From an uncultured Myxococcales bacterium (lineage in GTDB: Bacteria > Myxococcota_A > UBA9042), in contig CAIMLR010000015.1 of assembly GCA_903842345.1 (NCBI GenBank), forward strand, positions 1-64,000: a stretch of DNA of 64,000 nt. Reading direction: 5' to 3'. The first letter of the stretch is position 1; every line of letters begins with the position of its first letter. Of the stretch, positions 1 to 64,000 are shown in pieces. The translations under genes and the position numbers were made by a program. Under the pieces are notes generated by a model, which was not told the origin of the DNA, made no database searches, and saw nothing but the letters and a program-made list of their open reading frames with translations.

Positions 1-93
1 CGCTGGGAGCCGACGCCGTTTCGCGACACGGCGACCAACCTGGTCGCGACGCTGGTGGAACAGTTTGGCTGGACACTTGCGCCGCAGGATTAG
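1..93 (+). CDS. C-terminal end of an unidentified protein (partial)
   Basis: Frame 1 is open from the window edge to a TAG at 91-93, giving about 30 residues that end FGWTLAPQD. I do not recognise the family. It is in the same frame as the hsdR remnant that follows, but it does not resemble the DECH-box region that should precede that part of HsdR. It is therefore more likely the end of a different gene brought next to hsdR by a deletion or recombination. An assembly join cannot be excluded. Confidence 0.4.
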   Translation, partial: RWEPTPFRDTATNLVATLVEQFGWTLAPQD

Positions 94-120
94 CGGGAAC
101 TGCTGGAATGCGGTGCGAAT

Positions 121-1566
121 TTGGGATCTGGGGTACTAGGCATGACGGCCACGCCGAAGGAAACGGAAACCGTTTCGACCCTGACCTACTTCGGCGATGC
201 CATCTACACGTATTCCTTGAAGCAGGGCATCGACGACGGCTTCTTGGCCCCGTACAAAGTTGTCCGCATCGACATTGACCGGGACCTGCAAGGTTGGCGT
301 CCGTCTGAAGGCATGGTGGACGACCTTGGCGAGCTGATCGAGGACCGCATCTACAACCAGAAGGACATGGACAAGATTCTGGTCCTGAACCAGAGAACCA
401 AGCTCGTGGCGGAGAAGGTCGTCGCGTACATGCTGGCGACTGACCCCTGCGGCAAGACCATCGTGTTCTGTGAGGACCAAGAGCACGCAGAACGGATGCG
501 TTCAGCTCTGGTCAACGAGGTCGCGTTGCGGATGCCTCAGGAAGCCACGAACCACAAATTCGTCGTGCGAATGACCAGCGACGACGAAGCGGGCAAGCGT
601 TCTCTGGATGACTTCCAGCACCCGGAACGCAAGTACCCTGTGATTGCTACAACATCCAAGCTGCTTTCGACTGGCGTGGACATCAAGACCTGCAAGGTCA
701 TTGTTATCGATCAGGTCATCCAGTCGATGATTGAGTTCAAGCAGACCATTGGCCGTGGCACACGAATTCTGGAGGACGCCGGGAAGCTGTGGTTCACCAT
801 CATGGACTTCAAGAAGGCGACCGAGCTGTTCGCCGATCCAGACTTTGACGGCGATCCCGTGGTCGTCTATGTGCCGCTACCTGACGGCCCAATTGATCCT
901 CCGGCAGATTTTGGCGGCGAAGACGCCGCCGGGGAGGACGGCGACACAGACGGCGATCCAGAGGACGGACCTGTTGGCCCCGAACCCGAGCCCGGTGGCC
1001 GAACGAAATTCTACGTGGGCGGCGTCAAGGTCACTGTGCTTGCGGAGCGTGTCCAGTACATGGGCAAGGACGGCAAGCTCATCACCGAGTCGTTGACCGA
1101 CTACACGAAGCACACGGTGCAGGAAAGGTACGCAACCCTTGAGGATTTCCTCAAACGGTGGTCCAGCGACGACAAGAAACAGGTGATCGTCGACGAACTG
1201 CAAGATCAGGGCGTGTTGATGGACAACCTGAGAGAACAAATTGGCAAGGATCTTGACCCCTTCGACCTGATTTGCCACGTCGTCTTCGACCGTCCAGCCC
1301 TGACGCGGCGTGAACGGGCAGATCAGGTGAAGAAGCGGGATGTGTTCACGAAGTACGGTCCACAGGCGCGGGCGGTGCTGGACGCCTTGCTGGAAAAGTA
1401 TGCCAATGAGGGTGTCGTCCCGGCGGACGACGTTGCCGTGCTGCGTGTGCAGCCCTTGGCGGCGATGGGCACGCCGGTGCAGTTGATCAGCCGCTTTGGC
1501 GGCAAGGATGGCTACAACGCTGCGGTTCACGAATTGGAAGAAGCCCTGTACGGCTCAGCCGCATAA
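121..1566 (+). pseudogene. hsdR: Type I restriction subunit HsdR, N-terminally truncated
   Basis: The protein is recognisable as HsdR from about GMTATPKET (motif III, codons from about 139) to the end. It keeps the second RecA-like helicase domain with a GVDIKTCK segment and GRGTR (motif VI), an acidic linker, and the C-terminal domain that docks on the methylase. The PD-(D/E)xK nuclease domain, the Walker A motif and the DEAD-type box, normally about 300 N-terminal residues, are missing, and a TAG lies in frame at 91-93. It cannot be a working translocase or nuclease. The first ATG is at 142 without a clear ribosome site. The hsdM start follows 23 bp after the stop. The inference is that the island has lost restriction but may still methylate. 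Confidence 0.85.
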
Positions 1567-1588
1567 CCAAGAAGCAAGGTAGAACATC

Positions 1589-3118
1589 GTGTCCCTGTCC
1601 ACCACAATCAAGTCAATCCAAGATGTTATGCGAAAGGACGTTGGCGTCGACGGCGATGCCCAGCGGATCGGTCAGCTCGTGTGGCTGCTGTTCCTGAAAA
1701 TTTGGGATGACCGTGAAACCGAGCTGGAGCTGATCGAAGACGACTTCACGTCTCCGCTCTGCAACGTCACGTGGCAGGAAGCAGGGGAAACCAAGCACGC
1801 CGAAGATCTGCGGTGGTCCTTCTGGGGCAGTGACGCGGAAGGTCAGACCGGCGATGGGCTACTCAACTTCGTCAACGGCACCCTGTTCCCTGCCCTCAAG
1901 GGCATGGACATCGGCCCCAAGGTCCAAGGAGACGACGCGACCGCCCGCAAGGCGCAGGCCCTGCGGCGGCGGCGGGTGCTGGTCAAGGCAGTTTTTGAAG
2001 ACGCTTACCAGTACATGAAGTCAGGTACTTTGTTGCGACAAGTTATCAACAAGTTGCAGGAAGACATCAACTTCAACGATCTGGAAAGTAGGCATGTATT
2101 CGGCGACATCTACGAACAGGTCCTGAAGGACCTTCAGGGTGCAGGCAACGCTGGCGAATACTATACGCCACGGGCAGTTACGCAGTTTGCCGTGGACATG
2201 GTGAACCCCCGATTGGGGCAGATCATCTTGGACCCGGCTTGCGGAACAGGTGGCTTCTTGGCGTGTGCCATCGAACATGTACGGGGGAAAGAAGTACAAA
2301 CCCCGGAACAAGAACTACTTCTTCAGGCATGTATCCGGGGCGTTGAGAAGAAGCCGCTGCCGCACTTGCTGTGCGTGACGAACATGATCGTCCACGGCAT
2401 CGACGTGCCGACGGGCGTAGTTCACGACAACACGCTCTCCCGGCCCCTGCGGGACATTGGTCAGCGGGATCGCGTGGACGTGATCCTGACCAATCCGCCG
2501 TTTGGCGGCATGGAAGAAGACGGCATCGAAGGCAACTTCCCGCTGGAATTTCGCACCCGTGAGACAGCGGACCTGTTCTTGGTCCTCATCATGGAGATGC
2601 TCAAAGATGGTGGCCAAGCTGCTGTGGTGCTGCCGGACGGTACGCTCTTTGGCGAAGGCGTGAAGACCCGCATCAAGGAACGGCTGCTGGCTGAGTGCAA
2701 CCTGCACACGGTGGTGCGGCTGCCCAACGGCGTTTTTGCCCCGTACACGTCGATCAAGACCAACGTGCTGTTCTTCACCAAGGGCACGCCGACCAAGGAA
2801 ATTTGGTACTACGAGCACCCGTACCCGGCGGGCTACAAGTCCTACAGCAAAACCAAGCCGATGCGGATTGCCGAGTTCGATGTGGAGAAGGCGTGGTGGA
2901 CGGACCGGAAGGAAAGCCGACAGGCGTGGAAGGTGACGCTGGAACAGGTCAAGGCCAAGGGCTACAACTTGGACATCAGCAACCCGAATGCCCCTGAATT
3001 GACGCATGAGGACCCGGACACGCTGTTGGCCAGATTTCAGCAGGAACGGGCAGCGGCTGCGGTTTTGCGGAACCAGCTCCGTGACGTGCTGGCTGCCGCC
3101 CTTGGGGTGCAGGGATGA
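1589..3118 (+). CDS. hsdM: Type I DNA methyltransferase subunit HsdM
   Basis: N6-adenine methylase of a type I restriction-modification system. The 509-residue protein starts with the helical HsdM_N domain (about 5-150), then GEYYTPR (about 189), the S-adenosylmethionine motif DPACGTGGF (about 215) and the catalytic NPPF (about 302), all intact. The GTG start at 1589 is preceded by an AAGG site. It overlaps hsdS by 4 bp (ATGA), so the two are translationally coupled. In the family two HsdM bind one HsdS to methylate a bipartite site. Length is normal. Because hsdR is broken, it probably acts as a stand-alone methylase. Confidence 0.95.
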   Translation: MSLSTTIKSIQDVMRKDVGVDGDAQRIGQLVWLLFLKIWDDRETELELIEDDFTSPLCNVTWQEAGETKHAEDLRWSFWGSDAEGQTGDGLLNFVNGTLFPALKGMDIGPKVQGDDATARKAQALRRRRVLVKAVFEDAYQYMKSGTLLRQVINKLQEDINFNDLESRHVFGDIYEQVLKDLQGAGNAGEYYTPRAVTQFAVDMVNPRLGQIILDPACGTGGFLACAIEHVRGKEVQTPEQELLLQACIRGVEKKPLPHLLCVTNMIVHGIDVPTGVVHDNTLSRPLRDIGQRDRVDVILTNPPFGGMEEDGIEGNFPLEFRTRETADLFLVLIMEMLKDGGQAAVVLPDGTLFGEGVKTRIKERLLAECNLHTVVRLPNGVFAPYTSIKTNVLFFTKGTPTKEIWYYEHPYPAGYKSYSKTKPMRIAEFDVEKAWWTDRKESRQAWKVTLEQVKAKGYNLDISNPNAPELTHEDPDTLLARFQQERAAAAVLRNQLRDVLAAALGVQG

Positions 3119-4899
3119 CGCCGCATGATCTGATTGCCGCATTCGATGACATGGCCGACGGACCTGATGGCGTGAAGCGTCTGAGGGAGCTTGTGCTGCA
3201 ATTGGCAGTGCGGGGCAAGCTTGTGCATCAAGATCCGGCGGATGAGCCTGCGGTGAAACTGCTGGATCGGATCGCCAAGGTGAAGTCTCAGCAGGTGAAG
3301 GAAGGCAAGGTTCGGGCCAACAAGCTGGAACTACATGTGAACCTTGCGAACGTGCCGTTTGAGATCCCTGACGGCTGGATCTGGACACGGGCAGCCGCCA
3401 TCGGCTGGGTGAATCCGCGAAATCAGGTCGCGGACAACGCCGACGTGGGCTTCGTTCCAATGCCGTTGATGCCAATCGATTACCGCGCATCCGTTCAATG
3501 GGAGACCCGCCGGTGGTCTGAGGTCAAGACCGGTTTCACGCATTTCGCCACCGGAGACGTTGCCGTGGCCAAGATCACTCCGTGCTTCCAGAACAGGAAG
3601 TCATGCGTAATGCAGGACTTGCCGAACGGATACGGTGCAGGAACCACAGAGCTTCAGATTCTTCGTCTGCTGCCGGGCACATTGGAGGCTCGGTACATGC
3701 TGGCATTCTTCAAGACACCCGACTTCATCAGCGGCGGCGTCGCAACCATGAGCGGCACAGCTGGCCAACAGCGGGTGTCCAACGACTACTTTGCCAATCG
3801 GCCAGTGCCATTGCCACCACTTGCCGAACAGCACCGTATCGTCGCCAAAGTCGACGAACTGATGGCCTTCTTGGACAAGCTGGAAGCCGCCAAGAACGCC
3901 CGTGACGCCACCCGGACTGCTCTGCGTGACGCTGCCCTTGCTGGGCTTCGAGATGCCGATGGCCATGACGACGTGGAAGTGGCTTGGGGACGGATTGCCG
4001 GGCAGATGGATGACCTGTTTGCGGAGCCGGGGGATGTCGGGCCACTGAGGCAGGCTGTGCTGCAATTGGCGGTGCGGGGGCGGTTGGTGCGGCAGGATCC
4101 GGGGGATGAGCCTGCGGGGAAGTTGTTGAGGCGACTTGCAGCCCACAAGGCCAAAGTCGGCAGAGCGACAAGGGCGTTCACGGGAACCGCCATCGAAGCC
4201 ACGCCAGCCGACGTTGCCGTTCCGGCGTCGTGGGCACACTGCGCGCTGGACGACATCATCGATCCACTGCGACCAATTTCATACGGAGTGCTGGTGCCCG
4301 GTGCTCATGAAAGTGAAGGCATTCCATTGGTTCGCGTGGCCGAGCTACATCCACGTCACCCGGTCTTCCAGCCCGAAAAGTCCATTTTGGCATCGGTGGC
4401 GGCTGACTACTTGCGGATTCGACTTCAAGGCGACGAACTGTTGCTCGGCGTCGTGGGTTCCATTGGCAAGGTTGGCGTCGCACACCCGAACTGGGCTGGA
4501 GCCGTGATTGCCCGTGCTGTTGCCAGAATAGCCGTTGCCGACGGGATGCTTCGTGATTTCGTCTTGCTGGTGCTTCAGGCCCCCGTAACCCAAGCGTTCT
4601 TTCACGGATCCACACGCACGCTGGCCCAGCCGACGCTGAATGTGTCGTTGATCCGGCAGTTACCCGTTTCAATTCCTCCCCTTGCCGAACAGCACCGTAT
4701 CGTCGCCAAGGTCGATGAACTGATGGACCTGCTGGACAAGCTGGAAGCACGGTTGCGGGAAGCCAAGGGCTTGCAGGGGGCGTTTGCGGCGGCGGCGGTG
4801 CATCATTTGGACGTGGACGTAGCGGCAGATCTGCTGACCGCATCTCCGGCCAACGACGGCGTGGATTTCCAGCAGAGGCAACCGATCGTGTTCGTTTGA
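3115..4899 (+). CDS. hsdS: Type I specificity subunit HsdS
   Basis: 594 residues with two target-recognition domains (about 100-230 and 400-530). Each is followed by a conserved helical spacer containing the same string, PLAEQHRIVAKVDELM, at about 240 and about 520. This twofold repeat is the hallmark of HsdS, whose halves each read one half of a bipartite DNA target. The N-terminal segment LRELVLQLAVRGKLV is also repeated in the middle as LRQAVLQLAVRGRLV, so both half-subunits are complete. The start overlaps the hsdM stop. The protein is intact and should direct methylation, but the target sequence cannot be predicted here. Confidence 0.95.
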   Translation: MTPHDLIAAFDDMADGPDGVKRLRELVLQLAVRGKLVHQDPADEPAVKLLDRIAKVKSQQVKEGKVRANKLELHVNLANVPFEIPDGWIWTRAAAIGWVNPRNQVADNADVGFVPMPLMPIDYRASVQWETRRWSEVKTGFTHFATGDVAVAKITPCFQNRKSCVMQDLPNGYGAGTTELQILRLLPGTLEARYMLAFFKTPDFISGGVATMSGTAGQQRVSNDYFANRPVPLPPLAEQHRIVAKVDELMAFLDKLEAAKNARDATRTALRDAALAGLRDADGHDDVEVAWGRIAGQMDDLFAEPGDVGPLRQAVLQLAVRGRLVRQDPGDEPAGKLLRRLAAHKAKVGRATRAFTGTAIEATPADVAVPASWAHCALDDIIDPLRPISYGVLVPGAHESEGIPLVRVAELHPRHPVFQPEKSILASVAADYLRIRLQGDELLLGVVGSIGKVGVAHPNWAGAVIARAVARIAVADGMLRDFVLLVLQAPVTQAFFHGSTRTLAQPTLNVSLIRQLPVSIPPLAEQHRIVAKVDELMDLLDKLEARLREAKGLQGAFAAAAVHHLDVDVAADLLTASPANDGVDFQQRQPIVFV

Positions 4900-4918
4900 G
4901 GCGAAGGAGTGTGACGCG

Positions 4919-6292
4919 ATGACGATGACCCGAGATGAACTGGCAACGGCGCTCGCACAGGCCAAGAGAGAGCTGTCCGAGACGCTTGCTCGCACGATTC
5001 ATCTATATTTCGGTATTGATTTCGCATGGGTCGGCTATCTGGACGATGACAATAAACTGCAACTGCTAGCAGCCGTCCTCAGCCTCTCGTTGGACGAGAA
5101 AGTTGCGAAAATTGAAGGCAGCTCCGGGCGCTTATCCTTTGGCTATCGCCGACTTGCCGTGCCTAGCTACAACATCGTCGAACTGCTTGGGGCGGTCGTC
5201 GGCGGCAGCGTTGAAGCGCCCGATTCGCTGGCCCGCCAAATGCACTTTGCGCCCAGCGGCAGCTATTCAAACATCGGCAACAACGGAGACATGGACGAAG
5301 TCACGGTGACGAAAATTTCGACGCCAAACGTCCCCTCAGCAGATGACTGGCACCGACTGGCTAAAGACCTGCAAGCCGGAAAGGCGTCACCGCAAGGTTC
5401 ATTTCTGAGCCTCGCAGACCTTTGGCAAGAGCTGGGCATCGACGACCCGAAACACAACAAGGGCGTTGTTGCCAGAATCCCGCGCCGGGGCTCGCTGATC
5501 GCAACCCGAAATCCGGACGGCACGGCGGCGTTGCAGGTGTTCCTACCGGTGAAGGCCGAATTGCAGGAAGCCAAATTGCAGGTCTACCAAGGCGTGCGGC
5601 TGGGGCAGCCACACTCACTTGGCGCTTATCAGGCGGTGGACGCAGGCCCGGACTGCGTAGTCACGGTGCCGTGGACTGTTGGGCCGAGTGGCAAGGACAC
5701 GGTGCAACTGTTTTTTGCCGACCGCCTTCTCGCAAAATGTGAGATCACGGACATCACGCCACGAGCCCATGCCTACCTCAGCCTTGACCACGGTGCCGTG
5801 ACGCTCCGAAGGTTCTTGTTGCCGCCGCCGTTGCCGACAAGTTCACCAAAGGAATGGACTAAGGAAGAGCGTGACGCCGCCAGCCGGTTCGAGGCTGCCT
5901 GCGGTACGCTGCTGGCCTTGCTTGGATTCCGGGTAACACCGCTTGGCAACTTGGAAAAGCAGGGAGACTGGTTGGTTGAGCACAAGGTCGGTGACGCCGT
6001 GGTCCAGTTTCTCGTTGAGTCGAGCGTTGCCCTGAAGGACAAGATCGACCTCAAGAAGCTGGCTGCCGATGCACGTCAACTGGGGAAACAGCAGCAGTTC
6101 CATGTGCCTGCCACAGTATTCACGTCCGTGAGCGGCGGCACGGATTTGTCGTTCGCCGGGAATGCCGAAGTGCAGCACGTCCGGGTCCTCCACAAGACCG
6201 ACTTGGAATCCCTGCTGGCGTTGGCGTTGGACACGACGACCCCAAACCGGGCGCGTGAGGCTTTCACACGTATCACCGGTCTGATGATCTGA
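4919..6292 (+). CDS. Unrecognised 457-residue protein of the hsd operon
   Basis: Begins 20 bp after hsdS with a GAAGGAG ribosome site, so it is probably co-transcribed with it. I do not recognise the protein as a whole. The middle (about 210-310) looks beta-rich. The C-terminal part (about 320-440) reads FEAACGTLLALLGF, then GDWLVEH, then QFLVESSV, a spacing reminiscent of PD-(D/E)xK nuclease folds with conserved E, D and E, but the expected Lys after E is Ser. If that reading is right it is an inactive or variant nuclease fold. The position between a type I operon and a retron suggests an accessory defence role, which is inference only. Confidence 0.75.
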   Translation: MTMTRDELATALAQAKRELSETLARTIHLYFGIDFAWVGYLDDDNKLQLLAAVLSLSLDEKVAKIEGSSGRLSFGYRRLAVPSYNIVELLGAVVGGSVEAPDSLARQMHFAPSGSYSNIGNNGDMDEVTVTKISTPNVPSADDWHRLAKDLQAGKASPQGSFLSLADLWQELGIDDPKHNKGVVARIPRRGSLIATRNPDGTAALQVFLPVKAELQEAKLQVYQGVRLGQPHSLGAYQAVDAGPDCVVTVPWTVGPSGKDTVQLFFADRLLAKCEITDITPRAHAYLSLDHGAVTLRRFLLPPPLPTSSPKEWTKEERDAASRFEAACGTLLALLGFRVTPLGNLEKQGDWLVEHKVGDAVVQFLVESSVALKDKIDLKKLAADARQLGKQQQFHVPATVFTSVSGGTDLSFAGNAEVQHVRVLHKTDLESLLALALDTTTPNRAREAFTRITGLMI

Positions 6293-6332
6293 CCCACACT
6301 GCGTGAAGGTGACGAAAGTTCTCCGGAAGACG

Positions 6333-6364
6333 GCCACGTGAGGAGACGACGCTTGCCATGTGGC
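6333..6364. terminator. Inverted repeat between convergent genes
   Basis: GCCACGTG (6333-6340) and CATGTGGC (6357-6364) form an 8-bp stem with one G-T pair and a 16-base loop, lying between the convergent ends of the 457-residue gene and the retron reverse transcriptase. There is no T run, so termination is only plausible. Confidence 0.35.
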
Positions 6365-6371
6365 TAAGTCA

Positions 6372-7379
6372 CTACGCAGTCGCTGCTCTCCGTGCCGCAA
6401 TCTTGCGAAGCCTTTCACGTAGCCCTCGCTCGCGTTGAAGCATGGAGATGATTGCGGAGCGTTCTGCTGGATGCAGGGCAGCCCTCGTCTGCCTCGGGAA
6501 CTGCTTTTGAAGGCTATCAAGGGCCGCCGGGTCTACGCCCTTCAGATAGGCGAGTAAACCGGCTAGCCGGGACATGTCGAGTTTGGTCAACTTGTCAATC
6601 TGGTGGAGCATGGCACGAATCTTACGTCGCAGTTCACGTGGAGCAGCCACTTTCTCGTCGTCGGTTAGCACGAGGCCTGTGATTCGCCGCTGCGCTCCTT
6701 TGTGCATCAAGACAGTTTTGTCCTTGTTCAGCTTCAAACCAAATGGAAACGCAAGCCCAGTCAAGTACTTGGCGACCTCCCCTTCAAGACCCTGAAGGTC
6801 GTTCGCTGAGCCACTTGAGAAGAACATGTCGTCGGCATAGCGGCTGTATGCCAACTCGCGATGCTCGGCCATGACGGAAAGCATCAGGTCCAGCTCAATG
6901 CACAGCGCATTTGAGAGCGACGGCGAGGTTGGGGCACCGATGGTCAACCGACCTCTGCGACAGACCAGTTTTGTGAAGATCTTCAAGTCGTTCGAAGTCC
7001 ACTCCGCAGGAAAGACACTCCGCCGACGCCTCCAATACACGTTGATGTCTTTCGCCGTGATACTGGGAAAAAACTGCTTCACGTCGAGCCGAACTACGAA
7101 CGCATTCTTCCGATGTGGCGAAGCCGTGTCCAACGTCCCTTTCTTCGCCACATAGGCAGTTGCACAGGCGTGGACTGGAAGCCGGGCCACAATGGTCCGC
7201 AACAGCCACCGCTGCAGGAGCCTCAGTTCTGGGGCTGGAATGAAGATCGGCCTAGTTCCACCGTCACGCTTCTTGATCTCTGCCTTTCGGTACAGGTGCG
7301 AAGCTTGCGCGATGATGGACTCAAGGAAAGCCACGTCCAGCGACAGGGATTCAGCCATTTGCGCCAAGAGCACGGTCAT
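6372..7379 (-). CDS. Retron reverse transcriptase (St85/Ec86-like)
   Basis: 335-residue RT that copies the msd part of the retron RNA into msDNA. All core motifs are visible: RPIFIPAPELRLLQRWLL (RT2), an AxxH element (TASPH) matching the retron NAxxH motif, LDVKQFFPSI (RT3, first catalytic Asp), GAPTSPSLSNA (RT4), YSRYADDM (RT5, catalytic YADD at about 181-184), LNKDKT (RT6) and ITGLVL, which matches the retron VTG motif. I chose ATG 7379 because it overlaps the effector stop as ATGA; a longer start at 7406 is possible. Size is typical for retron RTs. Order and family fit type II-A retrons: RNA, then NDT effector, then RT. Confidence 0.93.
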   Translation of the reverse strand: MTVLLAQMAESLSLDVAFLESIIAQASHLYRKAEIKKRDGGTRPIFIPAPELRLLQRWLLRTIVARLPVHACATAYVAKKGTLDTASPHRKNAFVVRLDVKQFFPSITAKDINVYWRRRRSVFPAEWTSNDLKIFTKLVCRRGRLTIGAPTSPSLSNALCIELDLMLSVMAEHRELAYSRYADDMFFSSGSANDLQGLEGEVAKYLTGLAFPFGLKLNKDKTVLMHKGAQRRITGLVLTDDEKVAAPRELRRKIRAMLHQIDKLTKLDMSRLAGLLAYLKGVDPAALDSLQKQFPRQTRAALHPAERSAIISMLQRERGLRERLRKIAARRAATA

Positions 7380-8278
7380 TTCAACTCCGCGATGCGTTCT
7401 CGCCAAGTGTCTGAGTTCGTAGCGATGACGGCATCCAGTACCCGTGCCCGCTCACGGTTGGCATTCACGCCGATTTTGGTGCCTAGCGCCCGGCCACTGG
7501 CACGATTTCGTGAGTACTTCGCTTCCCCGCCAGTTCCACGACAAGTGGTCAGTTCCAATGACGTCGCCAGTCCCAGCAGGCTGTTGAGCTGCCAATCGTC
7601 AACATCGGCAAGGATCTTCGAAATGACGTAGGAGAAGTCAGAGGCGTCGGCTGGGCCGATCATGGAGGCGATATGGCACAGGAGATACATCAGGTGTTTC
7701 TCACGTGCTCGGGGCGTCCGTGTCACTGTCTGTCTCGATCTCATTCGGAATGGCGGCTTGAGCAGCTCAAGTCGCTGATCTAATTCAGCAACAACTTCGA
7801 ACATCGGCTCAAATTGCACAAAGGCGGGCTTGAAACGCGAATCAGTAGTCAGCCAGCGCAATGGACCGGTGTTGATAAATGACTCATCGTCCTTGTACTC
7901 TTCATCAACTACGGCAAAGATTTTGCCGCGAAGGTCATCATTCAGAGCGAAGGCCCCGAGTTCTGCGGCGGTACCGACGCTCTCCACGATGATGATCACC
8001 ATGTCGGCGATCTTGGCGAGGTAGCTCTCCATCTGCAAGGCAGAGAGCGGCAGGTGCCGAACATGGTTCCAAGCGTCCTCGGCATAGAAGACATGGACAT
8101 TGCTGTGGGTTTTGCGAATGTGCTTCTGAAGGTAGTCGCGTCTGCGACTGTGGAATTTGCCGCAGATAAACACGAAAGGTTCAAGAAAATAGTCCGAATT
8201 GACCTCGGCGCTGCTGAGCCGTGCTGCCAGCCGGTCCAGTGTCTTTCTGCTCTTCGCGTTGGCTATGAGGTGTGACAC
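7376..8278 (-). CDS. Retron effector, nucleoside deoxyribosyltransferase-like with C-terminal domain
   Basis: 300 residues. The N-terminal half matches the retron St85/Ec86 effector family: FVFICGKF, then LLxLE-like ALQMESYLAKIADMVIIIVE, then ESVGTAAELGAF (about 99-110), the NDT-type catalytic Glu region, then DEEYKDDESFINTGPLRW. The C-terminal part (about 190-300) corresponds to the DNA-binding-like domain of this family. Known relatives are toxins held inactive by RT plus msDNA and released on phage attack, acting as N-glycosidases on nucleotides or NAD-type substrates. The start codon is GTG just after the a2 repeat of the retron RNA. It overlaps the RT by ATGA. Intact by inspection. Confidence 0.88.
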   Translation of the reverse strand: MSHLIANAKSRKTLDRLAARLSSAEVNSDYFLEPFVFICGKFHSRRRDYLQKHIRKTHSNVHVFYAEDAWNHVRHLPLSALQMESYLAKIADMVIIIVESVGTAAELGAFALNDDLRGKIFAVVDEEYKDDESFINTGPLRWLTTDSRFKPAFVQFEPMFEVVAELDQRLELLKPPFRMRSRQTVTRTPRAREKHLMYLLCHIASMIGPADASDFSYVISKILADVDDWQLNSLLGLATSLELTTCRGTGGEAKYSRNRASGRALGTKIGVNANRERARVLDAVIATNSDTWRERIAELK

Positions 8279-8289
8279 TGGACCGACTG

Positions 8290-8433
8290 CCCCTTACTCA
8301 CTGCGCGCAGGAGGCACGCAACGGTATTCAGTCAGTAGACGCGTCTAGTGGCTGAATAGCGGAATCTAGACATCAGTTAACGCTACGTCGGAACGACGAG
8401 CACCGGAGGTCCGCCTGCCCTCCAAGCTAAGGG
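8290..8433 (-). ncRNA. Retron msr-msd RNA
   Basis: Read on the minus strand. a1 is CCCTTA (8428-8433) and a2 is TAAGGG (8291-8296), pairing over 6 bp plus a wobble. Directly after a1 comes TTAGC, so the branching G is at 8427. The msr has two hairpins: GGAGG/CCTCC (8405-8423) and CGTCG/CGACG (8386-8398). The msd has a long hairpin at 8325-8358, with outer arms TATTCAG/CTGAATA and an inner palindrome TAGACGCGTCTA, and a second hairpin at 8302-8320. The order, and the strings CCCTTAGC and GTAAGGG, match the Ec86 RNA closely in layout. Exact 5' and 3' ends are inferred. Confidence 0.8.
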
Positions 8434-8439
8434 ATCCTG

Positions 8440-8468
8440 ATGGTGAATTGATCAAGGCGCCCCGTCAA
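8440..8468 (-). promoter_or_regulatory. Possible retron promoter
   Basis: On the minus strand TTGACG (8463-8468) is followed after 17 bases by CACCAT, a weak -10. This would start transcription just before the a1 repeat of the retron RNA. The -35 is good and the -10 is poor. Confidence 0.35.
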
Positions 8469-8550
8469 GCCCATTGCTAAGGTCGCAGCCTTCCGGTCAA
8501 CCCAGTTCACCAGAACACTGACGATGCAGACTGCGCGGAACGGATCCGAA

Positions 8551-8581
8551 CTACTTACTTTCCGCGACGCCCGCGTAGATC
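8551..8581 (+). promoter_or_regulatory. Leader element shared with the excisionase gene (copy 1)
   Basis: TACTTACTTTC followed by GCCCGCGTAGATC is repeated at 13072-13101 upstream of the excisionase gene, with about 24 of 30 positions identical. Each copy lies 30-45 bp before the start codon of its gene, as a shared promoter or operator would. Confidence 0.55.
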
Positions 8582-8610
8582 TTGAGCGGCCAGCAGGAGG
8601 GCCGCTCACG

Positions 8611-9261
8611 ATGGCCTTCAAACTGACCTCGACGATCCAACCATTCCCCAGTGACATCAGCTTCTTGGAGGCAGATGCGGCCTACTGGGTGGCCAAAGCC
8701 GCCCGGATCGAAGCAGAACGCCGCTGGGAACCGAAGGAAGAAGGACGGCTTGACACTGTCGGCGTCAAGGCCACGACGCACAGCAAAGAGAACGAACGCC
8801 AATTGGTGGCCTTGACGATCACGGAGGCGGCACACAAGGCCGAGTTGGACCTGCGTATTGAAGCCACAGAGGCGGCTGGCCGGGTGCTGGGGATCGACGC
8901 CCTCTGCAAGATGCACAAGCTTGGGGCGGTCGAAAGGACGACGCTGTTGCTCTGCGTTTACGCGGCGTTGGACGAAGGGCTGGAAACGGCACTTTGTCGT
9001 GCGGCTCCACCGGCATACGGAGCCAGAATTTCGCCTGAAGTCATCTGGTCCCTGACTGAACTCGACTTCGCCCAACGTGCAACTGAGGGACGTAGGCCGT
9101 TTTCACCATCCGCACCGCTGCTGTTGAACAACTTGGTGACGTTGACCTTGGGAAGGACGGCCACGCCTGCCGACCTCCGATCTGGGTCCTTGGCCATCAC
9201 GCAGGCAGCGTTCGACCACGTTCTTGGCGTCGCCAATATTGACGCCAAGTCGGTGAACTGA
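8611..9261 (+). CDS. Unknown protein resembling the N-terminal part of some AAA+ ATPases
   Basis: The ATG at 8611 has AGGAGGG 12 bases upstream and is preferred over the ATG at 8524, which would put the shared leader element inside the gene. The 216-residue product begins MAFKLTSTIQ. Its C-terminal half, around LGAVERTTLLLCVYAALDEG and the later APLLLNNLVTLTLG segment, resembles the helical winged-helix region that precedes the ATPase module in a group of AAA+ proteins, but no Walker motifs follow. It may be a truncated ATPase or a stand-alone domain. It is co-regulated with the excisionase gene if the leader element is real. No function is assigned. Confidence 0.65.
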   Translation: MAFKLTSTIQPFPSDISFLEADAAYWVAKAARIEAERRWEPKEEGRLDTVGVKATTHSKENERQLVALTITEAAHKAELDLRIEATEAAGRVLGIDALCKMHKLGAVERTTLLLCVYAALDEGLETALCRAAPPAYGARISPEVIWSLTELDFAQRATEGRRPFSPSAPLLLNNLVTLTLGRTATPADLRSGSLAITQAAFDHVLGVANIDAKSVN

Positions 9262-9265
9262 CGCC

Positions 9266-9511
9266 ATGAAGCTGAAGGGAGTCCCTGATTGGCTGGATTC
9301 GGCAGTTGCCCGCGACCGAGAATTTGCGGTGGCGAAGAGCCAGTTGTCAATTGCAATCAAGGTGTTGCTGGTTCGGGCACAGGACAAGGAAGCCAGACTT
9401 GCCGTTCTTGGCGTCGAGGAGGCCGCACACGCCACGATAGCTGCTGCGACCGACTCAGCGTGGCGTCTGGGTCACCGAGGCCGTACACGGGCAAATCTGT
9501 CACGTAGCTGA
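9266..9511 (+). CDS. Small hypothetical protein
   Basis: 81 residues starting MKLKGVPDWL, 4 bp after the preceding stop, so it could be translationally coupled. No ribosome site of its own is visible. The N-terminal 65 residues look like a charged helical protein (AVARDREFAVAKSQLSIAIK). The last 15 are Arg-rich and run antisense to the next gene, which suggests the true end may be different. Doubtful but plausible. Confidence 0.35.
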   Translation: MKLKGVPDWLDSAVARDREFAVAKSQLSIAIKVLLVRAQDKEARLAVLGVEEAAHATIAAATDSAWRLGHRGRTRANLSRS

Positions 9512-9759
9512 CCTTCATCCCGCCAGACACCAACCAACTCCCGCAACTCAACAGCATGCCGGGCCATTTTGCGGGCCAATGCAGGACGAGTGGTCCGGTG
9601 CTTCCTGCCAAGGTCTTCCATGGCTTGGAGGGCGGTGAACAGGATGTCATCGGCCATCTGCTCAACAGTACTGGTCGTCGCGGTTGCCGTAAGGGTGGTT
9701 GCGGCATCAGAAAACACCGCAAGTTCGTCCCGGTCTTCGTCGCAGAAATCGTATCGCAT
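9472..9759 (-). CDS. Hypothetical protein
   Basis: 95 residues starting MRYDFCDEDRDELAVF, with a strong GGGAGGAG ribosome site 4-5 bases before the ATG. The second half is helical and basic (ARKMARHAVELRELVGVW). No family is recognised. It lies 75 bp downstream of the next minus-strand gene and probably belongs to the same operon (10448 down to 9472). Confidence 0.7.
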   Translation of the reverse strand: MRYDFCDEDRDELAVFSDAATTLTATATTSTVEQMADDILFTALQAMEDLGRKHRTTRPALARKMARHAVELRELVGVWRDEGQLRDRFARVRPR

Positions 9760-9834
9760 GGTCTCCTCCCTAAGTTGTCCTGCAAGGTGGCGGCGATAGG
9801 CTGGCTACCGCCGCCACCTTGCTGGCAGCGACAA

Positions 9835-10251
9835 CTACTTCGCTTCCGCCTCGCACATGGGCTTGGTTTGCACTTCAAGGCCGTTCATCTTGCCCAGCAG
9901 CTCCAGCAAAATTGAGAAGTTTCGCTGGTCGCAAGGTTTTTTGCGGCCAGCCCCGACGTTGTATTCAACGGTGATTTTGACGGAGTCCTGCGTTGCGGCT
10001 TGGGCGTCGACAACGGGAGCTGCAACTTCAACGACGGCGTCAATTGGCACGTCGTCGCTGATGTGAGCAGCAACCGGCGGCGTTGTGGCTGAAGCCGCGA
10101 CTTCCGGAGCCGGGACCAACGCCACTGGAGCCGCCGAAGCTTCCTTCGGCCCCAGAGCCTCGTCCAAGAATTCCAGTAGGCCGGGCTCCTTGCCTTTGGG
10201 CTGAGATGCGGCAGGTTGCTCGTCGAATAGGCCGTCCAGAATGTCGCTCAT
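9835..10251 (-). CDS. Hypothetical protein with Ala/Pro-rich linker
   Basis: 138 residues from ATG 10251, which overlaps the upstream stop as ATGA; GAGGTG lies just before it. The N-terminus reads SDILDGLFDEQ, then comes a long Ala/Pro/Val-rich linker (about 35-95), then a folded-looking C-terminal segment containing VKITVEYNVGAGRKKPCDQR and LLELLGKMNGLEV. The layout of short N-terminal peptide, linker and small domain resembles adaptor or single-strand-binding-type proteins, but I cannot name it. It is coupled to a ribbon-helix-helix-like protein, which hints at a maintenance or regulatory operon. Confidence 0.7.
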   Translation of the reverse strand: MSDILDGLFDEQPAASQPKGKEPGLLEFLDEALGPKEASAAPVALVPAPEVAASATTPPVAAHISDDVPIDAVVEVAAPVVDAQAATQDSVKITVEYNVGAGRKKPCDQRNFSILLELLGKMNGLEVQTKPMCEAEAK

Positions 10252-10448
10252 TGGGCACCTCGCTTGGCGGTCAGGGCCTGTTCGCCAGTGCTGGATTCGG
10301 CGTGGCTGTCTGGGGCGTCCCAAGCCGCCAAGTCAGCGGAGATCAGATCGGAGACGTACTGGGTTAGCGTGCGGCCTGTCAGCATGGCACGCACCTTGGC
10401 ACCTACCCGCACGGTAGCAGGCAGGTTCAAATGAGTCGCAGATTTCAT
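10248..10448 (-). CDS. Small ribbon-helix-helix-like protein
   Basis: 66 residues from ATG 10448 (AAGG upstream). The segment HLNLPATVRVGAKVRAML followed by TGRTLTQYVSDLISADLAAW has a short beta strand, two helices and the spacing of CopG/Arc-type ribbon-helix-helix DNA-binding proteins. Such proteins regulate their own operon or act in plasmid partition or antitoxin roles. The downstream gene overlaps by 4 bp. The earlier in-frame start at 10571 has a less convincing N-terminus. Function is inferred from fold resemblance only. Confidence 0.6.
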   Translation of the reverse strand: MKSATHLNLPATVRVGAKVRAMLTGRTLTQYVSDLISADLAAWDAPDSHAESSTGEQALTAKRGAQ

Positions 10449-10718
10449 GTTCTTTACCTTGCCGAGCGAAAGTTGCCGGGCTTGGTTACCAATACCCGGC
10501 AGGACCTCGATGCGATCTACCCCGACGAGATTTTTCTGGTGCAGCAGTTGGGCAGCGTGCTGGAGGTGCATCAGTCAACGTGGCGGCGTCGCCGGGGCAC
10601 AGTGACAGCGGAGCTGACAATTGGAGGCCGGGCGACCCTGCCTCGCAGGCCACAGGAACGCTGCACAAAGCGGCGTGGTTGTCGTCGCCTTCAGCGGTGG
10701 CAGGCAACGGCGCGGGCG

Positions 10719-11081
10719 TTAAGGCCGCTCTGACGTGCCCTTGGTGAGTTCACGGGCCAACCGCAGGACAAGGTCACGGCCTGACGGTGCGAGACCAGCA
10801 AATAGGCGAGCGAGTTCAACTTCTTCGGGTGTGCCGGTTGCTGCGGGTAGTTGACGTTGGACATCCAGCAGCTCGCCAAGGCCGACTGCAAGGACATCTG
10901 CAATTTTGGAGAGCATCGTCAGCGACAGGGCACGATCACCGGTTTCGAGCCGTGAAAGCGTCACGGGTTCAACGCCAACGGCTTCGGCAAGGGCTTCCTG
11001 CGTCCATCCACGGTCACGACGGGCTTGTCCAACCCGACTTCCGACTTCTTGCAGCAGTTCTTGATCCCGGCGACGTGGCAT
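10719..11081 (-). CDS. XRE-family transcriptional regulator
   Basis: 120 residues from ATG 11081, with GGGGGAACC ribosome site. The N-terminal helix-turn-helix spans about 12-65: GSRVGQARRDRGWTQEALAE, then VGVEPVTLSRLETGDRALS, then LTMLSKIADVLAVGLGELL. This is a typical HTH_3 (Cro/C1) domain. The C-terminal 50 residues are helical and may mediate dimerisation. A 25-bp perfect palindrome (11136-11160) lies 55 bp upstream and is its likely operator, giving autoregulation and control of the divergent lipoprotein gene. It may act as the island's repressor or as a controller-type regulator. Confidence 0.88.
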   Translation of the reverse strand: MPRRRDQELLQEVGSRVGQARRDRGWTQEALAEAVGVEPVTLSRLETGDRALSLTMLSKIADVLAVGLGELLDVQRQLPAATGTPEEVELARLFAGLAPSGRDLVLRLARELTKGTSERP

Positions 11082-11135
11082 CGGTTCCCCCTGCCCCCAA
11101 ATTGGACTGGGGCTGGCGGTGAAGCCATGCACAGC

Positions 11136-11160
11136 AAGGTCAAGTAGACGACTTGACCTT
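11136..11160. promoter_or_regulatory. Palindromic operator of the XRE regulator
   Basis: AAGGTCAAGT (11136-11145), spacer AGACG, ACTTGACCTT (11151-11160): a perfect 10-bp inverted repeat between the XRE gene and the divergent lipoprotein gene. The arm contains TCAAGT-type half-sites suited to an XRE dimer. Confidence 0.75.
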
Positions 11161-11228
11161 ATCAGCATGTCGATCCAGCATCTGAACGGCCAAGTTCACG
11201 ACTGCGTGAATGAAGTTGGGGGCCCAGC

Positions 11229-11765
11229 GTGAAGTCGAACCAATACAGCAAACTCGTTGTTCGGGCGGTCCTGACCTTCATCATCGGGGCGGCAACCGGT
11301 TGTGCCGACAAAGCCAGACCAGCATTTGACCGCTGCGTTGAACTTGAGAAGACGGCGGACGACCTCGACAGTACCTTCAACGCCCTGTTTGCCTGCCAAA
11401 AAGCGGTGGCCGCAGACCCGAACAGCGACGCCGGTAGGGCAGCCAGCCAGAAAGCATCGGAACTGAAGCTGAAGTACGATCGGTTGGAGGAGGAACGAGA
11501 CGCCAAGGTGGCGGACTTTGTCGCCGCAGCAAACAAGTACGGATCGTCGTCCGGGCCAGAACGGGCGTTGAAAGCTGCCGAGCAGGTCGTTCAAGCTCAG
11601 CTCCGAGGCGTCGATGCGCATTGTCAGGGACAACGGAAACCGCCCAAACTGTATACATTCAGCGGTGGTAGTTACTTCGAAAACGAACTGGTCGCCAAAT
11701 CACGTGGATGTGAACGGCGCACCACCAGCGACACTATCGACACGACCGAATACTGTTGTCCGTAG
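11229..11765 (+). CDS. Predicted lipoprotein
   Basis: 178 residues, GTG start. The N-terminus has a hydrophobic signal ending in a lipobox (IIGAATGC, Cys about 25), so it should be lipidated and membrane-anchored. The mature part is helical with a predicted coiled region (about 75-120) and five further Cys, including CVELEK, CQKAV and a CC near the C-terminus. No family is recognised. It is divergent from the XRE regulator across the palindromic operator, so it may be under that control. A surface or envelope cargo function is possible but unproven. Confidence 0.75.
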   Translation: MKSNQYSKLVVRAVLTFIIGAATGCADKARPAFDRCVELEKTADDLDSTFNALFACQKAVAADPNSDAGRAASQKASELKLKYDRLEEERDAKVADFVAAANKYGSSSGPERALKAAEQVVQAQLRGVDAHCQGQRKPPKLYTFSGGSYFENELVAKSRGCERRTTSDTIDTTEYCCP

Positions 11766-11866
11766 GCTGGAATGGCGACTTTTGTGCGGCTGCCCCGCGT
11801 CCCAGACGAATGTCAGCGACTGGCCAAGCAAGGAGAGCGAGTCCGTGTCGATGCGCTATGTTCGAA

Positions 11867-12904
11867 CTAAGGAATCGACGACTTAGCCTTTCTGGTCCGC
11901 CCGCACTTGCAGTGTTCAACGCCATCGACATCCGCGCGCTCAAACGTATGCGGCCCATGGTCCGGGTCCAACATGCACATGTCCGGCGTGATCTTCTTCT
12001 TGGCGGGCAGAAGCTGCTTCAGCAGCTTGCGGAGGTCGTTAAGCCCGGCATCCAACTCCGCCAATTGCTCCGGTTGCAGTTGCAGGACCGCGTGGGAAAT
12101 TTGCCGCGAGTCTGCCGTCAAAAGGGCCAAGAATTCCGATGATGCCCAAGCAATTGGCTGCGTTCCTGACGACTGCACCGGCACACCTACGGCAGCATTG
12201 TCTTCACCGCCGGTATCAACCAGCCGCTGAAACCTTGCCAACCGTGCCCGCAGTTTCCCTTGTTCATCCGGCGTGAGGGTGCTGAATGCAAACAAGATCT
12301 TGGCGTCCTTGTCCGCATCTGAGAGGTAGTCATAGGCCGACACGTCCAAATCGTCGGACAGGACGTGAATCCAGCCTTCCCGGCGCAGTACGTCTGCTAC
12401 CAATGCGTCCGGATCTTCCGCCGCGACCGCCGCGTCCGGATCCTTGGCGAAGTCCGTCCAATCCTTGCCGCCACTATGGAATTTCTGAATGGCCTCATGG
12501 ATGTCGTCCAACCCCGGTGACGCCGTGCGTGCGAAAAGTAGGTCCGTCACAGTGCGAATGGCAGCGGCATCCAGCTTGGACTTTTCCTGCCCAAGCAGAA
12601 CTAACTGTCCGGCGGTAGGCACGTTGCGGTGCGTGGGGTCGATGTTCCTATGGGCAAACGCCGCCGCAACGCCGCGTGACAGGCGGGCGACCGGCACACC
12701 GGTGTCCTTCTCCATCTTCCTGTAGCTCGGCATCGTCTTGTTGTGCTTGTCTCGCAAGGCAACGATGTCGCCATCGTACACGTCGTCCAAGACCGTCTTG
12801 CCCAAGGCAAGAAGCGTGTCACGGTCGTCGGCTTGGGAACGCCGCGTCAGTAATTCCCCGTACTTGCGGAGCTTAGCGATGACAGTTTTGTCGAACTTTC
12901 CCAT
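11867..12904 (-). CDS. Unknown protein with C-terminal zinc-ribbon-like Cys cluster
   Basis: 345 residues from ATG 12904. The N-terminal third is basic and helical (KTVIAKLRKYGELLTRR and a DTGVPVARLSRGVAAAF segment that could be a helix-turn-helix). The middle is acidic. The C-terminus has CMLDP, HGPHTF and HCKCGR, a pattern that could bind zinc. A 17-bp palindrome lies 17 bp before the start and suggests autoregulation. It is transcribed divergently from the excisionase gene. It could be a partition- or regulation-type DNA-binding protein; I cannot assign a function. Confidence 0.75.
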   Translation of the reverse strand: MGKFDKTVIAKLRKYGELLTRRSQADDRDTLLALGKTVLDDVYDGDIVALRDKHNKTMPSYRKMEKDTGVPVARLSRGVAAAFAHRNIDPTHRNVPTAGQLVLLGQEKSKLDAAAIRTVTDLLFARTASPGLDDIHEAIQKFHSGGKDWTDFAKDPDAAVAAEDPDALVADVLRREGWIHVLSDDLDVSAYDYLSDADKDAKILFAFSTLTPDEQGKLRARLARFQRLVDTGGEDNAAVGVPVQSSGTQPIAWASSEFLALLTADSRQISHAVLQLQPEQLAELDAGLNDLRKLLKQLLPAKKKITPDMCMLDPDHGPHTFERADVDGVEHCKCGRTRKAKSSIP

Positions 12905-12920
12905 AATATCGGCCTGTTCG

Positions 12921-12937
12921 GTGTTTCACTGAAACAC
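12921..12937. promoter_or_regulatory. 17-bp palindrome upstream of the 345-residue gene
   Basis: GTGTTTC ACT GAAACAC is a perfect 7-bp inverted repeat with a 3-base centre, placed 17 bp before the ATG at 12904. This is operator geometry for a dimeric regulator. Confidence 0.6.
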
Positions 12938-13071
12938 ACGTCAACTCGAACTACACCACAGGCGGAGGCGGCGGTCCACGTGGGCAAAGGAAATTCTCGG
13001 ATAGACGTGGAGTGGGCCAACGACCGGCGCACGCCCAATCAGACGCTGCTGAAATTCGTCACGTCGCGGTG

Positions 13072-13101
13072 TACTTACTTTCGGTCCGGCCCGCGTAGAT
13101 C
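13072..13101 (+). promoter_or_regulatory. Leader element shared with the 8611 gene (copy 2)
   Basis: TACTTACTTTC plus GCCCGCGTAGATC, as at 8551-8581. It ends about 42 bp before the excisionase-like start at 13144. Confidence 0.55.
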
Positions 13102-13143
13102 GGCAGTGACCGGCACCAATTGCCGGAGGCACTGGCCGGTACC

Positions 13144-13983
13144 ATGGACACGCAACCTCAGCAGCAAGGCCAAACGAACGATTGGGACGCCGACTTCTTC
13201 GTTGGCGGCATCCGCCCCCAACTCACTGACGGCGGCGTCCTCGGGTCCACGGGCACGGACCCAATGTCGATCGGGCTGCCGGTCCAAGCTGCGCCGGTAA
13301 CTAAGGCGGATTTGGCCGCAGCCGTTGCAGATCTGAAGGCGACGATGGCGGCACTGTCTTGGCCGCAACAAGCAGGATCGATTCAGATGGCAGGCCCGCC
13401 GTTGCCACCGACAGGTGCGACGGTGATCCAGCACGAGTCGTTGTCCAGCAAGACATTGGCCGTCGCCCACGGCTACGACCAGTGGCTGACGACTGAAGAG
13501 GCTGCCAAGTACCTGCGGTTCGGCAATTCCAGCACGATCCGCAGCCTCATCAACAAAAAGTTGCTCCGCGCCGACGGCAAGCGGGGCAAGAGCTACCTGT
13601 TCCGCGTTGCGACTTTGGATGCGTATGCGACACGGCAGACAGCGGTCATGGAAGGGCCAGATGCGACACGAAAATTTCAAGAAGACCAAGCTTCCCGGAC
13701 TGTTCAAGGCAACCGACGGCTCGGGCCGATGGTACGTGCGGGCCGCGATCCGGGTGGATGGGCAGATCGTCGCGATCAAGAAGTTGCTGCCCGCCGTGAA
13801 TCCGACCACGGGCAGGCCCTACGACGACGTGGAAGCGTTCATCGAATTCAAGGCGCTGAAGGAACAGGCCAAGGCCCGAACGCAGACACCGCCCCCGACC
13901 CCTACGCCGCACCCGCAGGATACGTGCCAGACCGTGCAGCAGTACTGCGTGCGTTGGCTGAAGGTCAGGGCCGCTCGACTTAG
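13144..13983 (+). CDS. Excisionase-like DNA-binding protein
   Basis: ATG 13144 with GGAGG upstream. After an Ala/Pro-rich N-terminus comes a winged-helix excisionase-type domain (about 115-160): DQWLTTEEAAKYLRF, then SSTIRSLINKKLLRADGKRG, then YLFRVATLDAYA. This matches the helix-turn-helix 17/Xis architecture that helps integrases direct excision. The reading frame continues open to 13983, overlapping the integrase start by 323 bp in another frame. The Arg/Gly-rich tail after about residue 175 looks like non-coding translation of GC-rich DNA, so the functional part probably ends near 13670. Partner of the adjacent integrase. Confidence 0.7.
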   Translation: MDTQPQQQGQTNDWDADFFVGGIRPQLTDGGVLGSTGTDPMSIGLPVQAAPVTKADLAAAVADLKATMAALSWPQQAGSIQMAGPPLPPTGATVIQHESLSSKTLAVAHGYDQWLTTEEAAKYLRFGNSSTIRSLINKKLLRADGKRGKSYLFRVATLDAYATRQTAVMEGPDATRKFQEDQASRTVQGNRRLGPMVRAGRDPGGWADRRDQEVAARRESDHGQALRRRGSVHRIQGAEGTGQGPNADTAPDPYAAPAGYVPDRAAVLRALAEGQGRST

Positions 13984-14959
13984 CCCCAGCACCGCTGAGG
14001 GCTACGCAGAGGCCATCAACGACCGCATCCTGCCTCGGATGGGCTGGATGAAATGCACCGACGTGACGCGGCAAGCCGTGGAGGCTTGGGTCGTCTGGAT
14101 CGAAGCACAGGTCCAGCCTGCACAGCGCACCATGATGAAGCGGGGCATGGCGGAGCCGGTCACATACGACAATCCACATGCCGGTGAACCGTACTGCGAA
14201 GCGACTATGCGGAAGTGGTGGCGGTGCTTGAAGACGATTCTGGGCGACATGGCAGCTGATTTCGGCGACATGAAGAACCCTGTCTTGCGGATTCGGCACC
14301 CACAACGTCCAGAACTGGCCAGCCGCCGCGAGCAACGCACGCTGGACGCAGAGGTCACTGGCAGAATCTTGGCCGCGACGCAATTCCGGTTCCCGCAGCA
14401 CTTCGCCTGCATCGCGGTCATGGCCATGACGGGGATGCGTGCTGGCGAAGTCTTTGCATTGCAATGGGATGTAGTGGATTTTGCGGCAGGGACGATTACC
14501 GTGAAGCGGGCAGTCAGCAAGGGCACGTTGCGGCAGCGGACAAAGACTGGGTCGCCGCGCACCGTGCCGATGCACCCTGAACTGGCTGACATCCTTGAAG
14601 CCCATCAGCAGGCCCAGACCGGTAAGGAGCATCTGGGGCTTTCTTCCGGGCTGCTGTTTCCATCGGAAGACGGCAAGGTCCGGATCCCGTCCAGCTTGCG
14701 CAAGGTGTGGCCGAAGGTGGCAGAACTGGTCAACACGGACATCCGCGTTGCCAACCGTGTTCTGCGGCGGTCCATGAACACTCGGCTGGTTGAAGCCGGT
14801 GTCGATCGCACCGTCATCCGCGCCATCATGGGCCACATGGGCGAGGCCATGACGCAGCTCTACACGGGCGTGGACATGAACGCCAAGATGAACGCTTTCG
14901 CCCGCATCCAGCCGACTCTGGCCGCTGCGGGCGTAGAACCGCCCCCGACCATTCACTGA
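13661..14959 (+). CDS. int: Tyrosine recombinase (integrase of the left island)
   Basis: 432 residues from ATG 13661 (MRHENFKKTK). It has an N-terminal arm-binding region, a SAM-like core-binding domain and a catalytic domain. Visible catalytic parts: Arg in GMRAGEVFALQW, Lys in TKTGSPRTVPMHPEL, Arg in the box-II segment RVLRRSMNT, His in IMGHMG, and Tyr in LYTGVD. The usual His of the HxLR box is Arg here. It lies 60 bp from the partial tRNA-Arg att copy and points at it. It closely resembles the second integrase (50261-51442), especially MTGMRAGE and DVVDF-AGTITVKR. Confidence 0.93.
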   Translation: MRHENFKKTKLPGLFKATDGSGRWYVRAAIRVDGQIVAIKKLLPAVNPTTGRPYDDVEAFIEFKALKEQAKARTQTPPPTPTPHPQDTCQTVQQYCVRWLKVRAARLSPSTAEGYAEAINDRILPRMGWMKCTDVTRQAVEAWVVWIEAQVQPAQRTMMKRGMAEPVTYDNPHAGEPYCEATMRKWWRCLKTILGDMAADFGDMKNPVLRIRHPQRPELASRREQRTLDAEVTGRILAATQFRFPQHFACIAVMAMTGMRAGEVFALQWDVVDFAAGTITVKRAVSKGTLRQRTKTGSPRTVPMHPELADILEAHQQAQTGKEHLGLSSGLLFPSEDGKVRIPSSLRKVWPKVAELVNTDIRVANRVLRRSMNTRLVEAGVDRTVIRAIMGHMGEAMTQLYTGVDMNAKMNAFARIQPTLAAAGVEPPPTIH

Positions 14960-14971
14960 TCGGCAAAGGCA

Positions 14972-14999
14972 ATGTTGCCCCCCGGATGTTGCCCCCCGG
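14972..14999. repeat. Perfect 14-bp tandem repeat between integrase and att
   Basis: ATGTTGCCCCCCGG occurs twice back to back (14972-14985 and 14986-14999), 22 bp before the att core. Direct repeats beside the core are typical arm-type integrase or excisionase sites. Confidence 0.6.
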
Positions 15000-15021
15000 T
15001 GCCTGTTGATGCGTAAGTGCT

Positions 15022-15066
15022 GGCGCGCCCAACAGGATTCGAACCTGTGACCGTCGGCTTAGAAGT
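15022..15066 (-). other. Attachment site: partial tRNA-Arg 3' half
   Basis: On the minus strand this reproduces the 3' half of tRNA-Arg(UCU), from the anticodon loop (CTTCTAAG) through the T-arm to the acceptor end (GGGCGCGCC). It aligns to 51499-51543 and the match stops just past the anticodon loop. The T-stem differs from the intact gene but with compensating changes (ACAGG/CCTGT versus AAGGG/CCCTT). It is the junction of the left island and the prophage. Confidence 0.85.
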
Positions 15067-15125
15067 TATTTTTAGGCCCCGGCAGTTATACGCTTTCCTA
15101 ACGGTTGCGCGGCCTTACGGTACAC

Positions 15126-15199
15126 GTTAGGGCCGCGCCGGGGCCTTGAAAGGGCCGCTTGTTAGGGCGCCGTTAGGGCCGGTCGGCGCGCCCCCTAAC
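15126..15199. repeat. Left-end GTTAGGG repeats (integrase arm sites)
   Basis: GTTAGGG at 15126-15132, 15161-15167 and 15172-15178, with the inverse CCCTAAC at 15193-15199. The same words, including CCCCTAACACGG, recur beside the right end (51454-51473). They are likely arm-type binding sites of the prophage integrase. Confidence 0.6.
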
Positions 15200-15356
15200 A
15201 CGGTTTCGCCGTTTCCGGCGCGCAAACCCTTATACGCGAAACGCCTGAGCCGACGGCCCCTGCATAGGCGGCCAACCACCTGCCCTGCAACACGAATCCG
15301 CCGCAAAACGGACATTTTGCCTGCCGTCGGCGTCGGCCGTTTTTGGCAGCCGGATC

Positions 15357-15446
15357 GGGACACCGCCGGGACACCGTCGGTTCACGCACGGGACACTTAT
15401 CCTGTGAAAACAAGTTGTTGACGCACATCACCGGCCTCGTCATCTT
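15357..15446 (+). promoter_or_regulatory. Direct repeats and possible early promoter
   Basis: GGGACACCG at 15357-15365 and 15368-15376 and GGGACACTT at 15391-15399 precede TTGACG (15418-15423) and, 17 bases later, CATCTT (15441-15446). It lies upstream of the first leftmost prophage gene. The -35 is good and the -10 weak; the repeats could be operators. Apart from the att and arm sites, no gene is seen in 14960-15530. Confidence 0.4.
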
Positions 15447-15530
15447 GATCTTCACGGCAGCCACGACGGCTGGCCGCCTACGACAAGACGGCAACGGCAG
15501 CACGACGACTGCCAAGAGGTACGAGACACC

Positions 15531-15971
15531 ATGCGTGAAAAGATCAGGAAAATCAGGGACGAGATCTTCGAGGCCGCCCACTGGAACAAGGAAGGCGAGG
15601 CCGACCTGTGCACGGCGGCGTTGGTCAGGGCAGCAACCGCCACGGACGCGCTGGAAGCCGCGTTGCCGGAGGCGAAGACGCCCCGCAAGACGCCGAAGCG
15701 CAAGAAGACGGCGGTGCAGGAGCCCGCCACGTTCGACTGGCCGACGGAGTTGACCAATCTCGCGGACGGGCTGCTGGAAATGGCCGAATGTGCGGAGGTG
15801 CCGTCGTGCGTGCGGGGGCGGCTGTTCGGCGCGGAGCGGGCGCTCCGGGCGTGGTTGAAAGAGTCTCTGCACACGGCAGATTGTGGGTCGGCCAAGGGCG
15901 ACAGCGATTGCTACCACGCTGACGGCACAAACACGACGGACGACAACGGCGCTGCCCAGGAGGCAAACTGA
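15531..15971 (+). CDS. Hypothetical prophage early protein
   Basis: 146 residues, ATG 15531 with GAGG upstream. N-terminal helical segment MREKIRKIRDEIFEAAHW, a Lys-rich linker (PRKTPKRKKTAVQ), then a second helical region with Cys (MAECAEVPSCVRGRLFGAERALRAWL). No family is recognised. It overlaps the next gene by one base, so it heads an operon of small early genes (15531-17438). Early-region phage proteins of this kind are often host-takeover factors, which here is only a guess. Confidence 0.7.
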   Translation: MREKIRKIRDEIFEAAHWNKEGEADLCTAALVRAATATDALEAALPEAKTPRKTPKRKKTAVQEPATFDWPTELTNLADGLLEMAECAEVPSCVRGRLFGAERALRAWLKESLHTADCGSAKGDSDCYHADGTNTTDDNGAAQEAN

Positions 15972-16252
15972 TGGAGAATCTCTGCTACCTCACCGACGTG
16001 ATTGTGAAATTCATGTCCGCGATCCCGGAAGGCCACTGCATCGTGTTCGAGCCGCGCGTTGGCCCCACGCGTGGGCAGCGGGTCATGTTCGACACGCGCA
16101 ACCGCAACATCATCCACGGGACGCTGGTTTTCCTTCAGGCGCGCGGCTGGGACATGGCGATGTTGCGCAACACGTTCGAAACGGTGCCGCCGCCGCCCGA
16201 CCGTGAATGGACGCCGACCGACGAGGCCCCCGTCGTCAGCGAGGTGAACTGA
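15971..16252 (+). CDS. Hypothetical prophage protein
   Basis: 93 residues; the ATG overlaps the preceding TGA (TGATG). Compact and apparently folded (YLTDVIVKFMSAIPEG, then MFDTRNRNIIHGTLVFLQARG), with a short Pro-rich tail PPPPDREWTP. Not recognised. Spacing of a single base to the next gene supports one transcript. Confidence 0.7.
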   Translation: MENLCYLTDVIVKFMSAIPEGHCIVFEPRVGPTRGQRVMFDTRNRNIIHGTLVFLQARGWDMAMLRNTFETVPPPPDREWTPTDEAPVVSEVN

Positions 16253-16253
16253 C

Positions 16254-16823
16254 ATGGACTCGAAACCCAAGAAGGAGCCTGTGCCCAGGCCCAAGAAAGC
16301 ACCGAAGGCCCCGAAGACCCCCAAGGCGCCGAAGACCAGGAAGCCGCGCAAGTCCCGCCCGCCGGTGTTCCTGGACAAGTGTCAGGGCAAGGTAAACGGC
16401 CACGATTTTTCGGCCGTCACGCTGGACCATTCCGTCACGTGCTGGCGTTGCGGGGACACTCGGTTCCGGCCGACTGACCTGTTCGCGCCCGCGTGGTTTC
16501 ACACGTCGGCGGAATTGTGCGGGATCGACGCCACGACGGCGTGGGACGAGCGGCGGGCCGAAGAAGTGAAGAACGGCACCGTACAGGACCGGACGGGCTT
16601 GACGACGCCAGACTGGTTTTGGACCTCGATGGCAAACGCCGGGATCCGCGTGGACGACCGGGTTGGGCGGTGGCTCCTGTGGCTCGCGGCCAGTAACACG
16701 ACTTCGCCGTGGCGGCGCGGGGAAGCGCCCGACTGGTTCCGCGAGCTGTGTCCCGAGTCCGGGGTGGAACCCGACGCGGCGTGGGCGGCCTGGCGCGCTC
16801 ACATGTTGGACGGAAAAAAGTGA
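16254..16823 (+). CDS. Hypothetical protein with zinc-ribbon-like motif
   Basis: 189 residues. The first 37 are a Lys/Pro/Ala-rich tail of PKAPKTPKAPKT type, which could bind nucleic acid. Then come C-QGKVNGHDF and CWRCGDTRF (about 43-75), a Cys/His pattern that could bind zinc and resembles the C-terminal pattern of the 11867-12904 protein. The rest has two similar segments, LFAPAWFHTSAELCGIDATT and a later WFRELCPESGVEPDAAW, which look like an internal duplication. No function is assigned. Confidence 0.72.
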   Translation: MDSKPKKEPVPRPKKAPKAPKTPKAPKTRKPRKSRPPVFLDKCQGKVNGHDFSAVTLDHSVTCWRCGDTRFRPTDLFAPAWFHTSAELCGIDATTAWDERRAEEVKNGTVQDRTGLTTPDWFWTSMANAGIRVDDRVGRWLLWLAASNTTSPWRRGEAPDWFRELCPESGVEPDAAWAAWRAHMLDGKK

Positions 16824-16960
16824 CCCCGGCTGCGTTTTTTCCACGGTGATGACGTTATTGCCCGGGTCATTGCAGTACGCGGCGGCGGAAACGGCCAAAG
16901 CGTACAAAGCCTGCACCTTGCCGGTGCACAGACGGTTCGGAGGAACACAGACGACACAAT

Positions 16961-17100
16961 TTGGCGGTGAGGGCGGTGGCGGGGAAACCCGCGCTCGCAA
17001 TCTTCGAACCCGAGTCCGGCAAGCGCCGCCCTCACGCCAAAGTTATCCGGGTCGTCGCGTTCAAGCCCCTTGCCGGGGCCAAGGTAGAAGAAAATGACTG
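16961..17100 (+). CDS. Small basic protein
   Basis: The frame with protein-like composition reads AVRAVAGKPALAIFEPESGK and then RPHAKVIRVVAFKPLAGA, ending at TGA 17098-17100, which overlaps the ATG of the next gene (17094). A GGAGGA lies at 16939-16945. The start could be TTG 16961 or GTG 16967, giving about 45 residues. Overlap with the next gene and sensible composition support it; the lack of a clean start is the weakness. Confidence 0.45.
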
Positions 17101-17438
17101 ACAACAACGACTACTGGGAGCACGCGCTCGCCGCGTACGTGCGTCCGCTCGAACCCGATGACCTGACCTATGATGACGTGATGGCCCCGCGCCTCGACCT
17201 TGACGGCCAGCACGTCGGATCCGTGGACCTGGAAGGCAACCGGTTGGACGCCAACGGCCAGCCCGTCGAGTCCATCTGCCCGTTGCCCGACGACTACGTC
17301 CGGCCGGAGCCCGACTTCAGGAAGGCTCGCAACCGTTCCGAGCCCGTGCGCGTCGACAACCACGTGCCCAGTGACCTCGTAGGCTGGATGGACGACCTGT
17401 TCGCCAAGCCGACCACCAAGGCTGGGAGGAATTCATGA
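17094..17438 (+). CDS. Hypothetical acidic prophage protein
   Basis: 114 residues, acidic, starting MTDNNDYWEHALAAYV. It contains LDLDGQHVGSVDLEGNRLDA, a short beta-type repeat, and a C-terminal SDLVGWMDDLFAK motif that looks like a binding peptide. Not recognised. Last gene before the operator array. Confidence 0.68.
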   Translation: MTDNNDYWEHALAAYVRPLEPDDLTYDDVMAPRLDLDGQHVGSVDLEGNRLDANGQPVESICPLPDDYVRPEPDFRKARNRSEPVRVDNHVPSDLVGWMDDLFAKPTTKAGRNS

Positions 17439-17465
17439 ACCTGCCAACCCTACGCACTGCGCCAC

Positions 17466-17556
17466 GTAAACCACAAGTTTACTCTGGCCCAGTTGCAGTA
17501 AACCTGACGTATACCTGCATAAACCTGACGTATACCCTGGTAAACCACAGGTTTAT
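17466..17556. promoter_or_regulatory. Operator or iteron-like array
   Basis: Two palindromes, GTAAAC CACAA GTTTAC (17466-17482) and GTAAAC CACAG GTTTAT (17540-17556), flank two identical 17-mers TAAACCTGACGTATACC (17499-17515, 17520-17536) spaced by 21 bp. All four share the TAAACC half-site. The stretch is AT-rich for this DNA and lies upstream of the 17742 gene. The 302-bp gap 17439-17741 holds nothing else that I see. Confidence 0.7.
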
Positions 17557-17741
17557 GCAGGTAAAGCTGTGGTGGTACATGAGTCATGTGCTGTCAAAGA
17601 AGCTTCCAAAGAGCTGTCAAGTTGGCTCTCTCTCCCAAAGCTGCCGCGCTGGGCGCTTCGCGCCGCCGCGCTACAGCCGTGCAGGGACACAGCCGGGACT
17701 GCTTCCGGGCTCATGGGACCGTGACGGTCGGGAGGTGGGCT

Positions 17742-18572
17742 GTGGCTAACACCTACGAACGGTTCCAGATTGGGACCAAAATGTTGCAGCTTGTCCCCAA
17801 CATGCCCAGTCGAATCCTGTTGTTCTACGAAGGTTGGGGTTGGCGGAGGTCTTGGTCAGCGGAGGAAGTTTGTCTGGCCTGTGGCTACGTGGACGGGGAC
17901 GGGAAGCCCCAAGCTCACAACCTGAGGGTCATGCGGGCAAAGCTCATCAAGGACGGGTTGTTGACGAAGGTTCAGGACGGTCCGCACTACTACTTTGTAC
18001 CTGCTGAGGTCGGCCTGCCCCAGGTCAGCTTGGACGTCCTGAGCAGCAAGGGGCAGAACCAGTATTGCAACCGTGGTGAGAAGCCCTTGGACTACGAGGG
18101 CTTGCTTGGCAGGTTGCCGGAGGTCAGGGTTGGCAGCTATGAAGGGAGCTGGGTCGACCTGTTGCCGGGCTTGCTTGATTGGGCTGACGCCAACGTGTGG
18201 AAATTTTGGACCGAAGTGTTCCCGTCGGCGTTGAAGTCCAAAGGTCACCCGTTGGCCGCTGAGCCCGACCAAGCCTTTGTGGCCGAGTGGAGCCTTACGT
18301 TCGCGGAAGCCCTGCTTGACCGTGACCGTCACCTCCCGTTGCCAGCCCAACCGGACCGTTGGCTCATAAGTTCGATGGGTTGGACGCAGGACCCCGGCAA
18401 CGTCAGCCGTGTCCCGAACAAGTCTGAGGTCAAGGCCAGGTTGGCGGACAAGGAGCAGGACGGTTGCCAGACCTTGAGGCTGATGGCGCAGGCTTGGCTG
18501 GAGAGTCGACCTGCCCACCAAGTTTGGGGCCACCGCCCATCCGCCCGTGCGAAGGGAGCCAACCATGAGTAA
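17742..18572 (+). CDS. Winged-helix-like protein (possible repressor or replication initiator)
   Basis: 276 residues from GTG 17742, with GGAGG six bases upstream; the open frame extends further up, but that part would run through the operator array leader and looks non-coding. Residues about 15-90 (SRILLFYEGWGWRRSWSAEE, LRVMRAKLIKDGLL, YYFVPAEVG) look like a winged-helix DNA-binding fold. The rest is a helical domain with several Trp. Located directly after the repeat array, it probably binds it, either to repress early genes or to start replication. No close family is recognised, and the C-terminal part gives no catalytic motif. Confidence 0.7.
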   Translation: MANTYERFQIGTKMLQLVPNMPSRILLFYEGWGWRRSWSAEEVCLACGYVDGDGKPQAHNLRVMRAKLIKDGLLTKVQDGPHYYFVPAEVGLPQVSLDVLSSKGQNQYCNRGEKPLDYEGLLGRLPEVRVGSYEGSWVDLLPGLLDWADANVWKFWTEVFPSALKSKGHPLAAEPDQAFVAEWSLTFAEALLDRDRHLPLPAQPDRWLISSMGWTQDPGNVSRVPNKSEVKARLADKEQDGCQTLRLMAQAWLESRPAHQVWGHRPSARAKGANHE

Positions 18573-19134
18573 TTTCAAGACCGTCGGGTTTGACGACGCC
18601 TTGTCGGGGACCTCCGAGCCCAAACCGTTGGCACCGGGCGCAACGCTGTCCCAGGGCGTCTACGTGGACCCACGCGCCAAGATGACCGCCGAACGCCGGG
18701 CCGCTGAGGCGGCGGCGGCGCGCGCGGGCAGTTTGGCGGACGCGGAAGTGATGCGCACCGCCGGCCCGACAAGCCCCGGCGTGACGCCGCCGCGCGCGCA
18801 GGCGGAGCGCCGCGACAGCGGCCCGCACGCGCACGGCTCGGGGCCTAGCTCCGAGCCCACGTGGCACCGCAACCTCGCCCCTGCCAGTTGGGCGACGCCG
18901 GAATACGTGGCGGCGCGGACCGCTGAACAGGCAGCGCCTCAGGTGCCGGAAGCGGTGACGCCGCGCTGGGAAGTGGACAACGTGCTGTCGGGCGGCACGG
19001 GCGGGTCACGCCCGCTGCCGCGCATCGTGGACGCGCCGGTTGTCGCGCCGGCCGTTCCGGCGCCGATCCCCGACGTGGAGCCCGACGACGACGATTGCCC
19101 GCCGTCGTCTTCCGGCTGGGATGAGGACCTGTGA
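18565..19134 (+). CDS. Hypothetical low-complexity prophage protein
   Basis: 189 residues from ATG 18565, overlapping the preceding gene; GGGAG upstream. Mostly Ala, Pro, Gly, with a helical AERRAAEAAAARAGSLADAE segment and an acidic C-terminus (DVEPDDDDCPPSSSGWDEDL). The acidic tail after a disordered middle recalls single-strand-binding protein tails or phage accessory factors, without an actual domain to support that. No function assigned. Confidence 0.6.
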   Translation: MSNFKTVGFDDALSGTSEPKPLAPGATLSQGVYVDPRAKMTAERRAAEAAAARAGSLADAEVMRTAGPTSPGVTPPRAQAERRDSGPHAHGSGPSSEPTWHRNLAPASWATPEYVAARTAEQAAPQVPEAVTPRWEVDNVLSGGTGGSRPLPRIVDAPVVAPAVPAPIPDVEPDDDDCPPSSSGWDEDL

Positions 19135-19233
19135 CGCGGGCGGATGAGAAGGCGTTGTTGTCCGTGCTGGACGCTGCGTGACAGCGGCAGGAGCGGACCT
19201 TGTTGGCTGCGCTGGACGCGATGTTGGCCTGAC
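19132..19233 (+). pseudogene. Interrupted micro-ORF
   Basis: GTG 19132 overlaps the preceding stop and opens a frame of TRADEKALLSVLDAA, then TGA, then QRQERTLLAALDAMLA and TGA. The two halves read like one amphipathic peptide cut by an in-frame TGA. It may be a decayed small gene or chance. Confidence 0.25.
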
Positions 19234-19315
19234 GACGTTAGGAACTGTGCGCCCTACTCACAAAGCAAGCCGCCGTGACGGAGCCGCGCGCTCAGTCGAG
19301 GGTTTTGGATCGGAA

Positions 19316-19534
19316 CTACAAGCGGATTGTCACGTGGCTTTTGCCCGCGCGAGCGATGGACCGCAGAGTCTCGGGCAGCACGCCGTCGCCATTGAACGTG
19401 AGATGCCCACCATGTGCCGCCGCAAGTTCAGCAAACGAGCGCAATGTATCTGGAAGGTACTTGTTTTCCCCGAGGTCAACGCAGCAACCAGCCTCAAGCA
19501 AACTTCGCACTGTGTCCGGCAACGATTTCGACAT
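19316..19534 (-). CDS. Small protein with three DTLRS repeats
   Basis: 72 residues on the minus strand, in the opposite direction to its neighbours. Three near-identical units: SLPDTVRSLLEAGCCVDLG, YLPDTLRSFAELAAAHGGHL and VLPETLRSIARAGKSHVTI. Such regular repetition is unlikely for a shadow frame. I recall short proteins with DTLRSIA-type repeats in mobile elements but cannot assign a function. The repeats may fold as small strand-helix units. It is probably a separately expressed accessory gene (moron). Confidence 0.6.
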   Translation of the reverse strand: MSKSLPDTVRSLLEAGCCVDLGENKYLPDTLRSFAELAAAHGGHLTFNGDGVLPETLRSIARAGKSHVTIRL

Positions 19535-19654
19535 AACCCACCCAACTAGCCCCAGTTTGGAGCGACGGTCGCCACAGAAGCACGCCAGCGCGTGCTGTCA
19601 AGGCCGGGCCGAGCCCAAACGTGACGACGCCGAGCAGTAGCGGCTGTCACGCCT

Positions 19655-19680
19655 CGTCCCCGGCGCGATTCGAACGCGCG
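19655..19680 (-). other. tRNA 3'-end-like fragment
   Basis: On the minus strand GCGCG TTCGAAT CGCGC is a complete T-arm, followed by CGGGGAC, an acceptor-like 3' strand. No matching 5' acceptor, D-arm or standard anticodon arm is found upstream, so a full tRNA is not supported. It could be a remnant att site or a decayed phage tRNA. A 13-mer CGCGCCCGGACGT is repeated nearby (19696-19708, 19740-19752). Confidence 0.4.
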
Positions 19681-19799
19681 GCCCTTGACGTCCACCGCGC
19701 CCGGACGTAGCGTTGTCAGTGCGAGGGCTTGATTGTTCTCGCGCCCGGACGTGCCCTTGGCGGTCGGGAAGAATGTACCACGCTCACTGAGAGGACAAC

Positions 19800-20348
19800 A
19801 TGACTACTTCTTCGCCGCCCCCAGCGGGGCGTGGCGCCCTGCCTGTCGTTCGGCCGCGCCCCCCTTCCGTACCGCTCCCGAGCGCCCGACCTCCAACCCC
19901 AGGACCGGCCACCGCTGCGGAATTGGCGGAGCTTGCAAAAAAGCTGCACTCGAAGACCGACACTCTGAATGAAAGCCTGCTTGAAGCCGAATCGGCCATT
20001 CATGACCTGAAATTGGGCGTGACGGCGTTTGTGCGCCTTCAAACTTGGGAGGATCCGCAGTCAACCATTTGCACGTACACCGACCTTCGCTTCGGCAAGT
20101 ATGACGGCAAATGGCAACTGCTCATTGACACCGGGGAGGAGGGTGACGACGACTGCCGGACGTGCCACGTCACCAAGGCCAGCCGAGAAGTGCGGGTCGT
20201 TGCGGCCCAGAGCCTCCAGAAGCTTCTGGACGAGATGAGGACTGCGATCCGGGTGGAAAGCGCCGAGGTCGACAATGCAGTTTTCGACGCCCGAGCTTTC
20301 GCCCACGCCCTGCGCGGGAAGGAGGCCGACGATGGGATCCCTTTCTAG
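19800..20348 (+). CDS. Hypothetical prophage protein
   Basis: 182 residues, ATG with GAGAGGA ribosome site. Pro-rich N-terminus (about 1-40), a helical segment (LAELAKKLHSKTDTLNESLL), then a domain with strands (TICTYTDLRFGKYDGKWQLL), an acidic GEEGDDDCRTCHV motif with two Cys, and a C-terminal helix. Not recognised. Its 3' end overlaps a small membrane protein gene by 17 bp, implying coupled expression. Confidence 0.7.
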   Translation: MTTSSPPPAGRGALPVVRPRPPSVPLPSARPPTPGPATAAELAELAKKLHSKTDTLNESLLEAESAIHDLKLGVTAFVRLQTWEDPQSTICTYTDLRFGKYDGKWQLLIDTGEEGDDDCRTCHVTKASREVRVVAAQSLQKLLDEMRTAIRVESAEVDNAVFDARAFAHALRGKEADDGIPF

Positions 20349-20487
20349 GCTGCTCGACAGGGTACCGGCCCACAAATTGCTTATCGTCCTCGCCGCCGTT
20401 GGGGGAATCGCCGTGTACATGGTCAATCACGGGTACGCGCTGGATTTCGCTCTCATCAAGGTCACGCCGCCAGCCGCCCACCAATAG
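20332..20487 (+). CDS. Small single-span membrane protein
   Basis: 51 residues beginning MGSLSRLLDRV, with a strong GGAAGGAGG ribosome site 6 bases before the ATG. One hydrophobic helix (KLLIVLAAVGGIAVYMV, about 15-31) and a short polar tail. It overlaps the previous gene by 17 bp. Possible superinfection-exclusion, holin-like or envelope role, but there is no positive evidence for any of them. Confidence 0.65.
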   Translation: MGSLSRLLDRVPAHKLLIVLAAVGGIAVYMVNHGYALDFALIKVTPPAAHQ

Positions 20488-20513
20488 TGTCCGTCACGGC
20501 TTCCGCCCGGGCG

Positions 20514-21425
20514 CTACCACGACGGCGGTTCAACGACTGCGGGACCGGCTTTTCGTCGTTTCAGCGATTCTTGGTGCTCGTGCGAGTCGAGGATGAATTC
20601 ACACAGGACGAACGCGGCGTTCACCGCGAGCTTCGCATGGTGCCGCGCGAGCCGGCGGTACGGGCCGGCATGGCGGTCGCCACTCTTGTGTGCGATTTCG
20701 GCCAAGGCGGAGACCTGGGTTTTCAGCCCTTGCAGGATGCCTTTGAGGTGGCTTTCCAAGTTTTCGCCCTTGGGGTTGAGGTTCAGCGGCTCGACAAGGA
20801 GTTTGTAGAGCTCCCTGATGTCACCTTCCGACTCGTTGAACGGCACCTCCAGTCTCCGCAGCATCGCCTTGAAGAACGCCTCGATTAGTGTGTACGCGTT
20901 CGTGACCGCACCCGAATGGTCTCCACTCTCAATCTTCAGTCGTGCTTTCGCCAACTGTTCGGTTATGGACTCCTCCGTCAGTTTGACCAGAGACGGCACG
21001 TGGACGGTTCGGCCACCGAATGCCCGGACGATGAAGAACGGGTCAGTCACACTGTCATTGCCAGAGTAGAACAGGTGCCTCTCTTCACGGACAACCTCAA
21101 ACCCGTCTCGCTTGAGCGTCCTGTTGAGGTGTGCGGCGGCGTGTTCGGGGTTGATCCCTTCTTCCCCCCACAGGTCGTTCAGGCACGCGCAGATTATCTT
21201 CCCCATCTGCTCCGTCCCGTTGAATTTTTCCAGCTTCTCCTTCGCGTAGTTGAGCCGCGACGGAGCGCCGGAACCCCCGTGAATGTCGCGCTCGCCAAAC
21301 TGACGGAAGAACTCGGTTATCCCGCCCAGAGTCCGCCGCTTAGATCTCCAGTCCTGCGCCTCCACGGGCTCGTTGCCAAGGAGAATTTCCGCAATCACAT
21401 TCAGGGTCTTGGGGGCTAACTGCAT
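20514..21425 (-). CDS. Abortive infection family protein
   Basis: 303 residues with GAGGAGAAG ribosome site. The C-terminal half (about 160-285) matches the Abi_C type domain: ITEQLAKARLKIESGDHSGA, YTLIEAFFKAMLRR, then LLVEPLNLNP, then LAEIAHKSGDRHA followed by HHAKLAVNAAFVL. This is a HEPN-like helical domain, and RHxGPYRRLARHH may be the RNase-type motif. The N-terminal part (about 25-135) is another helical domain likely to sense or bind. Encoded against the direction of the phage genes, as lysogenic-conversion defence genes usually are. It probably protects the lysogen from other phages. Confidence 0.75.
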   Translation of the reverse strand: MQLAPKTLNVIAEILLGNEPVEAQDWRSKRRTLGGITEFFRQFGERDIHGGSGAPSRLNYAKEKLEKFNGTEQMGKIICACLNDLWGEEGINPEHAAAHLNRTLKRDGFEVVREERHLFYSGNDSVTDPFFIVRAFGGRTVHVPSLVKLTEESITEQLAKARLKIESGDHSGAVTNAYTLIEAFFKAMLRRLEVPFNESEGDIRELYKLLVEPLNLNPKGENLESHLKGILQGLKTQVSALAEIAHKSGDRHAGPYRRLARHHAKLAVNAAFVLCEFILDSHEHQESLKRRKAGPAVVEPPSW

Positions 21426-21591
21426 CGCTTCTCCTCGCCGTCATGAACGGAGCGGCCGACGAAGCGTGCACGGCGGTCGGGCGGTTGTCTACGGGAGGAA
21501 ACGGAGCAAGTCCTTGTCGCGGTGGCGTGACAGGCTGTGAATAACTTAGCAGGTCTGTTGATAAATCGCCAGCCCCTACAGTGGGTTGGCG

Positions 21592-21948
21592 TCACATGTC
21601 CTCGATCACGATCGTCTCCGTGATCACGAAATCCGTCCCGCAATTCGTGCAATGCAGCTTCGTGGCCGGATACCGGACAATTTGGTGCAGCGTCGGCTCG
21701 CCCTCCCGGCACGGCAGGGCCTCAAGCTTGGTGATCTCCGCCGTCACGCGAGGGTCGTTGGTCCGCAACTTGGTCTTCTCGGCAGGGAAGAAGCCATGGG
21801 CAGCCATGTACGCGCGAATATCGTCCGTCGTGATGTCTGGCCATGGCTGGGCGCCAACGCCGGGCCTGGGTAGCTCGACGGCGTAGTACGGTCCGACAGG
21901 CTGCTTGCGGCCCACGTCAACCTGGCGCTCTCCGTTCTGGTAAATCAT
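21592..21948 (-). CDS. Hypothetical protein with C-terminal CxxC
   Basis: 118 residues; ATG overlaps the upstream stop (ATGA at 21945-21948). Contains DITTDDIRAYMAAHGFFPAE and a late LHCTNCGTDFV motif that could be half a zinc site. Not recognised. In the minus-strand cargo operon with the membrane protein and nuclease genes upstream. Confidence 0.65.
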   Translation of the reverse strand: MIYQNGERQVDVGRKQPVGPYYAVELPRPGVGAQPWPDITTDDIRAYMAAHGFFPAEKTKLRTNDPRVTAEITKLEALPCREGEPTLHQIVRYPATKLHCTNCGTDFVITETIVIEDM

Positions 21949-22232
21949 CGGGGCTTGTCGTTCTCAAAGCTGCGGTAGATGCACGTGATGATGACGCCCA
22001 CGACGATCAGGGGGCTGCCGCGTATAAACGCGTCCAGGTAGCCGACCGCTGTTTGCGTCTCAGGCCCTTGGTCTTGCATCATGAACCAGAACCCGACGGC
22101 CCAGAACATCGGCAACGCCGAAATTGTCAACGTCGTCTTGACCTTCTCACGCCGCCAGTAGCGTTCAAGTTCCTCGCGCTGTTCCTCAGCACGGAGCCAC
22201 GCGGCGTCTTTGGGGTCGAGTTCGTACGGCAT
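21945..22232 (-). CDS. Small membrane protein
   Basis: 95 residues. An acidic and basic N-terminal helix (AAWLRAEEQREELERYWRRE) is followed by two hydrophobic spans (about 35-52, ISALPMFWAVGFWFMM, and about 68-86, GSPLIVVGVIITCIY). It is coupled to the CxxC protein by a 4-bp overlap. Possible envelope-level exclusion factor in the cargo block; no family recognised. Confidence 0.65.
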   Translation of the reverse strand: MPYELDPKDAAWLRAEEQREELERYWRREKVKTTLTISALPMFWAVGFWFMMQDQGPETQTAVGYLDAFIRGSPLIVVGVIITCIYRSFENDKPR

Positions 22233-22281
22233 GACGTGCCTCGCGGGCCGTCGTTGGGCCAGCCTAGCCTGTGACCGCGCC

Positions 22282-23361
22282 CTACTTGCCTGCCGGGTAG
22301 GTGGTGGCGGTCGCCTTCAGGCGCTCACCGGCCGCGTAGATGTCGTCCAGACTGCCCAGCACGACCTTTTCTTCCTCTTTCTTGTCGTTGAACAGAATCA
22401 GGATTTTCTTGTCGTCCGTGAACTTGAACCGGCACAGGGCTTTGCGCCGATTGTCGTCAATCAGGATGCTGCAATGGCCGACGGCGTCACGCATGAAAAT
22501 GCGCTTCACGTCGCAGACCTCGCGGACGATGGACTTGACGATGTGGTAGGCCTCGATTTCCTCAGCGGTCGTGACAATGCCCTCGTCCTTGACAGGCACG
22601 GCAGCAGCCGGGACCGCCGCCGCAGGCGTGGCCTGGGCAACCGTCGCCCCGTCACCCAAGGCTTGGCGCAGGCGCTCATTGATGGCGTCCGTGACAAACT
22701 GGCTGAGCGCCCGCTTGGTCATCGCGTTGAAATTCTCCATCATCCGCTTGGTCTTGACGCCCGTGTAGACGCGCCCGACCAAGAACTTGACGAAATCCTC
22801 CGCCGGGTCGGCGAACTGTTCAGCGAGGACGCGCTTGAGGTCCCGCGTGTAGCGCAGGTCAGCGGCGGCGGTCGCCAGTTCTTCCGGGTTGAAGCCCGAG
22901 CGGGAGAACCGCTTGACCTCGTCAACGGCAGCCTCGTTGATATCCAGCAGGTTGAGTTCCAAGAAGGGCTTCAGGTCCATCTTGTTGGGCTCATCCAGAT
23001 CCGTGAAGAACCGGTAGACGATGCCGTTGGTCAGAATGCCGACGCGCGCCGACGTGGTGTGGAAGTAGCGCAGGAGTTGGTTGAAGTGTGCGTCGTCCAA
23101 ACTGGCGCCAGCGTGTTTGCACTCAAACAGCATGATGGGCTTGCCGTCACGCAGAATCGCGTAGTCGACCTTCTCGCCTTTCTTGAGGCCCAGGTCAGCC
23201 GTGAATTCCGGCACAACCTCGGACGGGTCGAACACGTTGTAGCCCAGCGCATTGATGAACGGCATCACGAACGCGTTCTTGGTCGCCTCCTCGGTCTGGA
23301 CGTACTCAAGCTGCTTCGGGACACGCGCGGCCATCTGACGAATTTGGTCAATGAAATCCAT
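22282..23361 (-). CDS. Type I restriction enzyme R-like nuclease domain protein
   Basis: 359 residues from ATG 23361 (GAGGG upstream); the extra 12 codons further up are less likely. The N-terminal domain (about 20-160) matches HsdR_N: EEATKNAFVMPFINALGYNV, then VDYAILRDGKPIMLFECKHA with the D and ECK of a PD-(D/E)xK nuclease, then GILTNGIVYRF. The C-terminal part (about 250-355) is a separate small domain after an Ala/Pro/Val linker. No helicase is present. Such stand-alone proteins are common in prophages; the role could be defence against other phages or DNA processing. Confidence 0.8.
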   Translation of the reverse strand: MDFIDQIRQMAARVPKQLEYVQTEEATKNAFVMPFINALGYNVFDPSEVVPEFTADLGLKKGEKVDYAILRDGKPIMLFECKHAGASLDDAHFNQLLRYFHTTSARVGILTNGIVYRFFTDLDEPNKMDLKPFLELNLLDINEAAVDEVKRFSRSGFNPEELATAAADLRYTRDLKRVLAEQFADPAEDFVKFLVGRVYTGVKTKRMMENFNAMTKRALSQFVTDAINERLRQALGDGATVAQATPAAAVPAAAVPVKDEGIVTTAEEIEAYHIVKSIVREVCDVKRIFMRDAVGHCSILIDDNRRKALCRFKFTDDKKILILFNDKKEEEKVVLGSLDDIYAAGERLKATATTYPAGK

Positions 23362-23565
23362 TACTGCCCTCAACGGTGACGTGCTGACTCGGTGCACCGC
23401 GCATTGGCCTCCCCACGTGCGGCGTGCGTAGCGTCCGCCTGTGCCACAAGCGTGTCAAGGCCACCTGAGAAATCTGCGCCAACCGATGAAATAAGTTCGT
23501 TTTTCTGACTTTTCGCCCGCCCTATGCAGTAGCCCGGCACGCACGCCGGTACAGCGAGGACGGAA

Positions 23566-24051
23566 ATGAACAAGACACAACACGACAAAGCAGAGGCGAG
23601 GCGGCAATACGTGATGGCGCGCGTCCAAATCGAGTGCAACGGCTGTTGGACGTGGACCGGTGGACGCGCCGGTGACGGTTACGGTGACGCCAACTTCCAA
23701 GGCAAACGGCAAGGAGCGCACCGGTTCAGCTACGAGGCATGGAACGGCCCGTTGGCCCCGGGGATGCACGCCGGTCACAAGCACGGGTGCGCAACTCCAA
23801 CCTGTGTAAATCCCGAGCATTTGGAACCCCAAAGCCCAAGCGCCAACTCGTTGGAGCAGGTGTCCCGCCGACACGAACGCAGGGTTTGGACGCCACAGGA
23901 CCGCGCCCAAGCCAAGGCCGACGTGCTGTACGGACCCGGCGGCTACCACGCCAAGGCCGTCCGTAACGGGATGAGCAGGACAATGGCCCGGTTGATCGCG
24001 AAGGGCGTTCTTTGGGTCGACGTCCCCGCGACGTCACAGGAGGCCGCATGA
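23566..24051 (+). CDS. HNH endonuclease
   Basis: 161 residues, ATG with GAGG upstream. Matches HNH_3-type nucleases: CNGCWTWTG with zinc-ligand Cys, then GAHRFSYEAWNGPL, then HAGHKHGCATPTCVNPEHL, which carries the catalytic His, Cys ligands and the NPEHL helix. A helix-turn-helix-like C-terminus follows. Phages carry these as homing nucleases or as partners of terminase near the packaging genes. It sits about 1.9 kb before the small terminase candidate. It starts the rightward block 23566-25943, each gene overlapping or abutting the next. Confidence 0.85.
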   Translation: MNKTQHDKAEARRQYVMARVQIECNGCWTWTGGRAGDGYGDANFQGKRQGAHRFSYEAWNGPLAPGMHAGHKHGCATPTCVNPEHLEPQSPSANSLEQVSRRHERRVWTPQDRAQAKADVLYGPGGYHAKAVRNGMSRTMARLIAKGVLWVDVPATSQEAA

Positions 24052-24242
24052 ACCCGCTCGACAAAGACCGGCTGCACCAAGCTATCCGGACAATCAACGA
24101 ATTCACGGCCCAAGGCACGGAGTTCAGGATCGCGCGCAACAAGCTGCGCATGTGCCTGTGCCAGTACCGGGACGGCGAGTTGTCCTCCGTCATCGAGATC
24201 TGCCGGTTTCCGAACACGGAGGCGACAGATGGCCAAGCGTAA
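24048..24242 (+). CDS. Small hypothetical protein
   Basis: 64 residues; ATG overlaps the HNH stop (ATGA). Helical N-terminus DKDRLHQAIRTINEF, then FRIARNKLRMCLCQYRDGEL. Overlaps the next gene by 14 bp. Not recognised. Confidence 0.6.
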   Translation: MNPLDKDRLHQAIRTINEFTAQGTEFRIARNKLRMCLCQYRDGELSSVIEICRFPNTEATDGQA

Positions 24243-24378
24243 CGCCCGACCGGCACCGCCCATGACCCACGAGCAGTTTGACGAGCTGTTCCAAAAGCAC
24301 CTGGCCCTGACGGCAGCCGAGTGGCACGCGTTGATGGCAGCAGTCGTGGCACGCCGCCAAGCCCGAGGTGAGGCATGA
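24229..24378 (+). CDS. Small basic protein
   Basis: 49 residues, MAKRNARPAPPMTHEQF and then LTAAEWHALMAAVVARRQ. GGAGG lies 7 bases before the ATG, and the stop overlaps the next ATG (ATGA). The ribosome site and overlaps at both ends support it as a real gene. Confidence 0.6.
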   Translation: MAKRNARPAPPMTHEQFDELFQKHLALTAAEWHALMAAVVARRQARGEA

Positions 24379-24881
24379 GCACACGGCCTGACCCAGCGGA
24401 CCAACCGTGGGGACGCTGCAAGTCACGACGGGAGATGTTGGACCAAAAGATCCGCCAACCAAAAACGACGTGGCGCGGTGAGCGTGTCCGGACCGCCAAA
24501 CTGACGGAGCGGGACGTGCAGGTCATCCGGGAGCTTTGGGCGCTGGGCGTCACGGTGAGCGAGTTGGCCAGCGTCTACCCGGTGTCCGGCGTCACGATCA
24601 TCAACATCCTGCACAGGAAGAAGTGGGCTCACGTCCCGGCCACGGACACGGAGCGCACGGCCCTCGGGTGCCAGGTAGAGACGCAGGCACCACCGATGGC
24701 GACGACAGGACGCCTACAGCATTGGCACGGCACGGGGTGGACCACGTACGAGAACATCAGGCAGGCAGAGATCGGGTCAGGACAGGACCGTCTTGAGATC
24801 GCCGCCGCCTGCCTTAGCGGTGGCCTCGGGTGGCGTTACGAGCCGGGCCTCGCGACCGACGCCGAGCCAGACCTGTGGTGA
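24375..24881 (+). CDS. Helix-turn-helix protein, paralogue of the 46261 gene
   Basis: 168 residues. Residues about 40-85 (TERDVQVIRELWALGVTVSE, then VYPVSGVTIINILHRKKW) form a resolvase/homeodomain-like helix-turn-helix. The C-terminal segment NIRQAEIGSGQDRLEIAAA and then WRYEPG closely matches NIRRAEIATGVDRMEIAAA and then WTYEPG in the protein at 46261-47010, so the two share a second, unnamed module. Likely DNA-binding regulators at the two ends of the structural block. Confidence 0.75.
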   Translation: MSTRPDPADQPWGRCKSRREMLDQKIRQPKTTWRGERVRTAKLTERDVQVIRELWALGVTVSELASVYPVSGVTIINILHRKKWAHVPATDTERTALGCQVETQAPPMATTGRLQHWHGTGWTTYENIRQAEIGSGQDRLEIAAACLSGGLGWRYEPGLATDAEPDLW

Positions 24882-24896
24882 GGCCTGCGCCTACGG

Positions 24897-24908
24897 CGGT
24901 GGTTATCG
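24897..24908 (+). promoter_or_regulatory. CGGTGGTTATCG motif, copy 1
   Basis: 12-bp phage motif, 29 bp before the ATG at 24938. A weak TCGG/CCGA inverted repeat follows. Confidence 0.6.
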
Positions 24909-24937
24909 GGCTTTTCAACCATGACCGAGAGGACACG

Positions 24938-25258
24938 ATGACGGACAACCACCAGACAGACACGACACCGACGCCACCTTTGACCAAAGAGGACGTGCAG
25001 GCACTCACCAAAGTGGTTCAGCAACTGACCCACGTTGTGGGCCTTGCCGTTGTGGCACTTGACCGTCATGCACGCGTAACGGACCGCAGGCTCGCAGCAC
25101 AGGCAGCGGAGGCAGTGGACGGCATCGTAGTGGTGCAGCGTATGCCGGACGGTACACAGAAGGTCATTGTCCGGGACACAGCCACAGCGACCCAAGCGGT
25201 GGCCAAGCAGGTTGAGGCCGCGCAAGCCCGCGACACTGACGGCTGGAGTGAGTTCTGA
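24938..25258 (+). CDS. Hypothetical prophage protein
   Basis: 106 residues from ATG 24938 with GAGAGGA upstream; the longer frame from 24830 would run through the 12-bp motif. Helical regions (LTKEDVQALTKVVQQLTHVV, LAAQAAEAVDG) and a short beta hairpin RMPDGTQKVIVRD. First gene after the first CGGTGGTTATCG motif and just before the terminase genes. Not recognised. Confidence 0.65.
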   Translation: MTDNHQTDTTPTPPLTKEDVQALTKVVQQLTHVVGLAVVALDRHARVTDRRLAAQAAEAVDGIVVVQRMPDGTQKVIVRDTATATQAVAKQVEAAQARDTDGWSEF

Positions 25259-25434
25259 TGCCTGCCACTACGGACACCACCGTTTGCGCCCGGCTCAGCG
25301 CGACCTCGCGCGCGACGCGGCGCGAGGCACCAGACCTCACCCCAGTAACCGCAACCGGCGGGCCGAGGCGCGGGCTCCTTTCTACCCCGCAGCAAACGCG
25401 GCCAACCCAAATGTGTGAACCAACATGCTGAACG
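25258..25434 (+). CDS. Possible small ORF
   Basis: 58 codons from ATG 25258 (overlapping the preceding TGA) to TGA 25432-25434, overlapping the next start. Rich in Thr, Arg, Pro and without a ribosome site of its own. Possibly only the 166-bp gap between two genes. Kept because of the overlaps. Confidence 0.25.
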
Positions 25435-25943
25435 GACGACCAAAAGGCGACCAGACCCAACCGGCAGGACAGGCCCGGCCCACCACGTGCGACAGCACCA
25501 CGGCGGCGCTGACGGACCGGGACATCGCGAGGGAGGCAGGCCGCAGCCGCAATGACCCCACCCAGCCGAGGCAGTCCCACAAGCGCGCCCTCATGTCGGC
25601 GATCCTCAATGACCCGCGCCTCACGGCCGCCGACAAGCGCTCCATCAAGGAGGCGCACAACGACGGCCTCAGCGTGCAGGACCTCGCGGCCCTCACCTTG
25701 TACGAATTGAAGTTGGCGCACGCGCTTTACGCTTCCGGTGAGCTTGCTGCCAAGGATCTGGTGGTCGCGATCAACAAGCTGTCCTCCCACGTGGTTGCGT
25801 GCGCTCAGCTCGCCCAAACGTCAACGGCGGGGGTCGCGTCGGTGTCCGTCACGTTCTCAGGTACTGGCCCGACAAGCGACCGCCCCGAGGCCGGCCAAGG
25901 GCGACAAGACCCTGACATCGGCGATCTGATCGACACGGAGTAA
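25425..25943 (+). CDS. Probable small terminase subunit
   Basis: 172 residues directly before the large terminase. The central helical region (SHKRALMSAILNDPRLTAAD, then SVQDLAALTLYELKLAHALY) fits a DNA-binding/oligomerisation TerS fold, though sequence similarity is weak. Position and size are the main evidence. TerS recognises the packaging site and loads DNA to the large subunit. The first 50 residues are disordered-looking. Confidence 0.6.
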   Translation: MLNGRPKGDQTQPAGQARPTTCDSTTAALTDRDIAREAGRSRNDPTQPRQSHKRALMSAILNDPRLTAADKRSIKEAHNDGLSVQDLAALTLYELKLAHALYASGELAAKDLVVAINKLSSHVVACAQLAQTSTAGVASVSVTFSGTGPTSDRPEAGQGRQDPDIGDLIDTE

Positions 25944-25944
25944 T

Positions 25945-27348
25945 GTGCCGAGACTTGTGCCGTTTCAGCAACCAGCGAGACGCCCTGCGGTGGCTGCGAC
26001 AGCCGAGCTTGACCTTGATGCAGCTTGGAAGTGCTACGATAAGCAGGCCCGGTTTATCGCTAACTCCTCGATGTTTAACCTTTTTGTAGGCGGCGTGGGC
26101 AGCGGCAAAAGTTTTGCCCTTTGCTGCTGGGCCATACGTCGTGCATTGGCCAACCCCAACGCTGTTGGCGCCCTGCTGGGACGGACGAGCATTGACCTAC
26201 AAACCGTACTGCTGCCGTGTCTTTTCGACCGGCTACAGGACTGTCAGGACCAAACCGGCGTTTGCCTCATCAGGGCCTATGACAAGGGCAACGCCAAGCT
26301 CACGCTCATCAACGGCGCGGTCATTTTCTTCAGGCCGTACAACCGGATCGCCAAGCTCCGTGGTCTGACTCTGACGTGGGCCTGCGCGGACGAGATCGCC
26401 TTCGCGGAAGCGCCTGAAGATGAAGTGTTTTCTGTCTTGGCGGGCCGGCTGCGTGGTAAGGGGCCGGTCCCCGGCCTGGCCTTCGCCACCAGCCCCAACG
26501 GCGCCAAGGGCGTGGTCGGCATGTTTGTCGCGGCACAGCGGCACTACGCTCTGGCCAAGCAATCCGGGGACCTTGAGGCCACGCGGCGGTGGCGCCAATG
26601 GCACGTCGTAACGGCCAAATCCTTTGACAACCCGTACTTGCCTGATCACTTCTTCGACAGCCTGCGGTCAATGAGCAAGCGGCGTTTCGAGCAGGAGTGC
26701 AACGGCCGGGTGCTGGCTCCCCTCAACACGGTCTTGACGTTGGAGCCCAGGCACTTCGTCGATTGGGATTGGCGGCAGCACAAGAATCTCCCATGGATCC
26801 TTGGGGTTGACTGGGGCGGGCAGTCTGGACACGTGGCGATCATGGTCCAACTGGACCGCACCACCGATCCAAAGAACCCGCGCTACGTTGTGGCGGACGA
26901 GCTGATCGGCGATGATTTGCCGCGCGCGAAATTCCAAAAACTCTTGTCTGACTGGGTTTCCAGTAAGGGACAGGACCCCATCTTCGCTGGTGTGGACCGT
27001 GCCTGTCCCGGTGAGAACCAAATCCTCCAAACCCGGCTCCGCAACACCAGTATCCGTTGGCTTCATAGTCGCGACCAGCAGCGGGTCACCTCTGGCGTGG
27101 AGCACCTGAGGGATCTTTTGGATGTGATGACCGGCGAGCCAAAACTCGTGTTTTCTCGGTCACTTGCGACCGTGGCGACGAGTGTGACGAGCCCGATCGT
27201 GCACGCCCTCCGCAACTATTCGTTCCACCTTGACAGCAACGGCCAGCCGACCGGAATCCCGAACAAGAGCGGAGGGTTCGACCACGCCCCTGACGCCCTT
27301 CGGTATGCCGTATTTGGTGCCAAGGAATTTCCACCCGCCAGGCTGTAG
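25945..27348 (+). CDS. terL: Terminase large subunit
   Basis: 467 residues, GTG start one base after the previous stop. ATPase motor: Walker A GGVGSGKS (about 49-56), Walker B TWACADEI (about 144-151), coupling motif FATSPNG (about 180-186). Nuclease domain: GVDWGG (first Asp), AGVDRA (second Asp) and DHAPDALRY (third Asp, near the C-terminus), the RNase-H-like set that cuts concatemers. All motifs are intact. It packages phage DNA into the prohead through the portal. Confidence 0.93.
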   Translation: MPRLVPFQQPARRPAVAATAELDLDAAWKCYDKQARFIANSSMFNLFVGGVGSGKSFALCCWAIRRALANPNAVGALLGRTSIDLQTVLLPCLFDRLQDCQDQTGVCLIRAYDKGNAKLTLINGAVIFFRPYNRIAKLRGLTLTWACADEIAFAEAPEDEVFSVLAGRLRGKGPVPGLAFATSPNGAKGVVGMFVAAQRHYALAKQSGDLEATRRWRQWHVVTAKSFDNPYLPDHFFDSLRSMSKRRFEQECNGRVLAPLNTVLTLEPRHFVDWDWRQHKNLPWILGVDWGGQSGHVAIMVQLDRTTDPKNPRYVVADELIGDDLPRAKFQKLLSDWVSSKGQDPIFAGVDRACPGENQILQTRLRNTSIRWLHSRDQQRVTSGVEHLRDLLDVMTGEPKLVFSRSLATVATSVTSPIVHALRNYSFHLDSNGQPTGIPNKSGGFDHAPDALRYAVFGAKEFPPARL

Positions 27349-27360
27349 CGGCACTTTCCT

Positions 27361-27467
27361 GGGGCGAAACCTCACCCCCAACCGTGAACCGCCCGCCAGC
27401 GCTTGAAACGCCGTTCACCCTCATTCCTCCCCTGCGGCCCGGTGTCCGGCTGGGGGTGAAACCTCAC
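27361..27467. repeat. Direct repeat GGGGYGAAACCTCAC
   Basis: GGGGCGAAACCTCAC (27361-27375) and GGGGTGAAACCTCAC (27453-27467), 14 of 15 identical, in the 197-bp gap between terL and the portal gene. It may belong to a regulatory region or packaging site. Confidence 0.5.
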
Positions 27468-27509
27468 TCTTGGGCTTCGCTGGGCCGCGTCGGCATCCGG
27501 CGTCCCGGA

Positions 27510-27521
27510 CGGTGGTTATCG
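27510..27521 (+). promoter_or_regulatory. CGGTGGTTATCG motif, copy 2
   Basis: 24 bp before the portal ATG. A CCCC/GGGG short inverted repeat follows at once. Confidence 0.65.
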
Positions 27522-27545
27522 CCGCCCCCACGTCAGGGGTGACCT

Positions 27546-29039
27546 ATGGCCGAGCAAGATGTCTTTGACGCGTACGAGCAATCGCTCGAATCACTCTACA
27601 GTCAGGCGGACGCAAGTGCGGGCCTGACCCTCGCGGGCTCCCGCCTACGCAAGCGCAACATGATTCTGTTGCGGCGCCGGTCCCTCCAGCTTGCCCAGTT
27701 CTTGGACGGCGACTTCACCAGCATCATGCAGGAAATGAGGCGGGCGTTTCCGGGCTCATACCGGAACATGCCGACCCGGATCTATCCGATCCTTCAACGG
27801 GTTGTGCACGATCTCGCCACGCTGTATGCCCGTGACCCCCAACGGTTTTTTCAGGCGGCGGCGGGCGGCAAGCTCGACCAATCGCAGTATCAGAAGTTCC
27901 GGGACGTGTACGACCGCAGCGACGTGAACTCAGCGTTGTTGCAGGGCTCGCGGCAATTGATCCCGCAGCAAACCCAAGTATTTGCTGTCCTCCCGGCCGG
28001 CCCCAGGCAACTGACCCTGAAGGCGTTCAGCCCGTACGAGACATTCGTAACGCCTGGCAATGCGCTGATCGCACATGACATTCGTACCGCCAAAGAGGTC
28101 CGGATCCGCGCCGCCGCCGGTGCCAGTGATGACACCGTTGTCCTGGGATGGTTGGTTTTCAACCGGGACGAATGCTACTGGGAGGTGGACGGCGAGAAGG
28201 CCAGTATTTTCGACTCCCGCAACCCACAGAACATCGCCAACCCTTGGCCCGGCACCATCCCGCTTGTGGCGTGCCACGCAGTTCCGCCGCCCCCGGGATG
28301 TTTCTTGAGCCCGATCGCGGACGACCTCCTGCACGAGCAAATTGGAATCTGTCTGTCGATCAGCCAGCTTGAATTCATGGCCCGTCACTCCAGCCCGCGC
28401 ATGGTCATCCAGCCGGGAACGGAGGGATCCCTCACGCAGGAGCAGGCGGACGGGATGAGCACGGGCGCGGATCAGTGGGTGGCGCTCCCGGGCGTCGGCT
28501 CCACCTTGTCTGTCGTGCAGCCGCAGCCGCTGATCGGCGAGTACCGGCAGATGGTCGATTGGCAGACGGGATTGCTGGCGAATTTGCATAACGTAGCCCC
28601 TGACTCGTTCTCCAAGTCGCCCGCCGCCAAGACTTCCGTATCGCGCGCCTATGACCGGGCGGACCGCGCCGATACCCGCGACCGCTACACGCGGATCTTC
28701 GAGCCCGTCGAGACACAGCTCGCCCAGCTTATCGCGCGGGTCAGCAATCTGGACGGCACGGACACCGTGCAGCTTCCCGAGGACGTAGTCGTGAACGTCC
28801 AGTTCTCGGAACCGGACGACAGCCCCGCCGACCCGGTGCACGCGATGCAAGCCGCGATGATGAGTTTCCGCACCGGCATTGACTCCCCGGTCGACTACCT
28901 GGCCCGTCAGCTCGGCATCTCCAAAGCAGCGGCGCTCGCCAAGATCACGGACAACCTCAAGCAGTGGGCGGACTTCGCGAAGCTTATGCCGACGGACGCC
29001 GCCAACATTGAGGCGCCGACACCGAAGGCGGACCTGTGA
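27546..29039 (+). CDS. Portal protein
   Basis: 497 residues. Portal-type features: an N-terminal region with RNMPTRIYPILQRVVHDLAT, a central part with HEQIGICLSISQLEF, a long C-terminal helical stretch (YDRADRADTRDRYTRIFEPVE), and location between large terminase and scaffold/capsid genes. The portal dodecamer forms the DNA entry vertex and binds terminase. The assignment rests on position, size and overall pattern, not a diagnostic motif. Confidence 0.82.
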   Translation: MAEQDVFDAYEQSLESLYSQADASAGLTLAGSRLRKRNMILLRRRSLQLAQFLDGDFTSIMQEMRRAFPGSYRNMPTRIYPILQRVVHDLATLYARDPQRFFQAAAGGKLDQSQYQKFRDVYDRSDVNSALLQGSRQLIPQQTQVFAVLPAGPRQLTLKAFSPYETFVTPGNALIAHDIRTAKEVRIRAAAGASDDTVVLGWLVFNRDECYWEVDGEKASIFDSRNPQNIANPWPGTIPLVACHAVPPPPGCFLSPIADDLLHEQIGICLSISQLEFMARHSSPRMVIQPGTEGSLTQEQADGMSTGADQWVALPGVGSTLSVVQPQPLIGEYRQMVDWQTGLLANLHNVAPDSFSKSPAAKTSVSRAYDRADRADTRDRYTRIFEPVETQLAQLIARVSNLDGTDTVQLPEDVVVNVQFSEPDDSPADPVHAMQAAMMSFRTGIDSPVDYLARQLGISKAAALAKITDNLKQWADFAKLMPTDAANIEAPTPKADL

Positions 29040-29707
29040 TTACGGTCCGAGTGGCCGGCACATTGCTCAAGGACGGGGCCGACCCCACGGTCCTTGAACG
29101 CCTGCAACCGTTCATCAACGCCATGGTGCCGCTCGCCTTGGCCGTCAAGGAGCGGGTGCAGAAGCGCGGCGAGGTTGTGGGTGACCAACCGCAGTACAGC
29201 GGGTCGACAACAGGGTACCGCGCCATCCCCGAATACGCTGTCGCGGCCGGTGCGGGCAAAGGCACTGAACGCCCCAACTGGTGGAAATCGAGTCAGGAGT
29301 TCCACTCAGCCGCACACGCCCGGGCCGGCACCGGCAACGTCACCGGCGGCATGTGGCAGGGCTATCAAGTCCGCACGTATGGGGCCAACGCCGTCGTCAT
29401 GGACTTCGCCGGGTCGAGCTTTGGACGTGAAGGCGTCGCCGGTTCGGTCGGCGGGGAGAAGCGCGCGGGCAAAGGCGGTCGTGCGGTCAAGATGTTGAAC
29501 TCGGATAAGGCCGCGACCCTTTGGGCCGGCTGGAACATCAACGTCACGCAACCCACTGACGACGAACAGGAAGCGCTCACGGGCGCGGTCATCCGTCAGT
29601 GTCAGGTCGCGGCCTCCGCTGCGTTCGGCGTCGAGGTCCCGCCCGAGTTTTCCGTGAACGACATGGCGCTGTTCCAAAAGATCTCACAGGCCTGGGTCAC
29701 CCGCTAG
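29036..29707 (+). CDS. Unknown head-region protein
   Basis: 223 residues, GTG start overlapping the portal stop. Contains LLKDGADPTVLERLQPFINA, a Gly-rich middle, and a C-terminal helical part ending with FQKISQAWV. In other siphoviruses this slot holds a minor head or morphogenesis protein or head protease, but no catalytic motif is visible. Coupled to the portal, so probably a virion assembly factor. Confidence 0.6.
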   Translation: MITVRVAGTLLKDGADPTVLERLQPFINAMVPLALAVKERVQKRGEVVGDQPQYSGSTTGYRAIPEYAVAAGAGKGTERPNWWKSSQEFHSAAHARAGTGNVTGGMWQGYQVRTYGANAVVMDFAGSSFGREGVAGSVGGEKRAGKGGRAVKMLNSDKAATLWAGWNINVTQPTDDEQEALTGAVIRQCQVAASAAFGVEVPPEFSVNDMALFQKISQAWVTR

Positions 29708-29719
29708 GCCGCGCTGATT

Positions 29720-29731
29720 CGGTGGTTATCG
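29720..29731 (+). promoter_or_regulatory. CGGTGGTTATCG motif, copy 3
   Basis: 46 bp before the scaffold ATG, just after the 29707 stop. It is followed by a CGCTC/GAGCG hairpin (loop CCCACAT). Confidence 0.65.
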
Positions 29732-29777
29732 CCCGCTCCCCACATGAGCGCGTAGCTCCCACCACCACCGAGGACCC

Positions 29778-30329
29778 ATGACCGACGTACTGGACCCCAC
29801 CCCACCGATTGAAACCCCGGCCCCACAGCCGTCGGCCGCTGACGTACTGGCGACCCTCGCGGCCGTGCAGGCGGAGCTGAACGCCCTGAAGGCGGACGCC
29901 GCCACCAAGGCAGAGGCGGAGGCCACGGCCCGAGCTGAAGCATCGGCCCAGGCCAAGGCGGACGCCGACGCCAAGCTGACGGAAGGCCAGCGCACGCAGG
30001 CAGAGCTTGCAGAGCTGAAGGCCAAGTTGGCCACCCAGGAGCAGGCCCAGGTTGAAGCGACCCGGACCGCCATGTTGGACGCCCTGGGCGTGGACCCCAA
30101 CTACAGGTTGGTCTTCCCGCAGGGTGACGCCCGTGACCCCAAGGTCAAAGCGGCCATCGAAAAGTTCGCCGCTGACCACCCGCGCCTCCTGACCCGCCAG
30201 CCGGGTCCGCCGCAGCCGAACGTCCCGAACCTTCAGAGCAAATTGCAGGGCCGGCCCATCAGCAAGCTGGTGAACGCCGAGGCCATGCGCCAGAGCTACG
30301 ACGCGATGAATGACACCGTGGGCCGCTAA
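29778..30329 (+). CDS. Capsid scaffolding protein
   Basis: 183 residues; long Ala/Glu/Lys coiled-coil (about 20-110: VLATLAAVQAELNALKADA, AELAELKAKLATQEQAQVEA) and a C-terminal segment (LVNAEAMRQSYDAMNDTV) of the kind that binds the major capsid protein. Its position before the capsid gene is canonical. Scaffolds guide prohead assembly and are removed before packaging. No protease domain is fused. Confidence 0.75.
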   Translation: MTDVLDPTPPIETPAPQPSAADVLATLAAVQAELNALKADAATKAEAEATARAEASAQAKADADAKLTEGQRTQAELAELKAKLATQEQAQVEATRTAMLDALGVDPNYRLVFPQGDARDPKVKAAIEKFAADHPRLLTRQPGPPQPNVPNLQSKLQGRPISKLVNAEAMRQSYDAMNDTVGR

Positions 30330-30369
30330 GGCGAGCCCGACCCACCCACCACAGAACGAGGAATCGTAA

Positions 30370-30750
30370 ATGGCAACCACCACAGAGAAGCAAAGCCAGA
30401 CGCCCGCACAGGACACCGGGGCTGACCGCATCGCGGCAGCCAAGGCCCGCGCGCAGGCGTACGCGACCGGGAACCGTGAGGAGATGGGCACCGTAGTGGG
30501 CCTGCCCGAAGGTTTCCAAGGCTATTGGTTTGTCCCCACTGAAATCGGCGAAGGCCGGGCGGCGGCGGCGCGACGGGACCTTGAGGCCCGTGGCTACGAC
30601 CGTTTCCCCGAGGCCTCCGTCAGTGGAATCGGGGACGCGGAAGTGTGGGCGGTACATCGGGAAGTCGCGGCCATGTTGGACGCGACACGCAAGGATCGAG
30701 ACCAGAAGAACCGCGCCGCCACATACCGTGGCACAGACCTCGCGGCCTAA
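30370..30750 (+). CDS. Unknown head-region protein
   Basis: 126 residues with a GAGGAA site 9 bases before the ATG. Central VGLPEGFQGYWFVPTEIGEG and helices AAARRDLEARGY and VHREVAAMLDATRKD. It lies between scaffold and capsid genes, where capsid decoration or stabilising proteins are often encoded. Not recognised by sequence. Confidence 0.6.
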   Translation: MATTTEKQSQTPAQDTGADRIAAAKARAQAYATGNREEMGTVVGLPEGFQGYWFVPTEIGEGRAAAARRDLEARGYDRFPEASVSGIGDAEVWAVHREVAAMLDATRKDRDQKNRAATYRGTDLAA

Positions 30751-30792
30751 CGGTCACCTTTTGCCCGATAAATACGGGCCAAGGACCTGACA

Positions 30793-31698
30793 ATGAGTAA
30801 TGTTTTTACCGATCTTTTGCCTGTGGCAATCGACACCTTTTGGCAGCAACTGGCGAGCAAGTCCGCCTCGTTCGAGCCGATCGCTCGTATCCGCACAGAC
30901 GCCGTGCCGAACCTCAAGGTCGCTGAACTGCGCACCGGCGGCTCGGCGGGCTTCGGTTCGTGGGACGGCGGGGACGTGAGCCCGACGGACTTCACGGGCA
31001 TCGGCGGGACCGCCGCGCGCCCCGTGGCGTACAAAAAGCAAATGGTCATCACCAAGTACGACGCTGAGGACAACCCTCTGATCGTGCAGGACGTGGCCAG
31101 CCGCTTGGCTGATGAGGCTGCGTACAAGCTGGGGTCGCTGGTTTGGGCGGCGTTGGCGGCTGCGGCCTCCACCGCACACCCGACTGTGGCCGGCAAGTAC
31201 ATCGTGGACGCGCACACCTTCGGCACCAACAAGGGCACCAGCGCCCTGTCGTTGTCGGCGTTGAACGCGGCCCGGGCTTCGATGCGTCGGTACAAGAACC
31301 ACGACGGCGACATCATCCCGTTTGAGGGCTTCAACCTGATCGTTCCGGGCGCGCTCGAAACCGTTGCGAAGCAGCTCATCCGGAGCGTGAGCTACCCGAA
31401 CGCCGCCACCAACGGTGGTGAGTCGGACATCGTGAACACGTTCCAGGCGGGCGGCGATAGTGGGATCTCCGGTGTCTTGGTTGCCCCGCTCCTGTCCGAT
31501 GCAACGGACTGGGCGTTGGTCTGCGGCGCTTCGGATGCTCGCAAGCCGTTTGACTTGTGGCTGCGCAGCCCGATCGAGTTGATCCCCACGATCGACCCGA
31601 AGACGCAGGCGCTCTACTTCAACGTCAGCTTCCGCGCCAACGTGCTCGCGAAGCCCGACTGCGACACGGGGATCTTCTACAGCGCCGTCGCAGGCTAA
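30793..31698 (+). CDS. Major capsid protein
   Basis: 301 residues with AAGGA ribosome site. HK97-type features: N-terminal arm, an A-domain-like stretch FNLIVPGALETVAKQLI, and C-terminal RSPIELIPTIDPKTQALYF and FRANVLAKPDCDTGI, which resemble Mu gpT-like and related capsid proteins. Its place after scaffold and the terminator-like hairpin immediately after it support a highly expressed coat gene. Size is typical. Confidence 0.82.
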   Translation: MSNVFTDLLPVAIDTFWQQLASKSASFEPIARIRTDAVPNLKVAELRTGGSAGFGSWDGGDVSPTDFTGIGGTAARPVAYKKQMVITKYDAEDNPLIVQDVASRLADEAAYKLGSLVWAALAAAASTAHPTVAGKYIVDAHTFGTNKGTSALSLSALNAARASMRRYKNHDGDIIPFEGFNLIVPGALETVAKQLIRSVSYPNAATNGGESDIVNTFQAGGDSGISGVLVAPLLSDATDWALVCGASDARKPFDLWLRSPIELIPTIDPKTQALYFNVSFRANVLAKPDCDTGIFYSAVAG

Positions 31699-31712
31699 CC
31701 GCCCAACCTGAC

Positions 31713-31746
31713 GCCCGGGCCGGATCTGGTGGGGTCCGGCCCGGGC
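31713..31746 (+). terminator. 12-bp hairpin after the capsid gene
   Basis: GCCCGGGCCGGA (31713-31724) and TCCGGCCCGGGC (31735-31746) form a perfect 12-bp stem with a 10-base loop, 14 bp after the capsid stop. There is no T run. It could be a partial terminator or an mRNA-stabilising 3' end. Confidence 0.6.
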
Positions 31747-31819
31747 AGCGGGCAGCCGCTTTGCTGCGTGATGAGGGTTCCCCCTCGACCCACCACAAAC
31801 GATTTGAGAGGGGACCGAC

Positions 31820-33715
31820 GTGGCCAAGACTTTGCGTTTCGACAGTCCCACACAGGTCAGCCACAGTGACCCCACGGGCCTCGTGCCCTCGACCGCGACC
31901 TGCAAGTTCATGACCGCCGACGGACAGGACGCACTCCTGACCGGCACGGTCACGCTCCCGTCGGTCAACACCACCGTCGGCCTGCCCGCGCCTGACGCCA
32001 CGCTTGATGTCACGGACCCGTTCAACTTCGGCGGCGGCACCACCCTGACGCCGGACGGCTCAAACCCCGCGTTCACGTTCACGGTTGACGGCCTGACCGT
32101 CACGGCGGCGAGCCATCAACTGCCCAGCGACGGCGCGACCTTCACGGTCACGGTGGACGGCACCGATTACACCGGCACGTACCACCAACCGGACGCCCTC
32201 ACGGTCGCGATGGGTGCGGTCGTGACCGCCGGAGCCGGTGACCCGCACTACACGTTCAGCGGAACAGGACCCATCACGCTCCGGCACGCCGGCACGTCGG
32301 GTGTGTCGGTGTCCGCGTCCACCACCAGCACGAACCACTCATTCACGGCCGTCCACACCCAAACCGGCACCGGCACCCCGGCGGTCGCGGATCAGTGGAG
32401 CTGTGCTGTTGGCGGCATGTCCGGCCCCCCGAACGACGGCGACACCATCACGGTCACGATTGACGGCACGCCCTACACGTCCACGTACCACACCGGCGAC
32501 GATGGGACGGCGTTTTTTGGTGATCTCGTGACGGCCATCAACGCGGACCCCAACTACAGCGCCTCCTGGGCGGGTGGTATGGGTCCGCCGCCGGTCATCG
32601 TGACAGCCCGTGTTGCGGGCGCGCGGTCCAGCGTCATCACCGCGTCCACCACAATCTCCGGCGGCGCCACCTTCACGGCAACCCAAACCCGGCCCGGCGC
32701 GGATGAAGTGCCAGGGCAGGATGACATTTGGACCGTGACCGCGACCTACACCGGCGACGGCCCCGGCGACATCGGCACCGATGATTTCTTCGTCGGCTAC
32801 TGGCTCCGGGCCGCGACGCAGTACCGGCAAGTCAGCGACTACACGTACGCGGACGACGGCACCACGCTGACCTTGACGTTCACGTTGTCCACGACCGCGC
32901 CCGCACCGTTCCACCACTGGCAGAGCGGGACGCCGGTCAACACGCAGGCGATTCAGGTCTACCAGCACGGCACCGTCGTACCCGGTGTCGCGCCGCCCTC
33001 GGGCTCCACACGGGGCGTCCTGAAAGTCGTGGACCCTACGGGCGTCACGGTTGGCGACCCCTACGTCACGGCCTACCTGGGCCAGCAAATCGTTGTCACG
33101 GTCACTGCAATTTCAGGTCACGCGCTCACCATCACGCCGACGTTGGACGCGGTCCCGGTGGACGGCAGCACCTTCAAGGGCCTCAAGCTCACGTGCACGG
33201 TCTCGGCCCCGCAGGTGAAATACCTCGGCCAAGGCCACCGGCTCGTCTGGCAATACAGTGACGGCGCCACAGACCGGCAGCACGTCGAATCCCTCACGGT
33301 TGTCAGGTGGGTGCCGGATCCGCCCGTGTCCGCGCAGGGCGTGAAAGCGCTCCTCGCTGCCTACCAACCCAGCACCGCCAACACGCGGGACCAGACCTAC
33401 TACCAAGGGATCGCCGACCGGGTCGCGGCCAAAATTGAGCAGGCGTTGCTGGCCACGGGCCGGCGGCAATCCTGCTACGGCGACCCCAACGCCTTCTCGG
33501 AACCGGGCCGCACGGCCGCACGCCTGTACCTCGCGGATGACGGTTTCTACCCGGGCGGCGCCTCCCCGGACGCCTTCCTCCGCGAATGCCAGATGCGCTT
33601 GGAGCAGGAGCTTCGGCTCGCCATCGCCGGGCTCGCCTACGACGCGGACGGGGACGGCACCCTCACGACTGATGAGCAACGCCCGGCCTTCTTCTCGTTC
33701 AAGGTGAGGCTCTGA
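31820..33715 (+). CDS. Multidomain head/adaptor protein with repeated beta domains and an EF-hand-like loop
   Basis: 631 residues, GTG start. Residues about 60-310 hold repeated modules of the form GxTFTVTVDGTDYTGTY (about 105) and GDTITVTIDGTPYTSTY (about 210), each followed by AxxxxINADPxY-type helix and an Ala/Ser/Thr strand. They resemble small beta-sandwich virion domains, and one such module recurs in the protein at 44685. The C-terminal 130 residues (VKALLAAYQPST onward) are helical like a head-tail connector. They end with DADGDGTLTTDE, a perfect 12-residue EF-hand-type calcium loop. Probably a head fibre or decoration module fused to a connector. Confidence 0.7.
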   Translation: MAKTLRFDSPTQVSHSDPTGLVPSTATCKFMTADGQDALLTGTVTLPSVNTTVGLPAPDATLDVTDPFNFGGGTTLTPDGSNPAFTFTVDGLTVTAASHQLPSDGATFTVTVDGTDYTGTYHQPDALTVAMGAVVTAGAGDPHYTFSGTGPITLRHAGTSGVSVSASTTSTNHSFTAVHTQTGTGTPAVADQWSCAVGGMSGPPNDGDTITVTIDGTPYTSTYHTGDDGTAFFGDLVTAINADPNYSASWAGGMGPPPVIVTARVAGARSSVITASTTISGGATFTATQTRPGADEVPGQDDIWTVTATYTGDGPGDIGTDDFFVGYWLRAATQYRQVSDYTYADDGTTLTLTFTLSTTAPAPFHHWQSGTPVNTQAIQVYQHGTVVPGVAPPSGSTRGVLKVVDPTGVTVGDPYVTAYLGQQIVVTVTAISGHALTITPTLDAVPVDGSTFKGLKLTCTVSAPQVKYLGQGHRLVWQYSDGATDRQHVESLTVVRWVPDPPVSAQGVKALLAAYQPSTANTRDQTYYQGIADRVAAKIEQALLATGRRQSCYGDPNAFSEPGRTAARLYLADDGFYPGGASPDAFLRECQMRLEQELRLAIAGLAYDADGDGTLTTDEQRPAFFSFKVRL

Positions 33716-34125
33716 TGCACGCCGCACAGATCTTACAACAGATCCAAGAAGTCTTGGAAGCGCTTGATCCCACTGATCAGGCGACCCCCGAGGACCGGTT
33801 TCACGGCAACGTCGGGGACCGCCCGGCCATGCCGGTGGACCGAATGTTCAGCGTGGGCGCCAGTTTGCCGGCCCGCGACCCCAACTTCATCGACCCCACT
33901 GAATACGTCATGACGGTGGTTATCGCGGTCGCATACATGAGCGGCCCCTCAGCTTTGGCCCGCTGCTTGGACGACGCCGAACAAGTCAACGAGGCCATCT
34001 GGGAGATGGCCGCTGACCTCGGAGTGACGATCGACCAGGTAGGGGAAGGCCAGATCCACGCGGGACCGGAACTTGAGACGTTTCAAGCGGTTCGGCAATT
34101 CCGGGTCCGCTACACACTGGGGTGA
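33715..34125 (+). CDS. Head-tail joining protein (putative)
   Basis: 136 residues; ATG overlaps the previous stop by one base. Sequence such as LARCLDDAEQVNEAIWEMA and the final FQAVRQFRVRYTLG resembles tail-completion proteins (gpU or SPP1 gp17 type), which close the tail end facing the head. Position before the tail tube gene agrees. It contains an internal CGGTGGTTATCG copy (33914-33925). Confidence 0.65.
   Translation: MHAAQILQQIQEVLEALDPTDQATPEDRFHGNVGDRPAMPVDRMFSVGASLPARDPNFIDPTEYVMTVVIAVAYMSGPSALARCLDDAEQVNEAIWEMAADLGVTIDQVGEGQIHAGPELETFQAVRQFRVRYTLG
33914..33925 (+). promoter_or_regulatory. CGGTGGTTATCG motif, internal copy
   Basis: Sixth copy of the 12-mer, this one inside the joining-protein gene, where it codes TVVIA. 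It may be chance or an internal signal for the tail tube gene. Confidence 0.35.
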
Positions 34126-34128
34126 AAG

Positions 34129-35436
34129 ATGAGTCGTTGGTTGAAGCGGGATTCTTCCCTTGGGTTTGCCACACAATCCGATTACGTGACCGAGGCACCG
34201 TCCGGTTACACCTACCTGTTGGCCGGTGACGACGTTAGCGTCGACCTCGCCCGCGAGGTTGTGCAGACCCAGCTTTTGGAAGGCGTTGTGGGAGCAAATT
34301 CGGCTCCCCTCGCCGGCTCCAAGCACGGCGGCAAGATTAAGGTGAAGGTCCCACTTCGTGGATGCAGCATCGCCTATGACCCGACCAGTGACGCCATTTC
34401 GGGCAAAACGCCGCCCGAGTTTCAGCTCCTGGCCATCGCCCTGGGCTCCGGTGCCGCCAACGCGGCGTTCAACGCCATCTACAAGGCGGCAGCGGACTCG
34501 CTGATCACGAACGCCGGTGACAACATCACGGTCAAGTACACCGGGACGATCTCCCAGGTTGACGGCGCGTTCTTCTGCAGCGCGGCCAGCGACCACGCGG
34601 TCCCGCCGGTCTACAGCAACCTTGTGACGGGTTGGGTCCAAGCCAAAGACACCGTGTCCAGCCCTCACGAGATTGACCTCTTTGAGGGAGCGGCCAACGT
34701 CGCGACCGTCGGTGACGACGTTTTCCCGACCTCGACCATCGCGTTGTCGACGGTTCAGCCCACGCCCATCACCATCAAGTACGTCGGTTCCGACGCTGCT
34801 TTCGCATACGTTTTGGTGGGTTGCGTTTGTGACTCCGCCGTCCTGACCCTGTCCGCGAAGGCCGTGCCTACGCTGGAACTCGGCTACACGTTCACCTCTC
34901 ATCGGCGTGACACCAGCATGGGCGGGATGCACGTCCCGGCCTCGTTCACCCGTGTTCAGCCGAGCATCGGCCTGAAGGGCGCGCGCCTGACCTTGGGCGG
35001 AAACGTGAAGCCGGGCGTCGCGGACCTGAAGATCGACTACTCCGCCGCCCTCGCCTACGTGGACAGCCACACGGCGGTTCAGGGCGTGGCCGAGTGCATC
35101 GTGACCAGCCGGACCGTCAAGGTTACGTGCAGCATCCCGTTGGACTCCAGTGACACGATTACGGCCGGTTCCTCGCCCTACGAGACCGCGCTTGAGAACG
35201 GCACCACGATCGGAGGCCTGTGCCTCACGACCGGCACCAAGCCCGGCCAAATTCTCAGCATCCTGGTCCCAGCGCTCCGCGTGACCGCGCAGCCCAAATT
35301 GGCGGATAAGGGCGGATTCATCGTTGAGCAGCTCGAATTTGAAGCAGCCGCATACACGTCCGACGAGCCCAACACGACCGCTGGCGTTCAGGACGCGGCA
35401 CCCGCTGACAGTGTGCTGAGAATCGGCTTGGCCTGA
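34129..35436 (+). CDS. Major tail tube protein
   Basis: 435 residues. N-terminal SRWLKRDSSLGFATQSDYV and GYTYLLAGDDVSVDLAREVV are typical of long tail tube proteins that begin with strand-rich GxxTxxxY segments; the whole is beta-rich (Thr, Val, Ser, Gly). It is larger than a minimal tube protein (about 200), so extra surface domains are likely. Placement just before the chaperone pair and tape measure is canonical. Confidence 0.75.
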   Translation: MSRWLKRDSSLGFATQSDYVTEAPSGYTYLLAGDDVSVDLAREVVQTQLLEGVVGANSAPLAGSKHGGKIKVKVPLRGCSIAYDPTSDAISGKTPPEFQLLAIALGSGAANAAFNAIYKAAADSLITNAGDNITVKYTGTISQVDGAFFCSAASDHAVPPVYSNLVTGWVQAKDTVSSPHEIDLFEGAANVATVGDDVFPTSTIALSTVQPTPITIKYVGSDAAFAYVLVGCVCDSAVLTLSAKAVPTLELGYTFTSHRRDTSMGGMHVPASFTRVQPSIGLKGARLTLGGNVKPGVADLKIDYSAALAYVDSHTAVQGVAECIVTSRTVKVTCSIPLDSSDTITAGSSPYETALENGTTIGGLCLTTGTKPGQILSILVPALRVTAQPKLADKGGFIVEQLEFEAAAYTSDEPNTTAGVQDAAPADSVLRIGLA

Positions 35437-35512
35437 GGCTAAGCCCCGCGCCCGCCCGACCCTTCCGTAACCTTTGTGGGGGCCACCAACCCCCGAGGAA
35501 CCCAAGCAAAAC

Positions 35513-35869
35513 ATGGCACTCGTACTCAGTACCACCAAAGATCTCGTCACCGTCGTGAACACTGAAGACCCGGACGTGCAGGTCGCGGCCGGCAAGGTCG
35601 GTTGGGTCCCGATCACGGACGCCTTGACGGTCGGGGACCAAGCCACGCGCGTCGTCGTCCGCCCGCTCGCCGGCCACGAAGTCCTCAGTTGCTGGGGTGC
35701 GACGGACCGGGGCGAGCAAGCGCTCGCTATCGTGCTCCGCGCCGTCGTGACCGTCGACAACCGCCCGGCCACTGAGGACCAAGTGAGGTCTTGGGGCTGG
35801 GAAGTGCTGATCGGACTCCGTGACCTCGTGGTGGGCCTTTCCACGGTCCCTACGGTGGCCCGCCCCTAA
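35513..35869 (+). CDS. Tail assembly chaperone (gpG-like)
   Basis: 118 residues from ATG 35513 (GAGGAA upstream). Residues such as VLSTTKDLVTVVNTEDPDVQ and a helical end (VRSWGWEVLIGLRDLVVGLS) fit a gpG-type chaperone located between tail tube and tape measure. It ends CGC CCC TAA. A -1 slip on the C run at CCCC next to the stop would carry ribosomes into the downstream frame (35866-36207), the classic gpG/gpGT arrangement. The chaperone coats the tape measure during tail assembly. Confidence 0.75.
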   Translation: MALVLSTTKDLVTVVNTEDPDVQVAAGKVGWVPITDALTVGDQATRVVVRPLAGHEVLSCWGATDRGEQALAIVLRAVVTVDNRPATEDQVRSWGWEVLIGLRDLVVGLSTVPTVARP

Positions 35870-36207
35870 CGTGGGACGGCGGGCGCGTACCTGAGTGGCC
35901 GGAGCGTTGGCGTGTACTTGCTGACGCCGCCGCTGACATCGCGATGATCCGGATGGCCCACTCCTGCGACCCGGACCAGCCTTGTGACGGACAGGGTTTC
36001 GAGTTTGACGGCCACGTGTGGGAGACCTGCCCGCATGACGCCCTGCAAGACCCGTACTTCGCGACCGCCCAGTTCCTCGCTGACGCCCAAGAAGTGCAGC
36101 CGCTCGCCGATTGGCCTGCCGGTTGGCCGATGGGCATGAGTTTCGCGGTCACGGCCATCCGGGCCGCGCGGATCAGGAAGGCCCGGCGGGACGCCGCCCA
36201 ACAGTAA
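35866..36207 (+). CDS. Frameshift extension of the tail chaperone (gpGT-type T part)
   Basis: The frame is open and protein-like right from the end of the G gene: PLTWDGGRVPEWPERW, then RVLADAAADIAMIRMAHS, then the ORF beginning at ATG 35944. There is no in-frame ATG, GTG or TTG between the G stop and 35944, and 35944 lacks a ribosome site, so the segment is most simply reached by -1 frameshifting at C CCC TAA. About 113 residues. It contains SCDPDQPCDGQGFEF and a C-terminal basic helix. It lies directly before the tape measure, as T domains do. Confidence 0.7.
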   Translation, partial: LTWDGGRVPEWPERWRVLADAAADIAMIRMAHSCDPDQPCDGQGFEFDGHVWETCPHDALQDPYFATAQFLADAQEVQPLADWPAGWPMGMSFAVTAIRAARIRKARRDAAQQ

Positions 36208-36232
36208 GCCGTCCCCGAGGCGAAGCCCTGCA

Positions 36233-36244
36233 CGGTGGTTATCG
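36233..36244 (+). promoter_or_regulatory. CGGTGGTTATCG motif, copy 4
   Basis: 24 bp before the tape measure GTG, followed by a GCCTCC/GGAGGC hairpin (loop ACTC) that also contains the ribosome site GGAGG. Confidence 0.7.
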
Positions 36245-36268
36245 CGCGCCTCCACTCGGAGGCAACCC

Positions 36269-38665
36269 GTGGCAATTCCAGCAATGAAGGTCGAAACGAG
36301 GATTAGCCTCGGCGTCGAGGACAACGCCTCCGCCGGGATCAAATCCGCGCATTCGGCCTTGAAGGACTTCGGCCACGAGGCTGAGGGGACGGGCGCCAAG
36401 TTCCACGAGATGGGGGAACAGGGCGCGGCCGGCCTGTCCAAAGTCTCCCGCCTCGGACGCCCGCTCGCCGGTTTCGCCGGGGAGGCCAAGGGTGAGGTGA
36501 CGGAGCTGAGCCACGCGATGCACGGCTTCGCGATGGTGACGGAACTGCTGCCGGGTCCACTCGGGATGGCCGCCGGTGCCGTTGTCGGGCTGGCTGCGGG
36601 CGCGTACTTGCTCAACAAACACCTGGACGAGACCGCCGCCAAGATGGAGCTGCTGGTCACGCCCGAGGCCCGCCAGATGGGCGAACAGCTCGGCCTGTCC
36701 ACGGACGGGGTGCTGAAGCTCACGAAGGCGCTGTCCGCGTTCACACCCAAGGACATCAAGCCGACCAACGAAATGTTGAAGGAAGTCGGGGAGAACGCCG
36801 AGCGGCTGGGCCAGGACAAGGCGGAGAACATCGCCAAGTTCCTGGCCGCCTGGAAAGAAGGCCCGGACGCCATCAAGAAGGTGCAGGAGGAGATCGGCAC
36901 GCTGAACCTGCGGGTTGAGTCCTTGTCCGACGTGTCCAAATCCTTGGGGTTCGACCCCGCCCTGATCGGCTTGGACAAGGCGGTCACGGTGACGGACCGG
37001 CTCAAGCAAAACGTCCAGGACATCAGCAAGGAACGTGCGGATGTCGTCTCCACGGAGGAGACGCTCAACAAGCTCTTGGAGAGCGACGCCCTTGACCGTT
37101 GGCAGACTCGTGACGCCGCGATGGAGCAGCGGCAAGAGCTTGAGCGTCAGCTTGAAGTGCAGAAGGCCCAGGTTGCAGCGAGCGAAATGCTCGCGAAGTC
37201 GCAGGCCAAGATCCTCGCGGTGCAGCAGGAGATCAGTGAGTTCCAAAAGCTCAGCAAGATCTTGGCCACGGATGACGAAAACCGCGCCCAACTCGCCGGC
37301 AGCAAGCACGAAGCCCACAAGATCCGCCTGAAGGCAATCGACGACGAACGTGTCCGCATCAACAAGGAGATGTACGCGTGGGACTCCCTGCGCGCCGCCC
37401 TCGGCGACAAGGAAGTTGACCAGCACGTCTACACGTTGGCCGCTGAACGGCAGCTCCAGGACATCAAGGAGAAGGCCGAGAAGAAGGCCCAGAAGGCGGA
37501 CGCCCAGGAGGCGGGCCAGAAGGCGATGGCGGCGGCGGAGAAGGTCGCGGCCCACAGGATCGCGCTCGCGAAAGCCGTCGGTGACGTTGAGGAACAGGAG
37601 CGCCACCGCGCCGCCGGGGACGACCCGGTCAAGCAGGCAGCCGCGCATATCCGGGACCTTGAGGCCGCCACCCACCGGGAAATTGAGGCGATCCGCGCGG
37701 ATCTCAAGAAGAAAGAGGACGTCCGCAAGACCGAAATCTACGCCGCTGAAGGCAGGCTCGCGGACGAGAAGGCCAAGCTCGCCCGTGACGCCCTGTCCCA
37801 GCAGGAGCAGGAAAACACCGAGCTGTTGGACGCTGACCAGAAGCGCGACATGGCGCGGCTCCAGCACAACAAACAGTACCTCATCGCGCAGGGGGACCAA
37901 GCCGGTGCCGCCGCCGCACAGGAGCTGTTGGACAAGATGACCCTCGACCAGCAACTGCTGGACGAGGACCGCGCCTACGCGGCCAAGATGTTGACCCTGA
38001 CGGACGAGACCGCGCGCGCGAAGGCCGCGTTGGTCCGGGACTCCAACAAGGAGCTGCTCCGCCTCAACGCCGAGAACGGCAAGGGCCGTGAGGGCAAGAC
38101 CGACCAAGAAAACGCCGCCCGGGGCTATGCAGCGTTGGAGGCAGCCGCGAACGCCGCCAACAGCGCGGGCGGCAAGGGCGCGACGGCCTTGGGCGGTCTC
38201 GCGAAGTCCTCAGCCGCGCTCAACAAAGAGTGGGAGCAGACCAAGAAGGCCGGCGGCGGGATCGCTGACATGGCGCCCAGCATGGTGGAGGCAGCAGGCT
38301 CGATCGCGGCAGGCTTTGTGGACGGTGAAAAAACCAAAGCTGGCATCATGGCAATCACTGAGTTCGCCGCCGGGTGGGCCTCATATCCGAACCCAGTGGG
38401 TATGGCCAGCCACTTCACTGCCGCTGCCATCTACGGCTCCATCGCGGGCGGGATCATCGGGACAGGCGGCTCGTCCGCCCCCTCTGGTGGCGCTCCTGGC
38501 GGCGGTTCCGGCGGTAGCCCGTTCGGCCCCGGCGGCGGGGACCAACAGCCGCAGAACGTAAACGTGTTTCTCGGCGTCCTCGGCACCCAGCAGCAGGTCG
38601 GTTTGGCCGCTCAACGTGCCATCCAAGCGACCGCCCGGACCGGCTACACCGGGAAGGGGATCTGA
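36269..38665 (+). CDS. Tape measure protein
   Basis: 798 residues, GTG start with GGAGG. N-terminal VETRISLGVEDNASAGIKSA is a typical tape measure opening. Then come a hydrophobic region (about 95-118, LPGPLGMAAGAVVGLAAGAY), a very long coiled-coil stretch (about 220-640, Ala/Glu/Lys/Gln rich) and a C-terminal hydrophobic Gly/Ala region (about 670-735). Sets tail length; by the family rule of about 0.15 nm per residue the tail would be near 120 nm, a siphovirus. The Gly/Ser/Pro tail at the end is flexible. Confidence 0.88.
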   Translation: MAIPAMKVETRISLGVEDNASAGIKSAHSALKDFGHEAEGTGAKFHEMGEQGAAGLSKVSRLGRPLAGFAGEAKGEVTELSHAMHGFAMVTELLPGPLGMAAGAVVGLAAGAYLLNKHLDETAAKMELLVTPEARQMGEQLGLSTDGVLKLTKALSAFTPKDIKPTNEMLKEVGENAERLGQDKAENIAKFLAAWKEGPDAIKKVQEEIGTLNLRVESLSDVSKSLGFDPALIGLDKAVTVTDRLKQNVQDISKERADVVSTEETLNKLLESDALDRWQTRDAAMEQRQELERQLEVQKAQVAASEMLAKSQAKILAVQQEISEFQKLSKILATDDENRAQLAGSKHEAHKIRLKAIDDERVRINKEMYAWDSLRAALGDKEVDQHVYTLAAERQLQDIKEKAEKKAQKADAQEAGQKAMAAAEKVAAHRIALAKAVGDVEEQERHRAAGDDPVKQAAAHIRDLEAATHREIEAIRADLKKKEDVRKTEIYAAEGRLADEKAKLARDALSQQEQENTELLDADQKRDMARLQHNKQYLIAQGDQAGAAAAQELLDKMTLDQQLLDEDRAYAAKMLTLTDETARAKAALVRDSNKELLRLNAENGKGREGKTDQENAARGYAALEAAANAANSAGGKGATALGGLAKSSAALNKEWEQTKKAGGGIADMAPSMVEAAGSIAAGFVDGEKTKAGIMAITEFAAGWASYPNPVGMASHFTAAAIYGSIAGGIIGTGGSSAPSGGAPGGGSGGSPFGPGGGDQQPQNVNVFLGVLGTQQQVGLAAQRAIQATARTGYTGKGI

Positions 38666-39330
38666 TGATCTGCTTCTACCAAACGGCGCTCTACGTGGGT
38701 CCCGCCACCGTCACGGTCGCGAGCACACCGTACACATGGCCCGGCACCTCCGCCGGGACAGCGGTCGGTTTCCTGTGGGCGTTCGCCGAGTGGTACACCG
38801 CGACGGTCCCGTCCGGCTCCTGCTCCGTCACGTTCGCCCGCAACCCCGTGGACAGCGGCATTATCGCGACCCTGTGGTTCAACCACCCGACCGTGTTCGC
38901 GCCGTCCGGGGACTTCACGACACGCTCTGGCATCCCGGCTCAAACGACGACCCACGCGGCGCCCGGCACAGCCTCGATGCTGGGCTCTTGGTCCCCTGCG
39001 CAGACCAACGGCTACGTCACGCTCCGGCTCGACTACCCGATGGTCGAGGGCAACGGTGACGCCAGCGGCGTCGGTGCGATCCGACAGACGGTCCCCGGCT
39101 CCGGACAACACCGGCCCACGGTGGAGGCGATCGGCACCGCCCAGGACGCCGCCCGCCTCACCCAAGTGTTGATGTCAGCGGGATCGTTCCGGCAGGGCAG
39201 CGTCCTGGATTACAGGGCGCGTGGCCTGCCGGTTGACGGCCCTTGGTGGGGCGGGGTGCACTTCGGACCCGTGACCCGCACCTCCGCCGGCCACAACTTG
39301 TACCGTTTCTCCTTTGATGTGGCGAGGTAA
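38665..39330 (+). CDS. Minor tail protein
   Basis: 221 residues; ATG overlaps the tape measure stop. Beta-rich, with TVTVASTPYTWPG, GFLWAFAEWYTATVP and a C-terminal HNLYRFSFDVAR. The position directly after the tape measure is that of the distal tail protein, but the similarity is too weak to be sure. Followed by the sequence CGAGGTAACGGTGGCA, which supplies stop, ribosome site and next GTG start. Confidence 0.62.
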   Translation: MICFYQTALYVGPATVTVASTPYTWPGTSAGTAVGFLWAFAEWYTATVPSGSCSVTFARNPVDSGIIATLWFNHPTVFAPSGDFTTRSGIPAQTTTHAAPGTASMLGSWSPAQTNGYVTLRLDYPMVEGNGDASGVGAIRQTVPGSGQHRPTVEAIGTAQDAARLTQVLMSAGSFRQGSVLDYRARGLPVDGPWWGGVHFGPVTRTSAGHNLYRFSFDVAR

Positions 39331-39332
39331 CG

Positions 39333-40136
39333 GTGGCACAGGCGACACTCTCAAGCTACGTCTACGCAGAGCCCGGATACGAGGCCAAGTCAGGCGTCGC
39401 TGCACCCGCCAGCGCACCCTTTCAAGGGGTTCACACGATCGGGATTCGGGAACAGGGGACGCCCGCCATCACGACGTGGGCGCGGCTCTCCGTCCCCACA
39501 CGTGCGGATTTTGGCAACAGCACGGACCCGACTTCGATCAACTACGTGTGGACGCACAGCCTGTTGCTCGCGTACCCGGGCGGCCCGCCGTCGGGTGACC
39601 CGTACCAATTCGTCGTCTCATACAACCCGGCCGTCGTCGGCTACCAACTACAGATTTCCAACCTGCTGGGTCACAACTTCATCCCGGTTTTCCCCAATCA
39701 GAGCGCGGCGTCATTCACCGGGTTCACACAGTGGCTCAGCATGACGGGTTGGAATTATTCGTGGACGGGCGCGTCGCCGACTCTGGGCTTCATGAACCTA
39801 GTGGGCGCGACCGTGCACCCGCCCGAGGAAATGTCCAAGGTCACGATGAACCGGTACAGGCACGGGCGGTCGTTCCCGGTCGGCTGGCAGGCCAGCACGG
39901 TCCACCGCTGCACAATTTGGATCCGGAAGGTGCAGGCGGGCGCGTTGATGGCCGGCTACTGCCTGACCGGGCGGGTCCGCTTGGACCAAGACTACGGCGG
40001 GTCCGGTGTCCCGTACGGCCCGACCGCGCTGAACGGCTACGTGGACGGCTACGTCGTGAATTGCACGAACCTCCGCGCGTACGGTGCCAGTGAGGACTTC
40101 CTACAGATGGACCTGACCATCGCGGTGCCGAGGTAA
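39333..40136 (+). CDS. Minor tail protein
   Basis: 267 residues from GTG 39333. Beta-rich, with many Trp, Tyr and Gly (TQWLSMTGWNYSWTG, GRSFPVGWQASTVHR). It ends DFLQMDLTIAVPR. The stop/start junction before it is repeated before the next gene. Probably part of the tail tip or baseplate; no family assigned. Confidence 0.6.
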   Translation: MAQATLSSYVYAEPGYEAKSGVAAPASAPFQGVHTIGIREQGTPAITTWARLSVPTRADFGNSTDPTSINYVWTHSLLLAYPGGPPSGDPYQFVVSYNPAVVGYQLQISNLLGHNFIPVFPNQSAASFTGFTQWLSMTGWNYSWTGASPTLGFMNLVGATVHPPEEMSKVTMNRYRHGRSFPVGWQASTVHRCTIWIRKVQAGALMAGYCLTGRVRLDQDYGGSGVPYGPTALNGYVDGYVVNCTNLRAYGASEDFLQMDLTIAVPR

Positions 40137-40138
40137 CG

Positions 40139-42883
40139 GTGGCAATTTGGGACGCGTACGCGTACGGCTGGAACGTCAATTATTTCGCGACCATCGCGGG
40201 CATTGACGCCGTGTGGACGGAAGCCTACCCGCAGGGGCCGACCATCCCGCCGGCGTACTCCCAGTGGGAGCCCAGCCTCGTCGTCGACAACAGTGCGGAA
40301 ATTGGATCGTCCGTGGACCGCTCCACCGGCATGGGCCAAGGGTTGCCGTTCACGTTCTCCCTGCTCTCGAACCCGATCGCGCGTGGGTTCATGCGCCAGG
40401 ACCAGAACCGCACCAACCTTGACGTGACGCTGACGGCGGACGAGACCACAACCATGACTGTGCAGAGCACGGCCGGTCTGATCAACGCGAACTCATACGT
40501 GCACGTCGGCCTTGAGTGCATCGGCTACAGCGGCTCCACCGGCACGACATTGACCGGCCTGACCCGAGGGCTGTTCGGCACGCTCCCGGCCACCCATTAC
40601 GCCGGGACCGTCGCCGGGCAAGTGTGCGACCGCCCGGACGTGTGGCGCGGCCGTGAAGTCCGGTTGTACGCGGTGCCGATGGGGCCGGACGGCGTGTGCA
40701 CCGGCGCCGTACTCGGCCCGGTGGGCGCGGCCGGTTGTGAGGCCGTGGAAGTGTGGCGCGGCAGTATCGACCAAGGCCCGTACCGTGACGGCAACGACCG
40801 TTTCACCTTTGAGTGTCTGGCGTTGGACCGCATTCTGACCAATCCGCTGCCGGCGGGCGTGACCGGCACAATCTTGCCGCCGTACCTGGGCGGTCCGGTC
40901 TACCCGGACCAATGGCTCAGCATCACGTTGGACGCGCAGAACTCCGGTTGGACCAGCATCGGCGGCATTTACCCGTTCGGGTTCACGGTCTGGCCGTTCG
41001 CGGCGTTCACGGGCTACACCGCCATCGCGCCCGGCACCCTGATGACGGTCCCGGACCAAGCCGCGCGCGTACAGGCCGCCGTGACCGCCAAGCTGGCGTC
41101 ACTGTCCGGCTCCTATCCGACGCTCCTGGGGGTCACGTTCCACCCGGGCTACGGGTCCAGCAACGGGGTGGACTACACGCGGATGTCGACCATCGAGTTG
41201 AAGTGGGGCGACGCGCCGGACTCGACGATCAAGGGGATGCGCACGTGGGTCGACACCTCGTGGAACAAGGGCAACCCGTGGTCCACAAATTTCGGATTCG
41301 GCAACGGCGGCATCGGCTCGGTCAAGAACCCGGAGCCCATGCAGATCAGCGGCTATTGGACGAACGGCAGCGTCTTGGTCGCCAGCAACGAGTCAAACGG
41401 CTCGACCGCCCTGTCCGGGGACGGCGGCTACTTGGTGCAACTGCAACTCGACAACGCCACGGCGGCGGTGCCCACGACCGGCACGCTCATCATCGACACG
41501 ATGGCGATCCAGTACGGTCACGCCCTGCTGCAGGGCAACGTCGTCACGCTCTCCACGCTGTGGGACCTCAGCCAACCGTACTCCGCCAACACGGGCTGGG
41601 GTTGGAACCCGCCCGCCGACGTGACTGGCAAGAAGGCCAGTCTGCAATTCGCGCAGCAGGATCTCGCGGTCAATTGCGTGTTGAAGCTGCTGCAAAGTTC
41701 GGGCGGCACGTCCGGTGACGTGGTGGGCGGCGTGGTCGTGCACGGCACGAACGACGCGTGGCCTGTCGGCCAAGGCTACGGGTTGCCGGACCAGCACGTT
41801 GACGCGCAGAACATCCAAGACATGCTCATGGCCAAGATCGGGACCATGAACCTGTTGGTCGGTGGGTCAGGGGTCTCGTTTCAAGACCAAATTGGCGGCT
41901 TGCTGCTCCTGAGTCAGACCGCGATTGTCGCGCGCCCGGACAAGACCGGGACGGTGCGGCTCGGCATCGTGGACACCAGCCTCAGCGGCTCCTACGCGGA
42001 AGTGACGATCTACGACAAGCACCTCCTGTGTGCGGCCGGTGAGCCCATCACGGCGATCAGGAAGCGCGACCGCGTCACGCAGGTCGTCGCCAGCTTGGCC
42101 GCGTACTCGAAATCCACCAACCCGTTGCTCGCGCCGGTCAAGGAGTTCGGCGACTACGGGACCGCCAACTACACGATCCAGATGCCGGGCGGGCAGCTTG
42201 AGGTCGGCGGCGTCCAGTTGTCCGCGAACCTCAGTTTGTCCGACCCCAAGTCCACCGACATCGCGAAGATCGAGGGCTGGGGCTCGGCGATTATCCAGCA
42301 ATCCCAATACGTCATGAGCATGGAGTTCCGGGTTGTGCCGTGGCTCCCGGTCCAGACGGGCGATTTGGTCGGAATTGACGTCACGCACCCGGCGCTTTGG
42401 GATTGGCGGCGCGGCGTTGAAGGTTTCAGCGGCTACGCCCGGTGCCTGGGGGCGAGGCGTGACCTCGCCGGTGGCGCGCTGATCCTCGAACTGCTGATTC
42501 AGGGCGGGCCGGAGACGTTGAGCCTGTGTCCCGCCGCCACCGTGACGGCCTTCTCCGGCGGCTCAACGACGCCGATCGTGATCTACTGCGACGGGCGGTT
42601 CTACAACTTCTTCTACCAGATGTTGCAGGCCAACAACGGGGCGGCGTGCCGGCTCTACCACTACTGGCCGGGCAAGGGCACGGAGAATTCGGGCGGCTAC
42701 GTCGAGATCAATGACGTTCAGCTCGTGTCCGGTGTCTGCCACCTCACGGTGTCCAGCTACGCCAACCTCACGGAGTCACTCACGGTCGGGCTGTCCCGCC
42801 TGACGCTCCCGCCCACGCCGTACTGCACCGATTGGCAGTCCCTTTTCAGCCACGCCGAAGACGGCTCACATTGGGGGGCCTGA
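40139..42883 (+). CDS. Tail hub or baseplate protein
   Basis: 914 residues, GTG start. The N-terminal half has ECIGYSGSTGTTLTGLTRGL, a module common in phage tail-tip proteins that contains the strand-turn pattern TAGLINANSYVHVG. The middle is Gly/Tyr/Trp rich and the C-terminal third contains KHLLCAAGEPITAIRKRDRV and GDLVGIDVTHPALW, resembling tail-associated hub segments. As the largest protein after the tape measure it is the best candidate for the tail-tip hub. No lysozyme or peptidase motif is evident. Confidence 0.68.
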   Translation: MAIWDAYAYGWNVNYFATIAGIDAVWTEAYPQGPTIPPAYSQWEPSLVVDNSAEIGSSVDRSTGMGQGLPFTFSLLSNPIARGFMRQDQNRTNLDVTLTADETTTMTVQSTAGLINANSYVHVGLECIGYSGSTGTTLTGLTRGLFGTLPATHYAGTVAGQVCDRPDVWRGREVRLYAVPMGPDGVCTGAVLGPVGAAGCEAVEVWRGSIDQGPYRDGNDRFTFECLALDRILTNPLPAGVTGTILPPYLGGPVYPDQWLSITLDAQNSGWTSIGGIYPFGFTVWPFAAFTGYTAIAPGTLMTVPDQAARVQAAVTAKLASLSGSYPTLLGVTFHPGYGSSNGVDYTRMSTIELKWGDAPDSTIKGMRTWVDTSWNKGNPWSTNFGFGNGGIGSVKNPEPMQISGYWTNGSVLVASNESNGSTALSGDGGYLVQLQLDNATAAVPTTGTLIIDTMAIQYGHALLQGNVVTLSTLWDLSQPYSANTGWGWNPPADVTGKKASLQFAQQDLAVNCVLKLLQSSGGTSGDVVGGVVVHGTNDAWPVGQGYGLPDQHVDAQNIQDMLMAKIGTMNLLVGGSGVSFQDQIGGLLLLSQTAIVARPDKTGTVRLGIVDTSLSGSYAEVTIYDKHLLCAAGEPITAIRKRDRVTQVVASLAAYSKSTNPLLAPVKEFGDYGTANYTIQMPGGQLEVGGVQLSANLSLSDPKSTDIAKIEGWGSAIIQQSQYVMSMEFRVVPWLPVQTGDLVGIDVTHPALWDWRRGVEGFSGYARCLGARRDLAGGALILELLIQGGPETLSLCPAATVTAFSGGSTTPIVIYCDGRFYNFFYQMLQANNGAACRLYHYWPGKGTENSGGYVEINDVQLVSGVCHLTVSSYANLTESLTVGLSRLTLPPTPYCTDWQSLFSHAEDGSHWGA

Positions 42884-44010
42884 TGGCCATTACGCCCGGG
42901 ACCAAGCTGGTCATCAAGAAGGCGCAGGAGATCGCGGTGTTCCCGGCGATGTCCGCGCAGCCGTTGCAGAACGCGCTCGCGAACACCAACCACCTGTACG
43001 GGTATTTCCGCCCGCTCCTCCTCAGTTGGTCGCCGATGGGGTCGAGCCCAGCCTATAACCCCGGCATCACGCCGACGTTCATCCCGGACCCCGTCGTCTA
43101 CGTCGTCCCCGTCCTGCCGAGTCAGGACGGGCTGCACTACGACTTCATGTGGACGCTGTTCCCGAAGATCGCCGGTGGCGGCACCTCGCGGTTCACGTTG
43201 CAGGTCGAGTGGACGAGCGGCGTGGACCCCACGGTCGGGACCGGCTCCACACCGGCGACCAAGTGGGTGAACCTGTACGGCCCGGCCATGACCTCGCCGC
43301 TCACCGACTCGGTTTGGAACACGAGGACGATCTCGCTCGTCTTGGACCGGACCGCCACGATGTTGCGGTTCACGGTCACGGCCGTGGACGGCCCCTACAC
43401 GCTCGGCCACGTCGCCGTCCAGCCCAGCGTTATCACGAGCATCACGACGCCCGCAACCTACGCGTCCGGCTTCCTGCCGTTCGACCCAAGCTTCATCAGT
43501 CAGGCCCGCGCGCCCATCAACACGGAGATGGTTGATCGGTGCAAAACCAACGCCTTGTCCGTGCTGCGGGACCGTGCCCAATGCCTGGCGAGCCTCGTGC
43601 AGCCCTACACCACCACGACCGGGTCGCTCGGCGGTGTCTCCTATTATCCGCGCGGGATCATGCAGGTGATGAACGGGAGCGCCGCGTCCGCCAACTTCAG
43701 CCAAACGATCGGGATGGCGGCGGCGGGCCTGCCTGCGCAAAAGACGTTCACGGGTCACGTCCGCTACCTGATCAACGACACCGCGCCGAGCGTCTTTGTG
43801 GGGGCCGGGACCCTGACTGTGACGGGCGATGACGGCTCGGTCAACCAGCTCAGCTTGGATTCGACCGGGCAGTTGGAACACGGGGTCGTGCAGGTCACGA
43901 CTCTCGGCAACCCGGACTCATTCGTGAAGGTGCAGGTCGACCTGACTGCCAAGCCTGCGTACTCGACCTACTTGTACGCGCTGATCATCTTCTGGACACC
44001 GGGGGCGTAA
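42883..44010 (+). CDS. Tail-tip or receptor-binding protein (putative)
   Basis: 375 residues from ATG 42883, overlapping the hub stop by one base. Beta-rich, with LHYDFMWTLFPKIAGGG, STPATKWVNLYGPA, and a C-terminal AYSTYLYALIIFWTPGA. The order hub, then this gene, then a 200-residue gene suggests tail fibre or tip components that face the host. Not recognised by sequence. Confidence 0.6.
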   Translation: MAITPGTKLVIKKAQEIAVFPAMSAQPLQNALANTNHLYGYFRPLLLSWSPMGSSPAYNPGITPTFIPDPVVYVVPVLPSQDGLHYDFMWTLFPKIAGGGTSRFTLQVEWTSGVDPTVGTGSTPATKWVNLYGPAMTSPLTDSVWNTRTISLVLDRTATMLRFTVTAVDGPYTLGHVAVQPSVITSITTPATYASGFLPFDPSFISQARAPINTEMVDRCKTNALSVLRDRAQCLASLVQPYTTTTGSLGGVSYYPRGIMQVMNGSAASANFSQTIGMAAAGLPAQKTFTGHVRYLINDTAPSVFVGAGTLTVTGDDGSVNQLSLDSTGQLEHGVVQVTTLGNPDSFVKVQVDLTAKPAYSTYLYALIIFWTPGA

Positions 44011-44613
44011 ATGGCCAGGACTGCGAACGTACAAAATTGGGCCATTGACGGGAGCGCCGCTGAGCTGGCCAACCACCTGTGCGGGGACGGGCCGAATGTC
44101 GCGCCCGCCGCCACGGTCGTGCTCTTGATGTCGGCGGACCAGATTGTCCTGAACGTCGGCCTCAGCTACTGCCAGACCGCGTTGATGTGCGAGAACAACA
44201 CCACCCAATCCGGTACGACCCGCGAGTACGTCGCCGTCATCCCGCCCGCCTGCAACCACGGGATTTTGGCCGCCACACGGGTCGGGCCGGTCGTCAGCGA
44301 CGGCACGATTCAGGCGCCCACGTACGTCGGGTGCGACCACGGCAGCCTGTTGGGCGCGACACCCAACATGGACCCGGTCACGCTCGCAAGCCCAAAGGAA
44401 GGGGCGGAAACGTACCTGGGGTTGCCATCAGGCAAGTGCTACTTCACCCCGGACATCATTGACGACACGTGGGTCGCCGGCAACCCGCCGGGAACACGGT
44501 GCCTCAAGCTCCCGGAAGACAGGGTGGCCACCAACGTGACGATCCGCGTCACCAACACCGCCGGCCACGGCCTCATCTGCAACCGCCTGACCGGGAACAT
44601 CGAAACGTTGTGA
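44011..44613 (+). CDS. Small tail-region protein
   Basis: 200 residues starting immediately after the previous stop. Seven Cys (HLCGDG, SYCQTALMCEN, PPACNHG, VGCDHG, GKCYF, TRCLK, LICNRL) hint at disulfides or metal in a secreted or virion-surface setting. Gly/Thr/Val rich. Probably a tail tip accessory; function unknown. Confidence 0.58.
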   Translation: MARTANVQNWAIDGSAAELANHLCGDGPNVAPAATVVLLMSADQIVLNVGLSYCQTALMCENNTTQSGTTREYVAVIPPACNHGILAATRVGPVVSDGTIQAPTYVGCDHGSLLGATPNMDPVTLASPKEGAETYLGLPSGKCYFTPDIIDDTWVAGNPPGTRCLKLPEDRVATNVTIRVTNTAGHGLICNRLTGNIETL

Positions 44614-44616
44614 CGA

Positions 44617-44628
44617 CGGTGGTTATCG
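44617..44628 (+). promoter_or_regulatory. CGGTGGTTATCG motif, copy 5
   Basis: 56 bp before the ATG at 44685; a GGTGC/GCACC inverted repeat follows. Confidence 0.65.
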
Positions 44629-44684
44629 GTGCGCCTGTTTGGCACCCGCGCGACGACTGACGGGGCCGAGCCACAGGAGCCCCG

Positions 44685-45713
44685 ATGTCCCAGCCCCGCA
44701 TTCTTTACCGCCACGGCCAGCCAGTAAGTGCTGAAGTCCTGAGCCTCACAGGTACCCGCACCGCATCCGGCGGTGGCGCGTGCACCGTTTGGGCGGGCAG
44801 CGGGGCGACCCGCTTGGTACCGACCGCGCCCGCCGCCGTGCACGTCCTGTCCAGCTCAGCGGACGACCAAGCTGCCGTCACGGCAGTGCCGGAGACCGCG
44901 ACCTTGACGTTGGCGGGGACCCCGGCTGGAGGCGACACCGCCTCGGTCAGTGACGGCACCCACACGTACACGGCCACCTACTCGACCGGCACGTTGGCGG
45001 ATCTCGCCGCCCTGTTGGCCACCCAGATTGACGGCGAGGACGGCTACACCGCCAGCGCCGTTGACGTAGTGGTCACGGTCTCGGGGCCTTCCGGTTACAC
45101 CTTCACGGACGCCTCAACGGGCGGCGTGACCACGACCCCGGCGCTCGTGACCCCAGGCGTCGTAGCGGTTTCGGCCGGGACAGGCGCGCGGACAGTCGCG
45201 TTGACGTACTTGGACCCGGACGGCCGCACCCAGCAGGAAACCGTCAGCTTGGCCGGCACCACGCCGGTTACCACGACCGCGACCAACATCGCCTACGTCC
45301 TGAACGTGCGGGTCACGGACGCCGGTGCTGGCCTCGCCAACGCCGGGACCGTGAGCGTGCAGGACACCGGGGACGACTTTGTGTACGAGGTTGTGGCGGC
45401 GGGGGCGAACAAGAGCGCCAGCGTCGCGACCGAGATTCCCGCCAACCGCACCGGCCTGATTGACCGCCTGACCTTGAGCCCCGGCAACTCCACGCTCGGC
45501 CGGGTCCGTGTCGTCGCGACCGCGCTCCCCGGTGACGCCGCGTCCATGGGGCTCGCCTACGTCATCGCTGACCAATACGTCGCCCAAGTGACCACGTTGG
45601 ATTTCCACGAGGCGCCGCTCGGCCCGTTCCCGTCCGGGACGCAAATCAGCGTGACTGTCGAGGGTGACGGCGCGGTCGTGTCCTGCGACCTGACCGTACA
45701 TTTGGAGGGCTAA
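44685..45713 (+). CDS. Beta-domain virion protein (putative fibre)
   Basis: 342 residues. The segment TLTLAGTPAGGDTASVSDGT and then HTYTATYSTGTLADLAALLA and GYTASAV matches the repeated module of the 31820 protein. Ser/Thr/Val/Ala rich throughout, with beta-sheet character. Last of the structural run and headed by a 12-bp motif. Possibly a tail fibre or appendage. Confidence 0.62.
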   Translation: MSQPRILYRHGQPVSAEVLSLTGTRTASGGGACTVWAGSGATRLVPTAPAAVHVLSSSADDQAAVTAVPETATLTLAGTPAGGDTASVSDGTHTYTATYSTGTLADLAALLATQIDGEDGYTASAVDVVVTVSGPSGYTFTDASTGGVTTTPALVTPGVVAVSAGTGARTVALTYLDPDGRTQQETVSLAGTTPVTTTATNIAYVLNVRVTDAGAGLANAGTVSVQDTGDDFVYEVVAAGANKSASVATEIPANRTGLIDRLTLSPGNSTLGRVRVVATALPGDAASMGLAYVIADQYVAQVTTLDFHEAPLGPFPSGTQISVTVEGDGAVVSCDLTVHLEG

Positions 45714-46070
45714 GTGAGCGCGAAGTCTGAAATCACAGCAGTTCCCCCTTGGTACGTCGCCCCGCTCGCGAAGGCCGTCTACGTGGCGGTGGCGGCCGGT
45801 ATTGCAGCCTGGGGCGGCTACGCTGCCTCCGCGAAAGAGCCCGTCGTGGCCCCCGTCGTCGCGCCACTCGCCCCGCAAGTTCAGACCGCGCCGCTACCGG
45901 CCGTTGCCCCGCCCGCCGTACTTCAGGAGCGGTTGGACGCCACGGACAAGACGGTCCAGCGCATCGAGAACAAGCTCGACGGGCTGCAGGACGACGTGAC
46001 CGAAATCAAGATTGGTTTGGCAAGGTTGGCTCCGCGCTCCGCCGTCACGAACGTGGGGAAGAACCCCTGA
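45714..46070 (+). CDS. Holin-like or Rz-like single-span membrane protein
   Basis: 118 residues, GTG start abutting the previous stop. One hydrophobic segment (about 15-42, PLAKAVYVAVAAGIAAWGGY), a Pro/Ala/Val linker, and a C-terminal coiled coil (LDATDKTVQRIENKLDG). This matches class II/III-type phage lysis or spanin-like proteins encoded after tail genes. No endolysin neighbours it, so lysis function is unproven. Confidence 0.55.
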   Translation: MSAKSEITAVPPWYVAPLAKAVYVAVAAGIAAWGGYAASAKEPVVAPVVAPLAPQVQTAPLPAVAPPAVLQERLDATDKTVQRIENKLDGLQDDVTEIKIGLARLAPRSAVTNVGKNP

Positions 46071-46082
46071 CGTGAGGCGGGC

Positions 46083-46286
46083 GTGGAGCTTTGGGACGAA
46101 CTCGTTCTTGAAGAAACCCGACCGAGGGTCCAGCCAGACCTGCCCGAATACGTTGAGCAAATTCCACAAGTTTGGGTCCCTGCTTCCCCGCCGTCCGCTC
46201 CGCCGCCGCCGGGTTTGACGGACGAGACGGTGGACAGGCTGCTCCGCCGTAGGGTGCCGTATGGCCAAACTCCGCCGCCTGACTGA
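46083..46286 (+). CDS. Small hypothetical protein
   Basis: 67 residues, GTG start, acidic then Pro-rich (VPASPPSAPPPPGL) with a short helical end TVDRLLRRRVP. Overlaps the following gene by 26 bp. Not recognised. Confidence 0.5.
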   Translation: MELWDELVLEETRPRVQPDLPEYVEQIPQVWVPASPPSAPPPPGLTDETVDRLLRRRVPYGQTPPPD

Positions 46287-47010
46287 ATGCTCGTTGCTTG
46301 AGATCCGCCAACGGTATTGGGCCGGGCTGAAAGTCCACGACATAGCGAAGGAATACGGCATCTCCGGCACCCAAGTGACTGAGATTTGCCAGAGGGAGAA
46401 GCTGTGGTGTCAGGGCGGTCCCTTGGCGCCCGGTGAGCCCGCCACGCTCCCGCCGCGTGTTCCTGGCCGTCACCGTCGAATGCCACGTATCCGCGCGATC
46501 CCGAACAAGACTGGCATCTTGGGCGCGGAACAAGCGTTGGAGGTCCGGCAACTTTGGTGGCGTGGCGCGGCCCAGCAGGAAGAACTCGCCCAAAGATTCA
46601 AGATCTCGCAGCCGTGCATCTGGCTGATCCTGCACCGCCGGACTTATCGGTCCATCCCGCCGTTTCCGGCGGACGAAAACGGCCCCGGCGAGCTTGAGCT
46701 TTTGGCGGCTTGGCAGGGCAACAACTATCGGTCGATCGCAGCCTTCCTGCGTGACCTCGCGGAACCGTGCCACCCCGAGCTTGAGGCACCGGTCCAAACC
46801 GGCACCGGCAGGCTTGTGGATCCCACGGGCCAAGTACACGGGAACATCCGCCGCGCCGAGATCGCGACCGGCGTGGACAGGATGGAGATTGCGGCGGCGT
46901 TGGCGGACGGACGCTGGACCTACGAGCCCGGCGAGCCGCCGCCGGAGTCGACCGCCATCTACTGGGACGTGCCGCTGTGGTCGGAACTCCGCCACGAGCG
47001 CGAGCGATGA
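46261..47010 (+). CDS. Helix-turn-helix protein, paralogue of the 24375 gene
   Basis: 249 residues with two helix-turn-helix segments: CSLLEIRQRYWAGLKVHDIA then YGISGTQVTEICQREKLW (about 8-45), and VRQLWWRGAAQQEELAQRFK then ISQPCIWLILHRRTYR (about 85-125). The C-terminal module NIRRAEIATGVDRMEIAAA plus WTYEPG is shared with 24375-24881. Duplicated DNA-binding domains suggest a regulator acting on paired sites, perhaps late gene control. Overlaps neighbours at both ends. Confidence 0.75.
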   Translation: MAKLRRLTECSLLEIRQRYWAGLKVHDIAKEYGISGTQVTEICQREKLWCQGGPLAPGEPATLPPRVPGRHRRMPRIRAIPNKTGILGAEQALEVRQLWWRGAAQQEELAQRFKISQPCIWLILHRRTYRSIPPFPADENGPGELELLAAWQGNNYRSIAAFLRDLAEPCHPELEAPVQTGTGRLVDPTGQVHGNIRRAEIATGVDRMEIAAALADGRWTYEPGEPPPESTAIYWDVPLWSELRHERER

Positions 47011-47192
47011 ACTGCTGGACCCACCACTTCCCCGACCGACCAACAGAGCCTTGGATCGCCAGAGTGGAGGACGCCAACACCGGGCGTTCACGTTGGGCGT
47101 GGGGCGAGACCGAAAGCCAGGCCATTGAACGCGCGACCAAAGCCCAACCGGCGGATGACGACCCCGCTGACAGCGGCCCGCCCGGCCCGTAG
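47007..47192 (+). CDS. Small hypothetical protein
   Basis: 61 residues; ATG overlaps the previous stop (ATGA). Contains WTHHFPDRPTEPWIARVEDA and WAWGETESQAIERATKA, like small phage accessory proteins of the WGxTExxAxxRA type. Function unknown. Confidence 0.6.
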   Translation: MNCWTHHFPDRPTEPWIARVEDANTGRSRWAWGETESQAIERATKAQPADDDPADSGPPGP

Positions 47193-47658
47193 CCCGGCGC
47201 GCGCAACCGGGCCTTGTCGCCCCGGACCCGCCCGCCGCCGGTAAAAGCTACGGCCCCGCTGCCGCGCCGGTTGTCGGCCCTGACAGCGCGCCGCCCGTAA
47301 TTAGCTAAGCGTTTCGCCTACTTGTCCACCCCGCCGCTACTTACGCGGGGGCCGTTTAGCGTTCACGCTATGACCTCAGCGGGTTGGCCGCCTCTGAAAT
47401 CGAAAAAAGCGTTATCCGCCAACCGGTTACGCACAGGCCGATTTTTTTACCGCCGGGAAACCCGCTGACGTCACGCGTGATTCATAACCCAATAAAAATA
47501 CTCACGTTTAGGGGCTTTTCGGCGCTGGCGAACGTCAACGACGCGCCTACAGTTACCTCATAGCGCAACCGGTACGCAAACCGGCCGCTAGGGAGAGAAG
47601 GGCGGAAGCACGGAGCCGAAGCCCACGATGACCGAAGATTGAAAACGGAGAAGAGCAA
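47193..47658. other. 466-bp intergenic region with palindromes and an AT-rich tract
   Basis: No gene seen. It holds a CCCCGC (47329-47334) / GCGGGG (47345-47350) hairpin, a TAGCGT TC ACGCTA palindrome (47357-47370), then an AT-rich tract with A and T runs (about 47401-47510) unusual in this DNA, and a TGACGTCA palindrome (47466-47473). Candidate uses: terminator for the late operon plus promoter for 47659, or a replication origin. Confidence 0.5.
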
Positions 47659-48087
47659 ATGAAGAAGAATTACACGAACTTGGAAGTGAAGTTGATGTCG
47701 GAGCTGAACGCCTGCCACCGCGACAGCGACGGCAAGCTGGGCACCAAGCTCGACCTGGGCGGGCGCGAATGGAACGCCTACTCGTTCCGGGGGCTTGACC
47801 TGCGCGGCGTGAGCATGGCGGGCGCGCAGTTCGTCAACTGCAACTTCGCGGGCGCGGACATCCGGGACACGGACCGCACCGACACGACGTTCACGGGCTG
47901 CAACTTCCTGAACTGCAACGGGGTGGTTGTTGAGCAGACCGTGAAGTTCGTGACGGAGCCGACGGCCACGGCGGCGGAGCCCACGACGGCCGACGTTGTG
48001 GCGGCGATTGAAGCGGCCCCGGCGACCGAGCCGGAGACCGTGACGGCCACGGTGACGGAGGTGACGCAGCCGCGCGCCCGCAAGTAA
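47659..48087 (+). CDS. Pentapeptide-repeat-like protein
   Basis: 142 residues with GGAGAAGAGC before the ATG. Residues about 32-95 carry A(D/N)LxX-like rungs: LDLGGREWNAYSFRGLDLRG, then VSMAGAQFVNCNFAGADIRD, then TDTTFTGCNFLNCNG. This is a short right-handed beta-helix of about ten rungs. The last 45 residues are an Ala/Thr/Pro/Glu linker with a basic end. Pentapeptide proteins can mimic DNA and inhibit gyrase; here the role is unknown. It follows a regulatory-looking gap and heads the right-hand accessory block. Confidence 0.7.
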   Translation: MKKNYTNLEVKLMSELNACHRDSDGKLGTKLDLGGREWNAYSFRGLDLRGVSMAGAQFVNCNFAGADIRDTDRTDTTFTGCNFLNCNGVVVEQTVKFVTEPTATAAEPTTADVVAAIEAAPATEPETVTATVTEVTQPRARK

Positions 48088-48182
48088 GCGCGCAACGGGC
48101 TTAGCCCCCGAGGCCGTTGGCGTGAGCCAGCGGCCTTTGGGCGTCGAGGCGGCACATTTCCACCGCCCGACAAAGGAGCCCC

Positions 48183-48437
48183 GTGACCTACCAGAAACCC
48201 ACAAAGGCCCAACGCCTCCGCGAGCTTATGCGCTCCGGGCGTTGGGCGGATGCGCTCAAGCTGGCCAACAGTTTCGGCCGTCTCGGTGAACACGAAAAAG
48301 CAATCAGGGACGGACACTTGGGGGCCACCAACCCCACATTTTGCCGCGCCGTCCACAAGGACCCCGACCTCATGGTGCAGCTTGGCGTCGAAGCCCTGTT
48401 GGCCCGCTACGTGCCGGAAAAGACGGGGGAACCGTGA
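48183..48437 (+). CDS. Small hypothetical protein
   Basis: 84 residues, GTG start with AAAGGAG. Helical: KAQRLRELMRSGRWADALKL, then LGEHEKAIRDGHLGATNPTF. The latter resembles a small family of phage proteins of unknown role (FGRLGxHxxxIxxGHxAxxNPxFY). Overlaps the next gene by 4 bp. Confidence 0.65.
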   Translation: MTYQKPTKAQRLRELMRSGRWADALKLANSFGRLGEHEKAIRDGHLGATNPTFCRAVHKDPDLMVQLGVEALLARYVPEKTGEP

Positions 48438-48817
48438 GCGTCTTCCTCAGCTACGCGGACAAACCGGCCCACAAGCCGTTCATCCGACACGTATGCACCC
48501 GCCGCCGCGACGCTGACCTTGAAGCCGAGTGGCGCGCGATTTGGGCGCGACGTGGGCGCCAGATGCAAGCCCGGGACAAGGCGTCCTGGGAGCGCGGACG
48601 GCAACAGGCCACCTCCCGACAGTTCCCCGGCGGGCGCGGTGACCGGGCCGTGGAGGCACGCCGCCGCTTGGTGGAACAGGCGGTTGCGGTGTGCCGGACC
48701 ACCAATGACGCGTGGCGCCTAAGCGGCCTCCCGAAGGCCACTTTTCACCGTTATCTCCAAGAATTACGTCAAGTTGACGTCATCATCGCCGCTTGCGGCA
48801 AAGGACAATGGCCATGA
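48434..48817 (+). CDS. Helix-turn-helix-containing hypothetical protein
   Basis: 127 residues from GTG 48434, which overlaps the previous TGA (GTGA). Very basic middle (CTRRRDADLEAEWRAIWARR), and a C-terminal VEQAVAVCRTTNDAWRLSGL and PKATFHRYLQEL that looks like a helix-turn-helix. Likely nucleic-acid binding. Confidence 0.6.
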   Translation: MSVFLSYADKPAHKPFIRHVCTRRRDADLEAEWRAIWARRGRQMQARDKASWERGRQQATSRQFPGGRGDRAVEARRRLVEQAVAVCRTTNDAWRLSGLPKATFHRYLQELRQVDVIIAACGKGQWP

Positions 48818-49080
48818 ACACAGATTTCATCCCCGTCGCGGAGGCGGCGCGCTTGCTCGACGTGAGCCCACGCACCCTCTGCAAGTACTGCAACGAATTC
48901 AAGCTCATCAACTTCCGTGTCCTGTGGGCGCGGCGCTGGGTCGTGAGCCGCCCGGACGTGGACAGGCTCGTTCGACTCGGCCTGACCGGGCGGGCGTTGG
49001 CCCTGCACACCTTGCAGCTTCGCCACCTCGTTTCATCCGTCACCACCGCCGCCGCCGAAGGCACCCAGGAGGCCAAATGA
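48814..49080 (+). CDS. MerR/excisionase-type helix-turn-helix protein
   Basis: 88 residues from ATG 48814 (overlapping ATGA; AAAGGA nine bases upstream). FIPVAEAARLLDVSPRTLCK then YCNEFKLINFRVLWARRWVV then SRPDVDRLV is a winged helix-turn-helix like AlpA/Xis or MerR N-terminal domains. It may regulate integration/excision or late accessory genes. Part of the tightly packed 48183-49739 operon. Confidence 0.72.
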   Translation: MNTDFIPVAEAARLLDVSPRTLCKYCNEFKLINFRVLWARRWVVSRPDVDRLVRLGLTGRALALHTLQLRHLVSSVTTAAAEGTQEAK

Positions 49081-49499
49081 GCAGCCCTTACATCCTCAGT
49101 CCGCGCGCCACGGAAGTCTTGGAAGCAATCATCGGCGGTGTCGCGGTCGGCGGGGCGCGGAAAATCGACAACGCGCGCGGCACCTACATGGCCGTCAACG
49201 TCGACCGGCTCAGCCAGAACCGCTGGGCGGTCGCACACACGTACCTGCAGAACGGCGACGTGATGTCCGACCCCGACGTGCAATTCGTGAAGGTGCGCAC
49301 CGGCTACATGCCGACGGCGTTTGACCAGAGCGGGGTCATCTACGTCGAGGCAGTCCTGTTGGATGGCAACGACCAGCCGACGGGCTTCCGCGACAAGGCC
49401 CTCCGTGATCTCGTGCAGTTCTGCAACACCTGGCTCGTCAACATCCAGGAACAACAGGGTGGCGTTGACGCAATCCGCGCCGCCCACAAGGAGGGCTAG
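49077..49499 (+). CDS. Hypothetical protein (DUF6908-like)
   Basis: 140 residues, ATG overlapping the previous stop. Segments HTYLQNGDVMSDPDVQFVKV and LRDLVQFCNTWLVNIQEQ resemble the DUF6908 pattern as I recall it (D-x-MxDPxxxF and FxxTWLxNI). Function of that family is unknown to me. Found in mobile elements. Confidence 0.65.
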   Translation: MSSPYILSPRATEVLEAIIGGVAVGGARKIDNARGTYMAVNVDRLSQNRWAVAHTYLQNGDVMSDPDVQFVKVRTGYMPTAFDQSGVIYVEAVLLDGNDQPTGFRDKALRDLVQFCNTWLVNIQEQQGGVDAIRAAHKEG

Positions 49500-49739
49500 A
49501 TGAAGAAGTACCTGATGTTCATCGTGTTGTCCGGCTGCGTTGCCGCCACCCCGTTCCCCGTGGCCACGGACGCCGGGACCGCTGACACGTCGCAGGACAC
49601 GAGCAGCACGTGCCGCGTCTGCATGATCTTCGCAGACCGCACCGTCTGCGAGGACCTGAACTGCGACGACCACGACCCGTGCACGGCTGACCTGTGCGAC
49701 AGCAAGTTCGGCTGCGTGCACGAGCCGTCGTGCAAGTAG
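49500..49739 (+). CDS. Cys-rich predicted lipoprotein
   Basis: 79 residues, ATG immediately after the previous stop. Signal MKKYLMFIVLSGC gives a lipobox with Cys at about 13. The mature part has eight more Cys, including TCRVCMIF, VCEDLNC and DDHDPCTADLCDSKFGCVHE. The last is a calcium/disulfide-type repeat common in lipoproteins of myxobacteria. Likely exported; a surface-modification or exclusion cargo gene. Confidence 0.72.
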   Translation: MKKYLMFIVLSGCVAATPFPVATDAGTADTSQDTSSTCRVCMIFADRTVCEDLNCDDHDPCTADLCDSKFGCVHEPSCK

Positions 49740-49965
49740 GCGGCGGCGCGATCACGGCGCGATCAAAGTCGAGAACCCCGCGTAAGGAAACATGATCCTC
49801 AGGACGACACAACAGGACGACCGGCAAGGCGCAGAAGGGCTGCGTGGGGCCGGTTTGTCCGTTTGTGCCGTGGTTGCGCGGGGTTGTGCTGAAGTCGTCT
49901 ACGGGGCCGCGCGGAGGCTCAACCGGGCAAAAACCCAAAAAAGCGTAGGGGGATCCCCGGCGGTC

Positions 49966-50553
49966 ATGTCCGGGATCTGGATCGCCCGAATGGAGACTGA
50001 CCCGAATCTGACGCTGGCGGCAGCGCACCTCGAACTGGCGGCGGCGTTGCGGGAGCACACGAGGGAACTGCGCCTCGACCGCTTGTCCCGCGAGACGTTC
50101 TTGTCGCTGGACGACGCCGCATTTTACGCACGGCTGACTGTGGAGGGCCTGACCAAGCGCGTCAAGCGCCACCAAATCACGCCGGTTCCGCACATGCACG
50201 GCCCGAACGGCCAGGCAGTTTTCAAACGCATCGATTTGCTGCTCACCAAGGAGACAAGGGATGGAAAAGTCAAAGAAGTTCCCGGGGGTCTTCCGGCTCC
50301 CGGACGGCCGCTGGAAGGTCAAGACCGCCGTGCGCGTGGCCGGGAAAATCCGGTTCAAGGAGAAGGTGTTGGAGGCGGGCGCGACGGAGGAGGACGCCGG
50401 AAAGCTGGCGATCGAGTTCAGGCAAGCGCTCGTGGCCGGGGAGCCGGTGACGCCGACCTCAGCCCAGCCGACCGCGACCGGCGAGACCGTCAGGACGTAC
50501 GCGAAAGCCTGGCTCGCGCTGCGCGGGCAGCGCATGAAACCGGCGGGCGTTGA
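49966..50553 (+). CDS. Excisionase-like protein of the prophage
   Basis: I prefer ATG 49966 (GGGGGAT 12 bases upstream); the upstream part of the frame contains A-runs and looks non-coding. ETFLSLDDAAFYARLTVEGL then TKRVKRHQITPVPHMHGP then AVFKRIDLLL is an HTH_17/excisionase-type domain. As in the left island, the frame stays open into the integrase gene (293 bp overlap, same relative frame), but the Arg/Gly-rich tail is probably not functional. Partner of the adjacent integrase. Confidence 0.6.
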   Translation: MSGIWIARMETDPNLTLAAAHLELAAALREHTRELRLDRLSRETFLSLDDAAFYARLTVEGLTKRVKRHQITPVPHMHGPNGQAVFKRIDLLLTKETRDGKVKEVPGGLPAPGRPLEGQDRRARGRENPVQGEGVGGGRDGGGRRKAGDRVQASARGRGAGDADLSPADRDRRDRQDVRESLARAARAAHETGGR

Positions 50554-51442
50554 GACGTACATCGCCTGTGTTTACGACCACATCGTGCCGGTCATCGGCG
50601 AACTCCGGTGCCGTGACGTGACGCGCCGGGAGGTCGAGACTTGGGTTGTGCACGCGGAGGCGGCGCTCAAGCCTGACGGCAAGCCCTACGCCCACGACAG
50701 CATGCGCCAATGGTGGCGCGTACTTCGCACGATGTTGCGCGACATGGCCGCTGACCACGACATCCCGGATCCGACGAGCCGCGTCCGCCCACCTGAACGC
50801 CCGCAGCAGGCACCGATCCGGGAACAGCGCACGTTGGATGCACAGCAGATCCGCGCCTTGCTCGTCGCGGCCCACCAGTACTGCCCGGATCGCGCCGCCG
50901 AGGTTGCCGTGATGGCGATGACCGGGATGCGGGCGGGCGAGTGCTACGCCTTGGCCTGGGACGTTGTGGACTTCAAGGCCGGGACCATTACGGTCAAGCG
51001 CTCGCTTTCGCGGGGGAAGTTGACGCAGACGACCAAGACCAAGGCTCAGCGCGTTGTGCCGATGCACCCGGAACTCGCCGCCTTGCTGCGCGACCAGCAG
51101 GAGCGCCGGCGGGAAGCCGCGCTCAAGGAGCCTGCCCTGAAAAAGTGGGACCACATGGTGTTCACGGCCCAAGGCGGCGGGCTCCGGGAACCGTCGAGCG
51201 CCACAAAGGTCTGGCGGCTGCTGCAGGAAGCGCTCGGCACGGACATCAAGGTCGGGCCGCAGGTTCTCCGCCGCTCCGTCAACACGCAGCTCGTGTTGGC
51301 CGGTGTCGACCGCATCACCACGCGCGCCATCATGGGCCACACCAGCGAGGAAATGACCGCGCGCTACAGCGGCATTTCCACCGACAAGAAGGCGGATGCT
51401 ATGCAGCGGCTGCACCCGTCCACGCCCATCGCGGAAGCGTAG
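50261..51442 (+). CDS. int: Tyrosine recombinase (prophage integrase)
   Basis: 393 residues. N-terminal arm-binding domain (FPGVFRLPDGRWKVKTAVRV), core-binding domain (TYAKAWLALRG onward) and catalytic domain: Arg in GMRAGECYALAW, Lys in TKTKAQRVVPMHPEL, box II QVLRRSVNT with Gln in place of the usual His, IMGHTS, and Tyr in RYSGIS. It is strongly similar to the island integrase (13661-14959) and shares the unusual box II. Adjacent to and pointing at tRNA-Arg(UCU), its attB. Mediates integration and excision of the prophage. Confidence 0.95.
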   Translation: MEKSKKFPGVFRLPDGRWKVKTAVRVAGKIRFKEKVLEAGATEEDAGKLAIEFRQALVAGEPVTPTSAQPTATGETVRTYAKAWLALRGQRMKPAGVETYIACVYDHIVPVIGELRCRDVTRREVETWVVHAEAALKPDGKPYAHDSMRQWWRVLRTMLRDMAADHDIPDPTSRVRPPERPQQAPIREQRTLDAQQIRALLVAAHQYCPDRAAEVAVMAMTGMRAGECYALAWDVVDFKAGTITVKRSLSRGKLTQTTKTKAQRVVPMHPELAALLRDQQERRREAALKEPALKKWDHMVFTAQGGGLREPSSATKVWRLLQEALGTDIKVGPQVLRRSVNTQLVLAGVDRITTRAIMGHTSEEMTARYSGISTDKKADAMQRLHPSTPIAEA

Positions 51443-51444
51443 CC

Positions 51445-51473
51445 GCTAGGGCCGTTAGGGCCTAGCCCCTAAC
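51445..51473. repeat. Right-end GTTAGGG repeats (integrase arm sites)
   Basis: GCTAGGG (51445-51451), GTTAGGG (51454-51460) and inverted CCCTAAC (51467-51473), 28 bp inside the tRNA end. They match the words at 15126-15199. Confidence 0.6.
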
Positions 51474-51500
51474 ACGGCGGGCGGGCGGCGTGTAAGTAGG

Positions 51501-51574
51501 CGCGCCCAAAGGGGTTCGAACCCTTGACACCCGGCTTAGAAGGCCGGTGCTCTATCCACCTGAGCTATGGGCGC
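51501..51574 (-). tRNA. tRNA-Arg (UCU)
   Basis: 74 nt cloverleaf: acceptor GCGCCCA/TGGGCGC, D-arm GCTC/GAGC, anticodon arm CCGGC CTTCTAA GCCGG with anticodon TCT, T-arm AAGGG TTCGAAC CCCTT, discriminator G. CCA is not encoded. Its 3' half is the attachment site of the prophage; the overlapping copy at 15022-15066 is the other junction. Confidence 0.97.
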
Positions 51575-51708
51575 GTCGTCCCAGCATCGTCCCGCCCAGC
51601 CACCGAGTCAACCTGTCGCCGCGAACTTGCAGATTCACCTTGGCACGCGGGTCAACCTATGGCACACTAACGCCCCTTTCCCGCGCCATCTGGCGCTCAT
51701 CGAGACAC

Positions 51709-53556
51709 ATGCAGCGCGTTCGTAATATCGGCATCATCGCCCACGTCGACCATGGCAAGACTACCCTTATCGATCAGATCCTGACGCAGTGCGGCGCCGT
51801 GGGTCGTGGCGGTCTTGAGCGCGAACGCGTGATGGACTCCAACGATCTCGAACGCGAACGCGGCATTACGATTCTCGCCAAGAACACGGCCATCCAGTGG
51901 CAGGGTCAGACGGTCAACATCGTCGACACGCCGGGCCACGCCGATTTCGGCGGCGAAGTCGAGCGCATCCTGCGCATGGTCGATTCCGTGCTCCTGCTCG
52001 TTGACGCGTGCGAAGGGCCGATGCCGCAGACGCGTTTCGTGCTCCGCAAGTCGCTTGCCCTTGGACTCCGGCCGATCGTTGTGATCAACAAGGTCGACCG
52101 CCCGGACCGCCAGATTGACCGCGTGCTCGACGCCGTGTTCGACCTGTTCGTGGCCCTCGACGCCAAGCCGGAACAGCTTGATTTTCCGGTGATTTACGCC
52201 TCTGGCCGTGGCGGCTTTGCCGTGCATGACTACAACGAAGTGACCGACGACGATCCGGTCGTCATGGCTGAGAAGCAGAAGGGCAAGACCCTCGCGCCGT
52301 TGATGGACCTCATCCTACAGCACGTTCCGCCGTGCGAGTTCCCGATCGACAAGCCGCTGCAGTTGCAGGTCGCTACGCTTGATCGCAACGACTTCCTCGG
52401 TCGCATCGCGATCGGCCGCATCTACCGCGGCTCGATTCGCAAGGGCGACAACATCGTCCAGGTTCGCCTCGATGGCAGCCAGCAGAAGATGCGCGTCGTC
52501 AAGCTCATGGGCTTCATGGGCACGGATCGCGCGGATATCGACCAGGGCTATGCCGGCGACATCGTTGCGCTTTCTGGCGTTGGCGACGTGACCGTTGGCG
52601 AGACGCTCTGTGCGGAAGACTGCATTGAGCCGATGCCGGCGATTCCGGTCGACGAGCCGACGCTCTCGATGGACTTCATCGTCAACAACTCGCCGTTCGC
52701 CGGCAAGGAAGGCAAGTTCGTCACGACGCGCAACATTCGCGACCGCTTGAACAAAGAGCTGGAATCGAACGTTTCGCTGCGCATTGAAGACACGGAGAAG
52801 CCGGACGTCATCAAGGTGTCCGGCCGTGGCACGCTCTCGCTCTCGATTCTCATCGAGACGATGCGCCGCGAGGGCTTTGAGCTGCAGGTCAGCCAGCCGC
52901 GCGTGATCACCAAGGAAGTGAACGGCAAGAAGATGGAGCCCTACGAGGACGTGGTCGCGGAATGCGGCGACGGTTACTCCGGCGCGGTCGTCGAGAAGCT
53001 GAGCCAGCGCGGTGGCGAGCTGCAGAACATGGAAGTTGCGGATGACGGCACCGTCCGCATGGAATTCCGCGTTCCGAGCCGCGGCCTCATCGGCTACCGC
53101 AGCCAGTTCCTCACGGACACGCGCGGCACCGGCGTCGTCTACCACAACTTCGCCGACTACGGCCCGTGGCGCGGCGAGATCCGCCGCCGGTTGAACGGCG
53201 TGCTGATTGGTCACGAAGAAACCGTGTGCACGCCGTACGGCATCTTCAACCTGCAGGACCGCGGTGCGTTCTTCGTCGGTCCGACGCAGGAAATCTATGC
53301 CGGCCAGATCGTCGGCGTTCACAACCGTGACAACGACCTGACGGTGCACCCGGGCAAGGAAAAGAAGCTGACCAACATCCGCTCGGCCGGTGCGGATGAG
53401 AAGCTGCTGCTCGTGCCCGCGCGCCGGCTCTCGCTGGAAGAAGCGCTGGAGTTCATCTCCGACGACGAACTGGTGGAAGTGACGCCGAAGTCGATTCGCC
53501 TGCGCAAGAAGTGGCTGAACGAAAGCGATCGCCGCCGCTACGGCAAGGGCGACTGA
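51709..53556 (+). CDS. typA: GTP-binding protein TypA/BipA
   Basis: 615 residues from ATG 51709; the frame is open further up, but that part lies in the tRNA leader. G1 [11 protein letters not shown]3 [15 protein letters not shown]4 NKVDRP, then domain II, EF-G-like III and V, and the BipA-specific C-terminal domain ending [19 protein letters not shown] ribosome-associated translational GTPase important in stress and cold growth. Intact and normal length. First host gene to the right of the att site. Confidence 0.96.
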
Positions 53557-53570
53557 ACCTGACCGCGATT

Positions 53571-53611
53571 GACCTCCTGGCAGCCCGCATTCACCGGGCT
53601 GCCAGGAGGTC
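53571..53611. terminator. Bidirectional hairpin between typA and the DsbA-like gene
   Basis: GACCTCCTGGCAGCCCG (53571-53587), loop CATTCAC, CGGGCTGCCAGGAGGTC (53595-53611): a perfect 17-bp stem between convergent genes. There is no T run. Confidence 0.75.
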
Positions 53612-53634
53612 CGCAGCCTTTGCGCGGACCTGGG

Positions 53635-54441
53635 CTAGCCCGCGACTTTCTTGAGCGCCGCGAGGATTGTGGCCGGCGCCTGCCCACCCTGCAATACGAC
53701 ATTGCCGCCCGCGCCGTGCAGTTCAAAATGCGGCACGCCATTCATGCCCGTGCGCGCAGCCGCAGCCGCGAGCTGCCGCACCCGCACACGCGCGCCCATG
53801 TCCGCCAGCGCGTCGACCGCCTCCGCGATGGGCAGCCCCGCTTCCTGCCAGCACGCCTGCAGCACGGCGCTGTTGCCGATGTCCGCGCCTGCCTCAAAGT
53901 ACTCCCGGTGGATGATGTCCAACAGGTCGGACTGGGTCGCCAACGGCGCGGCAAGAATCAGCGCGTGGGAGATCGCCGTATCCGGCGTGCGGCGAATCTT
54001 GGCAAAATCGAACTTCAGGCCGTAGCTCGCGCCTGTTTGCGTCACCCGGTCAAACATCGCCTCGAGCTGCGTTGCGCCATAGCGCTCCGCCAGCCGCGCC
54101 CGCAGATCCACGCCTTCGGGCGGAACACTCGGGTCCAGCAGGTACGGGTGCAGGTTCACCGTCACGTTCGCGCCCGGCATCTGGCGCAGCGCGACGCGCA
54201 GGTTGTGGTGGCCAATGCGACACCACGGACAGATCACGTCCTGCGTCAGGTCCACGGTAACGACTGAATTTGATTGTGACATTGCGGCTCCAGTTGCAGT
54301 TGGCGCGACCGGCAGGGCTGGCGCGGATGGGGAAGGTGCTGAAGGCGCTCTGGCCAACGGCGGCGGTGTGCCGCACGCGGGCAGCAGCGCGACTCCGGCG
54401 GTGGCGGTTCCCAGGTGCAGCAGGAGGTCCCGGCGGTTCAT
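53635..54441 (-). CDS. DsbA family (FrnE-like) oxidoreductase, lipoprotein
   Basis: 268 residues from ATG 54441 (54444 also possible). Twin-arginine-like start MNRRDLLLHLGTATAGVALL then PACG, so probably exported and lipidated, followed by a Pro/Ala/Ser linker. The thioredoxin fold starts at SVVTVDLTQDVICPWCRIG with a CPWC active site, typical of the FrnE/2-hydroxychromene-carboxylate isomerase branch of DsbA-like proteins. cis-Pro segment GMNGVPHFEL is present. Likely disulfide chemistry in the envelope. Confidence 0.85.
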   Translation of the reverse strand: MNRRDLLLHLGTATAGVALLPACGTPPPLARAPSAPSPSAPALPVAPTATGAAMSQSNSVVTVDLTQDVICPWCRIGHHNLRVALRQMPGANVTVNLHPYLLDPSVPPEGVDLRARLAERYGATQLEAMFDRVTQTGASYGLKFDFAKIRRTPDTAISHALILAAPLATQSDLLDIIHREYFEAGADIGNSAVLQACWQEAGLPIAEAVDALADMGARVRVRQLAAAAARTGMNGVPHFELHGAGGNVVLQGGQAPATILAALKKVAG

Positions 54442-54598
54442 CATGTCTCTGATGATGCCAAGATGCGGCAAACTCCGCTACTGGGACCCGGCCATGACAC
54501 ACTGTTTCCCCGTGCGCACAATCCGCGCCTTGCGTCGCCGCCGTCGCTGCCTAACATGGTCCTGCTTGCTATCTTTTCCCAACCTGCCGGAGTCATCC

Positions 54599-55216
54599 AT
54601 GAAGCTGTTTCTCGCGCCGGGCGCCTGTTCCCTCTCCCCTCACATCGCCTTGCACGAAGCGGGGCTGAAATTCGAGGCCGTGCGCGTCGATTTCCTCACC
54701 AAGCTGACGGCCGATGGCCGTGATTTCAACGTCATCAATCCCAAGGGCTACGTCCCGGCGCTGCAACTGGACAACGGGTACGTGCTGACGGAAGGCCCGG
54801 CGATCCTGCAGTTCATCGCCGATCAAGCGCCGGGCCTGCATCTGGCGCCGCCAAACGGCACGCTGGAACGCTACAAGCTGCAGGAATGGCTGGGCTTCAT
54901 CAACTCGGAGCTGCACAAAGTCTACGGACCGCTGTTCAATCCCAAGGCGAACGAGGAGGCCAAAACGGCGGCGCGCAACAATCTGTTGCGGCGGTTCGGG
55001 TTCGTTGCGCACGCGCTGGAGGACAAGCAGTGGCTGATGGGGGACGCGTTCACCGTCGCCGACTGCTACCTGTATGTGATGCTCGTCTGGAGCAAATACA
55101 CGGGCGTGGACCTTTCCGGCACGCCGGTTCTCGCGGCGTACCAAGCACGCGTCGAAGCCCGGCCGGCGGTGCGCGCAGCGCTGGCAGCCGAGAACGCGCT
55201 GCGCACCCGGAAATAG
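54599..55216 (+). CDS. gst: Glutathione S-transferase, beta class
   Basis: 205 residues from ATG 54599; the longer frame runs through the promoter gap. MKLFLAPGACSLSPHIALHE has the beta-class catalytic Cys (ACS), NPKGYVPALQLDN gives the thioredoxin-fold cis-Pro, and TEGPAILQFIAD binds glutathione. Helical C-terminal domain with FTVADCYLYVML. Close in pattern to E. coli GstA. Detoxifies electrophiles and peroxides with glutathione in the cytoplasm. Divergent from the DsbA-like gene and convergent with the hybrid kinase. Confidence 0.95.
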   Translation: MKLFLAPGACSLSPHIALHEAGLKFEAVRVDFLTKLTADGRDFNVINPKGYVPALQLDNGYVLTEGPAILQFIADQAPGLHLAPPNGTLERYKLQEWLGFINSELHKVYGPLFNPKANEEAKTAARNNLLRRFGFVAHALEDKQWLMGDAFTVADCYLYVMLVWSKYTGVDLSGTPVLAAYQARVEARPAVRAALAAENALRTRK

Positions 55217-55219
55217 CCG

Positions 55220-58200
55220 CTACTCTTGCAGTTTGGGGATCTCCGCGAAGAGCGCGCGCACGCGGGTCAACGCGTCGTCAAACTCGAAGCTCTCGACGTC
55301 GCGGGCCAGCGCGTCAAAAGCCGGCCCGAGGGCCGCGCGGAGCATCGGCGCGTCCGTGCGGAACGTTTGCAGCGCGCGCACATCGTCGTCCGCGAGCAGT
55401 TTCTGCAGCTGGGCAAGCATCTGGCCCGCGGCAGGCCAGTCGACGACGGCGGCCACGGGCGCGATACTGTCCGGCAGCGCTTCAGCCAGGGCCCGCACCA
55501 GCGCGCCGTGAGTCTCGCTCAGCTCCTGAAGTGGCTCGGCAAACGTTGGGGGCGCGTCCGCACCCAGCTGCAGCAGCGTCTCGAGGCGAAGCGCCGCGGC
55601 ACCTACCGCCGTCGCGCCCAGCGTGGCAGCGACGCCCTTGAGCGTGTGGACGGTCCGCTGCGCCTCCTGCCAACGGCCCGCAACAATGTGCTCGCGCAGC
55701 CGCGTCACATCGTCCGCGCGCTCCGTGCTGAACTTGCGCAGCAGCCGCTCGTACGTCTCCCACCGCCCCTGAACCACGCGCAGTCCCGCATCGGTATCCA
55801 GCCCGGCAATCGCTGAAAGGCGCGGTCGTGGCTTCCCAACTCCCGTCATGCCGGTTGCGCGCCGCCGCGGTCGAGGCTCCAGGTCCACGCCCGTCCACTC
55901 GCACAGCGTCGCGAAGAACGTCTGCGGATTGATGGGCTTGGCGACAAAGTCATTCATGCCGGCGGCGAGGCAGGCCTCCTTGTCCTCGGCAAAAACACTC
56001 GCAGTCATCGCGAGGATCGGCGTCTGCTCGTACGCGACGCGTTTGCGCAGCTCGCGCGTTGCCGTCAGGCCGTCCATCACCGGCATCTGCACGTCCATCA
56101 GGACGGCGTCGTAGCGAGTCCGCTGGGCCTTTTCCAAAGCGATCTGACCATTTTCAGCGACTTCCACGACAAATCCGCGGGACGCCAGCAGCTCGGTCGC
56201 GACTTCCTGGTTGATGAGGTCGTCCTCAACCAGCAGCAGCACAACGCTTGCCGCCTTGCGCCCTACCCGCACCACCGGCGGGAGCCCGTGACTCGTCCGC
56301 TTCGGCTGGCCCACGCGCAACGTGCCGGCGGCGTGCAGCGGCAGCGTGAACCAGAAGGTGCTGCCCTGCCCTGGCGCGCTCGTCACGCCCAGCGTGCCGC
56401 CGAGCAGCTCAACAAGGCGCCGGCTGATGGCCAGTCCCAGGCCGGTACCGCCAAATTTCCGCGTCGTGGAGACATCCGCTTGTTCAAACGGCTGGAAAAT
56501 CCGCTCCGTCTGCTCCTGCGACAGGCCAATCCCCGTGTCCTGCACTTCAAACCGGACCCTCAGCGGCCCAGCGTCAGCCGTATCCGCCATCATCCGCACG
56601 ATCACTTCGCCGTGCGACGTGAACTTCACCGCATTCGAGCCAAGATTCAGCAACACCTGCGTCAGCCGCAGCGAATCGCCGTTCAACCTCGCCGGCAGGG
56701 CTTCCGCCACCTCGAACTCCAGCGTGAGCCCCTTGGCGCGGGCTTGCTCGGTCAGGCTGTCGCGCACGCCGTCGACAAGATCCGCCACGGCAAAGTCGAC
56801 GTTCTCCAAGCGCAGCTTGCCTGCCTCGACCTTGGACAAATCCAAGATATCGTTGATGATCGCCAGCAAGTGCCGCGCCGATCCGTCGATCTTCCGCAGC
56901 CGCTCCACCTGCTCGGGGATTTCGACCTGATGCGTCATCAAGTGCGTCAGGCCGATGATCGCGTTGAGCGGCGTGCGAATCTCATGGCTCATATTGGCGA
57001 GGAACGCGCTCTTGGCCATATTCGCCGCCTCCGCGCGCGCCTGGGCCTCGCGCAACTGCGCCGTCCGCGTGTCGACCAACTCCTCCAAATGATGCCGGTG
57101 CTCGTCCAGCTCCGCGTCGAGGTGCTTGCGCTCCGTGATGTCGTCCTTGATCGCGACGTAGTGCGTGATTTTGCCCGCGTCATCGCGGATCGGCGCGAGC
57201 GTCGCCCGTTCCGTGTACTCGGTTCCATCCTTGCGCTTGTTGACGAACTCGCCCTGCCAGACCTTGCCCGCGGTCAGCGCCGCCCACATCGCACCATAGG
57301 TCGCCCGAGGCGTCTTGCCCGACTGCAACACGCGTGGATTGCCGCCGCGCAGCTCGTCCATCGTGTAGCCAGTGTGGCGGACAAACGCGGGATTGACGTA
57401 CTCGATGTCGCCGTTCAAGTCCGTGATCGCGATGCTCGCCGGACTCTGCTCCACGGCCAGGCTCAGCTTCCGCAGCTTCTCCTCGGACGCCTTCAGCGCG
57501 GAGACGTCCTCCTTGATGGCCACGTAGTTGCAGATTGCACCGTCGGCGTTCCGCAGCGGCACGATCGTCGCGCGCTCCGAAAAAACCGTGCCGTCCTTGC
57601 GGCGGTTGGTGAATTCGCCACGCCAGACTTCACCCGCACGCAGCCACGCCCACATCTCCCCGTACACGCGCTCGGGCGTGAGGCCTGACTTCAGGAACCG
57701 CGGGTTCTTATGCAGGATCTCCTCGCGGGTGTAGCCCGTCGACGCCGTGAACGCGGGGTTGATGTACTCGATTCGCCCCTGCAGATCGGTCACGATCACC
57801 GGGTTTGGACTCTGATCGATCGCCAGCGAGAGCTTGGAGTTCTCCAGCTCGGCCGCTTCACGCGCCTCGCGGTCGCGCAGGGACCGGATGCCAAACGCGA
57901 GGCTGTCAGCGAGGCTGCGCAACAGCGTGATCTCGCCCTCCAGGAATGCGTGTGGCTCCGCAGCGTACACCGTGAGCACACCGAGAACCTCGCCTTGCAC
58001 GTCAAAGAGCGGAATCGCAATCGACGATCCAATGCCATGCTTGGCCGCTGAAGCGCGCCACGGCGCAAGCTTCAGGTCCGTCGCTACGTTCTGGACGACG
58101 ACGTGGCGACGTTCCCGCACGGCTGTTCCAGTCGGCCCCTGGCCCAGCGGCTCATCGGCCCATGTAATAGCGAGCGCCTTGAGGTAGTCCGCCGCCTTCC

Positions 58201-61200
58201 CCGCTTGAGCCACAACCGCCACGCGCTTGGCGCCATCGTGCTCGGGCACGCCGAACCACGCCAAGCGGTAGCCGCGCTCCTGGACAATGACGTCACAAAT
58301 CGTCTGGACGAGCGCGAGTTGGTCCTCGCCAAAGAGAATCGCCCGGATGGCAGTCGCCAGCATGCGTTGGTCGGCCGTCATCCGGCGCAGCTCCGCCTCT
58401 GCGCGCTTGGCCTCCGTCAGGTCGGACCAGGTCGCCGCCAGATACGACTTGCCACCGACGCGGATGGGTTGGCCGCTGACACGGATGTTGCGGAGCGAGC
58501 CATCGCGGGCGCGGGCCTTGGTCTCGATCGTGGCCCCTTCAGGCTGCATCATCATGACGATCTGGGACTGGATCACGTCCGGCGTCGGCGCGTCATCGAG
58601 ATCGCGCGGACCCAAGCGCGCGAACTCGTCTCGCGTGTAGCCGAGCATGGTGTGGCTCGCGGCGTTGAATTCCGCGAACAGCCCCGTCCCCATGTCCACG
58701 GTCGCGATCGCGTCGCGCGCCTGGTTGACGATGGCCGAGTACAGCGCCTCACTTTCCCGGAGCCGTTCGTCCGCCGCGCGCATCGCCAACATGTCCGCAA
58801 TGCGTTTGGCGATGGCGTCGATGAGATCGCGCTCCTCCCGCAGAAACACGCCCTGCTCCTGCGGCTCGTGTCGGTGCAGATACGCGACCGTGACGTCGCC
58901 CGTCTGACCACCGACCACAAACGGTGCGGACTGCATCCACGCGGTTTCGGCAAAGTTCGCCGTCGCGTACGTCTCGTCGCCCAACCGGATCCGCGCGCAC
59001 GCATCCGCGTCATGCAGCCAGCCCGGCGGCAGGTACTCCACGACGGTGCGGAGCATCTGCGGAAGCGGCACGGCGGACCGCTCCGTGTCGCGGAACACCC
59101 GGTGCAGGCAGTTGGACTCCTTGACGCGCTCGCGCAGGGCAACCCGCGTTGCAACCTCGTCCGTGATGTCAAGCACCGTCCCGATGGACTGAGTCGGCTC
59201 GCCTCTGTCGTTCGGCTGGGTAACGGAACGGGCATGAACGTGCCGAACTTCGCCCGACTTGGTCAGAATGCGGTGACGGACGTCGTACTCGCCCCCCACC
59301 TCAACCGCATGCAGGAATGCGCGCTGGACCCATTCCCGGTCGTCGGGATGGACGAAGCCCATCAGTCCGGGCAGCGTGCCCGGAAACTCGTGCGCCTCCA
59401 GCCCAGCGATGTGCAGCAGACCCGCGGACGGCCAGAGCACGCGTGTCTTGAGGTCCAGGAGCCAGGAACCCGCCAGTCCAAGCTCCTCCGCGCGCGCCAA
59501 CGTCGATTCACTCGCCGCCAGCGCCTCCTGGGCCTTTTGGCGGGCAATGCGATCGCGCAAGGCCTCGATCTTGGCGATGATGTCGTCGCCCGCGTCGGCC
59601 AGCAGCCGCGACTCCAGTTCGCCGAACGCGTTGGGGTCACGCGAGTAGATCGCCAGCGAACCCGCAACTGCGCCGGCGCTATCGCGCAGCGGAATCGCGA
59701 TCGTCGAGGCGATGCCAAACATGCGGGCGATTTCCGGCCACTGCGCGGGCGTATCCGACTCGGACGGAACGCCCGTCGTCACGACCCGAGCCTCACGGAT
59801 GGCGCGAAGCGGCGCGTCACCCAATTCATCGGCGGTGGGTGAAGCCACGTGCCCGCGCACGGCGTCCGCCGCGACGCCATGGAGGGAAATGGGCAGGAGC
59901 TGCTTGCCATTGTCGTGGTCGGCGTGGCCAATCCACACCAGCGGATAGTCGCCCGCCGCCACGATTCGCTGGGCCAGCGTGTCGACAAGCGCCGCCTCGT
60001 CGTCCCGCACCGGGCGCGCACCCTTGACGGCCAGGAGCACCTTCATCGCCTTGTTGGCACGCTCGGACTCGCGCATCGCCGCCAGCGCCACAACCGTGTC
60101 GTCAAACACCCGCGCCAGATCGCCCAGCTCCCCCTTTGCCAGGTCTGCGCCCACGCGCGTCGTCAGGTCGCCCGTTCCCAGGCGCCGAAACGCCGCGCCG
60201 AGCTGTTCCACCGGACGCAGAATCAGACGGTCGCTGGCGAGCCAGATCACGGTCAGCAGCAAGCCGAACAGCACCAGCGTGGTAATCCCGAGGGCGAAGG
60301 ACGTCGGGGGCACGGCAGCGATCATGGCCGCGCGGTCGACCGAGAGCCAAACCGTCAGCCCGTTGCCGGTGTGCTCGCCAAAGCGGTCAAACGCCACGCA
60401 ACGCGCCGCACCCTCCAGCCCGGGGCCATCGAACATGCCGCGCTTGCCGCTCGCGTGGATTGCCTGCACAACGGGCCGGTCTGCCACGGACTTGCCAAGC
60501 AGATGCGCGGCGTCAGGATCGAGGAACGCCACGCGATCGTGTTCGTCCAGCAGCCCGATGACCGCCGAATGCGGAAAACCGGCCCGCTGCGGCACGTCCG
60601 CGAGCCAGGTCAGGTCCAGGCCGGCGAGCAGCACGCTCTGGACTTTTCCCGACGGGTCGCGGACCGCCAGGAAGACCGGCAGGATGGGCCGATGACTCGT
60701 CGGCCCCTTCATGACCTCGCCAATCACGAGTCCGGGCGCCTTGAGCGCAGCCTGGAATGCCGCCAGCTTGTCCCATGGATACGGCGTCGCGGTCTGCAAC
60801 GCGCTGCAGACAACGTCGCCTTCCAGATTGAGGACATAGACGTTGGTCAGGTGGTCCTGGCGCCCGGACAGTCCGTGCACCAGCGCCGCGTCGCAGAGCG
60901 GATTTGCCCGGCTCAGGATCGCGGGATCGGTGCTCAGCGACCGAAGCAGCTGCTCGGCAAGGTCCGCGACGTGCCCCTGCTGGTCGGCAATTTCAGCGAC
61001 GACGTAGCGCAGCTTGTTCTGCTCATAGCGGATCGCCATGTCGCGCTCACCGCGCATCTGCAGGACGATCGCCAGCGCGACGGGGATGGCGCCCAGCACC
61101 ACGAGGAGCGCGAGTTGGACGCGGACGCCGTGGATGGAGCGACGGAGGCGCGACTCCGAAGCTGGGGGCCGCGCGGCGGGTGCGGACTGGCCTGACGAAA

Positions 61201-61216
61201 CCATACGGCCTTTCAC
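55220..61216 (-). CDS. Giant hybrid sensor histidine kinase
   Basis: 1998 residues, GTG start at 61216 overlapping the preceding stop as GTGA (ATG 61204 is also possible). Order: TM1 (about 33-53), extracytoplasmic dCACHE-like sensor, TM2 (about 306-327), HAMP, GAF (about 395-550), PAS (about 570-690), GAF-like (about 700-820), PAS (about 825-940), GAF (about 955-1110), PAS (about 1125-1240), PAS (about 1248-1365), HisKA with His 1411 (MSHEIRTPLN), HATPase (LLNLGSNAVKF; GGTGLGLAIS), REC with Asp 1708, and Hpt with His 1857. It is a complete internal phosphorelay able to pass phosphate on to the response regulators encoded just upstream. Confidence 0.93.
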   Translation of the reverse strand: MKGRMVSSGQSAPAARPPASESRLRRSIHGVRVQLALLVVLGAIPVALAIVLQMRGERDMAIRYEQNKLRYVVAEIADQQGHVADLAEQLLRSLSTDPAILSRANPLCDAALVHGLSGRQDHLTNVYVLNLEGDVVCSALQTATPYPWDKLAAFQAALKAPGLVIGEVMKGPTSHRPILPVFLAVRDPSGKVQSVLLAGLDLTWLADVPQRAGFPHSAVIGLLDEHDRVAFLDPDAAHLLGKSVADRPVVQAIHASGKRGMFDGPGLEGAARCVAFDRFGEHTGNGLTVWLSVDRAAMIAAVPPTSFALGITTLVLFGLLLTVIWLASDRLILRPVEQLGAAFRRLGTGDLTTRVGADLAKGELGDLARVFDDTVVALAAMRESERANKAMKVLLAVKGARPVRDDEAALVDTLAQRIVAAGDYPLVWIGHADHDNGKQLLPISLHGVAADAVRGHVASPTADELGDAPLRAIREARVVTTGVPSESDTPAQWPEIARMFGIASTIAIPLRDSAGAVAGSLAIYSRDPNAFGELESRLLADAGDDIIAKIEALRDRIARQKAQEALAASESTLARAEELGLAGSWLLDLKTRVLWPSAGLLHIAGLEAHEFPGTLPGLMGFVHPDDREWVQRAFLHAVEVGGEYDVRHRILTKSGEVRHVHARSVTQPNDRGEPTQSIGTVLDITDEVATRVALRERVKESNCLHRVFRDTERSAVPLPQMLRTVVEYLPPGWLHDADACARIRLGDETYATANFAETAWMQSAPFVVGGQTGDVTVAYLHRHEPQEQGVFLREERDLIDAIAKRIADMLAMRAADERLRESEALYSAIVNQARDAIATVDMGTGLFAEFNAASHTMLGYTRDEFARLGPRDLDDAPTPDVIQSQIVMMMQPEGATIETKARARDGSLRNIRVSGQPIRVGGKSYLAATWSDLTEAKRAEAELRRMTADQRMLATAIRAILFGEDQLALVQTICDVIVQERGYRLAWFGVPEHDGAKRVAVVAQAGKAADYLKALAITWADEPLGQGPTGTAVRERRHVVVQNVATDLKLAPWRASAAKHGIGSSIAIPLFDVQGEVLGVLTVYAAEPHAFLEGEITLLRSLADSLAFGIRSLRDREAREAAELENSKLSLAIDQSPNPVIVTDLQGRIEYINPAFTASTGYTREEILHKNPRFLKSGLTPERVYGEMWAWLRAGEVWRGEFTNRRKDGTVFSERATIVPLRNADGAICNYVAIKEDVSALKASEEKLRKLSLAVEQSPASIAITDLNGDIEYVNPAFVRHTGYTMDELRGGNPRVLQSGKTPRATYGAMWAALTAGKVWQGEFVNKRKDGTEYTERATLAPIRDDAGKITHYVAIKDDITERKHLDAELDEHRHHLEELVDTRTAQLREAQARAEAANMAKSAFLANMSHEIRTPLNAIIGLTHLMTHQVEIPEQVERLRKIDGSARHLLAIINDILDLSKVEAGKLRLENVDFAVADLVDGVRDSLTEQARAKGLTLEFEVAEALPARLNGDSLRLTQVLLNLGSNAVKFTSHGEVIVRMMADTADAGPLRVRFEVQDTGIGLSQEQTERIFQPFEQADVSTTRKFGGTGLGLAISRRLVELLGGTLGVTSAPGQGSTFWFTLPLHAAGTLRVGQPKRTSHGLPPVVRVGRKAASVVLLLVEDDLINQEVATELLASRGFVVEVAENGQIALEKAQRTRYDAVLMDVQMPVMDGLTATRELRKRVAYEQTPILAMTASVFAEDKEACLAAGMNDFVAKPINPQTFFATLCEWTGVDLEPRPRRRATGMTGVGKPRPRLSAIAGLDTDAGLRVVQGRWETYERLLRKFSTERADDVTRLREHIVAGRWQEAQRTVHTLKGVAATLGATAVGAAALRLETLLQLGADAPPTFAEPLQELSETHGALVRALAEALPDSIAPVAAVVDWPAAGQMLAQLQKLLADDDVRALQTFRTDAPMLRAALGPAFDALARDVESFEFDDALTRVRALFAEIPKLQE

Positions 61217-62367
61217 CCTTCCATCGTTGGCGCGGAAACGGCCGCTCGCGGCTCGTCGACATCGATGTAGCGTTCGGCAATGCCAAAGAAGATGTCGATG
61301 GCGCGGTCAAAAGCGTCGACGACATCCGGATCAAAGTGTCGGCCGCGGCCCGCGCGAATCACCTCCGTCGCCCGCTCCGCCGCTTGGGGCGCCTTGTAGA
61401 CCCGCCGCGAAATGAGCGCATCGAACACGTCTGCGACCGCCATCAGCCGCGCGCTGATCGGAATTGCGTCGCCCACAAGCCCATCCGGATAGCCGCTGCC
61501 GTCCCATTTCTCATGGTGCCAATTGGCGATTTCCTTCGCGACGTTGAGGAACGCGACCGGCCGGTCAATCTCCCGCTCCGCGTGCTCAATCGCCTCGCGC
61601 CCCATCGGCGCGTGGCGCTTCATGATCGCCCATTCGTCCGGCGTCAGCGGTCCGGGCTTGAGCAGAATGCTGTCCGGAATGCCGACCTTGCCGATGTCGT
61701 GCAGCGGCGCCGATTTCACGAGCGTTTCGATGTAGCTCGCGGTGAGCGTCGGGGCGAAACGCGGATGTCCGCGCAGCGCCTCCGCCAACGCGCGCACGTA
61801 GCCTTGGGTCCGCAGCAAATGGTGCCCCGTCTCAGGGTCGCGCACTTCCGCGAGGCTCGCCAGCGCGCGAATGCTCACGTCCTGAATCACGAGGTTGTCC
61901 GCCATGCGCGCCGCGACTTCCGCCTCCAGGAGCCGCGTCTGGTCCTTCAGCAAGTCCCGCGCGTGCTTGAGCTCCAGGTGCGTGCGCACGCGGGCGAGCA
62001 CGACCTGCGGCTGAATGGGCCGGGTGATGTAGTCGACCGCGCCGAGCTCAAGACCGCGCTCCTCCGCCGCCGTCCCTTCCATGGACGTAACGAAAATCAC
62101 TGGAATATCGCGGGTCAGCGGGTTCTCGCGCAGCTTCTCCAGCACGGCGAAACCATCCATGTCCGGCATGAGGATGTCGAGCAGGATGAGGTTCGGCGAC
62201 GGCTGCCGTTGCGCAGCCAAAATGGCGCGCGCGCCGGAATTGGCCACGCGCACGCTGTACAACGGCGCGAGGAGCTCGCCCAGAATCGCGAGGTTCTCCG
62301 GCGTGTCATCAACGATGAGCAACGTCTGCCCCTCAGGCAGCGGGCGACGTTCCTGGCCAAGGCTCAT
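61213..62367 (-). CDS. Response regulator with HD-GYP domain (c-di-GMP phosphodiesterase)
   Basis: 384 residues. REC domain (about 15-135) with acceptor Asp in LILLDILMPDMDG and Lys in YITRPIQP context. HD-GYP domain from about 170: ETGHHLLRTQGYVRALAEAL, HDIGKVGIPDSILLKPGPL, HHEKWDGSGYP, ADVFDALISRR. All metal and GYP residues are present, so it should break down c-di-GMP when phosphorylated. Overlaps the kinase start and the cyclase stop by 4 bp each, which ties all three in one operon. Confidence 0.93.
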   Translation of the reverse strand: MSLGQERRPLPEGQTLLIVDDTPENLAILGELLAPLYSVRVANSGARAILAAQRQPSPNLILLDILMPDMDGFAVLEKLRENPLTRDIPVIFVTSMEGTAAEERGLELGAVDYITRPIQPQVVLARVRTHLELKHARDLLKDQTRLLEAEVAARMADNLVIQDVSIRALASLAEVRDPETGHHLLRTQGYVRALAEALRGHPRFAPTLTASYIETLVKSAPLHDIGKVGIPDSILLKPGPLTPDEWAIMKRHAPMGREAIEHAEREIDRPVAFLNVAKEIANWHHEKWDGSGYPDGLVGDAIPISARLMAVADVFDALISRRVYKAPQAAERATEVIRAGRGRHFDPDVVDAFDRAIDIFFGIAERYIDVDEPRAAVSAPTMEG

Positions 62368-63434
62368 GGGTCCCCCAAGGCACCGGTGACGATGTGCGTG
62401 TTGAGCGGCCGGTCGATGCCCTTCACGTGAATGGGCGCCTGGGGTTGGCAGTGGAACTGGCCCTCGACCAGCTTGAGGGTCTCCTCGGCGATGAGCACCG
62501 TGTCAGAGGCCGCGACGTTTTCCAGCCGCGACGCCAAGTTCACCGTTGCGCCAAGCGCCGTGTAGGTCATCTGCCGTTTGCTGCCAAAATTGCCCACGAT
62601 GCACGGCCCCGAGGCGACGCCGATGTGCAAGCGCAACGGCTCGCCGCCGCTTATCGCCATCCAGTCGTGCTGCAAGGCCGGAACCGCGGCCATCATGTCC
62701 AACGCCGCGCGGACAGCCGCGATGGCATCCTGCTCGGAGCCAAGGGTCGCCGGGTCGCCAAAGACCACCATGCAAGCGTCGCCGATGAACTTGTCCAACG
62801 TTCCGTGGTGGCGCGACACGACTTCACTCATCACTTCAAAGTAGCCGTTCAGCAGCTCCGTCATCATCGCCGGATGCACGCGATCGGAGAGCGCGGTGAA
62901 CCCGACGATATCGACAAACAGCACGGTGAGCGGGCGCTTGCGGCTGATGAGGCCACTGGGCGTTTCACCGCGCTGGATGCTGCTGGCCACTTCAACGCTG
63001 ATGTAGGACTGGTAGTGCCGCCCCAAGCGTTCCAGCGACTGCCGCGCCCGCTTGAGCTCGAGGTGCAGGCGCACGCGCTGACGCACGACCGCGGGGCTGA
63101 TCGGCTTGGTGATGTAGTCGACCGCGCCGACCGCGAGGCCATGCGCCTCGTCCTGAGCGTCCGACATCGCGGTGACGAAGATGACCGGGATGTCCCGCGT
63201 CCGCGAGCTGCCCTTCAGCAGCCGGCAAACCTCAAGGCCGTCCATTTCCGGCATCATGACGTCCAGCAAGATGAGATCGGGCAGCACCGGACCTTCGCAG
63301 ATCCGCAGACCTTTGGCGCCGGACGTCGCGACCTTGATCCTGTAGTTGTCTTCCAAGACGCCGGAAAGGACCGCGAGATTCTCGGGCGCGTCATCAACCA
63401 ACAGGATCAATGGCTTGAATTCAATGGTAGACAC
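62364..63434 (-). CDS. Response regulator with class III nucleotide cyclase domain
   Basis: 356 residues, GTG start with GGAGGGT. REC (about 8-125, Asp in LILLDVMMPEMDG, Lys in YITKPIS). Cyclase domain (about 165-345): metal Asp in VLFVDIVGFTALSD and in DKFIGDACMVVFG, base-contact Lys in LDKFIG, transition-state Asn/Arg in VNLASRLE. The usual Asp of the GD-x-VN purine site is Ala (TALGATVN), so base choice (cAMP or cGMP) is uncertain. Known REC-cyclases are activated by phosphorylation. Confidence 0.9.
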   Translation of the reverse strand: MSTIEFKPLILLVDDAPENLAVLSGVLEDNYRIKVATSGAKGLRICEGPVLPDLILLDVMMPEMDGLEVCRLLKGSSRTRDIPVIFVTAMSDAQDEAHGLAVGAVDYITKPISPAVVRQRVRLHLELKRARQSLERLGRHYQSYISVEVASSIQRGETPSGLISRKRPLTVLFVDIVGFTALSDRVHPAMMTELLNGYFEVMSEVVSRHHGTLDKFIGDACMVVFGDPATLGSEQDAIAAVRAALDMMAAVPALQHDWMAISGGEPLRLHIGVASGPCIVGNFGSKRQMTYTALGATVNLASRLENVAASDTVLIAEETLKLVEGQFHCQPQAPIHVKGIDRPLNTHIVTGALGDP

Positions 63435-63527
63435 GCACCCTCCGGCGCGATGGTATCACCGCGTCCGGCGGGGGTCGATGAGAATGTGTCACGGATCGGT
63501 CAGGCGACGGCAAAAGCCAGCGTCAGA

Positions 63528-64000
<473 letters not shown>

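Follow-up and report, generated by a model that had tools for sequence, protein, structure and literature searches.

A prophage cargo block with a stand-alone HsdR_N-type nuclease and an AbiJ-type HEPN protein in an uncultured Myxococcales bacterium

Background

The HsdR subunit of type I restriction systems such as EcoR124I combines an N-terminal nuclease fold, bearing D/ExK and QxxxY residues, with an SF2 helicase motor and is partnered by HsdM and HsdS. Stand-alone proteins with such a nuclease domain are collected in PHROG 4225 ('endonuclease'). No function for this family or for a solo HsdR_N protein is reported in the portions available to us of the literature found, including PMC3710099, PMC6755750 and PMC5198162, and likewise PMC10219966, PMC11087260, PMC8713573 and PMC5064177; the available part of PMC8713573 mentions a gene of this type in a Campylobacter strain resistant to phage and describes its role as unclear. 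Among HEPN proteins a close counterpart in setting is Tha, a prophage defence of Staphylococcus phage 80alpha, which according to the accessible text of PMC11087260 protects lysogens. The same portion names a two-gene HEPN-TM system, while that available of PMC3710099 proposes a guard logic for HEPN proteins in restriction-modification (R-M) loci.

Here we compare with these systems a block of four genes, designated A to D, in a prophage of an uncultured Myxococcales bacterium. The window is the whole stretch of DNA analysed, the 64,000 nucleotides at positions 1 to 64,000 of contig CAIMLR010000015.1.

Results and discussion

The prophage and its cargo block

The prophage spans 36.5 kb and contains the four cargo genes (Table 1). 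Its attL matches 51499-51542 at 82 %, and genomes of the same genus have sequence in common with the window only rightwards from about 51484-51499. A type I system at 121-4899 lies in a neighbouring, different tandem element. A second prophage of the same genome (contig C36) shares the terminase region with the window prophage and matches no block gene, placing the block in a variable region; in this empty-site comparison the contigs of related prophages other than C36 were too short or too distant.

Table 1 Features of the prophage and of the cargo block within the window
Feature	Coordinates	Strand	Description	Evidence
attL	15022..15065	+	44-nt remnant, 3′ part of tRNA-Arg; prophage left end	
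Gene A	20514..21425	-	AbiJ-type HEPN protein, 303 aa	Pfam Abi_C E 1.8e-13; PADLOC AbiJ E 3e-20
Gene B	21592..21948	-	Orphan, 118 aa, one CxxC pair near C terminus	ORF, composition
Gene C	21945..22232	-	Orphan, 95 aa, 4-nt overlap with B	ORF, composition, hydropathy
Gene D	22282..23361	-	HsdR_N-type PD-(D/E)xK nuclease	PHROG 4225 E 1.8e-120; Pfam HSDR_N (PF04313) E 5.7e-16
Tyrosine integrase	50261..51442	+	Prophage integrase, adjoins attR	Pfam Phage_integrase E 3.3e-22; PHROG integrase
tRNA-Arg(TCT)	51499..51574	-	attR/host target; prophage right end	ARAGORN, Rfam

An earlier note on this DNA had described four minus-strand genes in a prophage otherwise coded rightward, and this description stands. 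All four ORFs have coding-type composition, with G+C of 0.75-0.83 at the third codon position and 0.37-0.44 at the second, as in this genome's real genes, and the block is the only substantial leftward unit, a few small and doubtful leftward ORFs elsewhere in the prophage also passing the composition filter. D and C are separated by 49 nt and B and A by 166 nt, and D, C and B are plausibly carried on one transcript. A scan of 20000-24200 found no promoter-like site, and its terminator-like sites were not in excess over shuffled sequence. Repeats within the block are short chance-like pairs and an NCBIfam search of A to D gave no significant match.

B contains a CxxC pair (C100/C103), as had been noted, and one further cysteine (C80), but no significant match to a zinc ribbon. 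C, read previously as a two-span membrane protein, has one clear span at residues 68-86 (mean hydropathy 1.91) while the second at 34-52 is weak (1.47). We found no credible relative of either protein in 183 other genomes, viral contigs and phage records, nor of B in genome contigs; the search at the level of loci used short exact peptide patterns, which distant relatives could escape. The two are therefore treated as orphans. A lone genome-contig match of B lies antisense inside a 729-aa ORF and was rejected as chance.

Gene D is a solo member of the HsdR_N nucleases

D encodes 359 aa from its ATG, with an alternative GTG start at 23397, and aligns end to end with PHROG 4225 (residues 1-354 on profile positions 2-353 of 357), having the catalytic residues and the solo architecture of that family. 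The stand-alone HsdR_N nuclease proposed earlier is borne out, there being neither a helicase nor HsdM or HsdS in the block, as is its ECK motif (E80-C81-K82). Residues D66, E80, K82, Q95 and Y99, which we take to be the D/ExK and QxxxY motifs, are invariant in 31 of 31 aligned PHROG 4225 members. Compared with EcoR124I HsdR, whose nuclease fold and motif residues it has, D is without the SF2 helicase motor, no helicase family being matched in Pfam. In the structure model of D (pLDDT 86.9) a helical connector joins the N-terminal nuclease domain to a small alpha/beta domain at the C terminus. Residues 1-168 of the model match DrdV (Z 12.8), a Vibrio HsdR fragment (Z 11.5) and EcoR124I HsdR (Z 8.0), while the C-terminal domain cannot be assigned to one fold, with YjbR at Z 6.9, MotA, frataxin and CapZ at about 5.7-6.2, and none reaching 8. 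These matches derive from VIA re-alignment in place of Foldseek, which found nothing at E ≤ 0.001 with the D model; searching solved structures by D sequence yielded nothing useful. No PADLOC model is dedicated to D, which matches best a model for type I methyltransferases (E 4e-4).

Members of PHROG 4225 occur as solo genes on phage, plasmid and chromosomal DNA. Those of temperate phages recurrently lie just behind a CI repressor or a peptidase of the ImmA type and before the integrase. Dereplication of 78 loci at 85 % identity of D left 37 (locus L115 was without a usable D ORF), in which the nearest upstream gene on the same strand matched HTH_3 in 13 and Peptidase_M78 (ImmA/IrrE-like) in 12 cases, compared with 4 and 0 among 37 genes drawn at random from these loci, these being Pfam counts per family with the two classes taken as disjoint by eye only. 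The median gap between upstream neighbour and D was 43 nt. The main integrase family was matched by 11 of the 51 genes lying first or second after D. A repressor or metalloprotease lies upstream on D's strand, with at most one gene between, in seven of nine annotated phage records, a Porphyromonas phage being an exception in which D follows hicAB and not a repressor. Membrane proteins are common among lysogeny cargo, and the hydropathy analysis picked out genes after D at various loci. The idea that D has a conserved membrane partner on its downstream side was rejected, as those of the encoded proteins that were compared by eye are unlike each other and unlike C.

The recurrent position next to integrase and repressor could also reflect a role on the phage's own or host DNA, in excision, replication or host takeover, rather than in defence. 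D adjoins the integrase in several phages and PHROG files 4225 under DNA metabolism, but in most loci D lies on the repressor strand and not with the replication genes, and solo copies lie on the chromosomes both of relatives of this host and of E. coli. The E. coli relative is 48 % identical, is carried by 186 of 5426 genomes and was found between hicA and aldB in all three records examined. Such relatives outside prophages indicate that the role of D need not be tied to lysogeny, and we regard a non-defence function as unlikely.

We favour instead a defensive role, in which D would be a solo HsdR-type DNA nuclease that the lysogen expresses and whose PD-(D/E)xK domain, at the N terminus, would cut superinfecting phage DNA with neither methylase nor motor. 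Recognition or dimer contacts would be provided by the C-terminal domain, in place of HsdS or a motor. The target would probably be a feature of incoming or replicating DNA rather than a host-modified site, so that no methylase would be needed. The window D differs from its family in having no repressor beside it, beginning its own unit with a divergent HNH gene 204 nt away, and its expression in the lysogen is for this reason predicted from its relatives.

Gene A is an AbiJ-type protein with a rearranged HEPN motif

The C-terminal domain of A matches both Pfam Abi_C (50.8 bits against a curated cut-off of 24) and PADLOC AbiJ. The HEPN-like abortive infection protein of the earlier note is supported by these matches and by the conserved His252, but the motif alignment shows the canonical Arg to be absent. 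A carries Ala245 where the Arg of Rx6H is expected, departing from the Rx4-6H pattern, and has Arg251 directly before His252. The A family comprised 20 distinct proteins from 184 genomes, 10 of 26 plasmid records, one of one phage record and one viral contig (identical copies removed and a second Abi_C place in genome G081, L141, left out). All four members without the canonical Arg have an Arg directly before the catalytic His, against none of the 16 that keep it (Fisher p 2e-4, kinship not corrected for). FastTree grouped the window A with L132 (0.998) and, elsewhere, L143 with L130 (0.511), from which the Arg change probably arose at least two times, although this is not firm. A lacks the residue normally required for HEPN catalysis, an observation that runs against our best explanation. 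A structure model built on an alignment of just two rows was of low quality (pLDDT 55.5) and was left out, and among solved structures the A sequence had weak matches only, for the most part designed helical proteins.

A resembles Tha in that both are encoded in a prophage, opposite to the lytic genes, are nearly equal in length at about 300 aa, and have their HEPN domain at the C terminus (available text of PMC11087260; locus L155). However the two have no BLASTP similarity (best E 1.7), the weak HEPN-family matches of Tha in Pfam differ from those of A, and Tha keeps the ArgX4His motif (same portion of PMC11087260) that A is without. Tha comes with a small antisense inhibitor gene. ORFs antisense to A, at most candidate genes, are present, and rightward readthrough from 20487 is possible. 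The HEPN-TM system, as named in the accessible part of PMC11087260, would pair a HEPN gene with a transmembrane gene; A and the candidate membrane protein C lie in one block with B between them, and C has no PADLOC match.

Relatives of A are often found in R-M operons, including type I operons, two more of which were recognised by manual reading of loci. The closest relative found (44 % over residues 1-292) is on the viral contig L132, in an operon of SNF2 helicase, AbiJ, N6 methylase and ResIII. This R-M operon differs from the block in its helicases and methylase, and neither these nor D are common to the two. A could accordingly be read as a second-line guard resembling PrrC, silenced by D or by the nearby type I system and released upon its inhibition. 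The guard logic proposed in the available portion of PMC3710099, the operon contexts of the relatives, the HsdR nuclease domain of D and the type I system in the neighbouring element all speak for it. That system however belongs to a different element, B, C and the gap before A stand between A and D, and the two are never together elsewhere: A is present in none of 69 viral D loci, and among 184 genomes D occurs in 16 and A in 7 with both only in the window's own genome. We consider a guard function improbable.

A reading of most of the block as neutral or decaying cargo, in which A would be a dead HEPN protein retained for binding or not retained at all, is similarly improbable. The missing canonical Arg and the lack of relatives of B and C would fit decay, but the four reading frames are uninterrupted and strongly coding in composition, none of the catalytic residues tested in D has been lost, and the Arg change in A is common to relatives and paired with a new Arg. 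We rather expect that A would act on RNA once infection is sensed, like other prophage HEPN defences, either as an altered RNase or as a catalytically weakened one, since a shift of the Arg to the position beside the catalytic His has rearranged its active site.

The four genes do not travel together

The earlier note had suggested a multi-gene exclusion system combining membrane sensing with a nuclease, and had named failure of the genes to co-occur in other genomes as evidence against it. The collections searched gave that result, D being without B and C at every other locus examined. That C is a membrane sensor, B an adaptor, and A and D the RNA and DNA effectors of one system is thus very improbable, the tight D-C-B spacing with its 4-nt overlap and the single strand running against the rest of the prophage being outweighed by absence of co-occurrence from every collection searched and by D relatives that occur where these partners are lacking. 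As a combination the block is new; its families are known, and it is an ordinary cargo mixture. The broader suggestion of anti-phage cargo containing an Abi protein and an HsdR_N nuclease fares better, supported by family assignment and by the lysogeny modules in which D relatives lie.

Conclusions

We read the block as prophage cargo consisting of two independent anti-phage genes, D and A, with two orphan riders, at a probability of roughly 0.5. The analysis establishes the genes and their families, the catalytic residues, the borders of the prophage and the recurrent place of the D family in lysogeny modules. D and A are probably independent of each other and anti-phage, their activity, target and timing of expression being what we infer from family and context, while B and C may either influence the genes beside them or be neutral. 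A bolder proposal joins two statements and is, as a whole, tentative and rather doubtful. PHROG 4225 would be a modification-free, motor-free restriction nuclease of temperate phages of several bacterial phyla, co-expressed with the repressor, destroying superinfecting DNA and finding its targets via the C-terminal domain; and A would represent an AbiJ branch in which the HEPN Arg has moved before the His with function kept.

What makes the block interesting is the putative role of PHROG 4225. Members of this family, which mostly go by the bare label 'type I restriction endonuclease', recurrently reside in the lysogeny modules of phages. The shifted HEPN Arg of A offers a simple mutational test of active-site tolerance. 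If PHROG 4225 restricts superinfecting phages without a methylase, how self is spared becomes a direct question, and one that can be asked in a laboratory E. coli through its 48 %-identical relative.

The four-gene leftward block

The earlier note had correctly described four minus-strand genes within the prophage, and we found all of them to have the codon-position composition of real genes. They are A, encoding an AbiJ-type HEPN protein, B and C, encoding a CxxC protein and a membrane protein, and D, encoding a stand-alone HsdR_N-type nuclease. On one side they are flanked by rightward early genes (ending at 20487), on the other by an HNH gene, also rightward, that starts at 23566; they form the only substantial leftward unit in the prophage (15100-51500). 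The 4 nt overlap of C and B together with the 49 nt gap between D and C makes a single D-C-B transcript plausible; A begins 166 nt past B, with AGGAG directly ahead of its start. A promoter and terminator scan of the block region gave nothing informative. The genome holds a second prophage, which has the terminase (64 %) and adjacent genes in common with this one; none of the block's genes were found in it, which places the block in a variable region.

The ends of the prophage can be placed at a partial and an intact copy of tRNA-Arg. From about 51484-51499 onward the tRNA side is common to three same-genus genomes, while the prophage side is not shared. The integrase of a different element adjoins the tRNA-Arg remnant (region 13607-15065) and is 74 % alike to the prophage integrase over a 111-nt stretch, which suggests from sequence that two elements integrated in tandem at one tRNA. 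The left element carries a reverse transcriptase (PADLOC RT_II-A, E 8e-84) adjoined by a gene matching NDT_II-A (PADLOC, E 2e-45), a candidate type II-A retron. Type I restriction-modification (R-M) genes lie at the window start. No CI-like repressor was recognised among the prophage genes scanned (15100-51500). Two of three copies of a 21-nt sequence starting GACGGTGGTTATCG directly precede structural-region genes, and the repeat is a possible shared regulatory site; two other 21-nt copies, head-to-tail and 81 % alike, directly precede gene 17586-18572 and could be iterons.

Features of the prophage and the adjoining element (window positions)
Feature	Position	Strand	Remark
Type I R-M genes	121-4899	+	HsdR C-terminal part near window start, HsdM, HsdS
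Reverse transcriptase	6372-8278	-	left element
Integrase of different element	13607-14959		left of prophage
Stretch shared by the two integrases	14759-14869, 51263-51373
tRNA-Arg 3′ part, 44-nt copy	15022-15065		prophage left end
Head-to-tail 21-nt copies	17499-17540
Gene A	20514-21425	-
Gene B	21592-21948	-
Gene C	21945-22232	-
Gene D	22282-23361	-
Terminase	25945-27348		PHROG 2, E 9.6e-33
21-nt repeat	27508-27528, 33912-33932, 44615-44635		three copies
Tyrosine integrase	50261-51442		beside intact tRNA-Arg
tRNA-Arg, intact	51499-51574		prophage right end

The nuclease D and its genomic positions

D matches the PHROG 4225 profile end to end. Using tblastn we found relatives in 18 phage records (all < 60 % identity, each at least 80 % coverage), 60 plasmid-collection records (22 at 80 % coverage), 69 viral contigs and 16 of 184 related genomes; host names of the phage records include Pseudomonas, Klebsiella, Porphyromonas, Corynebacterium, Streptococcus, Enterococcus and Fusobacterium. 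Residues D66, E80, K82, Q95 and Y99, which we take to be the HsdR motif set, are identical in 31/31 aligned members. The AlphaFold2 model (mean pLDDT 86.9, pTM 0.57) comprises an N-terminal nuclease domain, followed by a helical connector and then by a C-terminal domain with five strands between two helices. The best structural matches of residues 1-168 are DrdV, HsdR and type IIG nucleases (Z 12.8 to 7.6), on a scale where unrelated mitoribosomal rows also score near 8. The C-terminal part gave ambiguous matches only, among them YjbR (Z 6.9) and the MotA DNA-binding domain (Z 5.9); this domain of D may contact DNA.

We scored the nearest upstream same-strand gene at 78 loci with an identifiable D, dereplicated to 37. 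This gene matches HTH_3 in 13/37 and Peptidase_M78 in 12/37, compared with 4 and 0 for 37 random genes of the same loci, and the median gap to the upstream neighbour is 43 nt. A repressor or metalloprotease lies upstream of D on the same strand, separated from it by no more than one gene, in 7 of the 9 annotated phage records (a tenth is without annotation). In one of the nine the genes are labelled hypothetical; a report on the same phage describes an ImmA/IrrE peptidase, a type I restriction enzyme and HTH regulators as grouped (PMC10219966). The Porphyromonas phage has hicAB by D in place of the repressor or metalloprotease. In the first two positions past D, the main integrase family accounts for 11 of the 51 genes scanned. 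Genes expressed in lysogeny classically occupy this spot by the repressor or metalloprotease and the integrase, so the D family is most naturally inferred to be expressed from the prophage. This position is not universal: an E. coli relative 48 % identical to D (186/5426 genomes) stands alone between hicA and aldB in 3/3 records read, and no phage context was recognised at four D loci from relatives of the window host. hicA/hicB are neighbours of the PHROG 4225 gene in E. coli chromosomes as well as in the Porphyromonas phage (L156, L157, L158, L021). In viral locus L047 a gene (8976-9215; PHROG 12304, unknown) starts 15 nt past a close D relative (50 % identity); its 79-aa product is predicted to span the membrane twice.

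The AbiJ-type protein A

The C-terminal domain of A is Abi_C and the PADLOC model is AbiJ. Among 20 distinct A-family proteins, window A included, 16 carry an Arg seven residues ahead of the catalytic His and none directly before it; in the other four (window A, L130, L132, L143) the first Arg is absent and an Arg directly precedes the His. These four fall in two places in the tree, one weakly supported. A HEPN survey lists Rx4-6H as conserved in AbiJ and describes solo AbiJ proteins with R-M systems (PMC3710099). R-M genes adjoin 4 of the 20 (L143, L146, L148, L132) by annotation or Pfam, and appear adjacent in L125 and L126 as judged by eye from sequence alone. The closest relative found (L132, 44 %) lies on a viral contig, flanked by an SNF2 helicase on one side and an N6 methylase/ResIII pair on the other (consecutive at L132:2767-11040).

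Probably separate genes and a possible role

The proposal that the block is one multi-gene exclusion system combining membrane sensing with a nuclease is unsupported. A is absent from 69/69 viral D loci. B and C have no relative in 183 other genomes, viral contigs or phage records, nor in any fetched locus apart from one chance match; they could have evolved fast or be truly novel. Across 184 genomes D occurs in 16 and A in 7, with both only in the window's own genome. As about 0.6 shared genomes are expected by chance this non-overlap is weak on its own; taken with the solo occurrence of D it argues against a fixed A-D partnership.

Reading the block as anti-phage cargo is supported. The 301-aa HEPN protein Tha is described as prophage cargo that protects the host cell and is active in lysogens but off upon induction (PMC11087260). 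It has no sequence relationship to A. By analogy with such cargo, A and D could provide two separate lines of lysogen protection: D would act on incoming DNA and A, after an infection has been sensed, on RNA or translation. The block runs against the rightward lytic genes, and its end (A) converges on the early genes with only 26 nt between, so that transcription reading through into it during the lytic cycle could dampen its expression. The pieces of the block come from known families, and their combination is new; the putative role of the PHROG 4225 nuclease family and the Arg shift in A are the most interesting leads.
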